64,000 bases of DNA, from positions 1,878,001-1,942,000 of the forward strand of contig NZ_LT906480.1 in assembly GCF_900186865.1 (NCBI RefSeq), written 5' to 3'. Numbering within the stretch: position 1 is the stretch's first letter; every line of letters begins with the position of its first letter. The translations under genes and the position numbers were made by a program. Shown here piece by piece: positions 1 through 64,000 of the stretch. This DNA comes from Stenotrophomonas maltophilia (lineage in GTDB: Bacteria; Pseudomonadota; Gammaproteobacteria; Xanthomonadales; Xanthomonadaceae). Below the pieces are notes generated by a model. It was not told where the DNA came from, made no database searches, and saw nothing but the letters and a program-made list of their open reading frames with translations.

Positions 1-272
1 CCCGGCATCGTGTACGCAGTGAACACCACATCGGCGATGACCTTGCCCTTCTCATCGCGCACCGGCAGGGTGCCGACGGTGGCGGTGTAGTCCAGGGTGC
101 GGCCGGCCAGGCGCATGCTCTGGCGCGTCGACGCATCGGCGGGCAGCGCAGGCGCGTCGGTCCTGTCGTCTTTCGAATCGGGCTTGGTGTCAGCGGCGGG
201 CGCGGCCAGCACGCTGGTGGGGGCGATGAGCAGGCCGACGCAGAGCGCGGCAGTGTGCAGCAGGGACTTCAT
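1..272 (-). CDS. Peptidase S10 (serine carboxypeptidase-like), N-terminal part
   Basis: Only the first 90 codons are in the window; the rest lies beyond the left edge. The minus-strand ATG at 272 opens a typical Sec signal peptide (MKSLLHTAALCVGLLIAPTS, then an Ala-rich cleavage region), so the protein should be exported. After a low-complexity Asp/Pro linker comes RLAGRTLDYTATVGTLPV, followed by a stretch ending VVFTAYTMPG. This matches the N-terminal beta-strand region of bacterial S10 serine carboxypeptidase-like proteins. The catalytic Ser-Asp-His residues are not in view, so the family call rests on this start region. It is separated from the neighbouring acetyltransferase gene by 110 bp and shares its strand. 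Confidence 0.7.
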   Translation of the reverse strand, partial: MKSLLHTAALCVGLLIAPTSVLAAPAADTKPDSKDDRTDAPALPADASTRQSMRLAGRTLDYTATVGTLPVRDEKGKVIADVVFTAYTMP

Positions 273-382
273 GGCACCGGATCGGCAGCGGAAGGGGGTT
301 CCGATGCTAGGCCGGTGGAGTGCCATGCCGTATGTGTCCAAAGGCATGGCCACGTTCTGCAGCGGCTTGCGGCCAGATTGGA

Positions 383-976
383 TCAAACGGGCAGGGCGGC
401 TGCCGCTTCGTCGTTGGCCAGCAGGCCATAGACGGCCGAGTCCGAAAGCTCGCCCTGGATGCGCCAACGCTGGCGCAGCACCCCCTCGCGGTGGAAGCCG
501 AGGCGGTCAAGCACATGTGCCGAGGGTACGTTGCGTGGATCGATCTCGGCTTCGATGCGGTGAAGGTGCAGGGTGTGGAACAGATAGCCCAGCATCTGCT
601 GCAGGGCCTCATGCATGTAGCCCTGGCCCTGGCGGTCGGGCGCCAGCAGATAGCCGATCTCGGCCCGCATGGCCTCACGATCAATGGCGAATGCGACGCA
701 GACGCCCAGCAGTGGGCCGTTGGGTGATTCGCGCAGGGCCAGCTTCAACTGGGTGCCGATCGCGTGCGCGGCAAGGTCGTCGTCGATCTGTTCGCGGGCT
801 TCGGCCGGTCGTGTCCAGGCCGGATGGTTCCACCAGCGCATCACGTCCGGATTGGATTGCAGCGCGAACAGCGCGGCCGCGTCGTCACGGCGGATCGGGC
901 TCAGCACCAACCGCGCGCTGTGCAGCGGCAGGGCGGGGAACAGCAGCGAGTGGCTGGCCAATACGATGGTCCACAC
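383..976 (-). CDS. GNAT-family N-acetyltransferase (RimJ/RimL-like)
   Basis: A 197-aa protein with the full layout of a RimJ/RimL-type GNAT enzyme, which moves acetyl from acetyl-CoA to an amino group. Near the N-terminus ARLVLSPIRRDDAAALFAL matches the 'RL.LR......A..LF.L' opening of the family. The central IGYLLAPDRQGQGYMHEAL carries the acetyl-CoA pyrophosphate-binding Q/RxxGxG/A loop. The region after it (IEAEIDPRNVPSAHVLDRLG) is the conserved 'N..S..V.ekLGF' motif. The substrate cannot be told from sequence. The start at 976 could be trimmed to a later in-frame codon, because the first residues are not conserved in the family. It is likely a single-gene unit, followed by the S10 peptidase on the same strand. 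Confidence 0.85.
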   Translation of the reverse strand: MWTIVLASHSLLFPALPLHSARLVLSPIRRDDAAALFALQSNPDVMRWWNHPAWTRPAEAREQIDDDLAAHAIGTQLKLALRESPNGPLLGVCVAFAIDREAMRAEIGYLLAPDRQGQGYMHEALQQMLGYLFHTLHLHRIEAEIDPRNVPSAHVLDRLGFHREGVLRQRWRIQGELSDSAVYGLLANDEAAAALPV

Positions 977-1043
977 GGGTGGACGCGCATTATGCCGTCG
1001 CCGGGTTTGCCGATGGCGGCGTAATGCCAGGGCGCATGAACCG

Positions 1044-1097
1044 GTAGTGCCGGCCGCTGGCCGGCAGTCGAGGTTGCCGGCCAGCGGCCGGCACTAC
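1044..1097. repeat. Inverted pair of SMAG-type palindromes
   Basis: Two 23-bp imperfect palindromes, 1044-1066 on plus and 1075-1097 on minus. Each begins with GTAG followed by TGCCGGCC-GC-TGGCCGGCA-type arms. They face each other across 8 bp, so together they can fold into one long hairpin. GTAG-ended palindromes of this length are the SMAG REP-like repeats described in S. maltophilia. They sit between the acetyltransferase gene and the 3' end of parE. Confidence 0.85.
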
Positions 1098-1115
1098 CGG
1101 GCAACCGGGTCAGAG

Positions 1116-1134
1116 CCCTTTGCCAGGCAAAGGG
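1116..1134 (-). terminator. Possible hairpin terminator downstream of parE
   Basis: CCCTTTGCC and GGCAAAGGG are perfect inverted arms 20 bp past the parE stop codon (minus strand). There is no U-run on the parE strand, so this is at best a weak intrinsic terminator and may only be a 3' stabilising hairpin. Confidence 0.3.
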
Positions 1135-1153
1135 ATCCGACCCCGTGCCGGGA

Positions 1154-3043
1154 TCAGACCTCCAGCGAGGCCAGATCGCCCTTCGACTCCAGCCAGCCCT
1201 TGCGGTCGGAGGCGCGCTTCTTGGCCAGCAGCATGTCCATCAGCGAGCTCGTCTGCTCGCGATCGTCCACGGTCAGCTGCACCAGGCGGCGCGTATCCGG
1301 GTGGATGGTCGATTCGCGCAGCTGCGGCGGATTCATCTCGCCCAGGCCCTTGAAGCGGGTGACGTTGATCGCGCCCTTGATCTTCTCGCGTTCGATCTTG
1401 TCCAGCATCGAGCGCTTTTCTTCCTCGTCCAGGGCGTAGAACACCTGCTTGCCCACGTCGATGCGGAACAGCGGCGGCATCGCCACGAACACGTGGCCGG
1501 CATCGACCAGCGCCGGGAAGTGCTTCAGGAACAGTGCGGTCAGCAGGGTTGCGATGTGCAGGCCGTCGGAGTCCGCGTCGGCCAGGATGATGACCTTGCC
1601 GTAACGCAGGCCGCTGATGTCGTCCTTGCCGGGGTCGCAGCCGATGGCGATGGCCAGGTTGTGTACTTCCTCCGAGGCCAGCACGCTGTTGGAGGAGACT
1701 TCCCAGGTGTTCAGGATCTTGCCGCGCAACGGCATGATGGCCTGGAAGTCCTTGTCGCGGGCCTGCTTGGCGCTGCCCCCTGCCGAGTCACCTTCCACCA
1801 GGAACAGCTCGGTGCGCGACAGGTCCTGGCTGATGCAGTCGGCCAGCTTGCCGGGCAGGGCCGGGCCCTGGGTGACCTTCTTGCGGACGACCAGCTTCTC
1901 GGTCTTCAGGCGTGCGCTGGCGCGCTCGATGGCGATCTGCGCGATTTTCTCGCCCAGCTCGACGTTCTGGTTCAACAGCAGGCTGAAGGCATCGTGGGCG
2001 GCGCCTTCAACGAAGCCGGCGGCCTGGCGTGAGGACAGGCGTTCCTTGGTCTGGCCGCTGAACTGCGGGTCGGTCATCTTCAGCGACAGCACGAACGACA
2101 CGCGGTCCCACACGTCTTCCGGGGCCAGCTTGACGCCGCGCGGCAGCAGATTGCGGAAGTCGCAGAACTCGCGCAGCGCCTCGGTCAGGCCGGTACGCAG
2201 GCCGTTGACGTGGGTGCCGTGCTGGGCGGTGGGAATCAGGTTGACGTAGCTTTCCTGCACCAGCTCGCCTTCCGGCAGCCAGGCCACGGCCCAGTCCACC
2301 ACCTCGGTGTCCTTCTTCAGGTTGCCGACGAACAGGTCGGCCGGCAGCGATTCGCGTTCGCCCAGTTCCAGCTTCAGGTAATCGCGCAGGCCGTCTTCGT
2401 AGTACCAGGTGTCGACTTCACCGGTGGCCTCATCGGTCAGCTTGACCGTCAGCCCCGGGCACAGCACGGCCTTGGCGCGCAGCAGGTGCTTCAGCGCGCG
2501 CACCGCGAATTTCGGCGTGTCGAAGTATTTCGGGTCAGGCCAGAAGCGCACGCGGGTGCCGGTGTTCTTCTTGCCGACGCTGCCGACCACTTCCAGCGGC
2601 GTGGCGCGGTCGCCGTTGCGGAAGGTGATGCGGTGCTCGGCACCTTCGCGCTTGATGTGCACTTCCACCAGGGTCGACAGCGCATTGACCACGCTGACGC
2701 CGACGCCGTGCAGACCGCCGGAGAAGGTGTAGTTGTTGTTGCTGAACTTGCCGCCCGCATGCAGGCGGGTGAGGATCAGCTCGACACCCGGGATCTTCTC
2801 TTCCGGGTGGATGTCCACCGGCATGCCGCGGCCGTCATCGCTGACCTCCACGCTGCCGTCCTTGTACAGGGTGATCTCGATCGAGCGGGCGTGGCCGGCG
2901 AGGGCCTCGTCCACCGAGTTGTCGATCACTTCCTGCGCCAGGTGGTTCGGGCGCGCGGTGTCGGTATACATGCCGGGACGGCGCTTGACCGGGTCAAGGC
3001 CGGACAGGACTTCAATATCGGCGGCGTTATAGCGGGCGTTCAT
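1154..3043 (-). CDS. parE: DNA topoisomerase IV subunit B (ParE)
   Basis: ATPase subunit of topoisomerase IV, which with ParC decatenates daughter chromosomes. The 629-aa length matches ParE (about 630 aa) rather than the longer GyrB. The GHKL ATPase domain shows DNSVDEALAG, the Mg-binding Asn/Glu region, DDGRGMPVDIHPEEK and GLHGVGVSVVNALS. The TOPRIM domain shows LVEGDSAGGSAKQARD and the metal-binding ILADADSDGLH. The start MNARYNAADIEVLSGLDPVK at 3043 is chosen because family similarity begins there; the reading frame stays open further upstream but codes for no ParE-like sequence. parC is not in the window. Confidence 0.97.
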   Translation of the reverse strand: MNARYNAADIEVLSGLDPVKRRPGMYTDTARPNHLAQEVIDNSVDEALAGHARSIEITLYKDGSVEVSDDGRGMPVDIHPEEKIPGVELILTRLHAGGKFSNNNYTFSGGLHGVGVSVVNALSTLVEVHIKREGAEHRITFRNGDRATPLEVVGSVGKKNTGTRVRFWPDPKYFDTPKFAVRALKHLLRAKAVLCPGLTVKLTDEATGEVDTWYYEDGLRDYLKLELGERESLPADLFVGNLKKDTEVVDWAVAWLPEGELVQESYVNLIPTAQHGTHVNGLRTGLTEALREFCDFRNLLPRGVKLAPEDVWDRVSFVLSLKMTDPQFSGQTKERLSSRQAAGFVEGAAHDAFSLLLNQNVELGEKIAQIAIERASARLKTEKLVVRKKVTQGPALPGKLADCISQDLSRTELFLVEGDSAGGSAKQARDKDFQAIMPLRGKILNTWEVSSNSVLASEEVHNLAIAIGCDPGKDDISGLRYGKVIILADADSDGLHIATLLTALFLKHFPALVDAGHVFVAMPPLFRIDVGKQVFYALDEEEKRSMLDKIEREKIKGAINVTRFKGLGEMNPPQLRESTIHPDTRRLVQLTVDDREQTSSLMDMLLAKKRASDRKGWLESKGDLASLEV

Positions 3044-3215
3044 CTGTCTTCGAAAGCTTGGAGCGACGGGCAAGTGTGGGGTCTGGCACGGGATTTTGCA
3101 CGCCTGCGGTTCAGTCTCGGCGACGCAGAGGGGGTAAAATGGCAGCCGCTGGAATCTGAATGCCGGCGACCCCCGTTGGGTCGAAACATCCAAGCCATAC
3201 CGCGAGGAGGACCTC

Positions 3216-3449
3216 ATGAAGAAGTTGCTGACCATTGCGATCCTGGCCGCTGCCGCCGTTGCAGTGCCGCTGGTGGTGGCGCAGAACGCCGGCCAGCCGG
3301 CCCCGCAGCAGGGTGGCCAGGCGGACAAGGCGCAGGCCGAAGCCGATGCCAAGGCCAAGCGCCGCGCCCAGGCCAATGCCGAAATGAAGGCGCAGGGCCA
3401 GCCGGCCCCGCAGCAGGAAGAGGAAGAAGAGGCGAGGAAGAAGAAGTAA
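3216..3449 (+). CDS. Small secreted, charged, low-complexity protein
   Basis: A 77-aa protein starting after a good ribosome site (CGAGGAGG, 8 bp before the ATG). The N-terminus MKKLLTIAILAAAAVAVPLV is a clear signal peptide, with cleavage expected near VVA-Q. The mature part is rich in Gln, Ala, Lys and Glu, with two copies of a QPAPQQ motif and an acidic-then-basic end (EEEEEARKKK). No enzyme motif is visible and I do not recognise a family. It is probably periplasmic. A strong intrinsic terminator lies 46 bp downstream, so it is likely a monocistronic unit divergent from parE. Confidence 0.75.
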   Translation: MKKLLTIAILAAAAVAVPLVVAQNAGQPAPQQGGQADKAQAEADAKAKRRAQANAEMKAQGQPAPQQEEEEEARKKK

Positions 3450-3495
3450 TTCTTCCGCCCTCCGAAGCCCTTGCCGCAAGGGATTCGCCCCTCGA

Positions 3496-3522
3496 CGCCC
3501 CGCCCAGCGGGGCGTTTCTTTT
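3496..3522 (+). terminator. Rho-independent terminator after the small secreted protein gene
   Basis: Perfect 8-bp stem CGCCCCGC / GCGGGGCG with a 3-nt loop, followed by TTTCTTTT. It ends the transcript of the gene at 3216-3449 and separates it from pyrG. Confidence 0.85.
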
Positions 3523-3544
3523 GGGTGATGGCCGCAACTGCCCC

Positions 3545-3573
3545 TTGGGTTGGCGGCCATCAATCTGTAAACT
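3545..3573 (+). promoter_or_regulatory. Putative sigma-70 promoter upstream of pyrG
   Basis: TTGGGT (3545-3550) and TAAACT (3568-3573) are spaced by 17 bp, just after the preceding terminator and about 280 bp before pyrG. The long leader (about 270 nt) contains no other convincing gene. Assignment is by sequence match only. Confidence 0.4.
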
Positions 3574-3591
3574 ATGGCTTTCCGGGAGTAA

Positions 3592-5514
<1,923 letters not shown>

Positions 5515-5603
5515 CTTGTGAATGGGGGCGTCGGCCCCCATCCTGCATGCTTCAACCCCCAGCGCACCGGCCCGGCCGGTGCTGCGGACAACAAGGAAAC
5601 GCC

Positions 5604-6434
5604 ATGAAACTGTGTGGATTCGAGGTCGGGCTGGACCAGCCCCTGTTCCTGATCGCCGGCCCCTGCGTGATCGAGTCGATGCAGCTGCAGCTCGATACCG
5701 CCGGCAAGTTGAAGGAAGTCACCGACAAGCTCGGCGTCAACTTCATCTTCAAGTCCAGCTTCGACAAGGCCAACCGTACTTCGGGCACCGCGTTCCGTGG
5801 CCCGGGCATGGAAGAGGGCCTGAAGGTCCTGGCCGAGGTCAGGAAGCAGATCGGCGTGCCGGTGCTGACCGACGTCCACGAATACACCCCGATGGACGAA
5901 GTGGCCTCGGTGGTGGACGTGCTGCAGACCCCGGCGTTCCTGGTCCGCCAGACCGACTTCATCCGCAAGGTGTGCTCGGCCGGCAAGCCGGTCAACATCA
6001 AGAAGGGCCAGTTCCTGGCGCCGTGGGACATGAAGCCGGTCGTGGAGAAGGCCAAGGCCACCGGCAACGAGCAGATCATGGTCTGCGAACGTGGTGCCAG
6101 CTTCGGCTACAACAACTTGGTCAGCGACATGCGTTCGCTGGCGGTGATGCGCGACACCGGTTGCCCGGTGGTGTTCGACGCCACCCATTCGGTGCAGCTG
6201 CCGGGCGGGCAGGGCACCAGTTCCGGTGGCCAGCGTGAGCACGTGCCGGTGCTGGCCCGTGCCGCCGTGGCGGTGGGCATCTCCGGCCTGTTCGCCGAGA
6301 CCCATCCGGATCCGTCCAAGGCGCTGTCCGATGGCCCCAATGCGTGGCCGCTGGACCAGATGGAAGCACTGCTTGAGACCTTGATGGAACTCGACGCAGT
6401 GACCAAGAAGCACGGCTTCTCGCGCTTCGCGTGA
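5604..6434 (+). CDS. kdsA: 3-deoxy-8-phosphooctulonate synthase (KDO-8-P synthase)
   Basis: Condenses phosphoenolpyruvate with arabinose-5-phosphate to KDO-8-phosphate, the committed step to the KDO sugar of the lipopolysaccharide inner core. The 276-aa length is normal. Visible motifs are [10 protein letters not shown] near the start, [34 protein letters not shown] and [14 protein letters not shown], all hallmarks of the KdsA TIM barrel. The ATG at 5604 follows an AAGGAA ribosome site. The stop codon overlaps the GTG start of the next gene by 4 bp (GTGA), so the downstream membrane protein is translationally coupled. Confidence 0.97.
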
Positions 6435-6778
6435 GTCGTGACCCGTGGCTGGCGCTGGAAATCCAGCGCCGCCGCCGGCATTGGAAACAGTGGCCGTGGG
6501 GCCTGATCGCACTGGGCCTGGCCGTGCTGTTCACTGTGGGCATGTTCGGGCTGGTGCTGATCGGTGGCGCGTCCGTGCGGCCGCCGGGTGATGGCAGCAG
6601 CGCACTCGATCTGCGCGCGTACTTCATTGCGCTGCTGGTGGCAGAGCTGCTCGGTGCAGTGGGATGCGTCGCTGCTGCTGTGCAGGCCTGGAGGCTGAAT
6701 CGCGGCAAGGTGTCCGCCGGCCTGGCGATCATCCTGCTCTCGCTGTGGCTCGGCGCCCTGTTCTACGGAGTGCTTTGA
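6431..6778 (+). CDS. Small membrane protein, DUF4190-like arrangement
   Basis: A 115-aa protein with a GTG start overlapping kdsA. A basic N-terminal tail ([15 protein letters not shown]) precedes three hydrophobic segments: [39 protein letters not shown] and [20 protein letters not shown]. It shares the [10 protein letters not shown] opening and a 'RPPGDG' loop with the next gene, so the two are paralogues from a tandem duplication. No catalytic residues are seen and the function is unknown. Inner-membrane location is inferred. It sits in the kdsA-eno operon with stop/start overlaps on both sides. Confidence 0.75.
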
Positions 6779-7107
6779 TGAATGCGACCACATCGGCGCG
6801 AGGCTGGCCCTGGGGCCTGATCGCCCTGGGGCTGTCCGTGTTGACCTGGATCGCCCTGGTGGTGGGCGTACTGGCCTTCACCGCCGGTTTCCGGCCGCCG
6901 GGGGACGGGAACAACGGCGTGCAGGCCACGCAATGGTGGTTGCTGGGCGCACTGGTCACGATGGTGCTGTCCTTCCTGGGCAGCCCGGTGGCGATGGTGC
7001 TGGCCTGGCGACGGCGGCGTGGCCCCATCCTGGCGGCGCTTGCTGGTGCATTGCTGGTGATGCTGGTGTCGATGGTCCTGATCGTGATCGGGTCCAGCTG
7101 GGGCTGA
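6778..7107 (+). CDS. Small membrane protein, paralogue of the preceding gene
   Basis: A 109-aa protein whose ATG overlaps the upstream stop codon (TGATG). [20 protein letters not shown] forms the first membrane segment. A 'FRPPGDGN' extracytoplasmic loop, a second segment (WWLLGALVTMVLSFLG), a basic turn (WRRRRG) and a third segment (LAALAGALLVMLVSMVLIVI) follow. The shared opening and RPPGDG loop tie it to the gene at 6431-6778. Function is unknown. It lies 96 bp before eno, so the eno promoter may sit in that gap. Confidence 0.75.
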   Translation: MNATTSARGWPWGLIALGLSVLTWIALVVGVLAFTAGFRPPGDGNNGVQATQWWLLGALVTMVLSFLGSPVAMVLAWRRRRGPILAALAGALLVMLVSMVLIVIGSSWG

Positions 7108-8496
<1,389 letters not shown>

Positions 8497-8500
8497 GCCG

Positions 8501-8854
8501 ATGCGCGACTGGCGCTGGATGCTGCTGGTGCTGGCCCTGCTGCTGGGCTGGCTGCAGTACCGCTTCTGGTTCGGTCCGGGCAATTCGGGCGAAGTGATGA
8601 TGCTCGAAGCCCAGGTCGCCAACCAGGAGCGGGACAATGAGGGTCTGCAGCAGCGCAACGACGCGCTCGCTGCCGAAGTGAAGGACCTCAAGGAAGGCCA
8701 GTCCGCCATCGAGGAGCGCGCACGCAGCGAGCTGGGCATGATCAAGCCCGGCGAGAAGTTCTATCGTGTGGTCGAGGATGCGCCGGTCCACCCGGCGCAG
8801 CCTGCGGCAGGTGTCAGTGCGCAGGTTGGCGACCACCCGGCGGACGTGCCATGA
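8501..8854 (+). CDS. ftsB: Cell division protein FtsB
   Basis: Bitopic inner-membrane protein of the FtsQLB divisome complex, which helps activate septal peptidoglycan synthesis. The 117-aa sequence has the expected plan: a short cytoplasmic start (MRDWRW), one membrane helix ([18 protein letters not shown]) and then a periplasmic coiled coil ([20 protein letters not shown]...). The coil ends in the family motif [17 protein letters not shown] proline-rich tail of about 25 residues extends past the usual E. coli length. Position directly after eno and 4-bp overlap with ispD (ATGA) match the conserved eno-ftsB-ispD-ispF cluster. Confidence 0.93.
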
Positions 8855-9549
8855 GTGCGGCCATCTGGGTCGTGGTTCCGGCTGCGGGTCGCGGCACCCG
8901 CTTCGGCGCGCCGTTGCCCAAGCAATACCTGCAGGCAGGGGGACAGATCCTGCTTGCCCATACCCTGGACGCCCTGCTGGCGCACCCGGCCGTGGCCGGG
9001 GCGATGGTGGTGATCGGCCAGGACGACGCCGACTGGCCCGGCTGGAACGAGTGGGCGGGCAAGCCGGTGCTGACCTGCATCGGTGGCGCGACCCGTGCCG
9101 CTTCGGTGCTGGCTGGCCTGCAGGCGCTGCCGGAGACGGTGCGCGCTGATGAGTTCGTACTGGTCCACGATGCCGCGCGGCCGAACCTGTCGCCGGCCGA
9201 TCTCGGCCGCCTGCTTGAAGTCGGTCGTACCGACCCGGTGGGGGCGATCCTGGCCGCACCGGTACGTGACACGCTCAAGCGTGCAGGCGACGACGGTGGC
9301 ATCGATGGCACCGAGCCGCGTGAGCGCCTCTGGCGTGCACTGACCCCGCAGCTGTTCCGCCGCCATCAGCTCAGCCGCGCGCTGTCCGACGCCGCTGCCG
9401 CCGGTGTTGAAGTCACCGACGAGGCGATGGCCATGGAGCGCCAGGGCCAGCGCCCGCTGCTGGTGGAAGGCAGCGAGGACAACTTCAAGGTCACCACCCC
9501 GGCCGATCTGGACCGGTTCGAATTCGTACTTTCCCGCCGCGCCGGCTGA
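8851..9549 (+). CDS. ispD: 2-C-methyl-D-erythritol 4-phosphate cytidylyltransferase
   Basis: Third enzyme of the non-mevalonate (MEP) isoprenoid pathway; it joins CTP to MEP. The 232-aa protein shows the nucleotide-binding start [13 protein letters not shown] with PKQYL, then [22 protein letters not shown] and a late [14 protein letters not shown] region. The C-terminal [16 protein letters not shown] also matches IspD. The start overlaps ftsB and the gene is followed 34 bp later by ispF, the enzyme two steps on, so the two are co-transcribed. Confidence 0.96.
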
Positions 9550-9583
9550 CCGCCCGCGTGGCCCTGCTGCAAGGGTTGCATCC

Positions 9584-10081
9584 ATGAGCACCGCACCGTT
9601 CCCGCCCGTCCGCATCGGCCAGGGCTACGACGTCCATGCCTTCGGCGAAGGCGATCACATCATGCTTGGCGGCGTGAACGTTCCACACAGCTGTGGCGTG
9701 CTTGCGCACAGCGATGGCGACGTGATCCTGCACGCCTTGTGCGATGCGATGCTCGGTGCGCTGGCGCTGGGCGACATCGGCCAGCATTTCCCACCCAGTG
9801 ACAACCGCTGGAAGGGCGCCGACAGCAGCGACTTCGTGCGTCATTGCGACAGCCTGCTGCGCGAGCGCGGCTGGCGCGTCGGCAACACCGACATCACCGT
9901 GATCTGCGAGCGGCCGAAGGTTGGCCCGCATGCGCTGGCGATGCGTGAGCGCATCGGCGGCCTGCTGCAGTTGCCGCTGGATGCAGTCAGCGTCAAGGCC
10001 ACCACCTCGGAAAAACTGGGCTTCACCGGCCGTGGTGAAGGCATTGCCGCACAGGCGGTCGTGTTGCTGGTGGCGGCATGA
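9584..10081 (+). CDS. ispF: 2-C-methyl-D-erythritol 2,4-cyclodiphosphate synthase
   Basis: Cyclises CDP-ME 2-phosphate in the MEP pathway with release of CMP. At 165 aa it is normal for this trimeric zinc enzyme. Motifs seen: [14 protein letters not shown] (metal-binding Asp and His), [29 protein letters not shown] and the C-terminal [17 protein letters not shown]. The ATG at 9584 is chosen over the long open frame upstream, which only runs through ispD out of frame. It overlaps truD by 4 bp (ATGA). Confidence 0.97.
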
Positions 10082-11109
10082 TTCCGCTGCCGTTGGCATT
10101 TGGTGCGCCGTTGTTGACGGCGCGCATCCGCACCACGCCAGACGATTTCCAGGTTGACGAGCTGCCGGCCTTCGAGGCCACCGGTGAAGGCGAGCACCTG
10201 TTGCTGCACATCCGAAAGCGCGGTGCCAACACCGTGCATGTGGCCAAGGTGCTGGCCAAGTGGGCGGGCCTGCCGGAAATGGCGGTGAGTTACGCCGGCA
10301 TGAAAGACCGCCACGCGGTCACCACCCAGCGTTTCAGCGTGCACCTGCCCAAGCGCATTGCGCCGGACCTGGCCGAGCTGGCCAGTGACGAGATCGAAGT
10401 GCTCGAAGCGACCTGGCACAACCGCAAGCTGCAGCGTGGCGCACTGGCCGGCAACCGCTTCAAGCTGGTCCTGCGCGAGGTGCAGGGCGATGCCGCAGCG
10501 ATCAGCGAACGCCTGCAGCAGATTGCCGGGCGCGGCCTGCCGAACTGGTTTGGCGAGCAGCGCTTTGGCCGCGACGGCGGCAACGTGCCGGCGGCATTGG
10601 CGATGTTCGGTGGCCGCCGCATGCGCAAGGACCAGCGTTCACTGCTGCTGTCTGCCGCCCGATCGGCGCTGTTCAACCGCGTGCTGGCTGCGCGCGTGGA
10701 GCAGGGCAACTGGGATCAGCCACTGGACGGCGAGGTGTGGATGCTGGACGGCAGCCGCAGCGTGTTCGGCCCGGAGCCGTACACCGACGTGCTGGCCGAG
10801 CGCCTCGCGCGGTTCGACATCCATCCCAGCGCACCGCTGTGGGGTGAAGGCGAGCTGCGCAGCACCGAAGCGGCACGCGAGCTGGAGCTGGCCGCACTCG
10901 ACGACGAGGAATCGAAGGCACTGCGGGCCGGGCTGGAAGACGCGCGCCTGAAGCAGGAGCGCCGCGCGCTGCGCCTGCGCCCCGCGTTGTTGCAGCACCA
11001 GTGGCTGGGCGATGACGTGCTGGAGCTATCGTTCGCGCTGCCGCCGGGCTGCTACGCCACCGCCGTACTGCACGAGCTCGGCCCGGTCGAAGACGCCTCG
11101 CAGGCCTGA
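10078..11109 (+). CDS. truD: tRNA pseudouridine(13) synthase TruD
   Basis: Modifies U13 of tRNA-Glu to pseudouridine. The 343-aa protein carries the family signature around the catalytic Asp, [20 protein letters not shown], plus [20 protein letters not shown] near the start and [16 protein letters not shown] in the middle. The last gene of the eno-ftsB-ispD-ispF-truD run, overlapping ispF by 4 bp. An inverted SMAG pair follows directly after its stop and may act as a 3' boundary of the operon transcript. In many relatives surE follows truD; here an Smr-domain gene on the other strand lies between them. Confidence 0.96.
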
Positions 11110-11121
11110 GCAGGGCGCGCG

Positions 11122-11208
11122 GTAGAGTCGACTGTCAGTCGACTTGCGCGCGCAGCGCGGGGTATTCGCTTGCCGCTGGAAGAGCAGTCGACTGACAGTC
11201 GACTCTAC
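11122..11208. repeat. Inverted pair of SMAG-type palindromes after truD
   Basis: Palindromes at 11122-11144 (plus, GTAG then AGTCGACTG-type arm) and 11186-11208 (minus). They are near-perfect reverse complements of each other, 41 bp apart. The arms differ in sequence from the TGCCGGCC subtype but keep the GTAG end. Such facing pairs between converging genes (truD and the Smr gene) can fold in either transcript. Confidence 0.85.
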
Positions 11209-11232
11209 CTGGACTCATGGCGTCCCCCTTTT

Positions 11233-11772
11233 TCAGCGCCGCGCCAGCAGCACCAGCACCGCGCCGGTGCCGCCTTGTCCGGTCGGCGCCGAATGGAATG
11301 CCAGTACGTCGTTGCGCAGCCGCAGCAGGCGGTCGACCAGGTTCTTCAGTACCGGCGTGCCGCCGTCGGACTGCAATCCCTTGCCGTGAATGATGCGCAC
11401 GCAGCCATACTCGTGTGCATGGGCTTCCAGCAGGAACTGGCGCAGCAGCGTCTCCGCCTGCGCGGCGGTGGCGCCATGCAGGTCCAGTTCGTCCTGCACC
11501 GAATACTGGCCACGCTTGAGGCGCTGGAACAGGCGAGGTGGCAGGTTGTCGCGGCGATAGCTGGCCACGTCGCCGGCTTCCAGTGGCGTGCTGTCGCGCA
11601 GCAGCCGGGCGAACTCGCCGGCGGCTTCGGCCTCGTCACGTTCGGCCATGCGCGCGCGCGGCTTCGGCCGGGGCGCAGCCGGTGCCGGCTCGGCATCCTT
11701 GCGCAGCGGCGTCACTTCGCCGATGGCCGCGCGGAACAACGCGGCCGGATCTTCGTCTTCAGGGTGCGACAT
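11233..11772 (-). CDS. Smr-domain protein (SmrA/SmrB-like)
   Basis: A 179-aa protein with an N-terminal polar region (Pro/Arg-rich around residues 25-45) and a C-terminal Smr domain. That domain is identified by the LDLHG motif and HGKG (IIHGKGLQSDGG), the two conserved loops of the fold. Bacterial Smr proteins of this size are nucleases; E. coli SmrB cleaves mRNA at collided ribosomes, while SmrA is less defined. Which role applies here is not decidable. The ATG at 11772 gives MSHPEDEDPAALFRAAIG, the usual start for this family. Convergent with truD, divergent from surE. Confidence 0.88.
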   Translation of the reverse strand: MSHPEDEDPAALFRAAIGEVTPLRKDAEPAPAAPRPKPRARMAERDEAEAAGEFARLLRDSTPLEAGDVASYRRDNLPPRLFQRLKRGQYSVQDELDLHGATAAQAETLLRQFLLEAHAHEYGCVRIIHGKGLQSDGGTPVLKNLVDRLLRLRNDVLAFHSAPTGQGGTGAVLVLLARR

Positions 11773-11981
11773 GCGCACAGGGTAAACCGCTGGCGCAGGT
11801 CTGCCTATGACGGTTCGATGTCGGCCGTGACCGCCGGCAGGGTAGGACCGGCGGCTCGCGTGCGGCACAATAGACGATGCCCTTGCAGGGTCGACGGCTT
11901 CCGCAGGGGAGTACGACGGTCCCGCCCACACTGCACGGTGATGGAATCGAATTCTTGGAAAATCAAGCGGTTAAATCGAAG

Positions 11982-12761
11982 ATGCGAATCCTGGTCAGTA
12001 ACGACGATGGCGTCGACGCCGCAGGCATCCGGATGCTTGCTTCGGTGCTGCGTGAGGCCGGTCACGAAGTCACGGTGGTCGCGCCCGACCGCGATCGCTC
12101 CGGCGCCAGCAATTCGCTGACCCTGGACCTGCCGATCCGCCTCAAGCGCATCGACCATTACACCGTCTCGGTGGCCGGTACCCCGACCGACTGCGTGCAC
12201 CTGGCGCTGACCGGGCTGCTCGAGTTCGAACCCGACATTGTCGTGTCCGGCATCAACAACGCCGCCAACCTCGGCGATGACGTGATCTATTCCGGCACCG
12301 TCTCGGCGGCGATGGAAGGTCGCTTCCTCGGCCTGCCGGCGGTGGCGGTCTCGCTGGTCACCCGCAACCACGATCCGAAACACTTCGAGACCGCCGCGCG
12401 CGCTGCGGTGGAGATCGTCGCCCGGCTCAAGGCCGATCCGTTGCCGGCTGACACCATCCTCAACGTCAACGTGCCGGACCTGCCGTGGAGCGAGGTCAAG
12501 GGCTTCGAGGTCACCCGCCTGGGCAACCGCCATCGCGCCGAAGGCTGCATCGCGCAGAAGGACCCGCGCGGCAACGAGGTGTACTGGATCGGCCCGGCCG
12601 GTCGTGAGCAGGACTCCGGCCCCGGCACCGACTTCCACGCGGTACGCACCGGCCACATCTCGATTACCCCGATCCAGGTCGACCTGACCCGCTACCAGGC
12701 ACTGGAGAAAGTGGCCAGCTGGGTCGGCGGCCTCAGCGCCGCGCTGGACCAGCCGGCATGA
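11982..12761 (+). CDS. surE: 5'/3'-nucleotidase SurE
   Basis: Metal-dependent phosphatase acting on nucleoside monophosphates, linked to stationary-phase survival. The 259-aa protein has the SurE start [16 protein letters not shown] with the paired metal-binding Asp residues. It also shows [28 protein letters not shown] and [20 protein letters not shown]. The ATG at 11982 is the family start; upstream in-frame sequence is not conserved. It overlaps pcm by 4 bp (ATGA). The order surE-pcm-(membrane protein)-nlpD is the classic gammaproteobacterial stress cluster. Confidence 0.97.
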
Positions 12762-13435
12762 GCCCACGCCTGCGCCTGCAACCGGAAGCCGTCGGCATCG
12801 GCATGACCTCGCAGCGTGTGCGCGACCGCCTGGTCGATCGCCTGCGCGAGGCTGGCATCGTCGACGAGTCGACCTTGAATGCGATCCGGGTGGTGCCACG
12901 TCATCTGTTCATCGACGAAGCGCTGGCGTCACGCGCTTACGAAGACACCGCCCTGCCGATCGGCCACGGCCAGACCATCTCCCAGCCGTGGGTGGTGGCG
13001 CGCATGACCGAAGCCGTGCTGCAGGTCTCGCCAAAGAAAGTGCTGGAAGTCGGTACCGGCTCCGGCTACCAGGCCGCCGTGCTCGGCGCGCTGGGCCTGG
13101 AGATCTACACCGTCGAACGCATCGGCGACTTGCTGCGACAGGCGCGCAAGCGCTTCCGTGCGCTGGGCATGAATATCCGCACCAAGCATGATGATGGCCG
13201 CGCCGGCTGGGCCGAGCACGGCCCGTTCGATGCCATCGTCGTCACCGCCGCGGCGCCTGCACTGGTCGATGAACTGGTCGGGCAGCTGGCCGAGGGCGGC
13301 CGCCTGGTGGCGCCGGTCGGCGGGCCGGGTGGGCAGTCGCTGGTGCAGCTGGACCGCAGGGCTGACGGCAGCATCGAACAACGCGTGCTGGCGCCGGTCA
13401 CCTTCGTGCCGCTGCTGTCCGGCATGCTCGACTAA
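12758..13435 (+). CDS. pcm: Protein-L-isoaspartate O-methyltransferase
   Basis: Repairs damaged proteins by methylating L-isoaspartyl residues using S-adenosylmethionine. At 225 aa it is a little longer than E. coli Pcm (208 aa) because of an N-terminal extension. Visible: [23 protein letters not shown] region with the [11 protein letters not shown] motif, the SAM-binding [19 protein letters not shown], and [20 protein letters not shown]. Overlaps surE by 4 bp and is followed 18 bp later by the YqaA-like gene, so the cluster is one operon. Confidence 0.95.
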
Positions 13436-13453
13436 TCCACGGAGCAGGGTTGC

Positions 13454-14068
13454 ATGAAGATTTTCGGGCCGCTGTACGAGCGGGCGATGAAGTGGGCGGC
13501 GCACGAACGCGCGCCGACCTACCTGACGGTGTTGAGCTTCTTCGAGGCGATCATCTTTCCGGTGATGCCGGAAGTGATGCTGGCGCCGATGTGCGTGGCC
13601 CAGCCGAAACGCGGCTGGTGGTTCGCCACCCTCAGCCTGGCCGGCTCGATGGTCGGCGCGCTGATTGGCTATGCACTGGGTCATTATGCCTTCGAAGCGA
13701 TCAAGCCGTTGTTCGAAGCACTGGGCATGCTGCCGGCCATCGAGCAGGGCATCACCACCGTGCAGGCCAAGATGGCCGAGTCGCCGTGGGCGGTGTTCAC
13801 CTTCCTGGTGCTGGGCGGCTTCATGCCCATCCCGATGAAGGTCTTCACGTGGGCATCGGGTATCGTCGGCGTGCCGATGCCGCAGTACCTGTTGAGCATG
13901 CTGATCGGTCGCGGCAAGCGCGTGTTCGTGCTGGCTGCGGTCATCCGTCTCGGTGGTGCGCGTGCTGAAGCGGCACTGCGTCGCTGGATTGAACCGCTGG
14001 GCTGGATCGCCACCGCGTTGGTGGTGGTGCTGATCGCCTGGCTTGTATGGAGGTCGAAGTTCGCATGA
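13454..14068 (+). CDS. YqaA/DedA-type (VTT domain) inner-membrane protein
   Basis: A 204-aa polytopic protein of the YqaA branch of the DedA/VTT superfamily. Features are a re-entrant segment with the acidic/proline motif SFFEAIIFPVMPEVMLAPM, a second GGFMPIPMKVFTWASGIVGV repeat-like segment carrying the conserved Pro, and a C-terminal helix (WIATALVVVLIAWLVW). DedA proteins are thought to move lipid carriers or phospholipids between membrane leaflets; the exact substrate for YqaA is not established. Its TGA overlaps the nlpD start (ATGA), so the two are coupled. Confidence 0.85.
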   Translation: MKIFGPLYERAMKWAAHERAPTYLTVLSFFEAIIFPVMPEVMLAPMCVAQPKRGWWFATLSLAGSMVGALIGYALGHYAFEAIKPLFEALGMLPAIEQGITTVQAKMAESPWAVFTFLVLGGFMPIPMKVFTWASGIVGVPMPQYLLSMLIGRGKRVFVLAAVIRLGGARAEAALRRWIEPLGWIATALVVVLIAWLVWRSKFA

Positions 14069-14856
14069 ATCCTGATCGTCTGAGCAAGGGAGTGCGCATC
14101 GGCGCGCTGGCGTTGCTGGTTTCCACCCTGGCCGCCTGCGGCACCGCAACCGTGGTTCGTCCTGGTGGTGGCAGCACCGGCGGTGGTGTGACCACGCCGA
14201 AGACCTCGGTGCCCAAGCCCGGGCAGACCGTGGTGGTGCGCAAGGGCGATACCATCTATGCGCTGGCCCGCATCCATGACATCACCCCGGCCGACCTGAT
14301 TGCCTGGAACAGCCTGGACAACCCCTCGACCATCCATCCGGGGCAGGTGATCCGACTGTATCCGGCCGGTGCCAGCGGCGGCCGCGCGCCGACCACGGTG
14401 GTCACCCCGCCGCGCTCGGGTGGCAGCAGCGGCGGCAGCACCACATCGGCCCCGGCCCCGGCGCCGGTGGGTCCGGTGAAGAGCAACATCGCCTGGCGCT
14501 GGCCGGCCGATGGCGCGATCGTCGGCCGCTACGTGGCCGGTGACGCGACCAAGCAGGGCGTGGACATCGCCGGTACCAGCGGCCAGCCGGTCAAGGCCAC
14601 CGCCAACGGTGTGGTGGTGTACTCCGGCGCCGGCCTGGTCGGCTACGGCGAGCTGATCATCATCAAGCACAGCGACCAGTGGCTGTCGGCCTATGGCCAC
14701 AACCGCAAGCGCCTGGTGAATGAAGGACAGAGCGTGAAGGCAGGTGAGCAGATCGCCGAGATGGGCCGCACCGGTGCGAACCGCGACATGGTCCACTTCG
14801 AGATCCGCTACAACGGCAAGCCGGTGGACCCGCAGCAATACCTGCCGGCACGCTGA
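14065..14856 (+). CDS. nlpD: NlpD-like lipoprotein with LysM and M23 (LytM) domains
   Basis: Outer-membrane lipoprotein that activates peptidoglycan amidases during cell division. The 263-aa protein has a lipobox (LLVSTLAACG, Cys near residue 28), a LysM peptidoglycan-binding module (TVVVRKGDTIYALARIHDIT ... IHPGQVIRLY), a Ser/Gly/Pro linker and a C-terminal LytM domain (GRYVAGDATKQGVDIAGTSG, SAYGHN). The zinc-binding Asp/His set of active M23 peptidases is not fully preserved (GVDIAG instead of G.D), as expected for NlpD/EnvC activators. The last 17 codons begin the 149-bp tandem repeat that continues past the stop. rpoS, which follows nlpD in enteric bacteria, is absent here. Confidence 0.93.
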   Translation: MNPDRLSKGVRIGALALLVSTLAACGTATVVRPGGGSTGGGVTTPKTSVPKPGQTVVVRKGDTIYALARIHDITPADLIAWNSLDNPSTIHPGQVIRLYPAGASGGRAPTTVVTPPRSGGSSGGSTTSAPAPAPVGPVKSNIAWRWPADGAIVGRYVAGDATKQGVDIAGTSGQPVKATANGVVVYSGAGLVGYGELIIIKHSDQWLSAYGHNRKRLVNEGQSVKAGEQIAEMGRTGANRDMVHFEIRYNGKPVDPQQYLPAR

Positions 14857-15303
14857 TCGTTGATTCGCCATCTGGGCGGATCCCCGGCCCGGCGCAGCGC
14901 GCCGGGCGTTCGCCGACGGTGCGGCCCATGGGCCGCAAACACCGCCGGCTCACCCGCTACAACGGCAAGCCGGTGGACCCGCAGCAGTACCTGCCGGCAC
15001 GCTGATCGTCGATTCGCCATCTGGGCGGATCCCCGGCCCGGCGCAGCGCGCCGGGCGTTCGCCGACGGTGCGGCCCATGGGCCGCAAACACCGCCGGCTC
15101 ACCCGCTACAACGGCAAGCCGGTCGACCTGCAGCAGTACCTGTCGGCGCGTTGATCGCTGATTCGCCATCTGGGCGGATCCCCGGCCCGGCGCAGCGCGC
15201 CGGGCGTTCGCCGACGGTGCGGCCCATGGGCCGCAAACACCGCCGGCTCACCCGCTGTAACGGCAAGCCGGTGGACCCGCAGCAGTACCTGCCGGCGCGT
15301 TGA
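14806..15303 (+). repeat. 149-bp tandem repeat (3.3 copies) seeded by the nlpD 3' end
   Basis: Units begin at 14806, 14955, 15104 and a partial one at 15253. Each starts with CGCTACAACGGCAAGCCGGT and carries the codons for YNGKPVDPQQYLPAR plus a stop; the stops fall at 14856, 15005, 15154 and 15303, exactly 149 bp apart. The first copy is the true end of nlpD. The other three repeat it outside the gene, each joined to about 98 bp of downstream sequence. Each unit holds two palindromes, CCCGGC/GCCGGG arms and the 16-bp GCGGCCCATGGGCCGC. Copies differ by only a few bases (for example CCTGTC for CCTGCC in copy 3), so the expansion looks recent. The long open frames through the array follow from its GC content. 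Confidence 0.9.
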
Positions 15304-15350
15304 GGTCGTGGGGTCGGGTGGCGCCGGGCAATGCTCGGCGTTCCCGACCT

Positions 15351-15373
15351 GTAGCGTCGAGCCATGCTCGACT
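15351..15373 (+). repeat. SMAG-type palindrome
   Basis: GTAGCGTCGAGCCATGCTCGAC plus one base: a GTAG-ended palindrome with GTCGAG/CTCGAC arms, single copy, between the nlpD repeat array and the next gene. Confidence 0.7.
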
Positions 15374-15486
15374 CGCTGTAGGCCGGCTGCCGTGGGTGGC
15401 CATTTGCGACCATGAGTGGCGCATCTCAAGCTTCCCGGCGAGCCAGGGAAGCGGCATGCTTCAACGGCCTCCCAATCCGGTGCCGC

Positions 15487-15978
15487 ATGTCTCGCCCAAC
15501 AGCCCTTTTCGTGCTGCTCATCGTCGCGCCATTGGCGGCCGCCGCCAGCAGCGATCCACGTGACGTGGTCACCCGTCTCTACGACGCCATCCAGGCACCG
15601 ACGTCGAACGAAACGGCCATTTCCCCGCTGCTGGGTGAGGCCCTCCGCTCAGCCATCGCTGCGCAGCGTGCATATGAACAGGCCTGCACCGCACTGGCGG
15701 CGCCCGATGAAAAGCCGCACATGCTGGACCAGAGCCCGTATCTGCTGGCGCCGGATCGACCGGAAACAATATCCGTGGGAATGCCCGGATCGAGCGGTGA
15801 CGCCACCTGGATCCATGTCGACATGGCCGTGGGCGACTACCGCTGGACCGACCGGGTCCTGCTGCAGCGGCAGGACCGGGACTGGAAGGTCATGGATATA
15901 CGCTGGGGGCGGGGCGGCAACCTGATTGGCCGGCTCAAGGCGTTCTCGGCATTCCGCTGCACACCTTCGGGCAGCTAG
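15487..15978 (+). CDS. Secreted protein of unknown function (DUF3828-like)
   Basis: A 163-aa protein with a signal peptide (MSRPTALFVLLIVAPLAAAAS, cleavage expected after AAA). The mature part starts DPRDVVTRLYDAIQAP, has SPLLGEALRSAIAAQRAYEQ, and ends with WIHVDMAVGDYRWTDRVLLQ and DWKVMDIRWG. This layout (short helices around 'ls..l...l', then strands ending 'W.i.di.w') resembles the periplasmic NTF2-like DUF3828 family, but the match is from memory of the pattern only. The ATG at 15487 gives a standard signal peptide; earlier in-frame starts do not. No operon partner: the next genes are on the other strand. Confidence 0.65.
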   Translation: MSRPTALFVLLIVAPLAAAASSDPRDVVTRLYDAIQAPTSNETAISPLLGEALRSAIAAQRAYEQACTALAAPDEKPHMLDQSPYLLAPDRPETISVGMPGSSGDATWIHVDMAVGDYRWTDRVLLQRQDRDWKVMDIRWGRGGNLIGRLKAFSAFRCTPSGS

Positions 15979-16003
15979 CCGGGAGCCACCCGGCGACTCG
16001 ACC

Positions 16004-16378
16004 TCAGCCTTCCAGAATGAAGGCGGCGGCGACCTTGCGGCCTTCGCCCGCCAGGATGTTGAAGGTGCGCGCGGCGGCTGGATTGTTCATCACTTCCAGG
16101 CCGATGCCGCGTGACAGACAGGCGGCCATCACCACCGCCGGCGGGAACACCTGACGGTCACCCGTGCCGAGCACGATCAGCGCCGGATTCAGCGCCAGGA
16201 TCGGCTCCAGGTCAGCCACATGCAGCGCAGTGGCGCTCACCACCGGCCATTGCGTGACCAGCTGGTCCGGGGTCAGGAAGAAACTGCTGCCCAGCGCCTG
16301 GTCATTCACCTTGGCCGAGCGGCCATCGGCGGCACGGAGGCTATAGGCGTAATCCGGCGGTTCGTGGTTCAGCTGCAT
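16004..16378 (-). CDS. Mth938-like domain protein (DUF498 family)
   Basis: A 124-aa cytoplasmic protein. The core shows QWPVVSATALHVADLEPILA, then LIVLGTGDRQVFPP and a final segment GLEVMNNPAAARTFNILAGE. This is the pattern of the Mth938/NDUFAF3 family (the 'W.......l....l......d.lllGtG' and 'TNAAcrTyNiLa.EgR' motifs; here the second reads NNPAAARTFNILAGEGR). The mitochondrial homologue helps assemble respiratory complex I; the bacterial role is not established. It lies 13 bp downstream of yhbY on the same strand. Confidence 0.85.
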   Translation of the reverse strand: MQLNHEPPDYAYSLRAADGRSAKVNDQALGSSFFLTPDQLVTQWPVVSATALHVADLEPILALNPALIVLGTGDRQVFPPAVVMAACLSRGIGLEVMNNPAAARTFNILAGEGRKVAAAFILEG

Positions 16379-16391
16379 GGCAGTAGGGCGA

Positions 16392-16697
16392 TCAGCCGCG
16401 CGGCAGCACGATCTGGCGCTGTTCCTTGCTCGGGCGGTACAGCACGGCGACGTGGCCGATGCGCTGCACCAGCGCGCTTTCGGTGGCTTCGACGATCTCG
16501 CCGATCATCACGTCACGGGCGTCGCGGTCTTCAGCAGCGACCTTCACCTTGACCAGCTCGTGGCGCTCCAGCACTTCGTTCAGCTCAGCGATGAAGGCCG
16601 GGGTCACACCCTTGCCGCCGGTCTGCAGCAGGGCCTTCAGGTCGTGGGCTTGGCCGCGCAGGAAACGGGTCTGGGAGGCGGTCAGGGCGATGGACAT
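16392..16697 (-). CDS. yhbY: YhbY-type RNA-binding protein (CRM domain)
   Basis: A 101-aa single CRM-domain protein associated with pre-50S ribosomal particles. MSIALTASQTRFLRGQAHDL with LKALLQTGGKG matches the family start (L...Q...Lr..aH.LkpvvqvGk.G). The GxxG-containing loop and a later VAVLYRPSKEQRQIVLPRG (the 'G...vLYR' motif) are both present. The start at 16697 is preferred to one 12 bp upstream because family similarity begins at MSIALT. It is divergent from rlmE, with only 65 bp between starts, the same arrangement (yhbY / rlmE-ftsH) as in E. coli. Confidence 0.93.
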   Translation of the reverse strand: MSIALTASQTRFLRGQAHDLKALLQTGGKGVTPAFIAELNEVLERHELVKVKVAAEDRDARDVMIGEIVEATESALVQRIGHVAVLYRPSKEQRQIVLPRG

Positions 16698-16762
16698 GCA
16701 GGAAAACACGGTTGAATGGGGCGATCAGGGTATCATGAGGACCCCATCAGCCCCTATTTTCA

Positions 16763-17395
16763 ATGGCTACCCGCAGCAAAAGCAGCCAGCGCTGGCTCAA
16801 GGAACACTTCTCCGACCCCTTCGTGAAGAAGGCCCAGGCCGAAGGCATGCGCTCGCGCGCCGCCTACAAGCTCGAAGAGCTGCTGGAACGTGACCGGTTG
16901 CTGAAGCCGCACATGGTGGTCGTCGACCTCGGTGCCGCCCCGGGCGGCTGGTCTCAGCAGGTGCGGAGACAGATCGGCGACACCGGTCGCGTGCTGGCGC
17001 TGGACATCCTGGACATGCCGCCGCTGGCCGGCGTGGAGTTCCTTCATGGTGACTTCAGGGAAGAAGCCGTTCTATCGCAGTTTGAAGCCATGCTCGGGGA
17101 TCAGCCGGTAGACCTTGTGCTGTCGGACATGGCCCCCAATAAGAGTGGTGTAGGCGCGGTCGACCAGCCGCGGATGATGCACCTGGCGGAGCTGGCCCTG
17201 GATTTTGCCGACAACCACCTGAAGACCGGTGGGGCGTTCCTGATCAAGCTGTTCCAGGGTGAAGGCTTTGACGACTACGTGCGCGACATGCGCCGCCGGT
17301 ACGACAAGGTCTCCATCCGCAAGCCGGAAGCGTCGCGCAAGCGCTCTCCCGAGGTGTATGCCTTGGGTCAGGGAAAACGCGCCCACATGAAGTAA
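16763..17395 (+). CDS. rlmE: 23S rRNA (uridine(2552)-2'-O)-methyltransferase
   Basis: Methylates the ribose of U2552 in the 23S rRNA A-loop late in 50S assembly. The 210-aa protein has the RrmJ/FtsJ fold motifs: [18 protein letters not shown] (catalytic Lys), the SAM loop [15 protein letters not shown], the catalytic Asp in [13 protein letters not shown], and [14 protein letters not shown] with the catalytic Lys. The late [14 protein letters not shown] gives the final catalytic Glu region. The gene is upstream of ftsH, as in most gammaproteobacteria, with 69 bp between them. Confidence 0.97.
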
Positions 17396-17464
17396 GCTCG
17401 CAACGTACGCAAGTTCGACCCCAACGCAACGCCAGCACTGAGAGGAACACCGGAGCCAATGAGG

Positions 17465-19399
<1,935 letters not shown>

Positions 19400-19421
19400 C
19401 GGCCCGCTGCAGGTGACACCA

Positions 19422-19453
19422 GACGAGGCCGGGGCAACCCGGCTTCGTCGTTT
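19422..19453 (+). terminator. Likely intrinsic terminator after ftsH
   Basis: GACGAGGCCGGG and CCCGGCTTCGTC form a 12-bp stem (one G-T pair) 22 bp past the ftsH stop, followed by a short GTTT. The weak U-run lowers certainty. Confidence 0.5.
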
Positions 19454-19501
19454 CCGGGCCACTGGCCCATCCCGAAGAACCGATCTGACGCTGGAGCCCG
19501 C

Positions 19502-19687
19502 ATGTCCGCCCCGAAGCCCGAACCGATTTCCCACACTGCCGAAATGGTGATCGCCACCGTGGTCGGCGTGGGTGTGGGCCTGGGGGCCGACAACCTGCTG
19601 CTGGGCTGCGTGGTGGGTATCGGGGTCGGCATCGTGCTGAGCATCGCCAAGACCCTGTACGTGGACCGCAAGCGCCGCCGCCGTTGA
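19502..19687 (+). CDS. Small two-segment membrane protein
   Basis: A 61-aa protein. After MSAPKPEPISHTAEM come two short hydrophobic, glycine-rich segments: VIATVVGVGVGLGADNLLLG and CVVGIGVGIVLSIAKTLYV. It ends in a strongly basic tail (DRKRRRR), which by the positive-inside rule should be cytoplasmic. The repeated GVGVG/GIGVG pattern suggests two tightly packed helices. No family is recognised. An ATG with an acceptable upstream GGAG (CTGGAGCCCGC) supports translation. It lies after the ftsH terminator, so it may have its own promoter. Confidence 0.65.
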   Translation: MSAPKPEPISHTAEMVIATVVGVGVGLGADNLLLGCVVGIGVGIVLSIAKTLYVDRKRRRR

Positions 19688-19721
19688 GAGGGTGTCGGCA
19701 GGGCTTCGCCCTGCACCCGTG

Positions 19722-19744
19722 GTAGTGCCGGCCGCTGGCCGGCA
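19722..19744 (+). repeat. SMAG-type palindrome
   Basis: GTAG followed by TGCCGGCCGCTGGCCGGCA, the same subtype as at 1044-1066 and 23819-23841. Confidence 0.85.
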
Positions 19745-19785
19745 ACCTCAACAGCAACAGCGACAGCGGCATTCCGTGGTTTGGC

Positions 19786-19883
19786 GGGGCGGTGTGGGTT
19801 GGCAGGACACGCCGTAAACCCGTCCCTGGGGGCTCGATGGCGCCATCCATGGCGCCAACGGTCCTGCCAACCCACACCGCCCC
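19786..19883 (+). repeat. Hairpin element A (about 98 bp, 23-bp perfect arms)
   Basis: The left arm 19786-19808 begins GGGGCGGTGTGGGTTGGCAG. The right arm 19861-19883 is its exact reverse complement. The 52-bp centre holds GCCGTAAACCCGTCCCTGG and an inner palindrome TGGCGCCATCCATGGCGCCA. The centre is related to that of the element at 20051-20150 read on the opposite strand, so the two are members of one dispersed family. Confidence 0.75.
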
Positions 19884-19910
19884 ACCTCTGACAGATTCCT
19901 GCGGCTGTTG

Positions 19911-20025
19911 GTAGGTGTCGACCTTGGTCGACACGGTAGATCCACGCCATGCGTGGATGCATTTCGATTCCAATTCGAAATATTCGATTCCGATGGAGAT
20001 TCATCCACGCATGGCGTGGATCTAC
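19911..20025. repeat. Cluster of three SMAG-type palindromes
   Basis: 19911-19934 (plus, GTAG + GTGTCGACC-type arms), 19936-19958 (plus, GTAG + ATCCACGCC arms) and 20003-20025 (minus, the same ATCCACGC subtype). The last two face each other over 44 bp of AT-richer sequence. All lie in the 566-bp spacer between 19687 and folP, which holds no convincing gene. Confidence 0.75.
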
Positions 20026-20050
20026 TGCAGATCGCGGAGATCTGTCGAAG

Positions 20051-20150
20051 GCGGGGTGGGTCCGGTTGCGGGGGCGTGAGCCGCATGGATGCGGCGACCG
20101 AGCCTACATGGACGTATTTACGGCGTCCCCCGCAACTGGACCCACCCCGC
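20051..20150 (-). repeat. Hairpin element B, inverted relative of element A
   Basis: Arms 20051-20075 (GCGGGGTGGGTCCGGTTGCG...) and 20126-20150 are reverse complements with two mismatches. The centre, read on the minus strand, gives GACGCCGTAAATACGTCCAT and GCATCCATGCGG, matching the centre of element A (19786-19883) in order and spacing. The two elements flank the SMAG cluster in opposite orientation. Confidence 0.75.
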
Positions 20151-20253
20151 CATCCCACAGGAAACCCGCTGTTGCTGTTGCTCTGGCCTCTGCGGGTGCA
20201 GGGCGCCGCCCTGCCGAACTAAACTACCCGCCGTTGTCCCTGCAGGATTGCCC

Positions 20254-21150
20254 ATGTTCGATACCTCGCCCCAGCTCGATTGCGCCGGCCGCATCCTGCG
20301 CCTCGACCGTGCCCGGGTCATGGGCATCGTCAACGTCACCCCGGACTCGTTCTCCGATGGCGGCGCGCACGACACCACCGAGGCCGCGGTCGCACATGGC
20401 CTCAAGCTGGTCGAGGAGGGCGCGGACCTGCTGGACATCGGCGGCGAATCGACCCGGCCGGGCGCTGCGCCGGTATCGGTGGAGGAGGAACTGCGCCGGG
20501 TGATTCCGGTGATCGAGCAGCTGGCCGCACGCACCCGGGTGCCGATCAGCATCGACACCTTCAAGCCGGAAGTGATGCGCGCGGCGGTGGCGGCTGGCGC
20601 CGGCATGATCAATGACATCTACGGACTGCGTCAGGAAGGGGCGCTGGACGCCGCCGCTGCAACCGGCGTGCCGGTGGTGCTGATGCACATGCAGGGCGAG
20701 CCAGGCCACATGCAGGCCGATCCACATTACGACGACGTGGTCGCCGAGGTGCACGGCTTCCTGGTCCAGCGCCTGTTCGCTGCCGAGATGGCGGGCATTT
20801 CGAAGAAGAACCTGCTGATCGATCTCGGTTTCGGTTTCGGCAAGACCACTGCCCACAACATGACCCTGCTGGCACGCTCCGAGCGGTTCCTGGAGCTGGG
20901 CGTGCCGATGCTGGCTGGCCTGTCGCGCAAGCGCAGCCTGGGCGAACTGACCGGTCGCGACACGCCGTCCGAGCGCGTGGCCGCCTCGGTGGCCGCGCAC
21001 CTGATCGCGGTGCAGCGCGGCGCGCGCATCGTGCGCGTGCATGACGTGGCCGCCACCGTTGATGCACTGAAGATCTGGCAGGCAGTCGAGGCCGTGCCAA
21101 CGCCGCGCGCCGACGCCACGCCGACGATCCGCTGGCCGGACGAAGACTGA
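20254..21150 (+). CDS. folP: Dihydropteroate synthase
   Basis: Joins 4-aminobenzoate to the pterin pyrophosphate in folate synthesis; target of sulfonamides. The 298-aa TIM-barrel protein shows both Prosite-type motifs: [16 protein letters not shown] and [47 protein letters not shown] and the final [16 protein letters not shown] also match. The ATG at 20254 gives [20 protein letters not shown], the usual start. It overlaps miaA by one base (TGATG). In E. coli folP follows ftsH; here both are still neighbours but separated by the repeat-rich spacer. Confidence 0.97.
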
Positions 21151-22103
21151 TGGGCATCGACCGGCGGCCACTGGCGATCGCCGTGATGGGGCCGACCGCC
21201 AGTGGCAAGACCGCCACCGCGATCGCCCTGGCGAAGCAGCTGGATGGCGAGATCGTCAGCGTCGATTCGGCGCTGGTCTACCGGCATCTGGATATCGGCT
21301 CGGCCAAGCCGGATGCGGCCGAGCGGGCGCAGGCGCCGCACCATCTGCTGGACCTGCGCGATCCGTGGCAGACCTATTCGGCGGCCGAGTTCGCCGCCGA
21401 TGCCGGCCGCGTCGTGGCCGACATCGTGGCACGCGGCAAAACGCCGATCCTGGCAGGTGGCACGGGGCTGTACTTCCGGGCCCTGCTGCAGGGCCTGTCG
21501 CCGATGCCGGAGGCCGACCCGGTGATGCGCGAAGCACTCAGCACCGAGGCGGCCGAGCGGGGCTGGGCGACACTGCACGCAGAACTGGCCATGGTCGATC
21601 CAGCCGCAGCCGCACGTATCCATGCCACCGACCCGCAACGCATCCAGCGGGCGTTGGAGGTCTATCGCCTCACCGGCACGCCGATCAGTGAATGGCAGCG
21701 CCGGCCGGGTGTCGCGCCATTGCCGGTGCGCACCCTCAAGCTGATCCTCGCCCCGCGTGACCGCGCGGTACTGCACCAGCGCATCGAGGCGCGCTGCGAC
21801 GCCATGCTGGCGCAGGGCTTCCTGGACGAGGTGCGGGCACTGCGTGCAATGCCGGAAATGGCCGCCGTGACGGCGCCGCTGGACCTGCCGGCGGTGCGCG
21901 CGGTTGGCTATCGCCAGGCCTGGGAATACCTGGACGGGGAGGGTGATGCCGCCCGTTTCCGTGACAAGGCAATCTTCGCCACCCGGCAGCTGGCCAAGCG
22001 CCAGCTGACCTGGCTGCGCGGCGAGCTTGATGCGCGCTGGTTCGACCCCCATGTCGATGGGGAGCGCCTGGCCGGCGCGGTGTCGACCTTCGTCGCACGC
22101 TGA
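21150..22103 (+). CDS. miaA: tRNA dimethylallyltransferase
   Basis: Adds the dimethylallyl group to A37 of tRNAs that read codons starting with U. The 317-aa protein begins with the P-loop [20 protein letters not shown] and shows [52 protein letters not shown] and late [18 protein letters not shown]. All fit MiaA. TGATG overlap with folP indicates coupling. hfq follows after 96 bp, giving the widely conserved miaA-hfq-hflX order. Confidence 0.97.
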
Positions 22104-22199
22104 ACCCCCGCCAGCCGTGTAACATCATCGGTCGGCGGTCGGCTCGGGGGCCGTGGCAACCGTCGGCAACCCAATAAGAACAATAATCAGGAGTGTGCA

Positions 22200-22475
22200 A
22201 TGTCCAAGGGGCAATCGCTGCAGGATCCTTTCTTGAACGCACTTCGGCGCGAGCGCGTGCCGGTTTCGGTGTACCTGGTCAACGGCATCAAGCTGCAGGG
22301 CACGATCGAGTCGTTCGACCAGTTCGTGGTCCTGCTGCGCAACACGGTCAGTCAGATGGTCTACAAGCACGCCATTTCCACGGTCGTTCCGGCACGCAAC
22401 GTGAAGGTCGGTCCGGGCGGTGGTTACGTGCAGTCGGGTGAAGGTGGTCAGGCAGGTGATGAAGCAGACGAGTAA
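22200..22475 (+). CDS. hfq: RNA chaperone Hfq
   Basis: Hexameric Sm-like protein that pairs small RNAs with mRNAs. The 91-aa sequence has [20 protein letters not shown], the Sm1 motif [19 protein letters not shown] and the Sm2 motif YKHAIST. It ends in a short Gly/acidic tail ([19 protein letters not shown]), shorter than that of E. coli Hfq. A clear CAGGAG ribosome site lies 9 bp before the ATG. The 96-bp gap after miaA may contain its own promoter. Confidence 0.98.
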
Positions 22476-22489
22476 GACCGGAGCGGTGA

Positions 22490-23800
22490 ATGTTTGACCG
22501 CTCGAAAAAGGGCGAACACGCCCTGTTGATCCAGCCCCATTTCGGCAAGCTGGAAGACGATGTGCTGGAAGAATTCGGTGATCTGGCCCGCTCGGCTGGG
22601 GCCAGCATCGCCGCGACGATCACTGCGCGCCTGGACCGACCGAATCCGTCGACCCTGATCGGCAGCGGCAAGCTGGACGAGATCAAGGCCGCGGCCGACG
22701 CCAGCGGTGCCGACCTGATCCTGGTCAACCATGCGTTGAGCCCGGGCCAGGAGCGCAACCTGGAACGGTTCCTGGAGCGCCGGGTGATCGACCGTACCGG
22801 CCTGATCCTGGATATCTTCGCCCAGCGTGCGCACAGCCACGAGGGCAAGCTGCAGGTCGAGCTGGCGCAGCTGCGTCACCTGGCCACGCGGTTGGTGCGC
22901 GGCTGGACCCACCTGGAGCGCCAGCGCGGTGGTTCGATCGGTCTGCGCGGCCCGGGTGAAACCCAGCTGGAAACCGACCGCCGCCTGCTGCAGAAGCGGG
23001 TCGAACAGCTGCAGAAACGCCTGGAAAAGGTGGAAGTGCAGCGCACCCAGATGCGCCGTGCACGCGTGCGCAGCGAACTGCCGCGCGTGGCCCTGGTGGG
23101 CTACACCAACGCCGGCAAGTCGACCCTGTTCAACGCCATGACCGGCGCCGAGGCCTATGCCGCCGACCAGCTGTTTGCAACGCTGGATCCGACCGTGCGC
23201 CGCATTGCGGTTCCGGGTGGCAACGTGGTCCTGGCCGACACCGTCGGCTTCGTCCGCGACCTGCCACATGACCTGGTTGCGGCGTTCCGCTCGACCCTGT
23301 CCGAGGCGCGCGAGGCGGATTTCCTGCTGCACGTGGTCGACGCCGCCGATCCGCACCGCGAGGAGCGCATCGCACAGGTCGACGAGGTACTGACCGCAGT
23401 CGGTGCCGGTGACCTGCCGCAGTTGCTGGTGTTCAACAAGATCGACCGCATCGACGGTGCCGACGTCCGCCACGACGGCCAGGATGGCATCCCGGACGAA
23501 TCGCGCCGCGAGCGGGTGTGGATTTCCGCACGCGACGGGCAGGGCCTGGAGCTGCTGCAGGCGGTGCTGGGCAAGCGCCTGGGCCTGCAGCACGTCACCG
23601 GCGAACTGCGCCTGCCACCCGATGCCGGCCGCCTGCGCGCGCGCCTGCACCAGCTGGAAGTGATCCGCAGCGAGCAGGCCGATGAAGACGGCTGGCTGCT
23701 GCAGGTCGACCTGCCGATCGCCGAAGCCGAAAAGCTGGCCGCCAGTGCCGACGGCGCGCCGATCCGGGCGCTGCTGCCGGAGAAGCTGCCGGAGTGGTGA
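22490..23800 (+). CDS. hflX: GTPase HflX
   Basis: Ribosome-associated GTPase that splits stalled or stress-damaged ribosomes. The 436-aa protein has the N-terminal HflX domain (LNV-type LIGSGKLDEIKAAA, ILVNHALSPGQERNLE). It also has the glycine-rich GSIGLRGPGETQLETDRR linker region and a G domain with GYTNAGKSTLFNAMTG (G1), DTVGFVRDLPHDL (G3) and VFNKIDRIDG (G4). It starts 14 bp after hfq, so the two are co-transcribed. A SMAG repeat follows its stop. Confidence 0.96.
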   Translation: MFDRSKKGEHALLIQPHFGKLEDDVLEEFGDLARSAGASIAATITARLDRPNPSTLIGSGKLDEIKAAADASGADLILVNHALSPGQERNLERFLERRVIDRTGLILDIFAQRAHSHEGKLQVELAQLRHLATRLVRGWTHLERQRGGSIGLRGPGETQLETDRRLLQKRVEQLQKRLEKVEVQRTQMRRARVRSELPRVALVGYTNAGKSTLFNAMTGAEAYAADQLFATLDPTVRRIAVPGGNVVLADTVGFVRDLPHDLVAAFRSTLSEAREADFLLHVVDAADPHREERIAQVDEVLTAVGAGDLPQLLVFNKIDRIDGADVRHDGQDGIPDESRRERVWISARDGQGLELLQAVLGKRLGLQHVTGELRLPPDAGRLRARLHQLEVIRSEQADEDGWLLQVDLPIAEAEKLAASADGAPIRALLPEKLPEW

Positions 23801-23818
23801 GGTAGCGGCCAATCCCCG

Positions 23819-23841
23819 GTAGTGCCGGCCGCTGGCCGGCA
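23819..23841 (+). repeat. SMAG-type palindrome after hflX
   Basis: GTAG + TGCCGGCCGCTGGCCGGCA, identical in sequence class to 19722-19744, 19 bp past the hflX stop. Confidence 0.85.
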
Positions 23842-23920
23842 ACCACCGTGCTGGAGGGGCGCGACATCCGCCTGTCATCTGCGGTACAACGTGCAGGTTC
23901 TTCACCCCACCGTCATGCCG

Positions 23921-24415
23921 ATGTCCATCCCCACCGACGCCGACCTCAACGCCCAGTCCGCCGCGCTCGGGCAGCGCCTGCAGCAGGCCTCGCTGCAGCT
24001 GGTGACCGCTGAAAGCTGCAGTGGCGGCTGGATTGCCAAGTGCATGACCGACATCGCCGGTTCCTCGGCGTTCTTCGACTGCGGCATGGTGGTCTACAGC
24101 TACGAAGCCAAGCAGCGCCTGCTGGGTGTGCGCGCGCAGACCCTGGAGCAGTTCGGCGCGGTCAGCCGCGAAACCGTGCTGGAAATGGTGTCCGGTGCGC
24201 TGGTCAATTCGGGTGCCGGCATCGCCGTCGCGGTGACGGGCATCGCCGGTCCCGGCGGCGGCAGCCCGGACAAGCCGGTCGGCAGCGTCTGGATTGGCTG
24301 GAAGCGCCGGGGTGGCTATGCCCGCGCCGAGCTGTTCCAGTTCGATGGCGACCGCGAAGCCATCCGCCGGCAAACCGTGGCAGCGGCATTGCGCGGTATC
24401 GACGCCCAGCTGTGA
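23921..24415 (+). CDS. pncC: Nicotinamide-nucleotide amidase (CinA C-terminal domain)
   Basis: Deamidates nicotinamide mononucleotide in the NAD salvage route. The 164-aa protein is a stand-alone CinA C-terminal domain: VTAESCSGGWIAKCMTDIAG, then VVYSYEAKQRLLGV, GAVSRETVLEMVSGAL and the signature VAVTGIAGPGGGSPDKPVGS. The start is uncertain between ATG 23915 (MPMSIPTD) and ATG 23921 (MSIPTD); neither has a strong ribosome site. In many proteobacteria pncC precedes recA; here it lies three genes upstream of recA in the same orientation. Confidence 0.94.
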   Translation: MSIPTDADLNAQSAALGQRLQQASLQLVTAESCSGGWIAKCMTDIAGSSAFFDCGMVVYSYEAKQRLLGVRAQTLEQFGAVSRETVLEMVSGALVNSGAGIAVAVTGIAGPGGGSPDKPVGSVWIGWKRRGGYARAELFQFDGDREAIRRQTVAAALRGIDAQL

Positions 24416-24446
24416 CATGCTGCTCCGGTAATCGTCCGGAGCACGC

Positions 24447-26132
24447 ATGATGTGGGAAACGCTGGGCACGGTCCGTGACCTGGGCCGACTGCAGGAAATT
24501 GCCATCGTCCTGATCCGCTATGGCTTTGGTGACGTGGTGCGGCGCATCGGCCTGGCCAGCACGCTGGAGCGGGCAGGCCGCCTTCTGCACTGGAACGAGG
24601 AGCGGCAGGAACTGTTGCGGATGACCGCACCGGTGCGCGTGCGCAGCGCGATGCAGGATCTCGGTCCCACTTTCGTCAAGCTCGGGCAGGTGCTGGCGAC
24701 GCGCGTTGACCTGCTGCCGCCGGAATGGATCGCCGAGCTGTCCGAACTGCAGAACGCGGTGCCGGCGCTGCCGTACGCGGATATCCGCGAGCAGCTCGAA
24801 GCCGACCTGGGCGCATCGCCTGGAGACGTGTTCGCCTTCCTCGATGAAACCCCGATGGCCGCCGCTTCGTTGGCGCAGGCCCATCGCGCGCGCCTGCATG
24901 ATGGTCGCGAGGTGGTGCTGAAGGTGCGGCGCCCCGGCATCCGCGATGTGGTCGAGGCCGACCTGCGGCTGCTGGCCCGCCTGGCCGAGATCGTTGAAGC
25001 GCGACTGCCGGACCTGCGTCGTTACCGCCCGGCCGAAGTCGTGCAGCAGTTCACCGTGTCGCTGCGCCGCGAGCTGGATTTCGCTGCCGAATGCCGCAAT
25101 GCCGAGCGCATCGCGCGCAACTTCAGCGGCCGTGACGACATACTGATTCCGAAGGTGCACTGGCAGTGGACCTGCGAGAGCCTGAACGTGCAGGACTTCG
25201 TCGACGGCATTCCTGGCCGAGACCTGGCCGGCGTCGATGCGGCGGGCCTGGACCGGCGCGAGCTGGCACGGCGTGGCGCTGGCATCGTGCTGAAGATGGT
25301 GCTGGAGGACGGCAGCTTCCACGCCGATCCACACCCCGGCAACATCATCTACCTGCGTGACGGCCGCATCGGCGTGATCGATTTCGGCATGGTCGGCGCC
25401 TTGTCGGAAGTGCGGCGTTTCCAGGTGGCTCAGCTGCTGCACGGGCTGGTCGAGCAGGACCCGCAGGGCGTGGCCGACGTGCTGCTGGACTGGGCCGGCG
25501 GTGTTGAGGTGGACGAGAACCGGCTGCAGCACGACATCAGCCAGTTCGTAGATCAATACCGTGGCGTGCCGCTGAAGGACCTGCGCATCGGCCTGATGCT
25601 GGGCGACATCACCCAGCTGCTGCGCAGCTACAGCCTGACCCTGCCGGCTGACCTGGCGCTGATGATCAAGGCGTTCCTGACCCTGGAAGGCATGGGCCGG
25701 CAGCTGGACCCGGATTTCGACATGGCCAGTGCCGCGCGCCCGTTCCTGGAGCGGGTGGTGCTGCAGCGCTATGCGCCCAAGGCGCTGCTCAAGCGCGGCC
25801 GCCGCAGCCTGCTGGGCCTGGTCGACTTCGCCGGTGAGCTTCCCCGCGACCTGCGCAAGCTGGTGCAGGCGGCGCGCCGGGGACGCCTGCAGTTGAAGGT
25901 GGAAACCACGGCGCTGCAGGGCTTCGGCGAACAGGTGAACCGCGCAGCGAACCGGTTGGTGATGGGCATCGTCACTGCTGCGCTGATCATCGGTTCCTCG
26001 ATCGTGATGCACAGCGTCGGCGGCGTCTCCAGCCGCTGGCTGCTGGCGTTGGGCGTGTGCGGCTTTATCGGCGCCGCCTTCTGCGGCGTGTGGATCCTGT
26101 TCTCGATATGGAGAAGCGGTAAACACACCTGA
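24447..26132 (+). CDS. UbiB/ABC1-family protein kinase-like protein
   Basis: A 561-aa membrane-anchored member of the UbiB/ABC1/ADCK family, proteins with an atypical kinase fold involved in ubiquinone synthesis or lipid distribution. Visible: the KxGQ motif (FVKLGQVLATRVDLLP), the Ala-rich loop in place of the usual Gly-rich loop (AAASLAQAHRARL), the VLKVRRPGI Lys, the catalytic region FHADPHPGNIIYL and metal-binding VIDFGMVG. Two C-terminal membrane segments end the protein (VMGIVTAALIIGSSIVM and LLALGVCGFIGAAFCGVWIL). Whether it is the true ubiquinone gene ubiB cannot be settled: ubiE and ubiJ, its usual neighbours, are absent. Confidence 0.9.
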   Translation: MMWETLGTVRDLGRLQEIAIVLIRYGFGDVVRRIGLASTLERAGRLLHWNEERQELLRMTAPVRVRSAMQDLGPTFVKLGQVLATRVDLLPPEWIAELSELQNAVPALPYADIREQLEADLGASPGDVFAFLDETPMAAASLAQAHRARLHDGREVVLKVRRPGIRDVVEADLRLLARLAEIVEARLPDLRRYRPAEVVQQFTVSLRRELDFAAECRNAERIARNFSGRDDILIPKVHWQWTCESLNVQDFVDGIPGRDLAGVDAAGLDRRELARRGAGIVLKMVLEDGSFHADPHPGNIIYLRDGRIGVIDFGMVGALSEVRRFQVAQLLHGLVEQDPQGVADVLLDWAGGVEVDENRLQHDISQFVDQYRGVPLKDLRIGLMLGDITQLLRSYSLTLPADLALMIKAFLTLEGMGRQLDPDFDMASAARPFLERVVLQRYAPKALLKRGRRSLLGLVDFAGELPRDLRKLVQAARRGRLQLKVETTALQGFGEQVNRAANRLVMGIVTAALIIGSSIVMHSVGGVSSRWLLALGVCGFIGAAFCGVWILFSIWRSGKHT

Positions 26133-26210
26133 GTGTGTTTACCGCAGCGGTTCCCAGCGGGAACCGCGGAATCGCTGCGCGATTCCTGTAGAGCCGACCG
26201 CTGGTCGGCT
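26116..26210. repeat. Four adjacent hairpins between the UbiB-like gene and lexA
   Basis: Back-to-back palindromes: 26116-26145 (GCGGTAAACACAC / GTGTGTTTACCGC, 13-bp perfect arms that include the stop codon of the kinase gene), 26147-26167 (GCGGTTCCC / GGGAACCGC), 26168-26186 (GGAATCGC / GCGATTCC) and the SMAG 26188-26210 (GTAG + AGCCGACC arms). There is no U-run, so a role as transcript 3' end or in mRNA stability is inference. Confidence 0.7.
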
Positions 26211-26318
26211 GCCTTTGCTCCTGGTGCCGGGCCATACCCGGCGACGCTTGCCGAGCATGCCTCGGCCCAACAGGCCCGCGCCACTCCATGTCGTTTGCGG
26301 CACTTGCAGTCCCGGATA

Positions 26319-26333
26319 TTAGTATTAATACTA
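26319..26333 (+). promoter_or_regulatory. LexA-binding SOS box upstream of lexA
   Basis: TTAGTATTAATACTA fits the Xanthomonadaceae LexA operator pattern TTAG-N6-TACTA, 6 bp before the lexA ATG. It is AT-rich in an otherwise GC-rich region. Autorepression of lexA is the expected role. Confidence 0.8.
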
Positions 26334-26339
26334 CTAACC

Positions 26340-26975
26340 ATGGACCTGACCGACACCCAGCAGGCGATCCTGCAGTTGATCGCCGAGCGTATCGAGAGCG
26401 AAGGCGCGCCGCCCTCGCAGACTGAAATCGCACGTGCGTTCGGCTTCAAGGGCGTGCGCGCGGCCCAGTACCACCTGGAAGCCCTGGAGCAGGCCGGTGC
26501 GATCCGTCGCATCCCCGGCCAGGCCCGCGGCATCCGCCTGGTGCAGGCGCCGCCGGTCGAGAAGCTGGCCGAGCCGGGCCTGCCCGACAGTGTGCTGCGC
26601 CTGCCGGTGCTGGGCCGGGTTGCGGCCGGCCTGCCGATCGGCGCCGACATCGGCTCGGACGATTTCGTGGTGCTGGACCGGGTGTTCTTCTCGCCAGCGC
26701 CGGACTACCTGCTGAAGGTGCAGGGCGATTCGATGATCGACGAGGGCATCTTCGACGGTGACCTGATCGGCGTGCACCGCACCCGCGACGCCCATTCCGG
26801 GCAGATCGTGGTGGCCCGCATCGATGACGAGATCACGGTCAAGCTGCTGAAGATCGCCAAGGATCGCATCCGCCTGCTGCCGCGCAATCCCGATTACAAG
26901 CCGATCGAGGTACTGCCGGATCAGGACTTCGCGATCGAGGGGCTCTATTGCGGCCTGCTGCGGCCCAACCGTTGA
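26340..26975 (+). CDS. lexA: SOS-response repressor LexA
   Basis: Represses DNA-damage genes and cleaves itself when stimulated by the RecA filament. The 211-aa protein has an N-terminal winged-helix (TDTQQAILQLIAERIESEG, then SQTEIARAFGFKG as the recognition-helix region). The Ala-Gly cleavage site is in GRVAAGLPIGADIG, the catalytic Ser in QGDSMIDEGIFDGDLIGV and the catalytic Lys in DDEITVKLL. The ATG at 26340 sits directly behind the SOS box. recA follows 204 bp later and recX after that, so regulator and inducer are linked. Confidence 0.97.
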   Translation: MDLTDTQQAILQLIAERIESEGAPPSQTEIARAFGFKGVRAAQYHLEALEQAGAIRRIPGQARGIRLVQAPPVEKLAEPGLPDSVLRLPVLGRVAAGLPIGADIGSDDFVVLDRVFFSPAPDYLLKVQGDSMIDEGIFDGDLIGVHRTRDAHSGQIVVARIDDEITVKLLKIAKDRIRLLPRNPDYKPIEVLPDQDFAIEGLYCGLLRPNR

Positions 26976-27179
26976 CCCGTTCCATAGCGCATTACCCCGC
27001 GGTCTTTTGTGGCGATTCTCTGGTTCCACTGAGGTTGGTACGGATGTCCGATAATTCTTTTCAGAGCGCCGGGCAGAATCTCAGCCTGTGCGATACGTCC
27101 GACTTAAAGTGAACCCATGGCAAAGAAGACCCCCAAAGACAGCACCTCCAACGACACGACCTCTGCAAGGACCAATCCG

Positions 27180-28217
27180 ATGGACGAGAACAAGAAGCGC
27201 GCCCTCGCTGCAGCTCTGGGCCAGATCGAAAAGCAGTTCGGCAAGGGCTCGGTGATGCGCATGGGCGACCGCGTGGTCGAACCCGTCGAAGCCATCCCGA
27301 CCGGTTCGCTGATGCTCGACATCGCGCTGGGCATTGGTGGTCTGCCGAAGGGCCGTGTCGTCGAGATCTACGGGCCGGAATCCTCGGGCAAGACCACCTT
27401 GACCCTGCAGGCCATCGCCGAATGCCAGAAGATGGGCGGCACCGCGGCCTTCATCGACGCCGAGCACGCGCTGGACCCGATCTACGCCGCCAAGCTGGGC
27501 GTGAACGTGGACGACCTGCTGCTGTCGCAGCCGGACACCGGTGAGCAGGCGCTGGAAATCGCCGACATGCTGGTCCGTTCGGGTTCGGTCGACATCCTGG
27601 TGATCGACTCGGTTGCCGCGCTGACCCCGAAGGCCGAAATCGAAGGCGAGATGGGCGACCAGCTGCCAGGCCTTCAGGCCCGCCTGATGAGCCAGGCGCT
27701 GCGCAAGCTGACCGGCAACATCAAGCGCTCCAACACCCTGGTGATCTTCATCAACCAGCTGCGCATGAAGATCGGCGTGATGATGCCGGGCCAGAGCCCG
27801 GAAACCACCACGGGTGGCAACGCGCTGAAGTTCTACGCCTCGGTCCGCCTGGACATCCGCCGTATCGGCGCGATCAAGAAGGGTGACGAGATCATCGGTA
27901 ACCAGACCAAGATCAAGGTCGTCAAGAACAAGCTGGCACCTCCGTTCAAGCAGGTCATCACCGAGATCCTGTATGGCGAAGGCATCAGCCGTGAAGGCGA
28001 GCTGATCGACATGGGTGTGGATGCCAAGCTGGTCGAGAAGGCTGGCGCCTGGTACAGCTACGGTGAAGAACGCATTGGCCAGGGCAAGGACAACGCCCGC
28101 GGCTACCTGCGCGACAACCCGACTGTCGCCGCCAAGCTCGAGGCCGAGCTGCGCGAGAAATTCCAGCCGGCCGAAGCGGCCCGCGAGGAAGGCGACGACG
28201 AAGGCGAAGACGAATAA
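27180..28217 (+). CDS. recA: Recombinase RecA
   Basis: Strand-exchange recombinase and co-protease for LexA cleavage. From the ATG at 27180 the protein is 345 aa: [20 protein letters not shown], Walker [14 protein letters not shown], Walker [13 protein letters not shown], loop L2 region [20 protein letters not shown], and an acidic tail ([10 protein letters not shown]). An AAGGA lies 8 bp before this start. An in-frame ATG at 27117 would add 21 polar residues ([15 protein letters not shown]) not found in most RecA proteins and has a weaker ribosome site. No clear TTAG-N6-TACTA box was found upstream. Confidence 0.96.
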
Positions 28218-28327
28218 GGCTTGCTGTGGGGCAGGGTGGCGCCGTCAGTGACGTTGCCCTGTCCCGCAGGTTCGAATCGCCCAGGGATGGGCTGGGCGCC
28301 ACGGATGGCGCCACCCTTGGAGTACCC

Positions 28328-28819
28328 ATGTCCGACGCCGAAGACATTCCGACCGGCCGCAAGCGCCGGCCGCGTGAGCAGACCCCCGTGCAACGGGCAC
28401 TGGGCCTGCTGGTCCGCCGCGAGCACTCGCGCAAGGAACTCACCCGCAAGCTGACCGCCCGTGGCATCGAAGACGAAGCCGCGCAGGCCGCTGTCGCCAA
28501 GTTGACCGAGGCCGGCTGGCAGGACGACACCCGTTTTGCCGAGAACCTGGTGAGGATGCGCGCCAACACCGGTTATGGGCCGATCCATGTCCGCGCCGAG
28601 CTGGGGACCCACGGCCTGGACAGTGCCGCGATTGCCGCAGCGATGGACAGCTACGAAGGCGACTGGCAGGAAAACGCCCGTGATCTGGTCCGCCGACGCT
28701 TTGGCGAGGCCGGCCCGCAGGACCTGACACAGCGGCGCAAGGCTGCCGATCTGCTGGCCCGGCGGGGCTTCGACGGCGACAGCATCCGCCGCGCGACCCG
28801 CTACGACCCGGATGACTGA
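28328..28819 (+). CDS. recX: Regulatory protein RecX
   Basis: Inhibits RecA filament growth. The 163-aa protein has a basic start ([19 protein letters not shown]) followed by three-helix repeats typical of RecX. The motif [20 protein letters not shown] is followed by [37 protein letters not shown] and a final [19 protein letters not shown]. The ATG at 28328 is taken as start. The 110-bp gap after recA contains facing GGTGGCGCC / GGCGCCACC arms that can form a hairpin and may reduce read-through. Confidence 0.93.
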
Positions 28820-28928
28820 GACTGGCGGCGCCGGGCCTGATACCCTTTAGGTTTTCGGCGGTCCCTCGCGACCCTGGCCAACGCGGCCGGTGGTCCGGGT
28901 CCGCCGGCCCGCAGACTGCCAGCCCCCA

Positions 28929-31577
28929 ATGAACGCATCCGCCAAATTCACGACTTCCCAGATCCGCAGCGACTTCCTTGAATTCTTCAAGGGCAAAGGC
29001 CACACCATCGTGCCGTCGGCGCCGCTGGTGCCGGGCAATGATCCGACCCTGCTGTTCACCAACTCCGGCATGGTGCAGTTCAAGGACGTGTTCCTTGGCG
29101 CGGAAAAGCGCAGCTACGTGCGGGCGGCCGACGTCCAGCGCTGCCTGCGCGCGGGCGGCAAGCACAACGACCTCGACCAGGTCGGCTACACCGCGCGCCA
29201 CCACACTTTCTTCGAAATGCTGGGCAACTGGTCGTTCGGCGACTACTTCAAGAAGGACGCGATCGCCTGGGCCTGGGAACTGCTGACCCAGGTCTGGAAG
29301 CTGCCGGCCGAACGCCTGCTGGTCACCGTCTACCAGACCGATGACGAAGCCTACGCGCTGTGGCGCGACATGGTCGGCGTGCCGGAAGAGCGCATCGTGC
29401 GCATCGGCGACAACAAGGGCGCACCGTTCGCCTCGGACAACTTCTGGCAGATGGCCGACACCGGCCCGTGCGGCCCGTGCACCGAAATCTTCTACGACCA
29501 CGGTGACCATATCGCCGGTGGCCCCCCGGGTTCCCCGGATGAAGACGGCGACCGCTTCATCGAAATCTGGAACCTGGTGTTCATGCAGTTCGACCGCCAG
29601 CCCGACGGCACCCTGGTGCCACTGCCGGCGCCGTGCGTGGATACCGGCATGGGCCTGGAGCGCCTGGCGGCGATCCTGCAGCACGTGCACACCAACTATG
29701 AGATCGACCTGTTCCAGGCCCTGATCCGCAAGGCCTCCGAGCTGACCGGCACCGCCGACCTGGAAAACAAGTCGCTGCGCGTGATCGCCGACCACATCCG
29801 TGCCTGTTCGTTCCTGATCGTCGATGGTGTGCTGCCGTCCAACGAAGGCCGCGGTTACGTGCTGCGCCGTATCATCCGCCGCGCACTGCGCCACGGCTGG
29901 ATGCTGGGCGTGCGCCAGCCGTTCTTCAGCAAGCTGGTGCCGACCCTGGTCGAGCAGATGGGCGAAGCCTATCCGGAACTGCCGGCTGCGGTGGACACCG
30001 TCACCCGTGCGCTGCAGGCCGAAGAAGAGCGTTTCGCCGAAACCCTCGATGCCGGCATGAAGATCTTCGAGGACGTCGCAGGCAAGGCCAGCAATGGCGT
30101 GATCCCGGGCGTTGACGCCTTCCGCCTGTACGACACCTATGGTTTCCCGCTCGACCTGACCCAGGACATCGCCCGCGAGCGCGACCTGACCGTCGACATT
30201 GCCGGCTTCGATGCCGCGATGGAGCAGCAGCGCGAGACCGCGCGCGCGGCCGGCAAGTTCGGTGGTGGCGTGACCCTGCCCGCCGAGCTGGTGGCGACCC
30301 TGAGCCCGACCCTGTTCCTGGGCTACGACCGCCTGCAGGCTGACGGCCTGACCGTGCTGGCCCTGCTCAAGGACGGCCGTCCGGTGCAGTCGGCCGATGC
30401 CGGTGACGCAGTCATCGTCATCACCAACCAGACCCCGTTCTACGCCGAGTCCGGCGGCCAGGTCGGTGACACCGGCGTACTGACCGGCAACGGCGTGCGC
30501 CTGGCGGTGGACGACACGCAGAAGTTCGCCGGCCAGTTCCATGGCCATGTCGGCACCCTGTCCGAAGGCGGCCTGAAGGTCGGCGACGTGCTCTCCGGCC
30601 GGGTCGATGGCGAGCGCCGTGGCGCCACCATCCTCAACCACTCGGCCACCCACCTGCTGCACGCCGCCCTGCGCGAAGTGCTGGGCACCCACGTGCAGCA
30701 GAAGGGCTCGCTGGTCGCTCCGGACCGCCTGCGTTTCGACTTCTCGCACTTCCAGCCGATCAGCGCGGAAGAGCTTGCCGTGATCGAGCGCAAGGTCAAC
30801 CAGCAGGTGCGCGCCAACAACGCCGCCGAAGTACACAACATGGGCATGCAGGAAGCGCTGGACTTCGGCGCGATGGCCCTGTTCGGCGAGAAGTACGGCG
30901 AGCACGTGCGCGTGTTGAAGATGGGTGACTACTCCACCGAGCTGTGCGGTGGTACCCACGTCAACCGTACTGGCGACATCGGCCTGTTCAAGATCACCTC
31001 CGAGGGCGGCGTCTCCGCGGGCGTGCGCCGCATCGAGGCTGTTACCGGCCAGGGTGCGCTGGATTACGTGGACGCCGAAGAGGCCCGCCTGGCCGAGGCC
31101 GCCGAACTGCTCGGTGGCAGCGCTGCCGACGTGGTCGAGAAGATCCGTGCCCTCGGCCAGCGCCAGAAGCAGCTGGAGCGCGAACTGGAGGCCGTGAAGG
31201 CCAAGGTCGCCGCCGGTGCCACGGCCGATCTGTCCGGCCAGGCCGTCGAGGTTGCTGGCGTGAAGGTACTGGCTGCCCGCCTGGAGGGCTTCGACGCCAA
31301 GGCCCTGCGTGACGCCATGGACCGCCTCAAGCAGCAGCTGGGCGACGCGGTGATCGTGCTGGCCGGCGCCCAGGACGGCAAGGCCGCCCTGGTCGCGGGT
31401 GTGAACGGCAGTGCAATGGGCAAGGTCAAGGCCGGGGAACTGTTGTCCCATATCGCCAGTCAGATCGGGGGCAAGGGCGGCGGACGCCCGGACCTCGCCC
31501 AGGGTGGTGGCGAGGACGGGCCCGCCCTTGCCACTGCGCTGGCTGCAGTCGTCGAATGGGTCAGCCCCCGCCTGTGA
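28929..31577 (+). CDS. alaS: Alanine--tRNA ligase
   Basis: Charges tRNA-Ala. The 882-aa length is normal. The class II catalytic core begins [20 protein letters not shown], with [20 protein letters not shown] and [17 protein letters not shown]. The editing domain has the zinc-binding [19 protein letters not shown] and [19 protein letters not shown]. The C-terminal domain has a coiled region and the glycine-rich end [15 protein letters not shown]. It lies between recX and csrA, the same recA-recX-alaS-csrA order as in enteric bacteria. Confidence 0.98.
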
Positions 31578-31661
31578 TGAACCTGGCCGTCCCCCTCCTT
31601 GTAGGAGCGGGACGGCTGACGGTACCATTGCTAATCTTTTCCCTTTGTCGTGGTAGCGCTT

Positions 31662-31678
31662 CTTGACGGAGCGTCAAG
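31662..31678 (+). promoter_or_regulatory. Palindrome in the csrA leader
   Basis: CTTGACG-GAG-CGTCAAG, a 7-bp perfect inverted repeat 47 bp before csrA. GGA occurs in its loop-stem and twice more before the start codon (in GGGGGATACC and CATGGAGAC, the latter near the ribosome site). GGA in hairpin loops is the CsrA recognition core, so autoregulation is plausible but inferred. Confidence 0.4.
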
Positions 31679-31724
31679 CCGGTGGGGGATACCCTTCCAC
31701 ACGGTTCCATGGAGACTTACAAAA

Positions 31725-31928
31725 ATGTTGATCCTGACTCGCCGCGTCGGCGAAACCCTGATGATCGGAGACTCGGTGAGCGTCACCGTGCTTGGCGTCA
31801 AGGGTAACCAGGTGCGTATCGGCATCACCGCGCCGAAGGACGTTGCTGTGCATCGCGAAGAGATCTATCAGCGCATCCAGCGCGGTGACGAAGCCGGTGG
31901 CACCGGTAGCGAAAATTCTGCCGAATAA
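31725..31928 (+). CDS. csrA: Carbon storage regulator CsrA (RsmA)
   Basis: Dimeric RNA-binding protein that controls translation and stability of many mRNAs by binding GGA motifs. The 67-aa sequence [20 protein letters not shown], then [19 protein letters not shown] and [12 protein letters not shown], is textbook CsrA with the key Arg in VHREEIY. The tail is Gly/Glu-rich. The ATG at 31725 is preceded by ATGGAGAC. It is the last core protein gene before the tRNA-Ser and the island. Confidence 0.98.
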
Positions 31929-31932
31929 CGCT

Positions 31933-31961
31933 TTACCTTCGCACTCGATTAACGTTATGAT
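31933..31961 (+). promoter_or_regulatory. Putative sigma-70 promoter for tRNA-Ser
   Basis: TTACCT (31933-31938) and TATGAT (31956-31961), 17 bp apart, about 45 bp upstream of the mature tRNA 5' end. Confidence 0.55.
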
Positions 31962-32006
31962 TCACGCCCCGCTGAGGTGCAACGCACCAGACGCGGAGAA
32001 AACCCC

Positions 32007-32099
32007 GGAGTGATGCCCGAGTGGCCGAAGGGGCTCCCCTGCTAAGGGAGTATAGGGTCAAAAGCTCTATCGAGGGTTCGAATCCCTCTCACTCCGCCA
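32007..32099 (+). tRNA. tRNA-Ser (anticodon GCU)
   Basis: A 93-nt class II tRNA. Acceptor stem GGAGTGA / TCACTCC, discriminator G and encoded CCA (32097-32099). Anticodon stem CTCCC / GGGAG around loop CTGCTAA, so the anticodon is GCU for AGC/AGU codons. The long variable arm (TATAGGGTCAAAAGCTCTAT region) is typical of tRNA-Ser, and the T arm is GAGGG-TTCGAAT-CCCTC. Its 3' end is the likely attachment site of the island that starts immediately after it. Confidence 0.97.
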
Positions 32100-32109
32100 G
32101 TTGATAGGA

Positions 32110-32150
32110 AACGCCCGCAGATCAGTGATTTGCGGGCGTTTTTCTTTTTT
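32110..32150 (+). terminator. Rho-independent terminator after tRNA-Ser
   Basis: Stem AACGCCCGCA / TGCGGGCGTT around an 11-nt loop, then TTTCTTTTTT. It separates tRNA transcription from the integrase gene. It lies on the island side of the tRNA 3' end, so it arrived with the island or was restored by it. Confidence 0.9.
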
Positions 32151-32181
32151 CGGCCTTGGACACTCGCTTGGACACTCTGTC

Positions 32182-33660
32182 ATGCGAGTAGCGCACTACT
32201 TGGTCCGCGGCACGACTGGCCGCTTCTACGTTCGGCTGAAGGTGCCGAGCGATCTTCAATCCCTGCTGGGCTGCAAAGTCATCAAACGCGCCACCGCGAC
32301 GACCTGTGCGCGTGTCGCCACCGCTTGTGCGCTGGTGATGCAGGCAGGCTATGCTCAGATCTTCGCTGCCCTCAGGAATGACGGTATGGGACCGGAGCTG
32401 GATGAGCTCTTGAAGATGCTCAAGGGAAAGCCTATCCGCGAGTTGACCCTTCAAGGGGTCAAGCTGCCGGGTGGTGTGGAGCTGGGTCGTGTCGAGATCA
32501 ACGACGATCGTGATCGTGTGTTGTTTCAGGAGACCGTTCGCGATCTCTTGGCGCTCGACCCTTTGGCCGCCGCCGTCGAAGGCGTTGTGCCGCCCTCGGC
32601 GCCTCTTCCCTCTCGACCGGTGGACAATGAGCGGCCACCCGTGCCGGTGGGTATCACCCTTGCGGATGCGCGCGAGAAATATCTGTTGGGCATACAAGGT
32701 AAGAACGTTGGCAAGACCATCGTTCAGAAGCGGAAAGCGCTGGTTGACCTGGAGCTCTTCTTGGCAGGACAGCGCAAGAATGGCCGACCGGTGCTGTTGC
32801 AGGAGCTGACGCGCTTGGACTTCGCCGATTGGTTCTTGCATGAGCAGTCCTTGGGGCGGGTGATCACCTACATCGCCAACCGCTTCTCGGTTTGCGTGAC
32901 CTTCCTGGACTGGGCTCAAACCTCGGGCCTCTATCCCGTCGGGGATAACCCTGCGGAGGGTCACGCTCGGGTGTCAAAGCAGGTCAAGAAGCAGCGGGCC
33001 AAAACGCACGGCTCGCAGGCATTCTCTCCAGACCAGGTGCAGCGTGTCTTTGACCCCGAGAACTTCCGGCAACTGAAGGGAGATGCGGCTAAGTGGATCC
33101 CGCTCATCCTTCTCTACACGGGTGCGCGTTCCAACGAAGTGGCCCGCTTGGAGCTTGAGGACTGCCGGGAGGAGGAGGGCGTCCCGATCTTCCACTTCAC
33201 CTGGTTGGGCGAACACAAGAGCCTCAAGACCGACGCCAGTGACCGAAAGACGCCGGTGCATCCCGACCTCATCGCGTTGGGCTTGTGGGAGCGGGTGCGT
33301 AGGCTGAAGGCGGCTGGCGAGACCAAGCTCTTTCCGGAGCTGACGTTTGACGCCAAGAATGGGCCTGCCGGCAGAGCTCAGCACGCCTTCTCTCGCTACC
33401 TGGTCAAGCTGGGCATCAAGGCGCGCGGCGGCGGCAGGGTGGGGCACCACAGCTTCCGTGACACCGTGATCGGCGCGCTCAAAGCGAAGGGCGTCCACCG
33501 TGAGCTCCGGGAGGAGTACACGGGCCACGAGCTGTCCGACCGGCAAGAACATGCCCACGCTTATGAGACGGAGTTCGCGCCGCGGGCGCTGGCCGAGGCT
33601 TGCCACCCGGTGCTCCACTGGGGACTTCGGTTGGGCAGGGGGGACTTGGGTGAGGAGTGA
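32182..33660 (+). CDS. Tyrosine recombinase (island integrase)
   Basis: Site-specific integrase expected to act at the tRNA-Ser 3' end. The 492-aa protein starts MRVAHYLVRGTTGRFYVRLK, a DUF6538-like arm domain typical of island integrases. A core-binding SAM-like region and the catalytic domain follow. Catalytic residues are visible: Arg in LLYTGARSNEVARLE (about residue 316), His-x-x-Arg in GHHSFRDTV (about 422), and the Tyr in HAHAYETEF (about 460) after a TGHE motif. The ATG at 32182 is preferred over upstream starts that would read through the terminator. Position and direction (first gene after the tRNA) are standard for such islands. Confidence 0.92.
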   Translation: MRVAHYLVRGTTGRFYVRLKVPSDLQSLLGCKVIKRATATTCARVATACALVMQAGYAQIFAALRNDGMGPELDELLKMLKGKPIRELTLQGVKLPGGVELGRVEINDDRDRVLFQETVRDLLALDPLAAAVEGVVPPSAPLPSRPVDNERPPVPVGITLADAREKYLLGIQGKNVGKTIVQKRKALVDLELFLAGQRKNGRPVLLQELTRLDFADWFLHEQSLGRVITYIANRFSVCVTFLDWAQTSGLYPVGDNPAEGHARVSKQVKKQRAKTHGSQAFSPDQVQRVFDPENFRQLKGDAAKWIPLILLYTGARSNEVARLELEDCREEEGVPIFHFTWLGEHKSLKTDASDRKTPVHPDLIALGLWERVRRLKAAGETKLFPELTFDAKNGPAGRAQHAFSRYLVKLGIKARGGGRVGHHSFRDTVIGALKAKGVHRELREEYTGHELSDRQEHAHAYETEFAPRALAEACHPVLHWGLRLGRGDLGEE

Positions 33661-33843
33661 GGTCTGTTGCGGGATGAGGGCATCAGGCGAGGTTGTGACT
33701 TGCATCTTGCCCGGCGCTACTGCTCACCGATCCAAATCACTTCTCTGGGTATGCCGTGCGCGCAGCCAGCAGTTGGCCACGAGGCTGGCCTCAGCGCGCA
33801 GGGTTGGACGGCACGTTTAGTTCTTCCAAATAGGGAAACCGAT

Positions 33844-34287
33844 ATGCACGCAGACATTGCAGCCGCCATGGGCTTCGACGACCTCTACGGGGGCAGTGAG
33901 GCCTTTCGTACGCGCTTCGATGAGATGCTGGACGCGGTGAAGGCGCTGCCAGAAGGCCTCCAAGAGCGCGGGCGGTCACTGATGTATCCCCAACTGCACA
34001 ACGCTTGCGTGATGGGGGATGTGGAGCTTGTGAGGGCGCTTTTGGCTACCGGGCTGGGCCCGGACGCGTATTCCTACACAGACGACGATGAGGATCAGCC
34101 TCCCTTGGTCTGGCTGGCCCGTGACTTGGAGCTCGATTTCGAGGTTAAGTGTCAGGTCGCCGAGGCACTGCTTGTGGCGGGAGCAAGCGTGGAAGAGGGG
34201 GATCCAGAAGAGGAGGCTAAGGACGTTGGGGACGACGATTTCGCCAAATTTTTGCATGCCAAGAGTCGCTCTGACGCGGTGTGCTGA
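33844..34287 (+). CDS. Small protein with ankyrin-like repeat
   Basis: A 147-aa cytoplasmic protein after a good ribosome site (AGGGAAA). The middle contains LHNACVMGDVELVRALLATG followed by LGPDAYSY, the pattern of an ankyrin repeat (a..G....v..LL..Ga.....). A second, weaker repeat (PPLVWLAR..., VAEALLVAGASVEEGD) follows. Many acidic residues occur near the end. Ankyrin repeats mediate protein binding; no partner is evident. It lies 183 bp after the integrase, with the patatin gene 340 bp downstream. Confidence 0.6.
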   Translation: MHADIAAAMGFDDLYGGSEAFRTRFDEMLDAVKALPEGLQERGRSLMYPQLHNACVMGDVELVRALLATGLGPDAYSYTDDDEDQPPLVWLARDLELDFEVKCQVAEALLVAGASVEEGDPEEEAKDVGDDDFAKFLHAKSRSDAVC

Positions 34288-34627
34288 TACATAGTCACCC
34301 GCATTTCCACTTGTGCCATTCAAGGTCACTGAAACCCTAGCGGAGAAGAGATAACGGTCGAGCGGCTCACGGTCAATTCATTGTTTTGCTTCAGTGTTGA
34401 GGCCGGATGTGTGTCCTATCTTGTATCTCTCAGTTACAGACGCTCAATCGCTCTGTCAGTTGGGCTGGCGAGTAGAGCGGGCTCCCCTTGCTGGCATTGG
34501 ATATCGCAAATTAAAGAGTACTTGCCGGGCGCAAAATGTAAAGTCATAGCTCAATCTTTGGGATGTAAAGCGAGATATTGTCACCGGCGCGGTGAGGTGG
34601 GTGTATTTAGATGGAGCGAGCTGCGTT
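34288..34627. other. Intergenic, 340 bp, AT-richer
   Basis: No convincing gene on either strand. It holds the upstream region of the patatin operon; base composition falls here from the GC-rich integrase side to the AT-richer patatin side, suggesting a junction between blocks of different origin. No clear promoter could be fixed. Confidence 0.4.
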
Positions 34628-36355
34628 ATGAGTACCGAGAGGAAGGCCGTGGAGGCGAGAAAGGTTTACGTTGTGTTCCAAGGCGGAGGCGCCCGCGGGG
34701 CAGTCCACGTTGGTGCCTTGAAAGCACTAGAGCTAGCAGAATTTCCGCCGAAAGATCTATCAAAGCCAGCAACGAGACCTGAAATAGTAGGAGTGGCTGG
34801 TACCTCGGCCGGATCAATTATGGCCGCATTAGTGTCTGCGGGCTATGAATCTGATCAGATCCTAGATTTGAGCGGAAAGAGTGATCATCACGTCTTGAAA
34901 GGGCTGGAAGGATTTTCTTCTGGCTCACTTACCGGGCTCTTCACGGAGCGTGGATGGGCTAGGATAAAGAAGGCTAGGTGGATTGCAGAAAATACCGCCA
35001 TTCTTAAGTTTATGGCGGTGGACTTGCTGGCTGGATTGGTCTTTGCCTTATTTGCGGCCCCTACACTATTCGCGCTTTCATTGAGGGCTACTGGATTTCT
35101 GGTTGTATTCAGTGTGATTGTTGTGCTCTTAGTTGCTGGGTTGGTTTCATTTTTTAAGTTGTGCAAGTTGCTGAGAGAGGGGCTTGCTCCCCTTGATCAA
35201 GTTCGTGATGTCATTGATGAGGTGTTGGCAAATTCACCAATAAAGGACGGTATTTCCGGTGGGAAGGATATTACGTTCGAAGAGCTTAAAAATGCTGGTG
35301 GTAAGCCCCTCCGGATTGTCGCCACAAATTTGACAAAGAAGACGTTGCAGTTGTTCTCTGTGGATACTACTCCGGGGATTTCAGTTGCCAGCGCAGTGTG
35401 TGCTTCCATTTGTCTTCCTTTAATATTTAAACCGTATCCTATAAGGATGCCGGATGGGAGCATAAATGAGTTTGCGGATGGCGGGGTTGTCTCCAATCTG
35501 CCTCTGTGGGCTTTTGATGATGAGCGAATGTTCCAGCCAGATTGTTGGACGGTTGGGATTTCACTACGGTCTGCGGATTCATCCAGTGCTGCATCCGGGC
35601 ATTGGTTAGGGGCGATCATCGATGCCGTTGTGTCCGGTCCTCCGGAGATTCATGCTCGGAATATCCCAGGGCTGGTGATTGTCCCCGCGAAGACAAGGCT
35701 GCATCTATTGGATTTCGACAAGAGCCAGAAGTGCTATGTTGATGAGGCGGTTAATGTTGTAAATGAATCGACTATTGAGCTTTACAAGGCAGTTGCAACC
35801 CCATTTATTGAGTTAGTAGTGCAGCGTTTTGTAGGCTCACTTGAAGACACAATACGTAGCGCTTTGATTGAGGCGGACTTGCCGCATGACTTTACGCTGA
35901 AGGCGGCAATTGCCACGAGGCGAGGTGACGAAATCCTCAAGCTTTGGCCTAGGTTTGAGGTGGGATACGGCCCAGAAGAAGCGGCGGAGCGTCGGCGTCC
36001 TATTGCTAGGACTGTGCTGCGACAGGACAAGGTGTTCGTCCGGCAGGCTGAGAGACTGGGCGAGCAGGCGGATGATGATCTGTTCACAGATACTTCAGTT
36101 TGGCCACTGGCTGACAGCCTCTGGTGCCTAGCCATGCCTCTTGTGCTGGCAGGGGATACCACACAGCCGGATCCGCCTGTACTGGTGATTGAGTCATCGT
36201 CATTGACTCTGGATGGAATTTGCGCTATATACGGGGCGGGTGATTTGAAAAGTTCGTTCACCTCAGTGATCGATTCCGTCAAGCAGATTTTGTTAGCTGT
36301 GGATAAGGATTCGAAGCTGATCGATAGCGTCAGAGGTGCGCAGCTATGGAAATAA
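34628..36355 (+). CDS. Patatin-like phospholipase with internal membrane hairpin
   Basis: A 575-aa protein with a complete patatin catalytic set: oxyanion loop QGGGARG (G19-G24), nucleophile Ser60 in GTSAG, and catalytic Asp284 in EFADGGV. Between Ser and Asp lies an insert with two hydrophobic segments (about residues 129-150 and 156-176), so the enzyme is probably membrane-anchored. The C-terminal 290 residues have no recognised domain. Patatins hydrolyse membrane lipids, and several act as abortive-infection effectors (CapV in CBASS). No cyclase is nearby. GC content is clearly below that of the core genome. Its stop overlaps the next gene by 10 bp. ATG 34628 is chosen for its upstream GGAG. 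Confidence 0.85.
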   Translation: MSTERKAVEARKVYVVFQGGGARGAVHVGALKALELAEFPPKDLSKPATRPEIVGVAGTSAGSIMAALVSAGYESDQILDLSGKSDHHVLKGLEGFSSGSLTGLFTERGWARIKKARWIAENTAILKFMAVDLLAGLVFALFAAPTLFALSLRATGFLVVFSVIVVLLVAGLVSFFKLCKLLREGLAPLDQVRDVIDEVLANSPIKDGISGGKDITFEELKNAGGKPLRIVATNLTKKTLQLFSVDTTPGISVASAVCASICLPLIFKPYPIRMPDGSINEFADGGVVSNLPLWAFDDERMFQPDCWTVGISLRSADSSSAASGHWLGAIIDAVVSGPPEIHARNIPGLVIVPAKTRLHLLDFDKSQKCYVDEAVNVVNESTIELYKAVATPFIELVVQRFVGSLEDTIRSALIEADLPHDFTLKAAIATRRGDEILKLWPRFEVGYGPEEAAERRRPIARTVLRQDKVFVRQAERLGEQADDDLFTDTSVWPLADSLWCLAMPLVLAGDTTQPDPPVLVIESSSLTLDGICAIYGAGDLKSSFTSVIDSVKQILLAVDKDSKLIDSVRGAQLWK

Positions 36356-36594
36356 AACTTGATTCCAACGGCACAACTATCGGCCCCGTCTCGGTCGCGA
36401 AGCCCGAGAAAAAAAAGACCGTGGTCGTAAAGGTCAGGCCACAGTCTGCTGATGAACGCTCTTTGGCCAAAACTGTACACCAGTGGAACTTCAATCCGGT
36501 TACTGTGAAAAGCAACCCTCCTGAGTCAGGCAAAGTTGGCCAGCCGAGCAGGTTTGGGAAGCTATTTTCTTCCTTCCGGGTTAAGAAATGGTGA
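36346..36594 (+). CDS. Small basic protein coupled to the patatin gene
   Basis: An 82-aa protein whose ATG lies inside the last codons of the patatin gene (10-bp overlap), so translation is coupled. MEIKLDSNGTTIGPVSVAKP is followed by a lysine cluster (EKKKTVVVKVRPQ) and a basic, aromatic end (GKLFSSFRVKKW). No signal peptide, membrane segment or known domain is seen. Because of the overlap and a shared terminator 25 bp later, it should work with the phospholipase, perhaps as regulator, inhibitor or adaptor; this is inference. Confidence 0.65.
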   Translation: MEIKLDSNGTTIGPVSVAKPEKKKTVVVKVRPQSADERSLAKTVHQWNFNPVTVKSNPPESGKVGQPSRFGKLFSSFRVKKW

Positions 36595-36618
36595 TCAGTC
36601 ATTACTTGAAAGAATGGA

Positions 36619-36645
36619 AGCGGGCCGTTCGCGGCCCGCTTTCTT
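36619..36645 (+). terminator. Intrinsic terminator of the patatin operon
   Basis: AGCGGGCCG-TT-CGCGGCCCGCT-type hairpin (stem AGCGGGCC / GGCCCGCT) followed by TTCTT, 25 bp past the stop of the 82-aa gene. Confidence 0.8.
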
Positions 36646-36750
36646 GCTTGTGCATGGTCAACTGCTTCTCGAGCTGTTCCCGAAAGCCATCGTCGGCGTG
36701 GGAGTAGGAAAAGAACACAGTGGGCACAACGTTCTCCTGAGCAGGTGGAG

Positions 36751-37524
36751 TTATTGCGATTGCATGGGTGGACTAGCCTGATAAGACGCCTTTGCAGTTG
36801 ATAGGTGAGTTCTTATTTCAACGCCATCGTTTTTGAGAATTCGCACCATCTTTAGCTCGCTGTCGTAGATTGCGATCCAGCTGTCGCTCGCCTCAACAAC
36901 GCGGCCTCCGGCGAGGCGCTCTGATTCCTTCCAGAGTTCTGAGCCTTTTGCCGAGGCTTCCGCAAGAAGCAGCTTCTTTGTTTCGTCGGCTTTGCTTTTG
37001 CCAAACTTCTCCCCTACAAGGCCCGGCACGATGGCCAGTAGCAGGACAAAGCAACCGACGCTCGCTGCGGCAGAGAGGAACACCGCTGATCCCAGGAGCG
37101 CAACGATAGGTTGTCTGATCCAATAGGATCGCCGCTCAAGCCACCCTCGCATCGCTGTGTTCTCCTTGACGGGCGCACGGGCGATGACAATGGACAGCGT
37201 GGACATTCCGATCATGGTAAACACGATGCCCCAAGGAATGTCGCTGATCAGCCGAATGCCTTGGATGATGACCACGTAGTAGCCATGGATGATTTTTGCA
37301 TCGGTGGCCTGGGGGAAGAGGCCCGCAGGAACACCCATCTCCGTCAAGTAGGTCGAATGCGCGACATCACCGGACAAATGAAGGAAGAACCCGATCAGGG
37401 TAGCTACGGCCAAGATGCCGCCCGCCATCGTTGTTAGCGCAGAAGCGATGTGCGAAGGCGACTTCGCGCCCGGGTTGCTTGCCTCCTTCTTCGTCTGCTC
37501 CCCGTCCGCTCCAGTGTCCGCCAT
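36751..37524 (-). CDS. Membrane protein with cytoplasmic C-terminal domain
   Basis: A 257-aa protein. A polar start (MADTGADGEQTKKEASNPGA) precedes membrane segments: ALTTMAGGILAVATLIGFFL, a longer hydrophobic stretch (IPWGIVFTMIGMSTLSIVIA, possibly with the preceding YYVVIIQGI) and LLGSAVFLSAAASVGCFVLL. The last 80 residues are soluble and charged (KSKADETKKLLLAEASAKGS), ending in a small beta-like region (SWIAIYDSELKMVRIL). No family is recognised. It is on the opposite strand to the patatin operon and 112 bp upstream (in transcript order) of nothing obvious; it may be a single-gene unit. Confidence 0.65.
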   Translation of the reverse strand: MADTGADGEQTKKEASNPGAKSPSHIASALTTMAGGILAVATLIGFFLHLSGDVAHSTYLTEMGVPAGLFPQATDAKIIHGYYVVIIQGIRLISDIPWGIVFTMIGMSTLSIVIARAPVKENTAMRGWLERRSYWIRQPIVALLGSAVFLSAAASVGCFVLLLAIVPGLVGEKFGKSKADETKKLLLAEASAKGSELWKESERLAGGRVVEASDSWIAIYDSELKMVRILKNDGVEIRTHLSTAKASYQASPPMQSQ

Positions 37525-37591
37525 TCCCTTTCCTCGCTGATATACGTCCTAAAATCCTTGTGCCAGATTTAATGGACGGACGCAACGCAAA

Positions 37592-37611
37592 GGCCCCGCC
37601 GAAGCGGGGCC
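37592..37611 (-). terminator. Terminator hairpin after the 37637-38101 gene
   Basis: GGCCCCGC-TTCG-GCGGGGCC on the minus strand, an 8-bp perfect stem with a stable UUCG-type loop, followed by TTTGCG. It closes the three-gene minus-strand run that starts at 39210. Confidence 0.7.
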
Positions 37612-37636
37612 TCTTGATGGGAACATCAGGAAGCGC

Positions 37637-38101
37637 CTACCTGGACGAGGTCCGGCGCATCATGCTGTAGACAATTGCCACCAGACCGGGCACCACCACG
37701 TGCGCCGGCACCAACGCCAGGACGAGCAGGCTGAAGATTGCTCGGCTTTGCTCAGGACGCGGCAACAGGTCGGCAAAACCCATTCCTAGGAAAGCTGCCA
37801 TGTGGATGGCCACCACGATGGTCCAGGTCACGAAGAACCCTTTCCAGAACCCGCCGCGCTGGGGCGAGGGTGGGGCGTACGGTTGCCCTTTGGCATCTTC
37901 CTGACGCCGGTATGCCCGGGCGTTGATCCAGTAGAGAAAGCCCAAGACGGTCCAGATGGCCAAACCGCCAGCGATAGCGAGCCAGCCCAGAGTGGCCTCC
38001 TGCTGCAGGGCCTCAAGACCGCCAGCCGTGAACACCAGGCCGGCCCCGCCGAGCAGGACAGTCGCGCAGCCGATGTGCGCATATGAGGGTGTAGTCGTCA
38101 T
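37637..38101 (-). CDS. Membrane protein of unknown function, four predicted segments
   Basis: A 154-aa protein. Hydrophobic segments: IGCATVLLGGAGLVFTAGGL, LGWLAIAGGLAIWTVLGFLY, FFVTWTIVVAIHMAAFLGMG and FSLLVLALVPAHVVVPGLVA. A polar cytoplasmic loop between the second and third carries RRQEDAKGQPYAPPSPQRGG. There is no known family motif. It is 9 bp downstream of a small lipoprotein gene on the same strand and probably co-transcribed with it. Confidence 0.65.
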   Translation of the reverse strand: MTTTPSYAHIGCATVLLGGAGLVFTAGGLEALQQEATLGWLAIAGGLAIWTVLGFLYWINARAYRRQEDAKGQPYAPPSPQRGGFWKGFFVTWTIVVAIHMAAFLGMGFADLLPRPEQSRAIFSLLVLALVPAHVVVPGLVAIVYSMMRRTSSR

Positions 38102-38110
38102 GGCGCCGGG

Positions 38111-38431
38111 TCAGAGCTTGTGGGCGGTCCACTCGCCAGAAGCCTTTGAGAAGCGCACTGGCTGAACGAACGGCCGGGCCTGGGCGACGCCTCCAATGTC
38201 GAGGACGACAGAGCCGCCCACGTCGCAGATCACTCCGTCAATAGTTTCCGATTTCTTGCAGCCGCTCAGGCTGAAGTCCCGATACTCCTTTACCCAAACT
38301 TGGCTGCCGAGCGCGCGCTCAAATTCGGCGGTAATGGCCTTCTTGGCCTGCTCGTCGGAGGGCTTGCTGCCGCAGGCCGTCAAAGCCAAAGCAGTGGTCA
38401 CGGCGAAAGCGATGTTCCTGATCGTGTTCAT
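38111..38431 (-). CDS. Small lipoprotein
   Basis: A 106-aa protein with a lipoprotein signal (NIAFAVTTALALTACGSKPS; lipobox LTAC). The mature domain DEQAKKAITAEFERALGSQV, then SGCKKSETIDGVICDVGGSV and FSKASGEWTAHKL, has two further Cys residues that could form a disulphide. The final 'F.k..geW.a..l' resembles small periplasmic domains found after lipoprotein signals. Function unknown. It lies between a secreted protein gene (29 bp upstream) and a membrane protein gene. Confidence 0.7.
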   Translation of the reverse strand: MNTIRNIAFAVTTALALTACGSKPSDEQAKKAITAEFERALGSQVWVKEYRDFSLSGCKKSETIDGVICDVGGSVVLDIGGVAQARPFVQPVRFSKASGEWTAHKL

Positions 38432-38460
38432 GAGGGTCTCTTCCTGGTTGAGGTGGGGGC

Positions 38461-39210
38461 TTACTTGTCGCGGTTGCCGGCCGGATCAAAGCCGGCGATC
38501 CACATGCGGCTGTCGCGGAACGGCGTCAAGATTCCGGAGGGACCGGGATAGAGGTCATCAGCTCGCAAGAAGCCGGACACCCAAGCGGTGCTCAGGGCAA
38601 TTCTCCGGGCCTGCCATGCCACGCCCTCTCGGGTCGTGCGCACGTTGAACGGTTCCCTGGGTGGGGTAGGGCCGGTGGTTCGGTCGTCGCCGGTGTTCGG
38701 CTTCCCAGGGCGTACCCTCAAGCCCACCATCAAGTCGGTGGTGGCCTTGGCTCGGGCGTTGCTGTTGAGCTCCGCTTCTTCCCCCAAGTCGTCCCGGATG
38801 GTCAACGGGGCGTCCGCGCACGCGCGGAAGGTCTCGGTGGTGGAGGCGGTGGCGCCGGTCCAGATCCGGGCTTCCACGGTCCAACAGGGCAAGCTTGCGC
38901 CCCATTCCTTGTAGGTCAGCGCGACCCGCGGCCAGTCCAGCAGGCCCTGCTGGGCGGCCTGGTGGTTCTCGTTCTTGAACAGCCCGTTGATGTGGCCCGC
39001 ACCGCTGATTGGGGTGTAGAGCGGGCCAGCGGCGGACGTGCTGCTGGTTGCTGGCTTGGCGCCCAGTGCTTGCTGGCCCGCGTCTTTCAGGCTCTTTCCC
39101 AGCTGCCGGAAGAAGCCGGGCTTCGTTTCAGAGGGTGCTTGGGCCAAGGCGGGGAAGCTGGCGATGGCCAGTGCGAGGAGCGCGACGGCTCCTTGTCGTG
39201 CGTGCTGCAT
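38461..39210 (-). CDS. Secreted protein of unknown function
   Basis: A 249-aa protein starting MQHARQGAVALLALAIASFP with a clear signal peptide ending ALA-Q. The mature part has LYTPISGAGHINGLFKNENH, then WPRVALTYKEWGASLPCWTV and TTETFRACADAPLTIRDDLG, and two regularly spaced Cys. It is probably periplasmic. The start at 39210 replaces a longer open frame whose first 23 residues do not give a signal. First gene of a minus-strand run with a lipoprotein and a membrane protein, divergent from the XRE regulator. All three products are cell-envelope proteins. Confidence 0.65.
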   Translation of the reverse strand: MQHARQGAVALLALAIASFPALAQAPSETKPGFFRQLGKSLKDAGQQALGAKPATSSTSAAGPLYTPISGAGHINGLFKNENHQAAQQGLLDWPRVALTYKEWGASLPCWTVEARIWTGATASTTETFRACADAPLTIRDDLGEEAELNSNARAKATTDLMVGLRVRPGKPNTGDDRTTGPTPPREPFNVRTTREGVAWQARRIALSTAWVSGFLRADDLYPGPSGILTPFRDSRMWIAGFDPAGNRDK

Positions 39211-39322
39211 GGGTAATCCCCTGTAGACCACCGACGCGGTGGCATTTACGATAATCGCAGATGTGCATTCCGGTTCCAACCGTCAGACTTGGAAGGAGTT
39301 CAGCTGTGGTGCAAGATTCCGG

Positions 39323-39655
39323 ATGCCCCAACCCAAGACGCCCGCGACGGTCTATGGCAAGCGCCTGCGCAGTGCGCGGGTCGCGAAGGGTTGGACGCAA
39401 GCCCAGCTCGCTGAGCGCATTGGCATGGTCGACTCGGTGTCGGGAGCGACGAGGGTGAGCCGCTACGAAACAGGGCAGCACGACCCAGACCCGGCCACTT
39501 CAGAGGCTCTGGCGAAGGCGCTCGGTCTTCCGGTGGCCTACTTCCACGCCACGTCCGACACCCTCGCTGAGGTCATCCTGCTGGTCTCACGACTGCCTGC
39601 GTCCAAGCAGAAGGAAGCGTTGAAGAGGCTGCGCGAACTGTCAGAATCTGCTTAA
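39323..39655 (+). CDS. XRE-family transcriptional regulator
   Basis: A 110-aa protein with a helix-turn-helix of the Cro/C1 type: YGKRLRSARVAKGWTQAQLA, ERIGM, then SRYETGQHDPDPATSEALAK and ALGLPVAYFHA. The C-terminal part (LVSRLPASKQKEALKRLREL) is a short helix. An insertion VDSVSGAT inside the turn before the recognition helix is unusual. It lies between the divergent envelope-protein run (starting at 39210) and the converging UvrD-like gene, so it may control the former. GGATG context gives a weak ribosome site at 39323. Confidence 0.8.
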   Translation: MPQPKTPATVYGKRLRSARVAKGWTQAQLAERIGMVDSVSGATRVSRYETGQHDPDPATSEALAKALGLPVAYFHATSDTLAEVILLVSRLPASKQKEALKRLRELSESA

Positions 39656-39682
39656 CGATAGACGGCGTATGGCGTCGCTTAG

Positions 39683-40948
39683 CTATTGCTTGAAGGGCGG
39701 CGCATCGATGTGCTTCTTCGCCTGAACGAGTACCAGGCACTCCACTTTTGCCCGGGTCACCGCGTTGTAGAGCAATCGCCGCTTTTGTTCACTGTCTCCT
39801 GGCGTTGCAGCAGGCCAAAGAACCACAACATGGTCGAATTCTCTGTTTTTTGCCCTGTGCACGGACATCGCCTTGTAACCGAAGTCCGAAGAGCGCTGGA
39901 ACCTGACGCGGCTTGCACAAATCTGTTTAACGGCGGCTGAGAGCATCTCTCGAGAGATAGCTACGTCACGCTTGGTCCGAATCAAGCGGTCCACCCAGTT
40001 GGCAAACTCATCATAGAGACCTTGATTGCCTGTCGCTCTCACGGCCTCCAAAGCCTCGGCTGGGGTAGCAACAGCGGGAGCCACTATCCGAGCCAAGAGT
40101 GCTTCCACGACCTTTTCCTCGGCCTGTTCCCAATCGACTCGGTAGGGCCCATTGCCCTGCTTGGTGGCTTTGGTGGCAGACGTCATCACAGTCTCTTCTG
40201 CGAAGGCCTTCACTACAGGGGATATAACTGCCAAGGACTTCTCCCTTACCTTCCATGCGATCTGGTTACTCAAGAAGGTAGACGCCAGTGCAGCGTTCGC
40301 TGTCGCTCTGACAGAGAACCGGGGGCCGATGGGGAGATCCAAGCCAGACCTGAGTGCAGCGGCGGCGTTGAGCAATGAATCCACGTTTGTGCGCATCGTC
40401 CGCTCCAGCTTTACGTGGTCTTCTTGGGTTTGGAGCCAGCCCCATGCCGGATTCGGTCGAAGGTCACCGTCCAGGCACTGGAACTCATCGGCAGCAATGA
40501 GCGTTGTCAGTTCCGATGCGAGGTGACGGACGACATCTAGGCGGTTTGCAGAGAGATCCTGAGCCTCGTCAATGATCAAGATGGGATATGAGGCCTTCAC
40601 CCAGAGCACGACGCGGCGGTGGTTGAGAAGGGCTGCGGCTACCCGGCACGTCTCTTCGTATTCGGATTCACGCGGCTCACCGTAGTGCTCCTGGGTAGCC
40701 AGCGACTGCCAGCGTCGAACAAGCCGGGCGGCGAAGCTGTCTAGTGTGGCGCATTCGTAACGACGTTCAATTCCCGGAACCCGGGCAAGTCGATCATCTA
40801 AGCGTCGCCTAGCGCCGTGCATGAAGGTCAGCGCTAAAACCTTACTTCCGATCTCCAAAGGCGTCTCGGCAATGACCTCTGCAAGCTTCTGCATCAGCTG
40901 GTATGTCTTTCCACTGCCCGCCCCGCCGGAAAAGACGGTAACGGTCAT
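39683..40948 (-). CDS. UvrD-like helicase, GajB-like
   Basis: A 421-aa superfamily 1 helicase. Walker A FSGGAGSGKTYQLMQK at residues 7-15, motif II ILIIDEAQDLSANRLD, a motif-III-like IAADEFQCLDG, and C-terminal motifs (YKAMSVHRAKNREFDHVVVL; RRLLYNAVTRAKVECLVLV). It is shorter than UvrD (about 720 aa) and close in size to GajB of Gabija anti-phage systems. Its ATG overlaps the stop of the OLD-type gene by 4 bp, the usual GajA-GajB (class 2 OLD) gene order. In Gabija, GajB senses or processes DNA and works with the GajA nuclease; function here is inferred from order and domains. Confidence 0.85.
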   Translation of the reverse strand: MTVTVFSGGAGSGKTYQLMQKLAEVIAETPLEIGSKVLALTFMHGARRRLDDRLARVPGIERRYECATLDSFAARLVRRWQSLATQEHYGEPRESEYEETCRVAAALLNHRRVVLWVKASYPILIIDEAQDLSANRLDVVRHLASELTTLIAADEFQCLDGDLRPNPAWGWLQTQEDHVKLERTMRTNVDSLLNAAAALRSGLDLPIGPRFSVRATANAALASTFLSNQIAWKVREKSLAVISPVVKAFAEETVMTSATKATKQGNGPYRVDWEQAEEKVVEALLARIVAPAVATPAEALEAVRATGNQGLYDEFANWVDRLIRTKRDVAISREMLSAAVKQICASRVRFQRSSDFGYKAMSVHRAKNREFDHVVVLWPAATPGDSEQKRRLLYNAVTRAKVECLVLVQAKKHIDAPPFKQ

Positions 40949-42729
40949 GGCTGGAAGACCCAGATGTTCTCGGCCCTGCTAAAGCGGGCGCTCTCCAGAT
41001 CGGCGCAGGCCAACGCCATGCCTTGGAATAGCTCCGACGCTCGCCCTCTACATGCCTCGTTGCTGACGATGGCATCCGCGATAGACTCGTAGAGCACCAA
41101 GTCGCACTTCTTCGTTTTTGCATGCGCTACGACCATGGGCACATCGGCATCCGCCAACGTCGGAGTATCCCTCGTTACTACCGCAATCGCAGCTGGGTCA
41201 GCAGAGAAGATCCAAGACAGGACATCTTCCAGCATCTGACCATCGGACCACCTGATGATAGAGCCGGGACGAGCCCCCGCCTGAGCAAGTTCCGCGGAGT
41301 ATCGGAAGCCTTCTCCGTCGCCGTCCACAAGGCAGCAAACGCACGGATGCAACCGCTGAAGGTCGGTCCAAGTCTCAACAACCTTGGCATCTTCGGTTGG
41401 AACTAGGCCGACCTCCAACCCGAATGAGTGAGCATGCTCGCCTGCCCAGCCTTGTCTAAGCATGAGTGGCTTGAGAAGTGTCTGTAGCAACAGGTGATCT
41501 GAACGGCCCTCGGGGACCAGCACAAACGAGTGCATGAGGGCGTTAATGACCTCAGTCCGGTTGTGCTGATAGAACTTGCGTCGCCAGTTAGCCGTTTGAC
41601 CATCAAGATTTTTCTCCAAGAAAGGCTTGGCGGTCAAAATCCCACCAGTGTTTCTAAGCAGCAAGACGGAGGTGGGATCAGCCATCGCGGCAATGGTTGG
41701 AGAGTGGGTGGTGACAAATGTCTGTGAGGACAGTGCTTGGACTCTCAGCACAATCTGCTGCTGAGTTGCCGGAGGCAGATGAAGCTCTGGCTCTTCCAAG
41801 GCCATGGTGAAGCCTTCGCCGCCTTTAGCACGCAGTCTTCCAAGCTCAAGGAGGAGGAACAGCCCCTGCAATGAAATCAAACCGTTTCCTTGGCGGGCGG
41901 CGGGCACACTAGGTCCGTTCGGCACAGCGTAGTGGGCCGCCACGGCATCCAATACCGAGCGGCTGTCCGTGGAAGTGACACGAAGCCTCAGCTTAGGCGA
42001 GCCTGCAATACAGCGCGCGACCTCATCGTTCACGCTGTTAACTAGGGGCGCAATCTGCCTGTCGTCCTCAATGGCTGTTTCAGGCGATCGCAGCTGGTCC
42101 CGCTGGGCAATGATAGCGCCGGCTGGCTGCGCGGCTGCGGCATGGAGGGTCCTGCGAAAGAGCTCGCTGCCCCACGACAGCACTCGATCCCAGGTCCGAC
42201 TTGCTCTAACCAGGAAGAACCCAAAATGCTGTATGAGCCGATGGGGAACCGCTACCGGCGAGTCCTCATCGAAAGGGTCGACTGCGCCATCGTGGTCGTG
42301 GAAGTAGCGCACGACCTCCACTGTGAGTGACAGCCGGTCAAAATAGGCTTGAACTGCAATCTGGCAGCAGAGTTGTTTAGCGGTCTCTGTCGGCAACGGG
42401 TGAATCTTGCCGGTCGCCTCGTCCAACCACTTCGGGACAGCGCGTCCATCTCTGAACCATTCGGAGTGCTGATTGGGGTCATTGCCTTCAAAGCCCGTGA
42501 TAGTCGCAATCAGCTTGATGCGGTCATCCGGCAGTGGATCCGACCCAAAGAAGTCGTGCTCCGTGAGGTCCCGTATCAGACGATCCCTACCAAGGATCAG
42601 GGTGAGGGCCTCGATAACAGTGGTTTTGCCGGTGTTGTTGCTCCCAACTAGCACCACGTGTTTGCTGAAGCGCAAGTAGCCCTCACTCACGCCACGGAAG
42701 TTATGGATGGCAAGATCTGCAACTCGCAT
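40945..42729 (-). CDS. OLD-family ATPase-TOPRIM nuclease, GajA-like
   Basis: A 594-aa protein. The ABC-type ATPase domain starts MRVADLAIHNFRGVSEGYL with Walker A VGSNNTGKTT (G29-T37). The late signature/Walker B region is FTMALEEPELHLPPATQQQI with THSPTIAA. The TOPRIM nuclease domain follows: FVLVPEGRSDHLLLQTLL (catalytic Glu) and CCLVDGDGEGFRYS (metal-binding Asp-x-Asp). This is the GajA/OLD layout. It overlaps the UvrD-like gene by 4 bp and follows the HEPN/zinc-ribbon gene after 61 bp. Predicted to cut DNA when nucleotide pools fall during phage infection, as shown for Gabija; this is transfer from the family. Confidence 0.88.
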   Translation of the reverse strand: MRVADLAIHNFRGVSEGYLRFSKHVVLVGSNNTGKTTVIEALTLILGRDRLIRDLTEHDFFGSDPLPDDRIKLIATITGFEGNDPNQHSEWFRDGRAVPKWLDEATGKIHPLPTETAKQLCCQIAVQAYFDRLSLTVEVVRYFHDHDGAVDPFDEDSPVAVPHRLIQHFGFFLVRASRTWDRVLSWGSELFRRTLHAAAAQPAGAIIAQRDQLRSPETAIEDDRQIAPLVNSVNDEVARCIAGSPKLRLRVTSTDSRSVLDAVAAHYAVPNGPSVPAARQGNGLISLQGLFLLLELGRLRAKGGEGFTMALEEPELHLPPATQQQIVLRVQALSSQTFVTTHSPTIAAMADPTSVLLLRNTGGILTAKPFLEKNLDGQTANWRRKFYQHNRTEVINALMHSFVLVPEGRSDHLLLQTLLKPLMLRQGWAGEHAHSFGLEVGLVPTEDAKVVETWTDLQRLHPCVCCLVDGDGEGFRYSAELAQAGARPGSIIRWSDGQMLEDVLSWIFSADPAAIAVVTRDTPTLADADVPMVVAHAKTKKCDLVLYESIADAIVSNEACRGRASELFQGMALACADLESARFSRAENIWVFQP

Positions 42730-42790
42730 GATTTCCCTATGCGTTGGCGGACGAGGACCTCCTCGAGAACCACAAATGTCCTACGGCTTT

Positions 42791-43747
42791 CTACCGGTCT
42801 CGCTCCCTCTCTGCGACATAGCGGTGATATGAACAGATTGTTTCGCCATACTCGTCTAGGCCAAGTGGCTGTGAACAGACGGCGCATTCGATCGGCTCAA
42901 GCTCAAAGCCGCAGGCGAGGCACATCTCCTCCTCGTGAACATATGCCTCCTTGTTACATTCTGGACAGGTATCCAGGGGGTCAGGCCCGCCATCCTTTGC
43001 AGCCAGGAAGCTTGCGCCGGCAAAGAAGTTAGGAAGGATGCGACCAAGCCACTCCTGATTTGAGCTGCTATGACCGCAAGCTCGGCACGCCCACTGGGCC
43101 TCAAATGGGTTGGTGTTTTGGGCTTGAGTTTGCCTGACCAAATGGGAGCTGCACTCAGGGCACCCCTCGCGCTCAATAGCATCCGTCAGCGAGGTAGGCC
43201 CGTCGATTGGAGCGTAAGACGCCCTGCACTCTGCTCTGAGGCGGTCTTCGATCTCCTTCTCGGCTACTAGGAGGGCCCAGGAGTCGTCGTCTATCTCGTC
43301 CTGAGGGTCCACCCCTAGGTGCTTCGGCATGAACTGAGAGAGGAAAAGAAGACCGTCAGCGAAAGCGCCTCGGATCTGACCCACGTCATCAACGTGGTGG
43401 TGCTCGACCCGGTTCCTGACTCGTGTGATACGGTCTAAGAGCTTTCCATCTGCTTCAATGCCGAGCGATTTAAAGCGGGAAATGATCTCAGAGACGTCAA
43501 CTGTCGTCTTTCCAGACCCCTCAAAGATGACTTTCCCATTGTCATCCAGCGACGGGCTGATTTGCTTCCAAATCAAGATCTCGTCTTCGGGCGACAGGCG
43601 GCGAAGCTTCTCTTTACACAGGAGGAGAATGCCGGCGGTCAGGTTTCGGACGGCTGAAGACAGTCGGGGTGGGGACCCTTCGTTGAAATCCTCCACGCCA
43701 ACCTGTATCGCGTTGAGCGCGTTACGGTATATCGGATGCTCCGGCAT
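42791..43747 (-). CDS. HEPN-like protein with C-terminal zinc ribbons, in operon with OLD/UvrD
   Basis: A 318-aa protein, first gene of the OLD-UvrD operon. The N-terminal 150 residues are helical and end with RVRNRVEHHHVDD; R111-N-R-V-E-H116 fits the Rx4H active site of HEPN ribonucleases, including the polar residue after Arg. The C-terminal half has cysteine pairs of zinc ribbons: C196/C199 with C221/C224, C261/C264 with C276/C279, then C288/C291 with C305/H308. Such ribbons bind nucleic acid or protein. This gene is not part of standard two-gene Gabija. It may be a second effector or a sensor. The HEPN call is from the motif only. Confidence 0.75.
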   Translation of the reverse strand: MPEHPIYRNALNAIQVGVEDFNEGSPPRLSSAVRNLTAGILLLCKEKLRRLSPEDEILIWKQISPSLDDNGKVIFEGSGKTTVDVSEIISRFKSLGIEADGKLLDRITRVRNRVEHHHVDDVGQIRGAFADGLLFLSQFMPKHLGVDPQDEIDDDSWALLVAEKEIEDRLRAECRASYAPIDGPTSLTDAIEREGCPECSSHLVRQTQAQNTNPFEAQWACRACGHSSSNQEWLGRILPNFFAGASFLAAKDGGPDPLDTCPECNKEAYVHEEEMCLACGFELEPIECAVCSQPLGLDEYGETICSYHRYVAERERDR

Positions 43748-44482
43748 GACCCATCCCCTTTTGGTTTATTGAAGGATAGAACGTCTTGGGCTCGGAAGGC
43801 GAGGCTTCCAACCGCTTCTTTGGATGAATCGGTAGGGTAATGGACTGGATCCTTGGGTGAGGTCAACACTATTGAAATTCTGTGGAACTTACGTTCGACT
43901 GCTGACAGTATGGCTGGTGGCCAAGAATGCTCTCATGAGAGAGCGCTCTGGCGGGGACGCCAGCCCCGTTAATAGAGAAATGGGTTATGAGTCTTGTCTC
44001 ATTTGCATGCAGTTCTGCCTTGGCCCTGACTACACTCAATCGCTCAACGCAGAGATCAAACAGCTAGAAGAAGGAGCCGGTCGAGAAGCGCGGCAGGGAA
44101 CGACGTCCCCCCTGGATGAGTGAACTTTGCTCCTGAGTAGCCCATGTTGCAAGTCGCCAGAAGTCGAAGCTCTCCTCCGACTTGAGCCTGCCTGGAGTAC
44201 GTTCGGAACCCGACGCTGTCGACTATTTGATCAGGAGTTCACTGGGCTCTTTGCCCTTCTGCACCAGCGCAGCCAGCCACCTCGGTTGTCGGCCACGTTC
44301 TGGTCAGGCTGTCCTGCAGAAACGCGAGAGGAGCTGCCCAGTGAAACTCCCTTGTGGCGCGTCACTTGGTGGTCCCCCGCACTCTCGGTCACTGGCCAAA
44401 AACAAGAGTCCTAAGGTTCCTAGATGCGTTTCCAGTATGGCCGGCTGAAGTCGGGTTTCAATGGTCGTGCTGTCATTCGATC
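43748..44482. other. Intergenic, 735 bp, with hns-type remnant
   Basis: Holds the promoter region of the minus-strand HEPN-OLD-UvrD operon at its left end and a broken H-NS-type gene end (44223-44302). Open frames on the plus strand (for example at 43857-44123) lack ribosome sites and protein-like composition. Otherwise I see nothing convincing. Confidence 0.5.
44223..44302 (-). pseudogene. Remnant of an H-NS-type gene (C-terminal end only)
   Basis: On the minus strand this encodes GRQPRWLAALVQKGKEPSEL then LIK and a TAG stop, matching GRQPRWLASLIQKGKEPSEF-LIK at the end of the intact H-NS-like gene at 57492-57836. Upstream of this the similarity breaks: the TWSGRG part is shortened and out of frame and the rest is missing. 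It is therefore the tail of a second, deleted copy, probably left by recombination or an insertion-deletion event within the island. Confidence 0.75.
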
Positions 44483-44788
44483 TTAAGGAGGGCCGATGTT
44501 GCTTGTTCCGTGGAATCCATCGCGTTCACCGATCACCGAGACGTGGTTCCTACGATAGGCATCTTCCGTATCGCTGAACGCGGATGTCTCGATTTTCGGC
44601 AGTGTCACTTCCGCCTCGGCGGCTGTTTCGTTGTATGGACGTGAAGCGGGCAGCGCCTGCGTGAGTCTTAGCACCTTCGCCGTTTTAGTTCGTTCGGATT
44701 CTGCGTCTCGCCTGAAGGCGTAGACCAGAGCCGCAACAACGACCACGGTGAGAGCCGCGATGAGAGCGTAGGTGGTGATGGGCGACAC
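44483..44788 (-). CDS. Small membrane-anchored protein (paralogue of 44981-45280)
   Basis: A 101-aa protein from a GTG start with a GGAG 7 bp upstream. One N-terminal membrane helix (TYALIAALTVVVVAALVYAF) is followed by RRDAESERTKTAKVLRLTQA and a soluble tail with LPAS, DTEDAYRRNHVS and GERDGFHGTSNIGPP. The same order of motifs occurs in the next gene upstream (AFKRDA, LPAS, EDPYGNHLS, GEPHGYWG, GP), so the two are diverged tandem copies. Function unknown; topology suggests a cytoplasmic tail. Confidence 0.7.
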   Translation of the reverse strand: MSPITTYALIAALTVVVVAALVYAFRRDAESERTKTAKVLRLTQALPASRPYNETAAEAEVTLPKIETSAFSDTEDAYRRNHVSVIGERDGFHGTSNIGPP

Positions 44789-44980
44789 GGCGTTCTCCGG
44801 ATTTCTTCTGGAATGTTCTCATGCATCAGTCAGGTGCAAAGTTGCGCTCAACCGAACCTCCTATTGCTGGACTAGGTCAGTTTGTTGGCCGCGTTCGGAG
44901 GATGGGGGGAGGAAAGACGGCCGTGAGGAAAAAATGGCGGCCACTAGCCGCCGTTTTGCATCTTGGCAGTCGAAGTTCGC

Positions 44981-45280
44981 TCAGCCCGGGCCGACACGGT
45001 TCCGGCCCCAGTAGCCATGCGGCTCACCGCTGGTCGACAGATGGTTCCCGTAGGGATCCTCGTCCTGCAGCAAGAAGCTGTTGTCGATCTTTTTAACGGT
45101 GTCGTCGACCTCATCGAGCGAAGCCCGATGGGACGGGGAGGCGGGGAGGCCGGCCTTCAGGTGCTCGATCTTGGAGGCGTTGCGACTGCGGATCAGTGCA
45201 TCGCGCTTGAAGGCGAAGATGACGCCAGAGACCGCCGCTGCAGCCAGGCCATACAGGAGGTAGTCAAGTTGGATGGTCAT
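44981..45280 (-). CDS. Small membrane-anchored protein (paralogue of 44483-44788)
   Basis: A 99-aa protein starting MTIQLDYLLYGLAAAAVSGV with one membrane helix ending AFKRDA. The tail contains SKIEHLKAGLPASPSHRASL, DEVDDTVKKIDNS and EDPYGNHLSTSGEPHGYWG, a motif order shared with the neighbour at 44483-44788. The ATG at 45280 is used since it begins the hydrophobic helix and is preceded by GGAGCCGGGC. The two genes are separated by 192 bp. They lie between the HEPN-OLD-UvrD operon and the large helicase, all on the minus strand. Confidence 0.72.
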   Translation of the reverse strand: MTIQLDYLLYGLAAAAVSGVIFAFKRDALIRSRNASKIEHLKAGLPASPSHRASLDEVDDTVKKIDNSFLLQDEDPYGNHLSTSGEPHGYWGRNRVGPG

Positions 45281-45362
45281 GCCCGGCTCCTTGCTTATGT
45301 GGCCATCATCCCACAGCCTTTGAGTTCCACAAGTTGCACGCAACCTCTTCCACATGGGTTCC

Positions 45363-48300
45363 TTAGATGCGGTGCCAAGAGGATGTGGGGTCTAGGGCTA
45401 CCAGATAGTGGCGTCCGTGCAGCTTTTCGATCGAAGTCAGAAAGTGGTGGCGCAGAACGGAGTCCCCTGCGAGCTGACCATGGATTGCGGACAGGAATGC
45501 GTCCCGATCCTCCCTCAGCCCATCAAACGACCGCTGAATCGCGGCATCAATGTCTTCGTCTGGATGCTGCTGGCTGCGCGAGAACGTCGGCAGTGGGGTT
45601 TCCACCCACGACTGCGCCTCTTCGGGCTCGTGGCGGTTTGCATCCAGTGCTTCGGACAGCGATTCGTAGGCTTCCTTGAAGCGAGGGTCTTTCAGTTTTT
45701 CTTCCAACGAGATTGCGGATCGCGCCAACTCCAATGCACTTTCTATCGTGCTTCTTTCAGCGAAGATTCGGTGCTTCAAGTCGGACGTCGCGCTTTGCAC
45801 AGCGCTGGCGCGGGAAACATTGCGATTGATCTCCGCCAGCCCATTGTTGAAGGATTCGAGCAAGGAGAAGAGTGTCCGACTGGGAGGTGTAGGCTGGGGA
45901 ACGGAGGCAGAGCGGACCGGCTGGCTCGGGTGCACCGCCGACGCGCGTTTCGGGAGCGACGGTGGGGTGGCGAGCGGAGAGGGGTCTACACCGCGTCGCC
46001 TCGGCTTGTAGCTGCAAACGGGGAAATTGGAACAGGAGCGAAACTCCCCATAAGGGCCGGTGCGCAGCACCAGCACGCCTTGCTTGCATGCCGGACACGC
46101 TTCTTCCTTGACGGCTTCGCCATCGGTGTCAGTGATCCCCAATATCCCGTCTTCCACCAACTCCCGAAGGAACATCGAGCGTTGACCACGGGCGGTGAAC
46201 ATCGCCACGGTGCGCCGGGCCCGGGTCAGGGCCACGTAGAAGAGCCGGCGCTCTTCGCCCAGCGGGAAGGTGTCTCCTTCGGGCATGGCAAGGGCCAACA
46301 CCGGATCGTCGGTGCGGGTGTTAGGAAAGCTGCGCCGACGCGGGGCGCTGATCATTTCCGGGAGGATGACGTAGTCCGCTTCGCTGCCTTTCGAGCGGTG
46401 GATGGTCAGAAAGGAAACCTCCACCCAGCGGTTGAACCGGCTTTGCCTCATCGGCACATACTGCCGATCGGCGTTGTAGCGGCCCAAGACATAAACCGAC
46501 ACCTTGCCGTTGCGCCCCGGCGGGATCGTGCCATCGCGCACCCCCTCGGCCAAGTTCACCACGAAGCGGTCGATTGCATCGGCCAGCTGGTCCTTGGTGT
46601 CCACCTGGAACGCTTGGAGCACTGGGCCATGGGCAGGGGTGGCCGAATGCACGCGCTTGGCGATCTGCCCCAGGTTCTTGGAGACAAATGCACTGGAGAC
46701 GTCGCACAGCGCCTGGGGGCATCGGAACGTTTGCTCCAGCTTGAGCACTTGGCCGTGACCAAACCACTGGCGAAAGCCGGTCATCACCGACACGTCCGCG
46801 CCGGCAAAGCGGTTGATTGACTGCCAATCGTCGCCCACAGCGAAGAGGAAGCGGCCCTTGCCTTGGACCAGTGCACGGCACAACCGGGCCCGGGCGCGCG
46901 AGGCGTCTTGGAACTCGTCGGCCATCACCAGGTCGTAAGGCGATTCCACGCGCCCGCCTTCCAAATGGCTGGCGGCGAGGTTGAGCATGTCCTCAAAGTC
47001 GATGCCATCCTCTGCTGCCAGGGCTTCGTCCCACGCCGCCATCACCGGAACGGCGATGTCCAGGAACATCTGGTAGCGCAGCTTGAAGGTGTCGGCGGGC
47101 ATCGCGTCCAACCGCTGATGCAGATCCGATGCGCTCAAGCCGTTGCTCTTGGCGTGGCTCATAAACGTGCGCACCAGCCCAACGAGCTCGACCGATGCCA
47201 TGGGCTGCTGGCCTTCCTTGGGAATCTCCCGGTCAGGGTTGGGATCGAGCACCAACCCCCGGTCGGTCAGTTCGCGCTCCAGCCGATCGAAGTCGTCGCC
47301 GTGGCGCAACCCGTGGCTGGTGGTTTCAAACAGCTCGGTGCCTTTCTCCGCGTGAAGCTGTCGCTTCCAGATCACCCCATCCATGTAGCCTTCGAAGTGC
47401 GCTGGTGGCACGCCATTGGCGTCGAGCGCGAAGTGCTCGTGGAACAGGTTCAAGTCGGGGTAGTAGAAATCGGGCTTGTATTGCCGGTGCGTTTCGTCGG
47501 CGGTGCGGTGGGGGTAGGGGGCCTCGTAGCGGTAGTCGACTCCGTTTAAGAAGAGCAGGTTGGCGATCATCACCTCTTCCACGCTCTTCACCCGCTCGCC
47601 GCGGTTGGTGACCAGCGCGCCCTTGCCTTGGGCGTCCCATACGTCGGACGGCTCCGGTGCACCAAACGCTGGAAGGTCCTTGCCAAAGACGAAGCGGAAC
47701 AGGTCCCACTGGCGGCGGAACGTGGGCGACTGGTCTTTGAGCTGGTCCACGAGGTCGGTGAGCTTTCGCACGCCACCAGCCGCGTCGGTGGCCCAATCGG
47801 GAACGTCGGGCTTTTCCCTGGTGGCCTTGCCGATGAGGCGCAAACCAAGCGCGTGGAAGGTGGACGCCTCCACGGTTACGTCCCCCATGCCCAAGCGCTC
47901 AAACGCCAAGACCGCGCGCTTCTTGAGCTCTTCGGCGGCGTCCGTGTTGAACGCCAGCAGGACGATTCGCTTGGGATCCACGAACCCGCGGTGGATGGCG
48001 TAGGCCGCCTTGGCCACCATGGTCGAAGTCTTGCCCGAGCCGGCCGAGGCCACCACCTGCACACGGTTGTCGAAGCACACCACGGCCCTTGCCTGTTCCG
48101 GGGTGAGCGGTCTGCTCTCCACCCGGTCCAGCAAGTCTTTGCAGGCCACCAATTCGCGGTCCACGTGGGCAGCGTTGAGCGCGGCCCATGCAGGGCGGTG
48201 GTCGGCTTCCCACGCTGCCAGCGAGCGCTCGATCGCCTGGGCAGCCGGTCCCAATCGAACCGCCACGCCCGGCTTTTTTAGGCGCGATCGAAGACCGGCC

Positions 48301-48755
48301 GCATCCATCTTGGGGCGGGCAGCGAGGACGTCCTCCTGCTGCTCGTGGGTGAACCAGCGGCGCTGCTCCAAACAGCCCCGCTCCTGGTCTGCCTTGTGGT
48401 CCAGCCACACGTCTATCGAGCGCTGCTGGCCCTTGAGGAACGCCACGTCCTCGCGCAGGCGTTTCTCTGTCAATGCCACGTTCAACGCTTGAACCAAGGC
48501 GGCGCCCTGGACGTTGGGCAGCCCGTCGGCCCTTACTTCCCGGCCCTGCCCAGGATGGAACGTGATGTCGGTCCAGAAGGTGCCGGTGTTGACGCGGTAA
48601 GTGGCCTCGTCCTCGACGTTGACCCGGTGGGTGCGTCCGTCCAGCGCCAAGGCGAGCTCCAAGCCCTCAAGGCGCAAACGCCAATCCGATGATCCCGTTA
48701 CGTGTCGGCCCGCCCACGACGGGGTCCATTCCTTCGCCATCCTTTTGCTGTCCAT
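45363..48755 (-). CDS. Large UvrD/Rep-like helicase with nuclease-like insert and zinc ribbon
   Basis: A 1,130-aa protein. The N-terminal 190 residues resemble the DNA-binding front of helicase IV-type proteins. Walker A is VVASAGSGKTSTM (about residue 238), motif II is VMADEFQDASRARA (about 611), and late motifs are FLTIHRSKGSEADYVILPEM and RRLFYVALTRARRTVAMFT. Between them an insert has YKPDFYYPDLNLFHEHFALD (about 425) with a later Lys, fitting a PD-(D/E)xK nuclease fold. After the helicase, CPACKQGVLVLR...CSNFPVCSY (885-915) is a topoisomerase-type zinc ribbon, followed by a long unknown tail. An alternative ATG lies at 48740. It is next to an HNH gene. Confidence 0.85.
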   Translation of the reverse strand: MDSKRMAKEWTPSWAGRHVTGSSDWRLRLEGLELALALDGRTHRVNVEDEATYRVNTGTFWTDITFHPGQGREVRADGLPNVQGAALVQALNVALTEKRLREDVAFLKGQQRSIDVWLDHKADQERGCLEQRRWFTHEQQEDVLAARPKMDAAGLRSRLKKPGVAVRLGPAAQAIERSLAAWEADHRPAWAALNAAHVDRELVACKDLLDRVESRPLTPEQARAVVCFDNRVQVVASAGSGKTSTMVAKAAYAIHRGFVDPKRIVLLAFNTDAAEELKKRAVLAFERLGMGDVTVEASTFHALGLRLIGKATREKPDVPDWATDAAGGVRKLTDLVDQLKDQSPTFRRQWDLFRFVFGKDLPAFGAPEPSDVWDAQGKGALVTNRGERVKSVEEVMIANLLFLNGVDYRYEAPYPHRTADETHRQYKPDFYYPDLNLFHEHFALDANGVPPAHFEGYMDGVIWKRQLHAEKGTELFETTSHGLRHGDDFDRLERELTDRGLVLDPNPDREIPKEGQQPMASVELVGLVRTFMSHAKSNGLSASDLHQRLDAMPADTFKLRYQMFLDIAVPVMAAWDEALAAEDGIDFEDMLNLAASHLEGGRVESPYDLVMADEFQDASRARARLCRALVQGKGRFLFAVGDDWQSINRFAGADVSVMTGFRQWFGHGQVLKLEQTFRCPQALCDVSSAFVSKNLGQIAKRVHSATPAHGPVLQAFQVDTKDQLADAIDRFVVNLAEGVRDGTIPPGRNGKVSVYVLGRYNADRQYVPMRQSRFNRWVEVSFLTIHRSKGSEADYVILPEMISAPRRRSFPNTRTDDPVLALAMPEGDTFPLGEERRLFYVALTRARRTVAMFTARGQRSMFLRELVEDGILGITDTDGEAVKEEACPACKQGVLVLRTGPYGEFRSCSNFPVCSYKPRRRGVDPSPLATPPSLPKRASAVHPSQPVRSASVPQPTPPSRTLFSLLESFNNGLAEINRNVSRASAVQSATSDLKHRIFAERSTIESALELARSAISLEEKLKDPRFKEAYESLSEALDANRHEPEEAQSWVETPLPTFSRSQQHPDEDIDAAIQRSFDGLREDRDAFLSAIHGQLAGDSVLRHHFLTSIEKLHGRHYLVALDPTSSWHRI

Positions 48756-48796
48756 GCCCCGCGATCATCCAACGCCAAAGTGAGAAGCCGATCACG

Positions 48797-49162
48797 TCAT
48801 GATAAGGCGTGAAAGCCTTTGTGGGCGGCCACCTTGGACAGGGCAGGGCGCCAAGTCCCCTTGGCCATGCGTTGCTGGACACGGACGCGATAGGCGTCGG
48901 GTGAGGGGGCCGGGGTAGGGCGCTTGTGTCGCCGCAGGTTGCACAGGTGGCACGCGGCCACGACGTTGTCTGCCACGTCCTTCCCGCCGTCCTGGCGGGC
49001 CAGCAGGTGTTCTGCCGTGCATCGAAAAAGGGCGGCCGAACGGGGGCGCAGGCCCAACTCGTCGGGCGAGCACAGCCACATTGGACTGCTGCAGTAGTAG
49101 CAACGGCCTTGCTGGGCGTGAAAAGAATGGGTGCGCAGGGTTTTGAGGGTCTTTGTGCTCAA
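48797..49162 (-). CDS. HNH endonuclease
   Basis: A 121-aa single-domain HNH nuclease. The zinc-binding CYYC (C21/C24) and CHLC (C71/C74) flank the core TAEHLLARQDGGKDVADNVV, where E51-H52 and the following Asn fit the H-N-H pattern. The basic tail NLRRHKRPTPAPSPDAYRVR should contact DNA. Located 41 bp upstream (in transcript order) of the large helicase gene, so the two probably share an operon. Such small HNH proteins occur in phages and in restriction-type defence; the target is unknown. Confidence 0.85.
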   Translation of the reverse strand: MSTKTLKTLRTHSFHAQQGRCYYCSSPMWLCSPDELGLRPRSAALFRCTAEHLLARQDGGKDVADNVVAACHLCNLRRHKRPTPAPSPDAYRVRVQQRMAKGTWRPALSKVAAHKGFHALS

Positions 49163-49316
49163 CGGCGGGCTCCGGAATCGAAAAGGATTCCCGCGCCCCC
49201 ATTGGGTGGACCTCGGGCACCCGGAGCCTATTGGCTATGCGGGCACAACACCGACGCTTTAGCGACCGGCAGGTGCTTTATACGGCGTGTCAGGGGCCAG
49301 AGCAAGAGGCCGCCCC

Positions 49317-50429
49317 TCACAGGTGGCCGTAGTCTCGGTTGGAACAACCCCGCTGAATCCAGGTGGTGATGTTGGCCTGGCAGAGGTCCTCGTCCTGTCC
49401 GTCCACGTTGGTCATGCCCGACGGCGGCGCCGACCACATTTTCTGCAGCACGTAACGAGGTTCAATGCCCATGCGGGTCAAGTAGCCAAACACGAGCCGG
49501 TAGGGTTGGCTGTCAAGCGGGACGGCTTGGCCATCGGGTGTGTAAATCTGATGGAACCCCAGCTTGGGGTAGGGCGACCAGTTCAGCCGTTCAACCCCTG
49601 CCATGAAGACCAAGGGGCACGCGGAGTAGCAGTTGTTGTAAAGGGTGGTGTCCAGTCCCTTGCGTCGAATGTAGGCACCGGCCTTCATGGCTTCATCGAT
49701 ATAGCCCCCGCCACTTCCCAGCATCACGACCTCTACCGTGGGGTTAGCCTCGATGGCGTCTTCGACCTTCTGCGCAAACCCGGCCTCTATGTCACCCAAC
49801 ACCTTCAGGGCATGGCCCTCGTTCGTCACCACGTAGAACGAGGATTGTCCCTCCTGCTTGATGTAGGCTTTGGGCAGGCCAAGCTGGCCGGCGCAGTCCA
49901 GGTTCCAAGTGATCACACGTTCGTCGTGCGGCATGTCCAACACGCGCTGAGCAACGCTGGCGAAGTTGCCTAAGGAATTGCCCATGATGCGGAGATCTGA
50001 CGCATTTTCGGTGGTTTGAGTCTCGTAGTCCGGCTCGTATTCGATAGCCAATGGGGCTACCAAGTCCGCCTTGTCCAGCAGCTGGCCGAGCACAAAACAC
50101 GTGTGCTCAGGGATGTGGATTTCGTTGTATGCCGTGCCGGCCGAACTTGCCCCATCGATGGACACGCCAGCCCGGAACACCTTCGTGCCCAATGCGTCCC
50201 TTTCTTTGATCAGCTTTCTCAGGCGCGCTACCACCGCCGGATCATCGGCGTGTGCCTTTGGCTCCTCGGCCACAGCAGCGGGTACTTCCTCCGGAACGGA
50301 GACTGGTTCGGGCTCTGCAACAGGTGCCGGAAGCGCTATAGGTTCGGGCCCCGCCGTGGGCGGTGGAGTGGGTGCGTTGCATCCAGCGAGCATGGCCATA
50401 CAGGCCAGGCCAATGATCCGTTGGCTCAT
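49317..50429 (-). CDS. Lipoprotein with ClpP/crotonase-like domain (COG3904-type)
   Basis: A 370-aa protein. The N-terminus MSQRIIGLACMAMLAGCNAP has a lipobox (MLAGC), then a Pro/Glu-rich spacer of about 45 residues. The C-terminal domain has the features of predicted periplasmic ClpP-fold proteins. VEVVMLGSGGGYIDEAMKAG is the 'SpGG' loop, YNNCYSACPLVFMAGVERLN carries the likely nucleophilic Ser between two Cys, and KLGFHQIYTPDG carries the likely catalytic His. If active it would be an envelope serine hydrolase. It follows the HNH gene region on the same strand but 150 bp away, so it is likely a separate unit. Confidence 0.75.
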   Translation of the reverse strand: MSQRIIGLACMAMLAGCNAPTPPPTAGPEPIALPAPVAEPEPVSVPEEVPAAVAEEPKAHADDPAVVARLRKLIKERDALGTKVFRAGVSIDGASSAGTAYNEIHIPEHTCFVLGQLLDKADLVAPLAIEYEPDYETQTTENASDLRIMGNSLGNFASVAQRVLDMPHDERVITWNLDCAGQLGLPKAYIKQEGQSSFYVVTNEGHALKVLGDIEAGFAQKVEDAIEANPTVEVVMLGSGGGYIDEAMKAGAYIRRKGLDTTLYNNCYSACPLVFMAGVERLNWSPYPKLGFHQIYTPDGQAVPLDSQPYRLVFGYLTRMGIEPRYVLQKMWSAPPSGMTNVDGQDEDLCQANITTWIQRGCSNRDYGHL

Positions 50430-50597
50430 GGTGTTGTGGTCCCCTGTTCAGCAAAGGATAGCGGAACTCAGGTCTTCCAAGACGTTTTCAAATGGAAACG
50501 CTTGCGGCACAAGGGTAGTTCGAGTTCTTGGGCGCTTGAGGATAAGTAATTGAGTCAAGCCGGCTCGGCTTCGACGCTACCCAATAGGAGAACTTCC

Positions 50598-50834
50598 ATG
50601 AGCAAACCAACCCTAACGCTGTATCGAATGACCGCCGACTACACTGGCGAGCACCTCCACGTTCTGTTCCAGGTCGACCATCCAACGCTGCCACCAGTTC
50701 TAGGAACACTGGAGCCGGTCGAGGTGCCAGCCGACCATCCAGTCAGGATGACTGAGAGAGAGTGCTGGCTGCATCGATGCGACCTGATGGACCGAGGATG
50801 GACCGTGCTGGGGTCGCAGCACACCTTCGGATGA
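50598..50834 (+). CDS. Small protein of unknown function
   Basis: A 78-aa protein with a strong AGGAG ribosome site 7 bp before the ATG. MSKPTLTLYRMTADYTGEHL has a beta-strand-like pattern, followed by VLFQVDHPTLPPVLGTLEPV and a C-terminal MTERECWLHRCDLMDRGWTV. No signal peptide and no recognised family; probably cytoplasmic. Divergent from the lipoprotein gene at 49317-50429. Confidence 0.6.
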   Translation: MSKPTLTLYRMTADYTGEHLHVLFQVDHPTLPPVLGTLEPVEVPADHPVRMTERECWLHRCDLMDRGWTVLGSQHTFG

Positions 50835-51095
50835 GGAGGGGACCTCCTCGGAACGCTTGTCCCTCACTTGAAAGCACTCGCGCAACAAGTTGATGGACTG
50901 GCGGTCTAAGGAGACTGCGGTACACATGGTTCGCAGCGGTGGCCCTGTTGCTACGTGCATCCATACCATGGCTGCGGCACTGACGTATTTAAGTGCGCCT
51001 TGTCGGTGGACCTCAGGCCCAGTTCCACAGCCGAGTGGCGCTGCGATGTAGAATGCTCCGCCGTTTCGGCAAGACGCTTAAATTACAGGGGATGT

Positions 51096-52133
51096 ATGCG
51101 CATAAAATCGTTAACCGTCATGACGGTGTTCCTCTTCCTGGCTGCTTGCTCAGGCAACAAAGCGCCAGCAATCTCACTCGATTCTAAGCTTAAGTGCGAG
51201 CAGCTCGCCGATAGCCAGTCGATGGGCGATGACTTTGCGGTCAATCGCCAGATAGAGACGGTTTTTCAAGCCGCCGCTGCTAGCTACAAGGGGGACTCAG
51301 ATGTCGAGTATTACTTTCAGAACGTCCTAAAAGGAAGGTCCAAGCCAAGAAAGGACGTGGATCAAGACATTATTTCCCAATGTTTGGCTGATACAGGGCG
51401 TTCCTTGGCTGATGTTTTCCGTCAAACGGTGAAGTCTAGCTATGATCGACACGGAAGAGACGTCGGGCTTGCGAGCTGCAAAGCTTCGACTGATGGACTC
51501 CTGCCACCCAATGCGGAAGTCAATTATCTCTCTTCCGTTATTGAAGAGCGACGAGCTGCTTCGGTTGTTGGGTTCATCTTCAAGCCTGGTAAGGAGGATT
51601 TGGAGGCATATCGGCAAGAAGTAGAAGTGGCCTGCGCTGCCTCACCGGAACGGCTAGTGTCTCGCGTTGCGGTAGCCCTGGTCGATGAAAAGATAAGAGA
51701 AGCGCAGAGGGCGCAGCACCAGAGGGAGCAACAGGAGCAGGAGAGCGAAGATGAGAGAACGTTGACATCGGTAGCGCAGATCAACGCTCTTCTCGATGCC
51801 TCTGAACCTGTCTCTTGTCAATTGTTAGCGGATGTGCAAAGTGATAGGAGCTACAGGACCGGTGACGCCGTAGCCGAAGCTGTCGAACGAGCAAAGAGCG
51901 TGGTGCGTCGTAGATCCTCGCCTGCCTATGCTGCAGTGTTTTATGGTCAAGCTTTTGATATTGGGGAATGTGCGAAAGAGGGACTAACTCTCGAGCAGGG
52001 TGTCCAAGCCAAGTATGGTCCAGATACGGTGGAGAATACTAAAAAGCTGTACTTTGGAGATGAGATGGAGATGGAGAGGGCGGCTGCCTCGGAAATGCAG
52101 TTGCGGAAGCAAATTTATGGTGACCAGCCTTAG
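51096..52133 (+). CDS. Lipoprotein of unknown function with two repeated halves
   Basis: A 345-aa protein with a lipoprotein signal (MRIKSLTVMTVFLFLAACSG; lipobox LAAC). The mature part appears to contain two related modules: LKCEQLADSQSMGDDFAVNR...CLADTGRSLADVF and VSCQLLADVQSDRSYRTGDA...CAKEGLTLEQGV. A charged, glutamine-rich coiled coil lies between them (IREAQRAQHQREQQEQESED). Composition is AT-richer than the core genome. No known family. A hairpin follows the stop codon. The ATG at 51096 is preceded by AGGGGATGT. Confidence 0.7.
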   Translation: MRIKSLTVMTVFLFLAACSGNKAPAISLDSKLKCEQLADSQSMGDDFAVNRQIETVFQAAAASYKGDSDVEYYFQNVLKGRSKPRKDVDQDIISQCLADTGRSLADVFRQTVKSSYDRHGRDVGLASCKASTDGLLPPNAEVNYLSSVIEERRAASVVGFIFKPGKEDLEAYRQEVEVACAASPERLVSRVAVALVDEKIREAQRAQHQREQQEQESEDERTLTSVAQINALLDASEPVSCQLLADVQSDRSYRTGDAVAEAVERAKSVVRRRSSPAYAAVFYGQAFDIGECAKEGLTLEQGVQAKYGPDTVENTKKLYFGDEMEMERAAASEMQLRKQIYGDQP

Positions 52134-52149
52134 ATGGCTGTAGCATTTA

Positions 52150-52173
52150 GAGAGCCCCTTGAACGGGGCTCTC
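52150..52173 (+). terminator. Hairpin after the 51096-52133 lipoprotein gene
   Basis: GAGAGCCCC / GGGGCTCTC stem with a 6-nt loop, 17 bp past the stop. No U-run follows, so intrinsic termination is uncertain. Confidence 0.5.
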
Positions 52174-52345
52174 CATCGATGAATGAGATTGCCGATCAGC
52201 GGGGAATACAGGTGTAGTTGCCGGATTCAGTTGAACTCTCAGGCGCTCTGATCCTCTGTTAAGCCCTTTTCGGGTCTAGCATGCTTTTCCCGTAGCAAAA
52301 GGTCGTCCGGTCGCGTCGATCGGACGTCATGCCCAACGCCAGCGG

Positions 52346-52594
52346 GTGGCGTGGCGCCCTCAACGGCGCACGCCACGCGTTGGTATTGACGTAGGGGCTC
52401 ACCTTGGTGAGGCTGTCCACGCGGGCCGGCCACCTTACGTGCAAGTCGCCGTTCGCGTGCCACGGGAGCTGAAGAACCGGCTGGAACAGGAACAGGCGGT
52501 AACGCGGGAGGATGTTCACGTCAGCGAGTTGGTGCGGCGGTTACTGCGAGAAGGTCTGGACCAGCCACGGGCGACCTCTGCTGGCAGCCGGTAG
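52346..52594 (+). CDS. Possible ribbon-helix-helix protein
   Basis: An 82-aa frame whose second half, PPYVQVAVRVPRELKNRLEQ then HVSELVRRLLREGLDQP, reads like a ribbon-helix-helix DNA-binding protein (strand VQVAVRVP, helix, 'SE.vR..L.eg'). The first 30 residues look like untranslated sequence, so the real start may be a GTG near 52439. There is no strong ribosome site for either. It ends 47 bp before an HNH nuclease gene on the same strand and could be its partner or regulator. Confidence 0.35.
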   Translation: MAWRPQRRTPRVGIDVGAHLGEAVHAGRPPYVQVAVRVPRELKNRLEQEQAVTREDVHVSELVRRLLREGLDQPRATSAGSR

Positions 52595-52641
52595 GGAAAG
52601 CGGGCACCATTCTCGGATGTTTGACAAAGGCAGGGTGGGGT

Positions 52642-53349
52642 ATGGTCCGGCGTTATCCCTATGAACGCCTGGGAGATCAGGTCTTTTCCGACGGCATGAT
52701 CGGTTGCCGGTTTCAGCGCGTGGACCTCAACGCACGTTTTGGAATCAGCGACGAGCTGATGCAGTTTTTTACCAAACACGGGCGATGCGCGCGCTGCAAT
52801 GGGACGTTGGAGGATTGGAGCGTTCACGAGGCGTGCAGAGCAGGTGATCGCCGTTTCTTCCAGTCCTCCGATCTGGAAGTGCTCTTGCCCTGGAATACCT
52901 TTCATGCGCATTGGAAAGTCCGCGCCCGCGAGACGCGCCGACGAACGTCGTTTCGCCGGGCCCTGAAGTCGAAGGCGGCGCCAGGCTCGCACAGCACTGA
53001 GCAGATTAGGACATTGCTGGTGCTCCAGGAGCGTCGCTGCTACTACTGCTACAGATCCCTCGAGGGACCGGGTGGTGCTGTAAATGGCCTTGGTGAGCCT
53101 GCCAGTTGCCACGAGGATCACTACGTATCTTTGCATCATGGGGGGAGCAACTTCATCTCCAACATCGTGTTGGCATGCGTGAGTTGCAACTCGCGCAAAT
53201 CGAATCTGCATGGGGACGATTTCGTTCGGGAGGCGCTCGAGAAAGCAACGCTGGCGACACGCCGTCAATTGTTGCGCATCCACCAGAACCGAGCAGCGCA
53301 CGCCTTTCGCTTGGTGGTTGAAACACTGGTGGATGCTGGAGACGATTGA
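52642..53349 (+). CDS. HNH endonuclease with zinc-finger motifs
   Basis: A 235-aa protein. The N-terminal half has CARCNGTLEDWSVHEAC-type cysteines. The C-terminal HNH core shows CYYCYRSLEGPGG, CHEDHYVSLHHGGSNFISNI and VLACVSCNSRKSNLHGDDF, giving paired Cys ligands and the H-N-H residues (ED-HYV, SN, N). Preceded by an AGGGTGGGG ribosome site. It is different in length and start from the HNH protein at 48797-49162 but shares the CYYC module. The IS3 element begins 31 bp after its stop. Likely a restriction-type or phage-derived nuclease. Confidence 0.85.
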   Translation: MVRRYPYERLGDQVFSDGMIGCRFQRVDLNARFGISDELMQFFTKHGRCARCNGTLEDWSVHEACRAGDRRFFQSSDLEVLLPWNTFHAHWKVRARETRRRTSFRRALKSKAAPGSHSTEQIRTLLVLQERRCYYCYRSLEGPGGAVNGLGEPASCHEDHYVSLHHGGSNFISNIVLACVSCNSRKSNLHGDDFVREALEKATLATRRQLLRIHQNRAAHAFRLVVETLVDAGDD

Positions 53350-53408
53350 CCCTTGGTTGTGGTTCTCTTGCCGGCGCTGGTGTAATGACCCACCGCTTCC
53401 TGCTCAGG

Positions 53409-54233
53409 TCATGCGGTTAATGTAGCGGCATAGGCCGCATCCGGGGTCATCATCTTCAGCGCCTGATGAGGGCGCTGTTGGTTGTAGAAGGCGATCCAGT
53501 CAGCAATCACCCGCAGGGCGTGGGTTTGGCTCTCAAAGCGATGCCGGTGCACGCATTGCTCCTTCAGCGTCCGGATCACCCGTTCGACCATCCCGTTCTG
53601 CTGAGGGCAGTGCGGGGTGATGAACTCCTGGCTCAGGCCGTAGCTGCGCACCAGCCGGGTGTAATCCCGACTGGTGAACACCAGGCCGTTGTCCGAGCGC
53701 AGCAGGAATGGCTCCTTCACACGCCCCAACGTGCCGTAGCGGGTGATCAGCGCCTGCTCCAGGACGGCCGAAGCGGTGCTGGCCTTGCCGGTCCGTGACA
53801 GGTGCCAGCCGAGCAGCTGGCGCGTGCTGCAGTCGATCACCAGCGCCAGACTGAGCCAGCCGTCCTTTCCGCCCCAGACCCGGCAAAGGTCGGTGGCCCA
53901 GCGCTGGTCCGGCCTTTCGGCCCGCGACACCTTGGCTTCGATCCGCGGGCGCTGACCAAGGGCACGCTTGCGTACCTGCCAGCCCTTGAGCTGGAAGATC
54001 CGCTGCACGGTGTTCTTGTTCATGCCCAGCAACGCAGCGACCATGCGATAGCCAAAACTCGGCTCCGCCTCGATCATCTCTTTGATTGGCTCGGCCAGCT
54101 CTGGCTTCACCTTGGGCGGTGACCGGGTCGGCTTGTAGTACGTCGTGCGACGGGCCACATCGAACCACTGGCACAGCTTGGTCATCGGCACCGCGAAACC
54201 TTCGTCCTTCAGGCCCTGCTGGACCGAGCGCAT
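53409..54233 (-). CDS. IS3-family transposase, OrfB (DDE integrase)
   Basis: A 274-aa catalytic protein. An HTH_21-like part (PIKEMIEAEPSFGYRMVAAL) precedes the rve domain with the three acidic residues in QRWATDLCRVWGGKDG, LRSDNGLVFTSRDY and CPQQNGMVERVIRTLKEQ. It ends AFYNQQRPHQALKMMTPDAA, standard for IS3 OrfB. Its ATG overlaps the OrfA stop (TGATG), so it could be made by re-initiation; no frameshift window is obvious. Confidence 0.95.
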   Translation of the reverse strand: MRSVQQGLKDEGFAVPMTKLCQWFDVARRTTYYKPTRSPPKVKPELAEPIKEMIEAEPSFGYRMVAALLGMNKNTVQRIFQLKGWQVRKRALGQRPRIEAKVSRAERPDQRWATDLCRVWGGKDGWLSLALVIDCSTRQLLGWHLSRTGKASTASAVLEQALITRYGTLGRVKEPFLLRSDNGLVFTSRDYTRLVRSYGLSQEFITPHCPQQNGMVERVIRTLKEQCVHRHRFESQTHALRVIADWIAFYNQQRPHQALKMMTPDAAYAATLTA

Positions 54234-54547
54234 CAGCTCTCGTCCTTTCCCACCAGGGACGCCAGCTTTTTTCGGGCGCGGATCTCCAGCATCGCCTCGC
54301 CATAGGCCTCCTGCAGATCCTTGAGCTGCCGCGCATACTGCTCGCGCACGTCCTCCGGCTTGGCACGCAGGGCATTCTCCATGCCGCGCTTGCCGTCCTC
54401 GACCCAGCTCTCGATCTCGGCCGGGGTCAGGTCGAACTGGCGGCTGGCCGCCGCCACCGTCGTCTTGCCCTGGATGATCTCAAGGACCAGTGCCGACTTG
54501 CGCCGGGCGGTCCAGCGCTTGATCTCTTCTTCCATCTTTTCGCTCAT
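54233..54547 (-). CDS. IS3-family transposase, OrfA (HTH protein)
   Basis: A 104-aa DNA-binding protein with the HTH_8-type pattern RRKSALVLEIIQGKTTVAAA then SRQFDLTPAEIESWVEDGKR. A leucine-zipper-like helix follows (VREQYARQLKDLQEAYGEAM). Start at 54547 behind AAGGAGACACCG. It ends with the KDES tail that overlaps OrfB by one base. Confidence 0.92.
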   Translation of the reverse strand: MSEKMEEEIKRWTARRKSALVLEIIQGKTTVAAASRQFDLTPAEIESWVEDGKRGMENALRAKPEDVREQYARQLKDLQEAYGEAMLEIRARKKLASLVGKDES

Positions 54548-54602
54548 CGGTGTCTCCTTCGGGGAAAGTAACACCTGAGCAGGTTTTCAGTGGGTCATTA
54601 CA

Positions 54603-54818
54603 CTGGTGCATTGGATGCCAGTGCCTTTCGGATCGGCGTGTCATCTGGCGAAACGAGTTCTGGCTAACGTAGTTCCATGGAGAAAGCCTTCCTTTAGGAT
54701 GGCTGGCGATGACCGCCCGTAGTCCATATTCCAGGGCCTTGATGTTGCCGCGGTGGGCTTCTAAGTCTACGTCGCATGCCTCAAGGCGCGCGGCCAACAG
54801 CTCTAGGGAAAGCTCCAT
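54603..54818 (-). pseudogene. Minus-strand ORF cut by the IS3 element
   Basis: Reading from ATG 54818, MELSLELLAARLEACDVDLE followed by NIKALEYGLRAVIASHPKGR looks like a real helical protein. The frame runs straight into the IS3 inverted repeat after codon 72 (MHQ). Removing the IS and one CTGG copy leaves an open frame continuing below 53377 (RRQENHNQGSIVS...), opposite the HNH gene. The original end is therefore unclear and the gene is weakly supported; there is no good ribosome site. Confidence 0.35.
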
Positions 54819-54881
54819 AGAAGGCTCGACAGGTGCGGGGGCAAGGTTGGATAGTAGGAGACAGGCAGCCAGACTTTACCC

Positions 54882-55502
54882 ATGAGCATCCTTAACGTTT
54901 TGCTGAGCGCTGACCAGTTGGTCGTGACGGTAGACACCTGGGCGGAGGACGCCCTAAGTGGCCAAGCTTCGGCAGGGGCGAAGGTGCTGCTCATTCCTCA
55001 GCACCAGATCTTGTTTGCAACCCGGGGTTCAGCTCAGTTCTTTCTGCGAATCTACCAACTCTCGTTGGAAGCAAGTTTTCGAGCAGACTTCACCTTGGAA
55101 CAGCTGACGGCGGAATTGGGGCGAGTCATTGACCAGCTTTGGCCGAACTACGCCAAAGCCCTGGCTGAAGCGGGATTGCCGGCAGAATACTGCACCACGG
55201 AGCTGGTGCTGGGTGGATGGTCTCCCAAGAACGGACGCATGACGGCTACCGCCTACGCCAAACACGACGCGACGGTGCCCGCGGTGGTCCAGCCGATCAC
55301 GGGACAGCTCTCGTCACCTGGTGAGCCCTTGCAGGACTGGCCGCCCTCAATGGCAACGCCGGCCCTGTTTGAGTCCGGCCGGCGGCCGGCGCAGTGGCTC
55401 AACGAGAGAAGTGGGCGGAAGGTGGCAGGGGGCGGTTGCTGTTGGGATTCCTGCAGCAAGGCCAAGCGGTGGTCAAAGACCTGGGCGCCATCTGAGCAGT
55501 AA
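54882..55502 (+). CDS. Hypothetical protein, probable frameshift near the 3' end
   Basis: A 206-aa frame. The first 165 residues look natural: MSILNVLLSADQLVVTVDTW, VLLIPQHQILFATRGSAQFF and LTAELGRVIDQLWPNYAKAL, with a beta-alpha pattern. From about residue 168 the frame turns to Cys/Trp/Ser-rich text (GGCCWDSCSKAKRWSK). The -1 frame from about 55390 reads AVAQREKWAEGG then LLLGFLQQGQAVVKDLGAI and stops at 55493-55495, which looks like the true end. A one-base deletion in the GC run at 55375-55392 would explain this. No family is recognised. The next gene is the KAP-type NTPase. Confidence 0.55.
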   Translation: MSILNVLLSADQLVVTVDTWAEDALSGQASAGAKVLLIPQHQILFATRGSAQFFLRIYQLSLEASFRADFTLEQLTAELGRVIDQLWPNYAKALAEAGLPAEYCTTELVLGGWSPKNGRMTATAYAKHDATVPAVVQPITGQLSSPGEPLQDWPPSMATPALFESGRRPAQWLNERSGRKVAGGGCCWDSCSKAKRWSKTWAPSEQ

Positions 55503-55622
55503 TGGTCCGCCTGTTTAGCCGCGGGGCCAGCTCGCTTGACCGCCAGCGCGGGCGCGTTTTGAGCGTCAGAATCGAGCGTCAATCCTGGGCTTTAGCACTT
55601 ATCGTCAAAAAAGGACCCTCTG

Positions 55623-57383
55623 ATGCAACAGCTGGACAACTACCTGCGATCACCCCAACCCGGCTATGCCATATTGATCTCAGGGGACTGGGGGGTTGGG
55701 AAGTCCTATAAATGGAGTCGCTACGCTGCGGAGCTAACGGATCGCTCGCCCATCACTATCTCTGCTGCGGGTCTGGAGTCGTTGGAGGATCTGGAGCGGG
55801 CCTTGCTCCAAGCATCCATCACCATGGCAGTTCCTGGCGTGGTTGCTGAAGTGGGGTCAGTGCTTGGAAAGGCGCTGCTTCGCGTGGCAAAGATTGAGCC
55901 AAAAGATATCACTTGGCGAGCAGAGCTCACACGTGACAAGACCGTGGTCTGCATCGATGATGTCGAGCGCTTTGCAGGTCCTTTCAGTGTCCTATTCGGG
56001 TTCGTCGTCAACCTCATCGACAGCAGTGGCGTTCATTGTCTGCTGATTGCCGACGAAGTTCGTGCGGGCGAGAACTTCAAAAATTTTGGAAGGTATAAAG
56101 AGCGTATCGTCGGTGCCACCATCCACGTGGAGCCTGATCTGCTGGCGTTCTGCCAACTGACGATCAATGGCATTGCGGAGGATGGTGTGCGTCGGATCGT
56201 TGGTGGAGGTCTCTCGGAAATCATCAGTCTCATCGAGAGCGCTCGCGTCACCAACTTGCGAACCGTCAGAACGGTGATAGTCGAATTGAAGCGGCTGGCG
56301 GAAGCGCTTCCAAAAGATGCGCTGGATCAGATTTTCAACAGTCCCCTGCCCAGCGCGGTGTTCTTCTGGACAGTTGCCCTCGCGCGCGATGCCAATGGCC
56401 GCGAGCTTGTCAGGAAGGTCTTTTCGACCGATCAGGTGGGCATCATGCTTGCCCTTCACGACGTAATGAAGGAGAAGGGACAGGCCACCGAAGACGAGAC
56501 AGCCTCCCTAGCATCCACGTTGGAGCGGCTTGGACTGTCCGCAGCTGTCCACAGCTGGCCTGCGTCACAAGAGTTCATCGATCACATGCGTGGGTCGGTG
56601 GGCGTCGACTACCAAGTGCTTGCCGCCCAGTTTGGGCTCATCCCGGAGCTTCGTTCTTATGATCCGCTCATGATGATCGGAGACTATGCGTCCGCCACCG
56701 ATGAGCAGATTCAGGCGGCTATAGGTCACGCACAGGCCGAACTGGAGGCGGGTGGAGAGGATGGAAAAGCAATTAAATTGTCTCGCATCTTAAGCATCTA
56801 TCGAAGCTTGTACTTCCTCGGCTTCAAAGGTGTATTCGTCCAGACGCAGGAAGAGTGGACCCAGACGGTGCTTCGGAGGCTGGATTACTATCTGAGCGCA
56901 CCTGACCTCATCGACTGCGATGGTTATGAAGTCTGGCCGGACGACTACAGCGCTGAAGAGAGGGAGGTCATTAGTAAGTGTGACGAGATCGTAGAGATCG
57001 CCCGAAAGCATGCCAAAGTCGTGGCGAGCACGATTGCACTTTCCTGGATTTTCAGCGGGGAAGGCGTGGCGCCCAATACAAGCGGCACGCCTGTGTTCAG
57101 TTCCGCACCGCCGCCGGAGGACTTCCTGGCAAAGCTTCGAGAAAGCGGTATCGCGGCTGTCATCCGCCTGAACAAAGTATTTCGGATGCGGCTCAGTGTC
57201 ACCAACTCGCCTGATTACGTGGGTGGGGATAGAGCCTACGCCCAGCAGCTCATAACCTGCATCGAGCGGAGTGTTCCTTCTCAACGCCCAATGTCATTGC
57301 TTGATGCGGAAATCAAGCAAGCAACTACCTACCTCCGCTCCTTCGTCCAATACGTCGATAGGTATGAGTGCCCATCCGCATAG
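55623..57383 (+). CDS. KAP-family P-loop NTPase
   Basis: A 586-aa protein with Walker A ISGDWGVGKS (residues 19-28) and Walker B KTVVCIDDVERFAG (D112-D113), as in KAP-type STAND-like NTPases. No membrane segments are evident, although classic KAP proteins have some inserted in the P-loop domain. The following 450 residues are mostly helical with no known domain (VRRIVGGGLSEIISLIESAR...). An AAGGA ribosome site lies 9 bp upstream. KAP NTPases are frequent in phage-defence loci. It stands next to an H-NS-type gene and a second integrase. Function is unknown. Confidence 0.8.
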   Translation: MQQLDNYLRSPQPGYAILISGDWGVGKSYKWSRYAAELTDRSPITISAAGLESLEDLERALLQASITMAVPGVVAEVGSVLGKALLRVAKIEPKDITWRAELTRDKTVVCIDDVERFAGPFSVLFGFVVNLIDSSGVHCLLIADEVRAGENFKNFGRYKERIVGATIHVEPDLLAFCQLTINGIAEDGVRRIVGGGLSEIISLIESARVTNLRTVRTVIVELKRLAEALPKDALDQIFNSPLPSAVFFWTVALARDANGRELVRKVFSTDQVGIMLALHDVMKEKGQATEDETASLASTLERLGLSAAVHSWPASQEFIDHMRGSVGVDYQVLAAQFGLIPELRSYDPLMMIGDYASATDEQIQAAIGHAQAELEAGGEDGKAIKLSRILSIYRSLYFLGFKGVFVQTQEEWTQTVLRRLDYYLSAPDLIDCDGYEVWPDDYSAEEREVISKCDEIVEIARKHAKVVASTIALSWIFSGEGVAPNTSGTPVFSSAPPPEDFLAKLRESGIAAVIRLNKVFRMRLSVTNSPDYVGGDRAYAQQLITCIERSVPSQRPMSLLDAEIKQATTYLRSFVQYVDRYECPSA

Positions 57384-57491
57384 ACTCGCTAGGCTTCGGA
57401 AAACCCCGCGAAACTTCCTCGTTGCCTTCTAGGGCCCTGATGCTCATTCGTGTCCGCGCAGTCACGTAGCTTTAGTCTATCGAGCGAAGGC

Positions 57492-57836
57492 TCATTTGAT
57501 GAGAAATTCGCTGGGCTCCTTCCCCTTCTGGATCAGCGAAGCCAGCCACCTCGGTTGGCGGCCACGGCCGGACCACGTTTTGCTAGGGTTGGCCGGATTG
57601 CGGTACTTCGGGGCGACCTTGCCGTCGGTGCGCTTCTTGGATGCCTCTGAAGAGGTCGTTGAAACCGCGCCGTAAAGCTCCTCTATCGTGTAACCATGAT
57701 CTTTGACGTATTTGTTGATCTTGGCTCGCATAGCCGCAGCTTTGGGCCGAGTCAGCACTTTGGTTTGCTGCTTTTCTGCCTGAGTGATCAGGGCTTTGAG
57801 TTCTTTGGCCGACAGGCCGCTGACATCGATGGTCAT
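57492..57836 (-). CDS. H-NS-type histone-like nucleoid protein
   Basis: A 114-aa protein with an N-terminal coiled-coil region (DVSGLSAKELKALITQAEKQ...MRAKINKYVKDHGY) and a C-terminal H-NS DNA-binding domain. That domain contains KYRNPANPSKTWSGRGRQPR with the loop that inserts into AT-rich minor grooves. H-NS proteins silence horizontally acquired, AT-richer genes, so an island-encoded copy may control the island itself. The end of a second copy lies broken at 44223-44302. It is between the KAP NTPase and the second integrase. Confidence 0.92.
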   Translation of the reverse strand: MTIDVSGLSAKELKALITQAEKQQTKVLTRPKAAAMRAKINKYVKDHGYTIEELYGAVSTTSSEASKKRTDGKVAPKYRNPANPSKTWSGRGRQPRWLASLIQKGKEPSEFLIK

Positions 57837-57956
57837 CTGTTTGATCCGAGCGGTGAGGGCTTTAGGGTAATTCCAAATGGAATCCGATGCGAATGCTCGC
57901 AGGGGCGCCCAAGCTCTCCTTCAATATTCGGTAGGGCCCAGGCAACAGCCGCCGAT

Positions 57957-59354
57957 CTACGGGTAGAACTTGTCTGGATCGCTTAGTTGTTTCGCGAACT
58001 GACCTCTCTGGTAGATCGGCAATTCGACCGGTGGCGCGTAGCGACTCAGGAGATCGATCTGCTTCCTTCTGGCGAGTTCTGGTTTCTTGTGGAAGTAGGC
58101 CTCATGCAGCACCGGCACCTTCTTGCTGATGCTGTGGCCCGTCAGCAAGGCAATGTCCTCGTCGGGAATTCCTTTGTGATGGAGCTCCGTGGCGATGGTG
58201 TGCCGAAACGCGTGTAGCCCAATACCCTTCCCGAAACCTAGGCTCTTCAGGTATGTGCTGAACTGGTTGAGGGCGGCTTGGCTGTAACGCTGGTTCGACT
58301 CACCCGTCTTGCGGTTCACGCCGGCGGTCAGGTGTGGGAACAACCGGGGATGACCGCATGCCCGGATATCGGCCACGAAATCGAGGAAGCCCGCATTGAG
58401 CACTGGGGTGGGGATGGGGAGGGTGCGAATGGCTGCCTTCCCTTTCAGGCGCTGACGGCTTCGGTTGCGGGTCTTGTGCGCCAGGTCGGGATCGACGGTC
58501 TTCTGGATCCGGATGCACCAGACGCCGGCTTCTTGCACCACGTCCGCCAGTTTGAGCTGGGCGATCTCGTTGATGCGCGCTCCCGTGCAGAGGCCGAGGA
58601 TGGGAAGCCACCAGCGGTGGGGGTACTTGCTAGCCCATGGGACATATGTCCCATGGTCGAAGATGCGCTTGAGTTCTGCATCGTCAAACAGGCGCTCGGG
58701 CTTGTTCGGATCCACGACCAAGTCCTTCTTGATCTCGTCGAAGGCGACCATCGGTGAGGCACCGATGGCCTTGGATTTCTCAAGCTTCTTGAAGAAGGTC
58801 GATAGGAAGCGCCGGTGTTTCTCAAGCGTGGCGGGGGCCGGTGGGGCCACGTTGAGTTGCCTTCCACGCGCGACCGCTTGGTCGTAGGTAAACCTGCGGT
58901 ACTCTGGGTCGGACAGCAGACGGTCTGGGGCCCAGCGAATGAGGTCCCATAGCTTGTAGATGTGAGCGTGGTCGATGCGGGTGACCGGTATGTCCCCGCA
59001 CGTCATTAGAAGCAGCCGTAGGGTGCGAGAGGTCGCCTCGACGGTCTCTCTGGCCAGGCAGCTGTAGTCGCCGCGATTGCGGATGTAGTCGTCAATCTCT
59101 ACGGAGAGCGAGCGCCCGGGTGTGCCCGCCGGCAGCGGCTCGGGATACCGTGTGCCGTTCTTCGTCGAACGTGCGCGGCGGGTGCGTTCATAGGCGGCAT
59201 TGAGAATCTCTTGGGCCTGGATCGCGGCCTCTCGGCTGGTGATCACCAATTTTCCGATGCTGAGCCTGCCGATCCGGATATCGGACATCTCCAGCGAGCC
59301 GCTGGGATCGTCCAGATAGGATTGGAGGGGGCTTGAGGGTTGAGCCAGGCGCAT
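57957..59354 (-). CDS. Tyrosine recombinase (second integrase)
   Basis: A 465-aa site-specific recombinase unlike the first in sequence and on the other strand. Catalytic residues: Arg in LGLCTGARINEIAQLK, His-x-x-Arg in GLHAFRHTIATELH, a TGHS motif, and Tyr in VPVLHEAYFHK. The N-terminal half has a SAM-like core-binding domain (IDDYIRNRGDYSCLARETVE). Start: ATG 59354 with GGAAG 6 bp before; a TTG at 59411 would give a longer form. It suggests that a second mobile unit makes up or ends in this part of the island. Confidence 0.88.
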   Translation of the reverse strand: MRLAQPSSPLQSYLDDPSGSLEMSDIRIGRLSIGKLVITSREAAIQAQEILNAAYERTRRARSTKNGTRYPEPLPAGTPGRSLSVEIDDYIRNRGDYSCLARETVEATSRTLRLLLMTCGDIPVTRIDHAHIYKLWDLIRWAPDRLLSDPEYRRFTYDQAVARGRQLNVAPPAPATLEKHRRFLSTFFKKLEKSKAIGASPMVAFDEIKKDLVVDPNKPERLFDDAELKRIFDHGTYVPWASKYPHRWWLPILGLCTGARINEIAQLKLADVVQEAGVWCIRIQKTVDPDLAHKTRNRSRQRLKGKAAIRTLPIPTPVLNAGFLDFVADIRACGHPRLFPHLTAGVNRKTGESNQRYSQAALNQFSTYLKSLGFGKGIGLHAFRHTIATELHHKGIPDEDIALLTGHSISKKVPVLHEAYFHKKPELARRKQIDLLSRYAPPVELPIYQRGQFAKQLSDPDKFYP

Positions 59355-59684
59355 TGAGGGCTTCCATCGTTTCGATGGAAGTACAGATAAAGCAGCCTCA
59401 GCAATCGTCAATGGAAATAGGTCGGTCGCGTGCCGACCGTAGGCATCTATTGTGAGTGCCCATTAATGCTTCTTCAGGAAAAGAAAATTACGCAGGAATT
59501 GGAGGGATTCAATCCTTGAAAATCAATGGCTTGGCTGGATAAAGATTATGTCGAATCGCAGTCATTACGGTACTGTTTAATTTCTATAAGCTAACAGCGC
59601 CCTTTGGGTTGTTATGTTAGTTCTGTACGGCTGATAAACGTTGCGGAGAATTGAGGGCTGAGAACTCACTTTGGAGGCGGAGCT
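59355..59684. other. Intergenic, 330 bp, AT-rich
   Basis: Upstream region of the second integrase (minus) and of the gene at 59685 (plus). Clearly AT-rich around 59460-59630, consistent with divergent promoters, H-NS binding or a recombination site. No gene and no clear attachment repeat was identified. Confidence 0.5.
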
Positions 59685-60173
59685 GTGGCGCAACGGGTCT
59701 GTCCATTGTTAGTAATTGCGATCCTCTTCGCGCCGCTGGGAGCCAGCGGTGCGACGCCCACTGAGCCCGAGCTGCGCGGTGAGCTCCTGCGGATGAAGGA
59801 TGCCGGTCAGGCGGTGCGGGACCTCTCACTGACTGCCGAGGGCGAGGAGAGGGTGCACAGTGCCGTCGATGCGGTGCACACCGCTCGGCTGAAGTCCACC
59901 GTTGCGGCCCGTGGCTGGCCGACCGGGGCGCAAGTGGGCCAAGACGGGGCGGACGCGGCCTGTCTGCTGGCCCAGCATTCCGACAAGGCCCCGGCGCTCC
60001 AGCGCTCTCTTGCGGAAGCCATGGAGCCCTTGGTAGCGACCGGGCAGGTCAAAGCGTCCAGTTACGCCTACCTTTGGGACCACACCAACGACCCCCAACG
60101 CTATGGAACGCAGGGGCGTTGTGCGGATATGGGGCATTGGGAGTACTGCTTGGCGGCTCTTCGGGCATGGTGA
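59685..60173 (+). CDS. Secreted DUF6624-type protein
   Basis: A 162-aa protein from a GTG start with GGAGG 10 bp upstream. The N-terminus MAQRVCPLLVIAILFAPLGA is a signal peptide ending near ASG-A. The mature part shows RVHSAVDAVHTARLKSTVAA, then RGWPTGAQVGQDGADAACLL, AQHSDKAPALQRSLAEAMEP and LWDHTNDPQRYGTQGRC. The 'GWP...vG..gA.aa.ll.QH....p..Q' and 'D.......QrYGTQ' motifs match the DUF6624 family. Function is unknown; the conserved His and Gln could be catalytic. The motif comparison is from memory. Confidence 0.75.
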   Translation: MAQRVCPLLVIAILFAPLGASGATPTEPELRGELLRMKDAGQAVRDLSLTAEGEERVHSAVDAVHTARLKSTVAARGWPTGAQVGQDGADAACLLAQHSDKAPALQRSLAEAMEPLVATGQVKASSYAYLWDHTNDPQRYGTQGRCADMGHWEYCLAALRAW

Positions 60174-60209
60174 GGTGGTAGAGGGCTAAAGCTCTTCATC
60201 TCCCAACAG

Positions 60210-60386
60210 GTGAATCGAGGAGAGGGCAAGCGCCTATTCATCGAACCCCGAGAAGTCTGGTCCCTGGACTTCGCGGGAGGATCCGCCCTGATGACTTGGG
60301 TCTACCATCCATCGTGGAACGTAGACACGTGCCAGGATCGGGCGCGTGCGCTGCGCCACCTCATCTCACTTGCGAAACAGAACTGA
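60210..60386 (+). CDS. Short ORF, 58 aa
   Basis: From a GTG at 60210 the frame reads VNRGEGKRLFIEPREVWSLD, then FAGGSALMTWVYHPSWNVDT and ARALRHLISLAKQN. The composition is protein-like, with conserved-looking Trp and Tyr. There is no strong ribosome site, so the start is uncertain. It follows the DUF6624-type gene by 36 bp and may be co-transcribed. Confidence 0.4.
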   Translation: MNRGEGKRLFIEPREVWSLDFAGGSALMTWVYHPSWNVDTCQDRARALRHLISLAKQN

Positions 60387-60533
60387 GGCTGTCGGGCCTC
60401 CCTGGGCAGAATGGGAGAGGGCAGGCAACGGCAATCGCGAGCGAATTATTTTATCTCGTTAGGCTGTATTGACAGTCGTGGCGCGATGTTGCAGCTTTGT
60501 ATGGCCGTTCCCTCTCAATGAAGGAGTCAAGTT

Positions 60534-60665
60534 ATGTCGATTAAGCCTGGACCGAAGCCTATAGCTCCATCCACCGGCGAGCCGGATAAGCGTCGGCGGG
60601 ATAACAAGGATACCCCCGGGAATACCCCTGGCTTGAAGCCTCACAAGCATAAGCCCGGCAAGTGA
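60534..60665 (+). CDS. Very small basic, proline-rich protein (43 aa)
   Basis: AAGGAG lies 8 bp before the ATG. The protein MSIKPGPKPIAPSTGEPDKR ends with GLKPHKHKPGK. It is lysine- and proline-rich with no hydrophobic part, so unstructured and possibly nucleic-acid- or protein-binding. The strong ribosome site is the main support. Confidence 0.5.
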   Translation: MSIKPGPKPIAPSTGEPDKRRRDNKDTPGNTPGLKPHKHKPGK

Positions 60666-61114
60666 CTTAAAGCGGATTGGTTGTCGGCGGCAGGGATCAA
60701 AAGAGCTGAAGTGCGACACTGGCCGACACCACTATGGCGCCGGCCTTCGTCGCTATTGCCTGTTGCTGAAGTAATCGGTTTGGATATGCGCGGAAGCAAT
60801 TGGCACTCTTGTCGTGTGGCGGCAAGCGGAGGGGCGATGTCTTCACCTGCCCTGAGAGTGCACAGCCGACTGTTATGGTGAGGATGAAATCGCCGAAATC
60901 CTGACAAAAGACTGCTGGTTTCTGGTTGGAATGCTCGGCGTATTGGATAGCCAAGACGATCCTGGAGTTCCAGACACCAGGGCGGCGTGCCCTGGTGTGT
61001 GGGGAGTCTGTTGGAAGGTGAAGGGCGGCATACTGCGCGCTCAGCGAACGCTCAACCCCATTGGCGGAAAAGAGGTCTTGCCGACGGGGTTGAGCAGCCT
61101 GCGTAAACGACTAC
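60666..61114. other. Intergenic, 449 bp
   Basis: No convincing gene. A perfect hairpin, ACACCAGGG / CCCTGGTGT with a 7-nt loop, lies at 60974-60998. Short frames at 60681-60881 and 60931-61146 lack ribosome sites and protein-like composition. Confidence 0.45.
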
Positions 61115-61675
61115 TTACATCCTGCGCAGACGAGATGGTGCCATAGGCTTGAGTCCTTCAACCCACCTGTCGAAAATGAGCGCAGCAAGAACTTTATGGT
61201 TAAGCCTCTCGGATTCGCCGGGGGAGCGAACCTTGACGCTGATGTCTAGGTTGGCGCTAAGTTGCTGTTCCAGCTCAGGCAGCCGTGACGCATGCTTGCT
61301 GAGCTGTTTTTGATGAGTAGCGAGCAACACTGCTATATCAAGGTATAGCTGTTGCAGATAGATCAATCGGTCTTGCGTTGCTGCTGCCTTAATGGCGGAC
61401 TTCGGCGTGGTCGCCTCGCCCCAGAAGAGGCCACCGCCATTGATGACTTTGCTGATGTGGTCAATGAGCCATCCCCCTCCAGCGACTGCGCCCGTCGCCA
61501 GAAGGCCTCCGACGACGTCGATTATAGCTTTCTCCAGAACTTTCTTTGCCCAGGCTTTCCGTGTCTGAGCTGCATTGGCTGGGGACTCGCTGCCGGTTGC
61601 TTCGGCTGGCTTCTTAGTCTGCTTCTTCGCGGAGGTCTTGTTGCTCGAAGATCTATTTTGGCCTTCTTTCGCCAT
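61115..61675 (-). CDS. Hypothetical protein with basic start and possible membrane helix
   Basis: A 186-aa protein behind an AAAGGACGAG ribosome site. The first 35 residues are Lys/Ser/Thr-rich (KTSAKKQTKKPAEATGSESP). A hydrophobic, glycine-rich segment follows (IIDVVGGLLATGAVAGGGWL), then a helical region (LIYLQQLYLDIAVLLATHQK, LPELEQQLSANLDISVKVRS). The end is polar (RWVEGLKPMAPSRLRRM). No family is known. It lies downstream of the Lhr-like helicase on the same strand with a 182-bp gap. Confidence 0.6.
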   Translation of the reverse strand: MAKEGQNRSSSNKTSAKKQTKKPAEATGSESPANAAQTRKAWAKKVLEKAIIDVVGGLLATGAVAGGGWLIDHISKVINGGGLFWGEATTPKSAIKAAATQDRLIYLQQLYLDIAVLLATHQKQLSKHASRLPELEQQLSANLDISVKVRSPGESERLNHKVLAALIFDRWVEGLKPMAPSRLRRM

Positions 61676-61857
61676 TTTGCTCGTCCTTTTAAAGGAGACT
61701 CTGTATTGGTGTGTGGGGTTCAATAAATAATATACAAAGCAAGGGGCGATAGCCGATGCCGGCCATCTTCAGTAATCCGGTTAATTCGAATGAGACAACG
61801 AGGCTACAGCCTCACTCGGAGATGGCATCAGCCCTGGACTGGTCACAACATGGTGGA

Positions 61858-64000
61858 CTACCCGAACGCGCCCACGAGCCAATCGGTAGCCCCTTCCAAG
61901 TCTAGCTTCATTGACGCGTAGGAGCGTCTGAGAAGGCGCGAGGGAAGGAAGCTATCCCATTTTTGTGTGATCAAGTTGTTCGCAGATTGGAGAAGGGTCT
62001 CCGGGGAGGGCAATGGCATCTTCGCCACCCGCCCGAGTACCTTTATCACATCATCGAGACTCCTTGCTCCCTTGGAAATTTCCACGCCCAGCCTACCGGC
62101 CTGAGAAGTGAATCCCTGGGCGTTCAGGAGGCAGGCGATGGCTTCATTTGCGGAGTCTCCCAGCCATGTCAGCAGCAAGGCATCGCTGCCTTGGTCGAGG
62201 AGAACCTTGCCGTCCAGGCGCAATTGACGGTAGGCGCTTTGCGCCTCCTGCAGGAAGCGAGAAGCAGTGGGGTCCAGGAAGTCTGGCTTTATCTCCTGCT
62301 GATACAGTCCACGCATCTTTTGACGGACCTGGGTGTGGACCTGCCCGCCCGTTCCATTGAAAAGAGGCGGGGTGCCGCCTTTCGCCGCGGCCACGTAGAT
62401 CGTTTTTTGGGCGTCATCGATCTGCTCGACGAGCCAAGTGCGACCGCCAAACAAGATACGCTGGCCGACGGTCACCAGTTGGGACACGGGGAGCGTGCCT
62501 AGTGCCTTGCCGGCGGCCACGATCCGGAACTCTTCGTCGACGTTGAAAGCGGCGTAGAAGGTGTAATGGTTGACCAACTTGTCGCCGACCGGGCCGTGGA
62601 GCAGCAAGCCGGAGCCGTCTTGAATCAGAACCTGTTCTTGGCCAAGGTGGCGAAGCAGCTCTGCGAACGCGTCTTGGGACAGCCCGTGGAACGGTCCCTG
62701 GTTTGCGCAGAGCAGCTGATAGGCTTGGGCTGCCTTGAGTCCGCCGTACTGGGCAATGGAGGAGAGCAACTGCTGAATCAGCGTCGAGAGGTGTAGCCCG
62801 TTGACCGAAGGCGGTTCAAACCACCTCTCCAGCAGCAGCATGACGCTCGCAGTGGACTGAACTGTGTCCAGTCGAAGCCTTGTCTTCAACGTCGACTCAG
62901 CGTCGATTGCATCCTCGATAACGTAGCCGCGCAACACTGCTGGCTCTCCAGGACGGCGCCCGGAGCGACCAAGGCGTTGGCGAAGGCTGGCCACGGAAGG
63001 TGGTGGGCCAATTTGCGCGATGCTTTTCACCGCTCCGATATCGATGCCCAGTTCCAGGGTGTTCGTGCAAATTGCGCTTGCTGAACGACCCTTTTGCTTC
63101 AGAGCCGCTTCTGTGTCCGTGCGTATTTCCTTGGACAGGCTCCCATGGTGTGGCCAGAACTCTCTCGGCCGGCCGTCCTGTTCGCTCAGCAGATTGAGGA
63201 GGTGGGTGTAGCGTTCAACTTCCCTTCGGCTGTTGGGGAAGATCAGATTGTTCGTCCCTGAAAGCACTCGGTAGAGGTGCTCGGCCACCGCCGTGGGAGC
63301 CACCGGATTCTCGTCGGATCCGCCGTCAGGTGTGGGTTGTTCGTAGCCCTTGATGATCAGTTGGAGATCATTTCCGGCTGATGAGGCGTTGACCAGCGCG
63401 GGGGCAGCCCCAACACCCGGGCGTAGGAAGGTCCCGGCGCTCGAAAAGTCGCCCAAGGTCGCTGACAGGCCCAGGCGGGGAGTTCGCCGCCGTAATAGCA
63501 CGTCGATCCGGTGCATCAACGATTGAAGCTGCTTTCCGCGCTCGCTTCCAATGAACGCATGGAGTTCGTCCACGACAACGTAGAGGAGCTTGGAGAACGC
63601 GGCGGCTACGGAGGTTCCGCGGTTGCAGAGCATCGCCTCCAAGGACTCCGGCGTGATCAGGAGCACGCCACGGGGGTGCTTAAAGAATCGCTGCTTGGTG
63701 GAGCCCGATATGTCTCCGTGCCAAGGCCACACGGGGACTTCAAGGTCCTCGCAAAGCCGCTGCAGCCGTTCAAACTGGTCGTTGATGAGCGCCTTTAGGG
63801 GGCTGATGTAGACAATCAGGCCCTCCTCGTCGGTGTTCAGAAGGCGCGTGAGCGCAGGAAGAAAGGCGGCCTCGGTTTTTCCCGAGGCGGTGCTGGCGGC
63901 GATGATCACGTCCCGGTCGGCGCTCAGGACGAGGGGGATCGCCAATTCCTGGACCTCACGCAGCGCCTCCCATTGTTCGATCCATAGGTAGCGCTGGATT
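61858..64000 (-). CDS. Lhr-like DEAD/DEAH-box helicase, 5' end beyond window
   Basis: The frame continues to the window edge without a start (…QWEALREVQELAIPLVLSAD), so at least 713 codons are seen. Superfamily 2 motifs: motif I ASTASGKTEAAFLPAL, Ia IVYISPLKALINDQFERL, II VVVDELHAFIG (DELH, as in Lhr), III LSATLGD, IV-VI NNLIFPNSRREVERY, ICTNTLELGIDIGAV and RQRLGRSGRRPG. The 250-residue C-terminal part has no recognised domain. Lhr-like helicases occur in several defence loci (for example BREX variants), but the partners lie outside the window. Confidence 0.88.
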   Translation of the reverse strand, partial: IQRYLWIEQWEALREVQELAIPLVLSADRDVIIAASTASGKTEAAFLPALTRLLNTDEEGLIVYISPLKALINDQFERLQRLCEDLEVPVWPWHGDISGSTKQRFFKHPRGVLLITPESLEAMLCNRGTSVAAAFSKLLYVVVDELHAFIGSERGKQLQSLMHRIDVLLRRRTPRLGLSATLGDFSSAGTFLRPGVGAAPALVNASSAGNDLQLIIKGYEQPTPDGGSDENPVAPTAVAEHLYRVLSGTNNLIFPNSRREVERYTHLLNLLSEQDGRPREFWPHHGSLSKEIRTDTEAALKQKGRSASAICTNTLELGIDIGAVKSIAQIGPPPSVASLRQRLGRSGRRPGEPAVLRGYVIEDAIDAESTLKTRLRLDTVQSTASVMLLLERWFEPPSVNGLHLSTLIQQLLSSIAQYGGLKAAQAYQLLCANQGPFHGLSQDAFAELLRHLGQEQVLIQDGSGLLLHGPVGDKLVNHYTFYAAFNVDEEFRIVAAGKALGTLPVSQLVTVGQRILFGGRTWLVEQIDDAQKTIYVAAAKGGTPPLFNGTGGQVHTQVRQKMRGLYQQEIKPDFLDPTASRFLQEAQSAYRQLRLDGKVLLDQGSDALLLTWLGDSANEAIACLLNAQGFTSQAGRLGVEISKGARSLDDVIKVLGRVAKMPLPSPETLLQSANNLITQKWDSFLPSRLLRRSYASMKLDLEGATDWLVGAFG

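Follow-up and report, generated by a model that had tools for sequence, protein, structure and literature searches.

Gabija is an anti-phage system of two genes, which suffice for protection against certain phages, and its GajA protein is a nucleotide-regulated DNA nicking enzyme, according to the available text of PMC8136825. Class 2 OLD proteins are defined by an adjacent UvrD-like helicase in the available text of PMC10568477, and in that same text on Gabija the term HEPN does not occur. In the available part of PMC3710099, DUF3644 is a named HEPN family, and zinc ribbons are given as a reported fusion partner of EC042_2821, a HEPN family overlapping DUF3644 (its Table 1). The defence database PADLOC lists a further phage defence candidate, PDC-S64 (models PDLC05058 and PDLC05059). 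We take the S in this name to mean single gene; the name itself was found in no paper of the open-licence literature searched.

We analysed a stretch of 64,000 nucleotides of Stenotrophomonas maltophilia (NZ_LT906480.1, positions 1,878,001 to 1,942,000), referred to here as the window, in which genes of both kinds lie next to each other (Table 1). Our data indicate, with a probability of roughly 80%, that these are two independent defence units side by side in a variable island, a Gabija-type pair and the single-gene candidate PDC-S64. This reading is based on homology, motif conservation, lone-gene distribution and the absence of recurrent linkage. The original prediction had joined the three genes into an expanded Gabija system. 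The layout on which it was built is borne out by the ORF coordinates: three minus-strand ORFs of 318, 594 and 421 aa form a tight run, with a gap of 61 bp between the HEPN/zinc-ribbon and OLD genes and an overlap of 4 bp between the OLD and helicase genes. Third-position GC is 0.64-0.65 across the three genes, their codon-position GC is alike, and no terminator-like site was found between the HEPN/zinc-ribbon and OLD genes by promoter and terminator scans, which were uninformative. Co-transcription of the HEPN/zinc-ribbon gene with the pair is possible given the spacing, strand and composition and the lack of a terminator. A gene 1.6 kb upstream of the HEPN/zinc-ribbon gene (45363-48755, minus strand) encodes a UvrD/helicase IV-like protein of 1130 aa that has a zinc ribbon of the topoisomerase type.

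Table 1. Features of the locus, in window coordinates
Feature	Position	Strand	Basis
HEPN/zinc-ribbon gene (predicted), 318 aa, PADLOC PDC-S64	42791-43747	-	ORF; PDLC05058 8.8e-43; model mean pLDDT 90.3
Rx4H motif R111-H116 (RNRVEH), predicted RNase site	43400-43417	-	R111 and H116 in 44/44
Cys-rich C-terminal part, residues 196-308	42824-43162	-	five CxxC pairs, C305 and H308
OLD-family ATPase with TOPRIM-like motifs, GajA-type, 594 aa	40945-42729	-	PDLC00086, motifs, invariants, PDB profile matches
UvrD-like helicase, GajB-type, 421 aa	39683-40948	-	PDLC04173 9.8e-24, motifs, PDB profile matches
Helix-turn-helix gene at site border, convergent with helicase gene	39239-39655	+	Pfam HTH_31/HTH_3
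Flanking gene present at this site also in X. bromi and G231 (59%)	38461-39279	-	locus comparison

The identification of the OLD and UvrD genes as a Gabija pair held up. The OLD protein matches the PADLOC GajA model PDLC00086 (1.7e-48 over residues 1-417, mainly the ATPase part) and the helicase matches the GajB model PDLC04173 (9.8e-24), while the Pfam domains of the two are AAA_15/AAA_21 and UvrD. Walker A (residues 29-36), the H-loop (341-344) and TOPRIM-like residues E407 and D469/D471 are present in the OLD protein and are invariant in an alignment of 11 family members. The TOPRIM domain claimed for it is thus seen in its motif residues, and no Pfam TOPRIM family is listed at E<=1. The helicase has the SF1 motifs Walker A (8-15), DEAQ (127) and VTRA (397). 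An OLD-type ATPase with TOPRIM active-site residues by motif and an adjacent UvrD-like helicase are therefore both found, and the window pair is most likely a two-gene Gabija-type system with a predicted GajA-type OLD nuclease and a GajB-type helicase.

A search of the 318-aa protein against defence databases had been proposed for checking the original prediction. We ran it, and the best PADLOC model was PDC-S64 (8.8e-43), with residues 5-285 aligned to model positions 9-287 of 305. The model is matched over most of the protein, which places it in PDC-S64; the original prediction could not match its expanded Gabija to a described subtype, but the protein itself is already listed as a candidate by PADLOC. 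Pfam gave weak zinc-ribbon matches only, all below the cut-off, and no match to a HEPN family. When the protein is shuffled 20,000 times, an Rx4H motif appears in 48% of the results; chance can supply it, and the evidence for HEPN is therefore the conservation of the motif and not its mere presence. The alignment comprised the window protein and 43 others (3 of 47 were left out as broken or fragmentary, and two pairs are identical in sequence). R111 and H116 of the Rx4H motif, K45 and 11 cysteines are kept in 44/44. E115 is found in 42/44, and the residue after R111 is N in 43/44 and H in 1/44, in agreement with the HEPN pattern, an Rx4-6H whose R is followed by a polar residue. At position 308, 23 of the 44 proteins have C, 17 have H and 4 have D. 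We read the Cys array of residues 196-308 as about three putative zinc ribbons.

An AlphaFold model built with 24 sequences has a mean pLDDT of 90.3. It places helices at 5-23 and 26-51, an insert of a beta-hairpin and a helix at 60-94, and helices at 101-117 and 122-144; the third long helix, which follows the insert, ends in R111-H116. The four-helix HEPN layout described in the available text of PMC3710099 agrees with this, having an insert between helices 2 and 3 and a motif that ends helix 3. Foldseek of the whole model against the PDB gave nothing at E<=0.001; the HEPN toxins 8yuf (0.63) and 8xeh (0.54) had the top probabilities among the 50 PDB matches listed, and nuclear receptors, at TM-scores near 0.15, made up most of the others listed. 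With the N-terminal domain alone there was no HEPN entry among the best 50 of 260 PDB matches and nothing at E<=0.001. Profile comparison of the family with the sequences of solved structures gave zinc-finger, zinc-ribbon or chance-like matches only. Among predicted viral structures the best match was BFVD A0A8S5V3T9, a 302-aa protein of a siphovirus that is uncharacterised in function (E 2.6e-3, probability 1.00, TM-score 0.34).

Remote relatives provide a link to a named HEPN family. The alignment of L012, from Streptomyces, to the HEPN/zinc-ribbon family has a probability of 96.9% and takes in the RNxxxH motif. L012 also matches DUF3644 in PADLOC (6.9e-15), as does L011; in Pfam neither of the two matches DUF3644. 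With L012 as query, this remote branch matched 131 plasmid records, 52 from Streptomyces and 26 from Escherichia. The N-terminal part may alternatively be some other helical domain without HEPN RNase activity, in which case the protein would be a regulator or a DNA- or RNA-binding sensor. The lack of a match to a Pfam HEPN family and of a fold match at E<=0.001 would fit such a domain, but R111, N112, E115 and H116 are kept in 42-44 of 44 proteins, the topology agrees with the HEPN description in the available text of PMC3710099, and L012 ties the family to DUF3644, so that we regard this alternative as unlikely. Motif conservation, topology and family links make the assignment of the N-terminal part as a HEPN domain likely, not proved, with no fold match reaching E 0.001.

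For the mechanism of the protein we favour, at little better than even odds, a predicted RNase coupled to a zinc-ribbon sensor. The N-terminal HEPN domain would act as a metal-independent RNase, the zinc-ribbon array probably senses infection-related nucleic acid or protein and would then release or direct the RNase, and the RNase action would halt growth of the infected cell. The enzymatic part is predicted from conserved residues and published HEPN chemistry, and zinc-ribbon sensing and an abortive outcome are inferred.

Genes of this family are found on mobile elements, and their neighbours vary between loci, plasmid and chromosomal. The 15 plasmid records with a HEPN/zinc-ribbon gene include 8 conjugative, 4 mobilizable and 3 non-mobilizable plasmids. 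Another 23 carriers are IMG/VR contigs found with sub-family alignments as query; the window protein alone retrieved no close relatives in viral contigs. There was no match in 50,697 GenBank phage records, so phage carriage rests on the IMG/VR contigs. A PHROG scan of picked neighbours in 5 of these 23 contigs gave at least one phage gene of a known category in each, and the neighbours picked in L061, L080, L071 and L079 are genes of head protease, minor head protein, integrase and repressor type. One single-linkage cluster of neighbours is common to 14/46 loci, and its member in L067 is a phage baseplate protein. In L067, L068, L072, L073 and L075-L078 the HEPN/zinc-ribbon gene is convergent with this baseplate-containing cluster, a cargo position that recurs among IMG/VR contigs. 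In the 14 control genomes the PDC-S64 model had no match. Two other neighbourhoods were observed. In L052, a homologue of PD-Lambda-1 (7848-9290, 1.3e-180) lies directly upstream of the HEPN/zinc-ribbon gene on the same strand. In L005, a very long ORF for an AAA-family ATPase (5999-10927) lies 41 bp after the HEPN/zinc-ribbon gene; 1643 aa of it are within the stretch, whose end cuts the ORF, and it had no PADLOC match at 1e-5.

Linkage between the two units was examined from both sides. The 46 other HEPN/zinc-ribbon loci consist of 12 of the 15 plasmid records (H8, H10 and H14 were left out), the X. bromi locus, 3 genome loci from the family and class samples (247 and 369 genomes), 7 from a phylum sample of 398 genomes searched with the PDC-S64 model, and the 23 IMG/VR contigs. 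Weak partial matches in G069, G193, G579 and G649 were dropped before counting, L060 and L081 are one contig and were counted once, and L056/L069 and L075/L076, which have identical proteins, each count as two loci. The available sequence extends for 3.3 kb or more downstream of the HEPN/zinc-ribbon gene in 41/46 loci and equally far upstream in 31/46. OLD and UvrD family profiles, run on ORFs and in six frames, did not find the window's OLD-UvrD pair in any of the 46. The 16 OLD-family loci are 14 of 30 plasmid records (H16-H24, H26, H28-H31) with G231 and G969; the records left out were H25 and H27 (same figures as H24 and H26), H32-H40 and 5 more. A helicase is adjacent to the OLD gene in 15/16, and in the 16th the OLD gene is cut by IS6. 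The six-frame profile search for the HEPN/zinc-ribbon protein was negative in all 16 OLD-family loci, and none was found at two weaker OLD relatives (L040, L085). The original prediction had proposed counting how often close homologues lie directly upstream of OLD-UvrD pairs; with counts of 0/46 and 0/16 for the window's pair, a recurrent partnership is not supported.

The PADLOC scan covered neighbours in seven loci (L005, L006, L008, L013, L041, L052 and L061/L080, the last two taken together with single proteins each). In the Rhizobium plasmid loci L008 and L013, another Gabija type is encoded on the opposite strand at a distance of about 2-3 kb, with further genes in the interval; the best PADLOC model is PDLC00148 for the helicase of each locus and PDLC00102 for the GajA of L013, and in L008 the interval includes a Thoeris-type ThsB match. 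Upstream of its HEPN/zinc-ribbon gene, L041 carries an ATPase gene of another kind (PDC-M56A). Our UvrD profile missed the L008 helicase, which PADLOC calls GajB, so remote Gabija types may be missed in loci outside the PADLOC scan. The window's own Gabija type would not escape the profiles.

The same site in two relatives separates the units further. In Xanthomonas bromi (X. bromi), a HEPN/zinc-ribbon homologue with 76% identity lies at this site without the OLD-UvrD pair, whose place is occupied by an opposite-strand gene, and its whole genome (taken to be G192, with which the sequences agree) gave no OLD match at E<=1e-30. A 17-kb X. bromi stretch matches window DNA at 42795-43756, the HEPN/zinc-ribbon gene (71.6%), and at 38461-39190, the flanking gene (67%). 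Near the site these two genes account for all of the nucleotide match, and the stretch also matches part of an integrase-like gene of the window (58130-58712). An X. bromi integrase ends a few bases before the HEPN/zinc-ribbon gene, which is followed by the opposite-strand gene. Since this integrase abuts the gene, close spacing alone is no sign of function. An AAA_13-type ATPase of 744 aa (L002, 3933-6167) adjoins the integrase and HEPN/zinc-ribbon genes there, and a 347-aa neighbour is presumably a DUF3800 protein.

G231, of the same genus as X. bromi, carries a broken pair: it matches the window over the helicase and, in OLD, over the C-terminal part (77-80%), and over the flank (70%), and the G231 genome has no HEPN/zinc-ribbon gene. 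Its OLD gene is cut, and an ORF that looks transposase-like abuts the upstream side of the cut. A former upstream gene would therefore be hidden, and an ancestral HEPN/zinc-ribbon gene there is possible. The helix-turn-helix gene of the window has homologues in G231 (79%) and X. bromi (29%), and a CHAT-domain gene lies between the G231 helix-turn-helix gene and the broken helicase (L037, 4749-5798). The window also has a Patatin-like phospholipase gene in a clearly lower-GC stretch (34592-36355, plus strand), with a 39% homologue near the same site in G231. A tRNA-Ser directly followed by an integrase-like ORF (32007-33660) and a second integrase-like ORF (57957-59411), which is 53% identical to the integrase abutting the X. 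bromi gene, are possible edges of nested islands.

These halves, with 76-82% protein identity at this site in two congeneric genomes, and the similar composition of the three genes would fit a three-gene cassette ancestral in the Xanthomonas family and since broken up in relatives, so that the genes would be linked by descent with no general system. We consider such a cassette decidedly unlikely, as no second genome with all three genes was found, the HEPN/zinc-ribbon gene occurs in only 1/35 genomes of the genus and OLD in 1/35, another one, and the decisive junction in G231 is hidden by the transposase-like ORF. It is very improbable that a lone HEPN/zinc-ribbon RNase was captured into the Gabija transcript as a young lineage-specific composite, not a Gabija subtype, with a layered action in which Gabija would cut DNA and the HEPN enzyme would cut RNA once Gabija is triggered or failing. 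Also very improbable is an expanded Gabija with the protein as dedicated second effector or sensor of the pair, since the combination is absent from the 46 and 16 loci as searched, the same-site X. bromi homologue lacks the pair and published Gabija works with two genes (available text of PMC8136825), which outweighs the 61-bp spacing on one strand, the 4-bp overlap of the next two genes, the similar composition and the lack of a terminator.

The original prediction had named homologues scattered with no link to OLD-UvrD genes as its own refutation test; the homologues are scattered without a link to the window's pair, and the expanded Gabija fails by that test. A limited search of the open-licence literature found no published Gabija with a HEPN member. 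The HEPN/zinc-ribbon protein is thus very probably independent of Gabija in function, and the best reading is a mobile, predicted and probably RNase-type defence gene that landed upstream of Gabija. As the unit beside the pair, this PDC-S64 family member would be a single gene sufficient on its own, and in the simplest account the site is one where defence genes are replaced unit by unit. The false lead of a new Gabija subtype is thereby removed. What is left is a more useful lead, a conserved, mobile single-gene candidate whose RNase-like motif and zinc-ribbon array are both invariant. It occurs in chromosomes as well as in plasmids and IMG/VR contigs, and its trigger and target are testable with one gene.

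Compared with known systems, the locus has an already listed candidate family next to an established system; the observation behind the expanded Gabija was correct and was over-interpreted. The OLD ATPase with its adjacent UvrD-like gene, their ends overlapping, is similar to Gabija, and GajA and GajB are its best PADLOC models. The match of the OLD family profile to solved GajA (5.6e-9), however, stands behind lone OLD 6p74 (2.6e-15) and retron/PtuA ATPases, that of the helicase family profile to solved GajB (3.3e-6) stands behind UvrD/PcrA helicases, and the window helicase is shorter than the solved GajB chains (421 compared with 493-499 aa). We infer by analogy that the pair, distant from these solved proteins, would behave as the published Gabija model. 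The 318-aa protein shares with EC042_2821 and DUF3644, as given in the available text of PMC3710099, a HEPN-type conserved Rx4-6H, and its putative zinc ribbons recall the reported fusion partner of EC042_2821; it has no match itself to DUF3644 models in Pfam or PADLOC, and the link runs via the Streptomyces relatives. HEC-08 of PADLOC is a remote relative only, weakly matched by the window protein (0.024) and well by L011 (7.3e-18) and L012 (1.2e-18); no paper among the best literature matches listed has HEC-08 together with PADLOC. Compared with PDC-S64, nothing essential differs in the window copy, which is set apart only by its location 61 bp before a Gabija-type pair.
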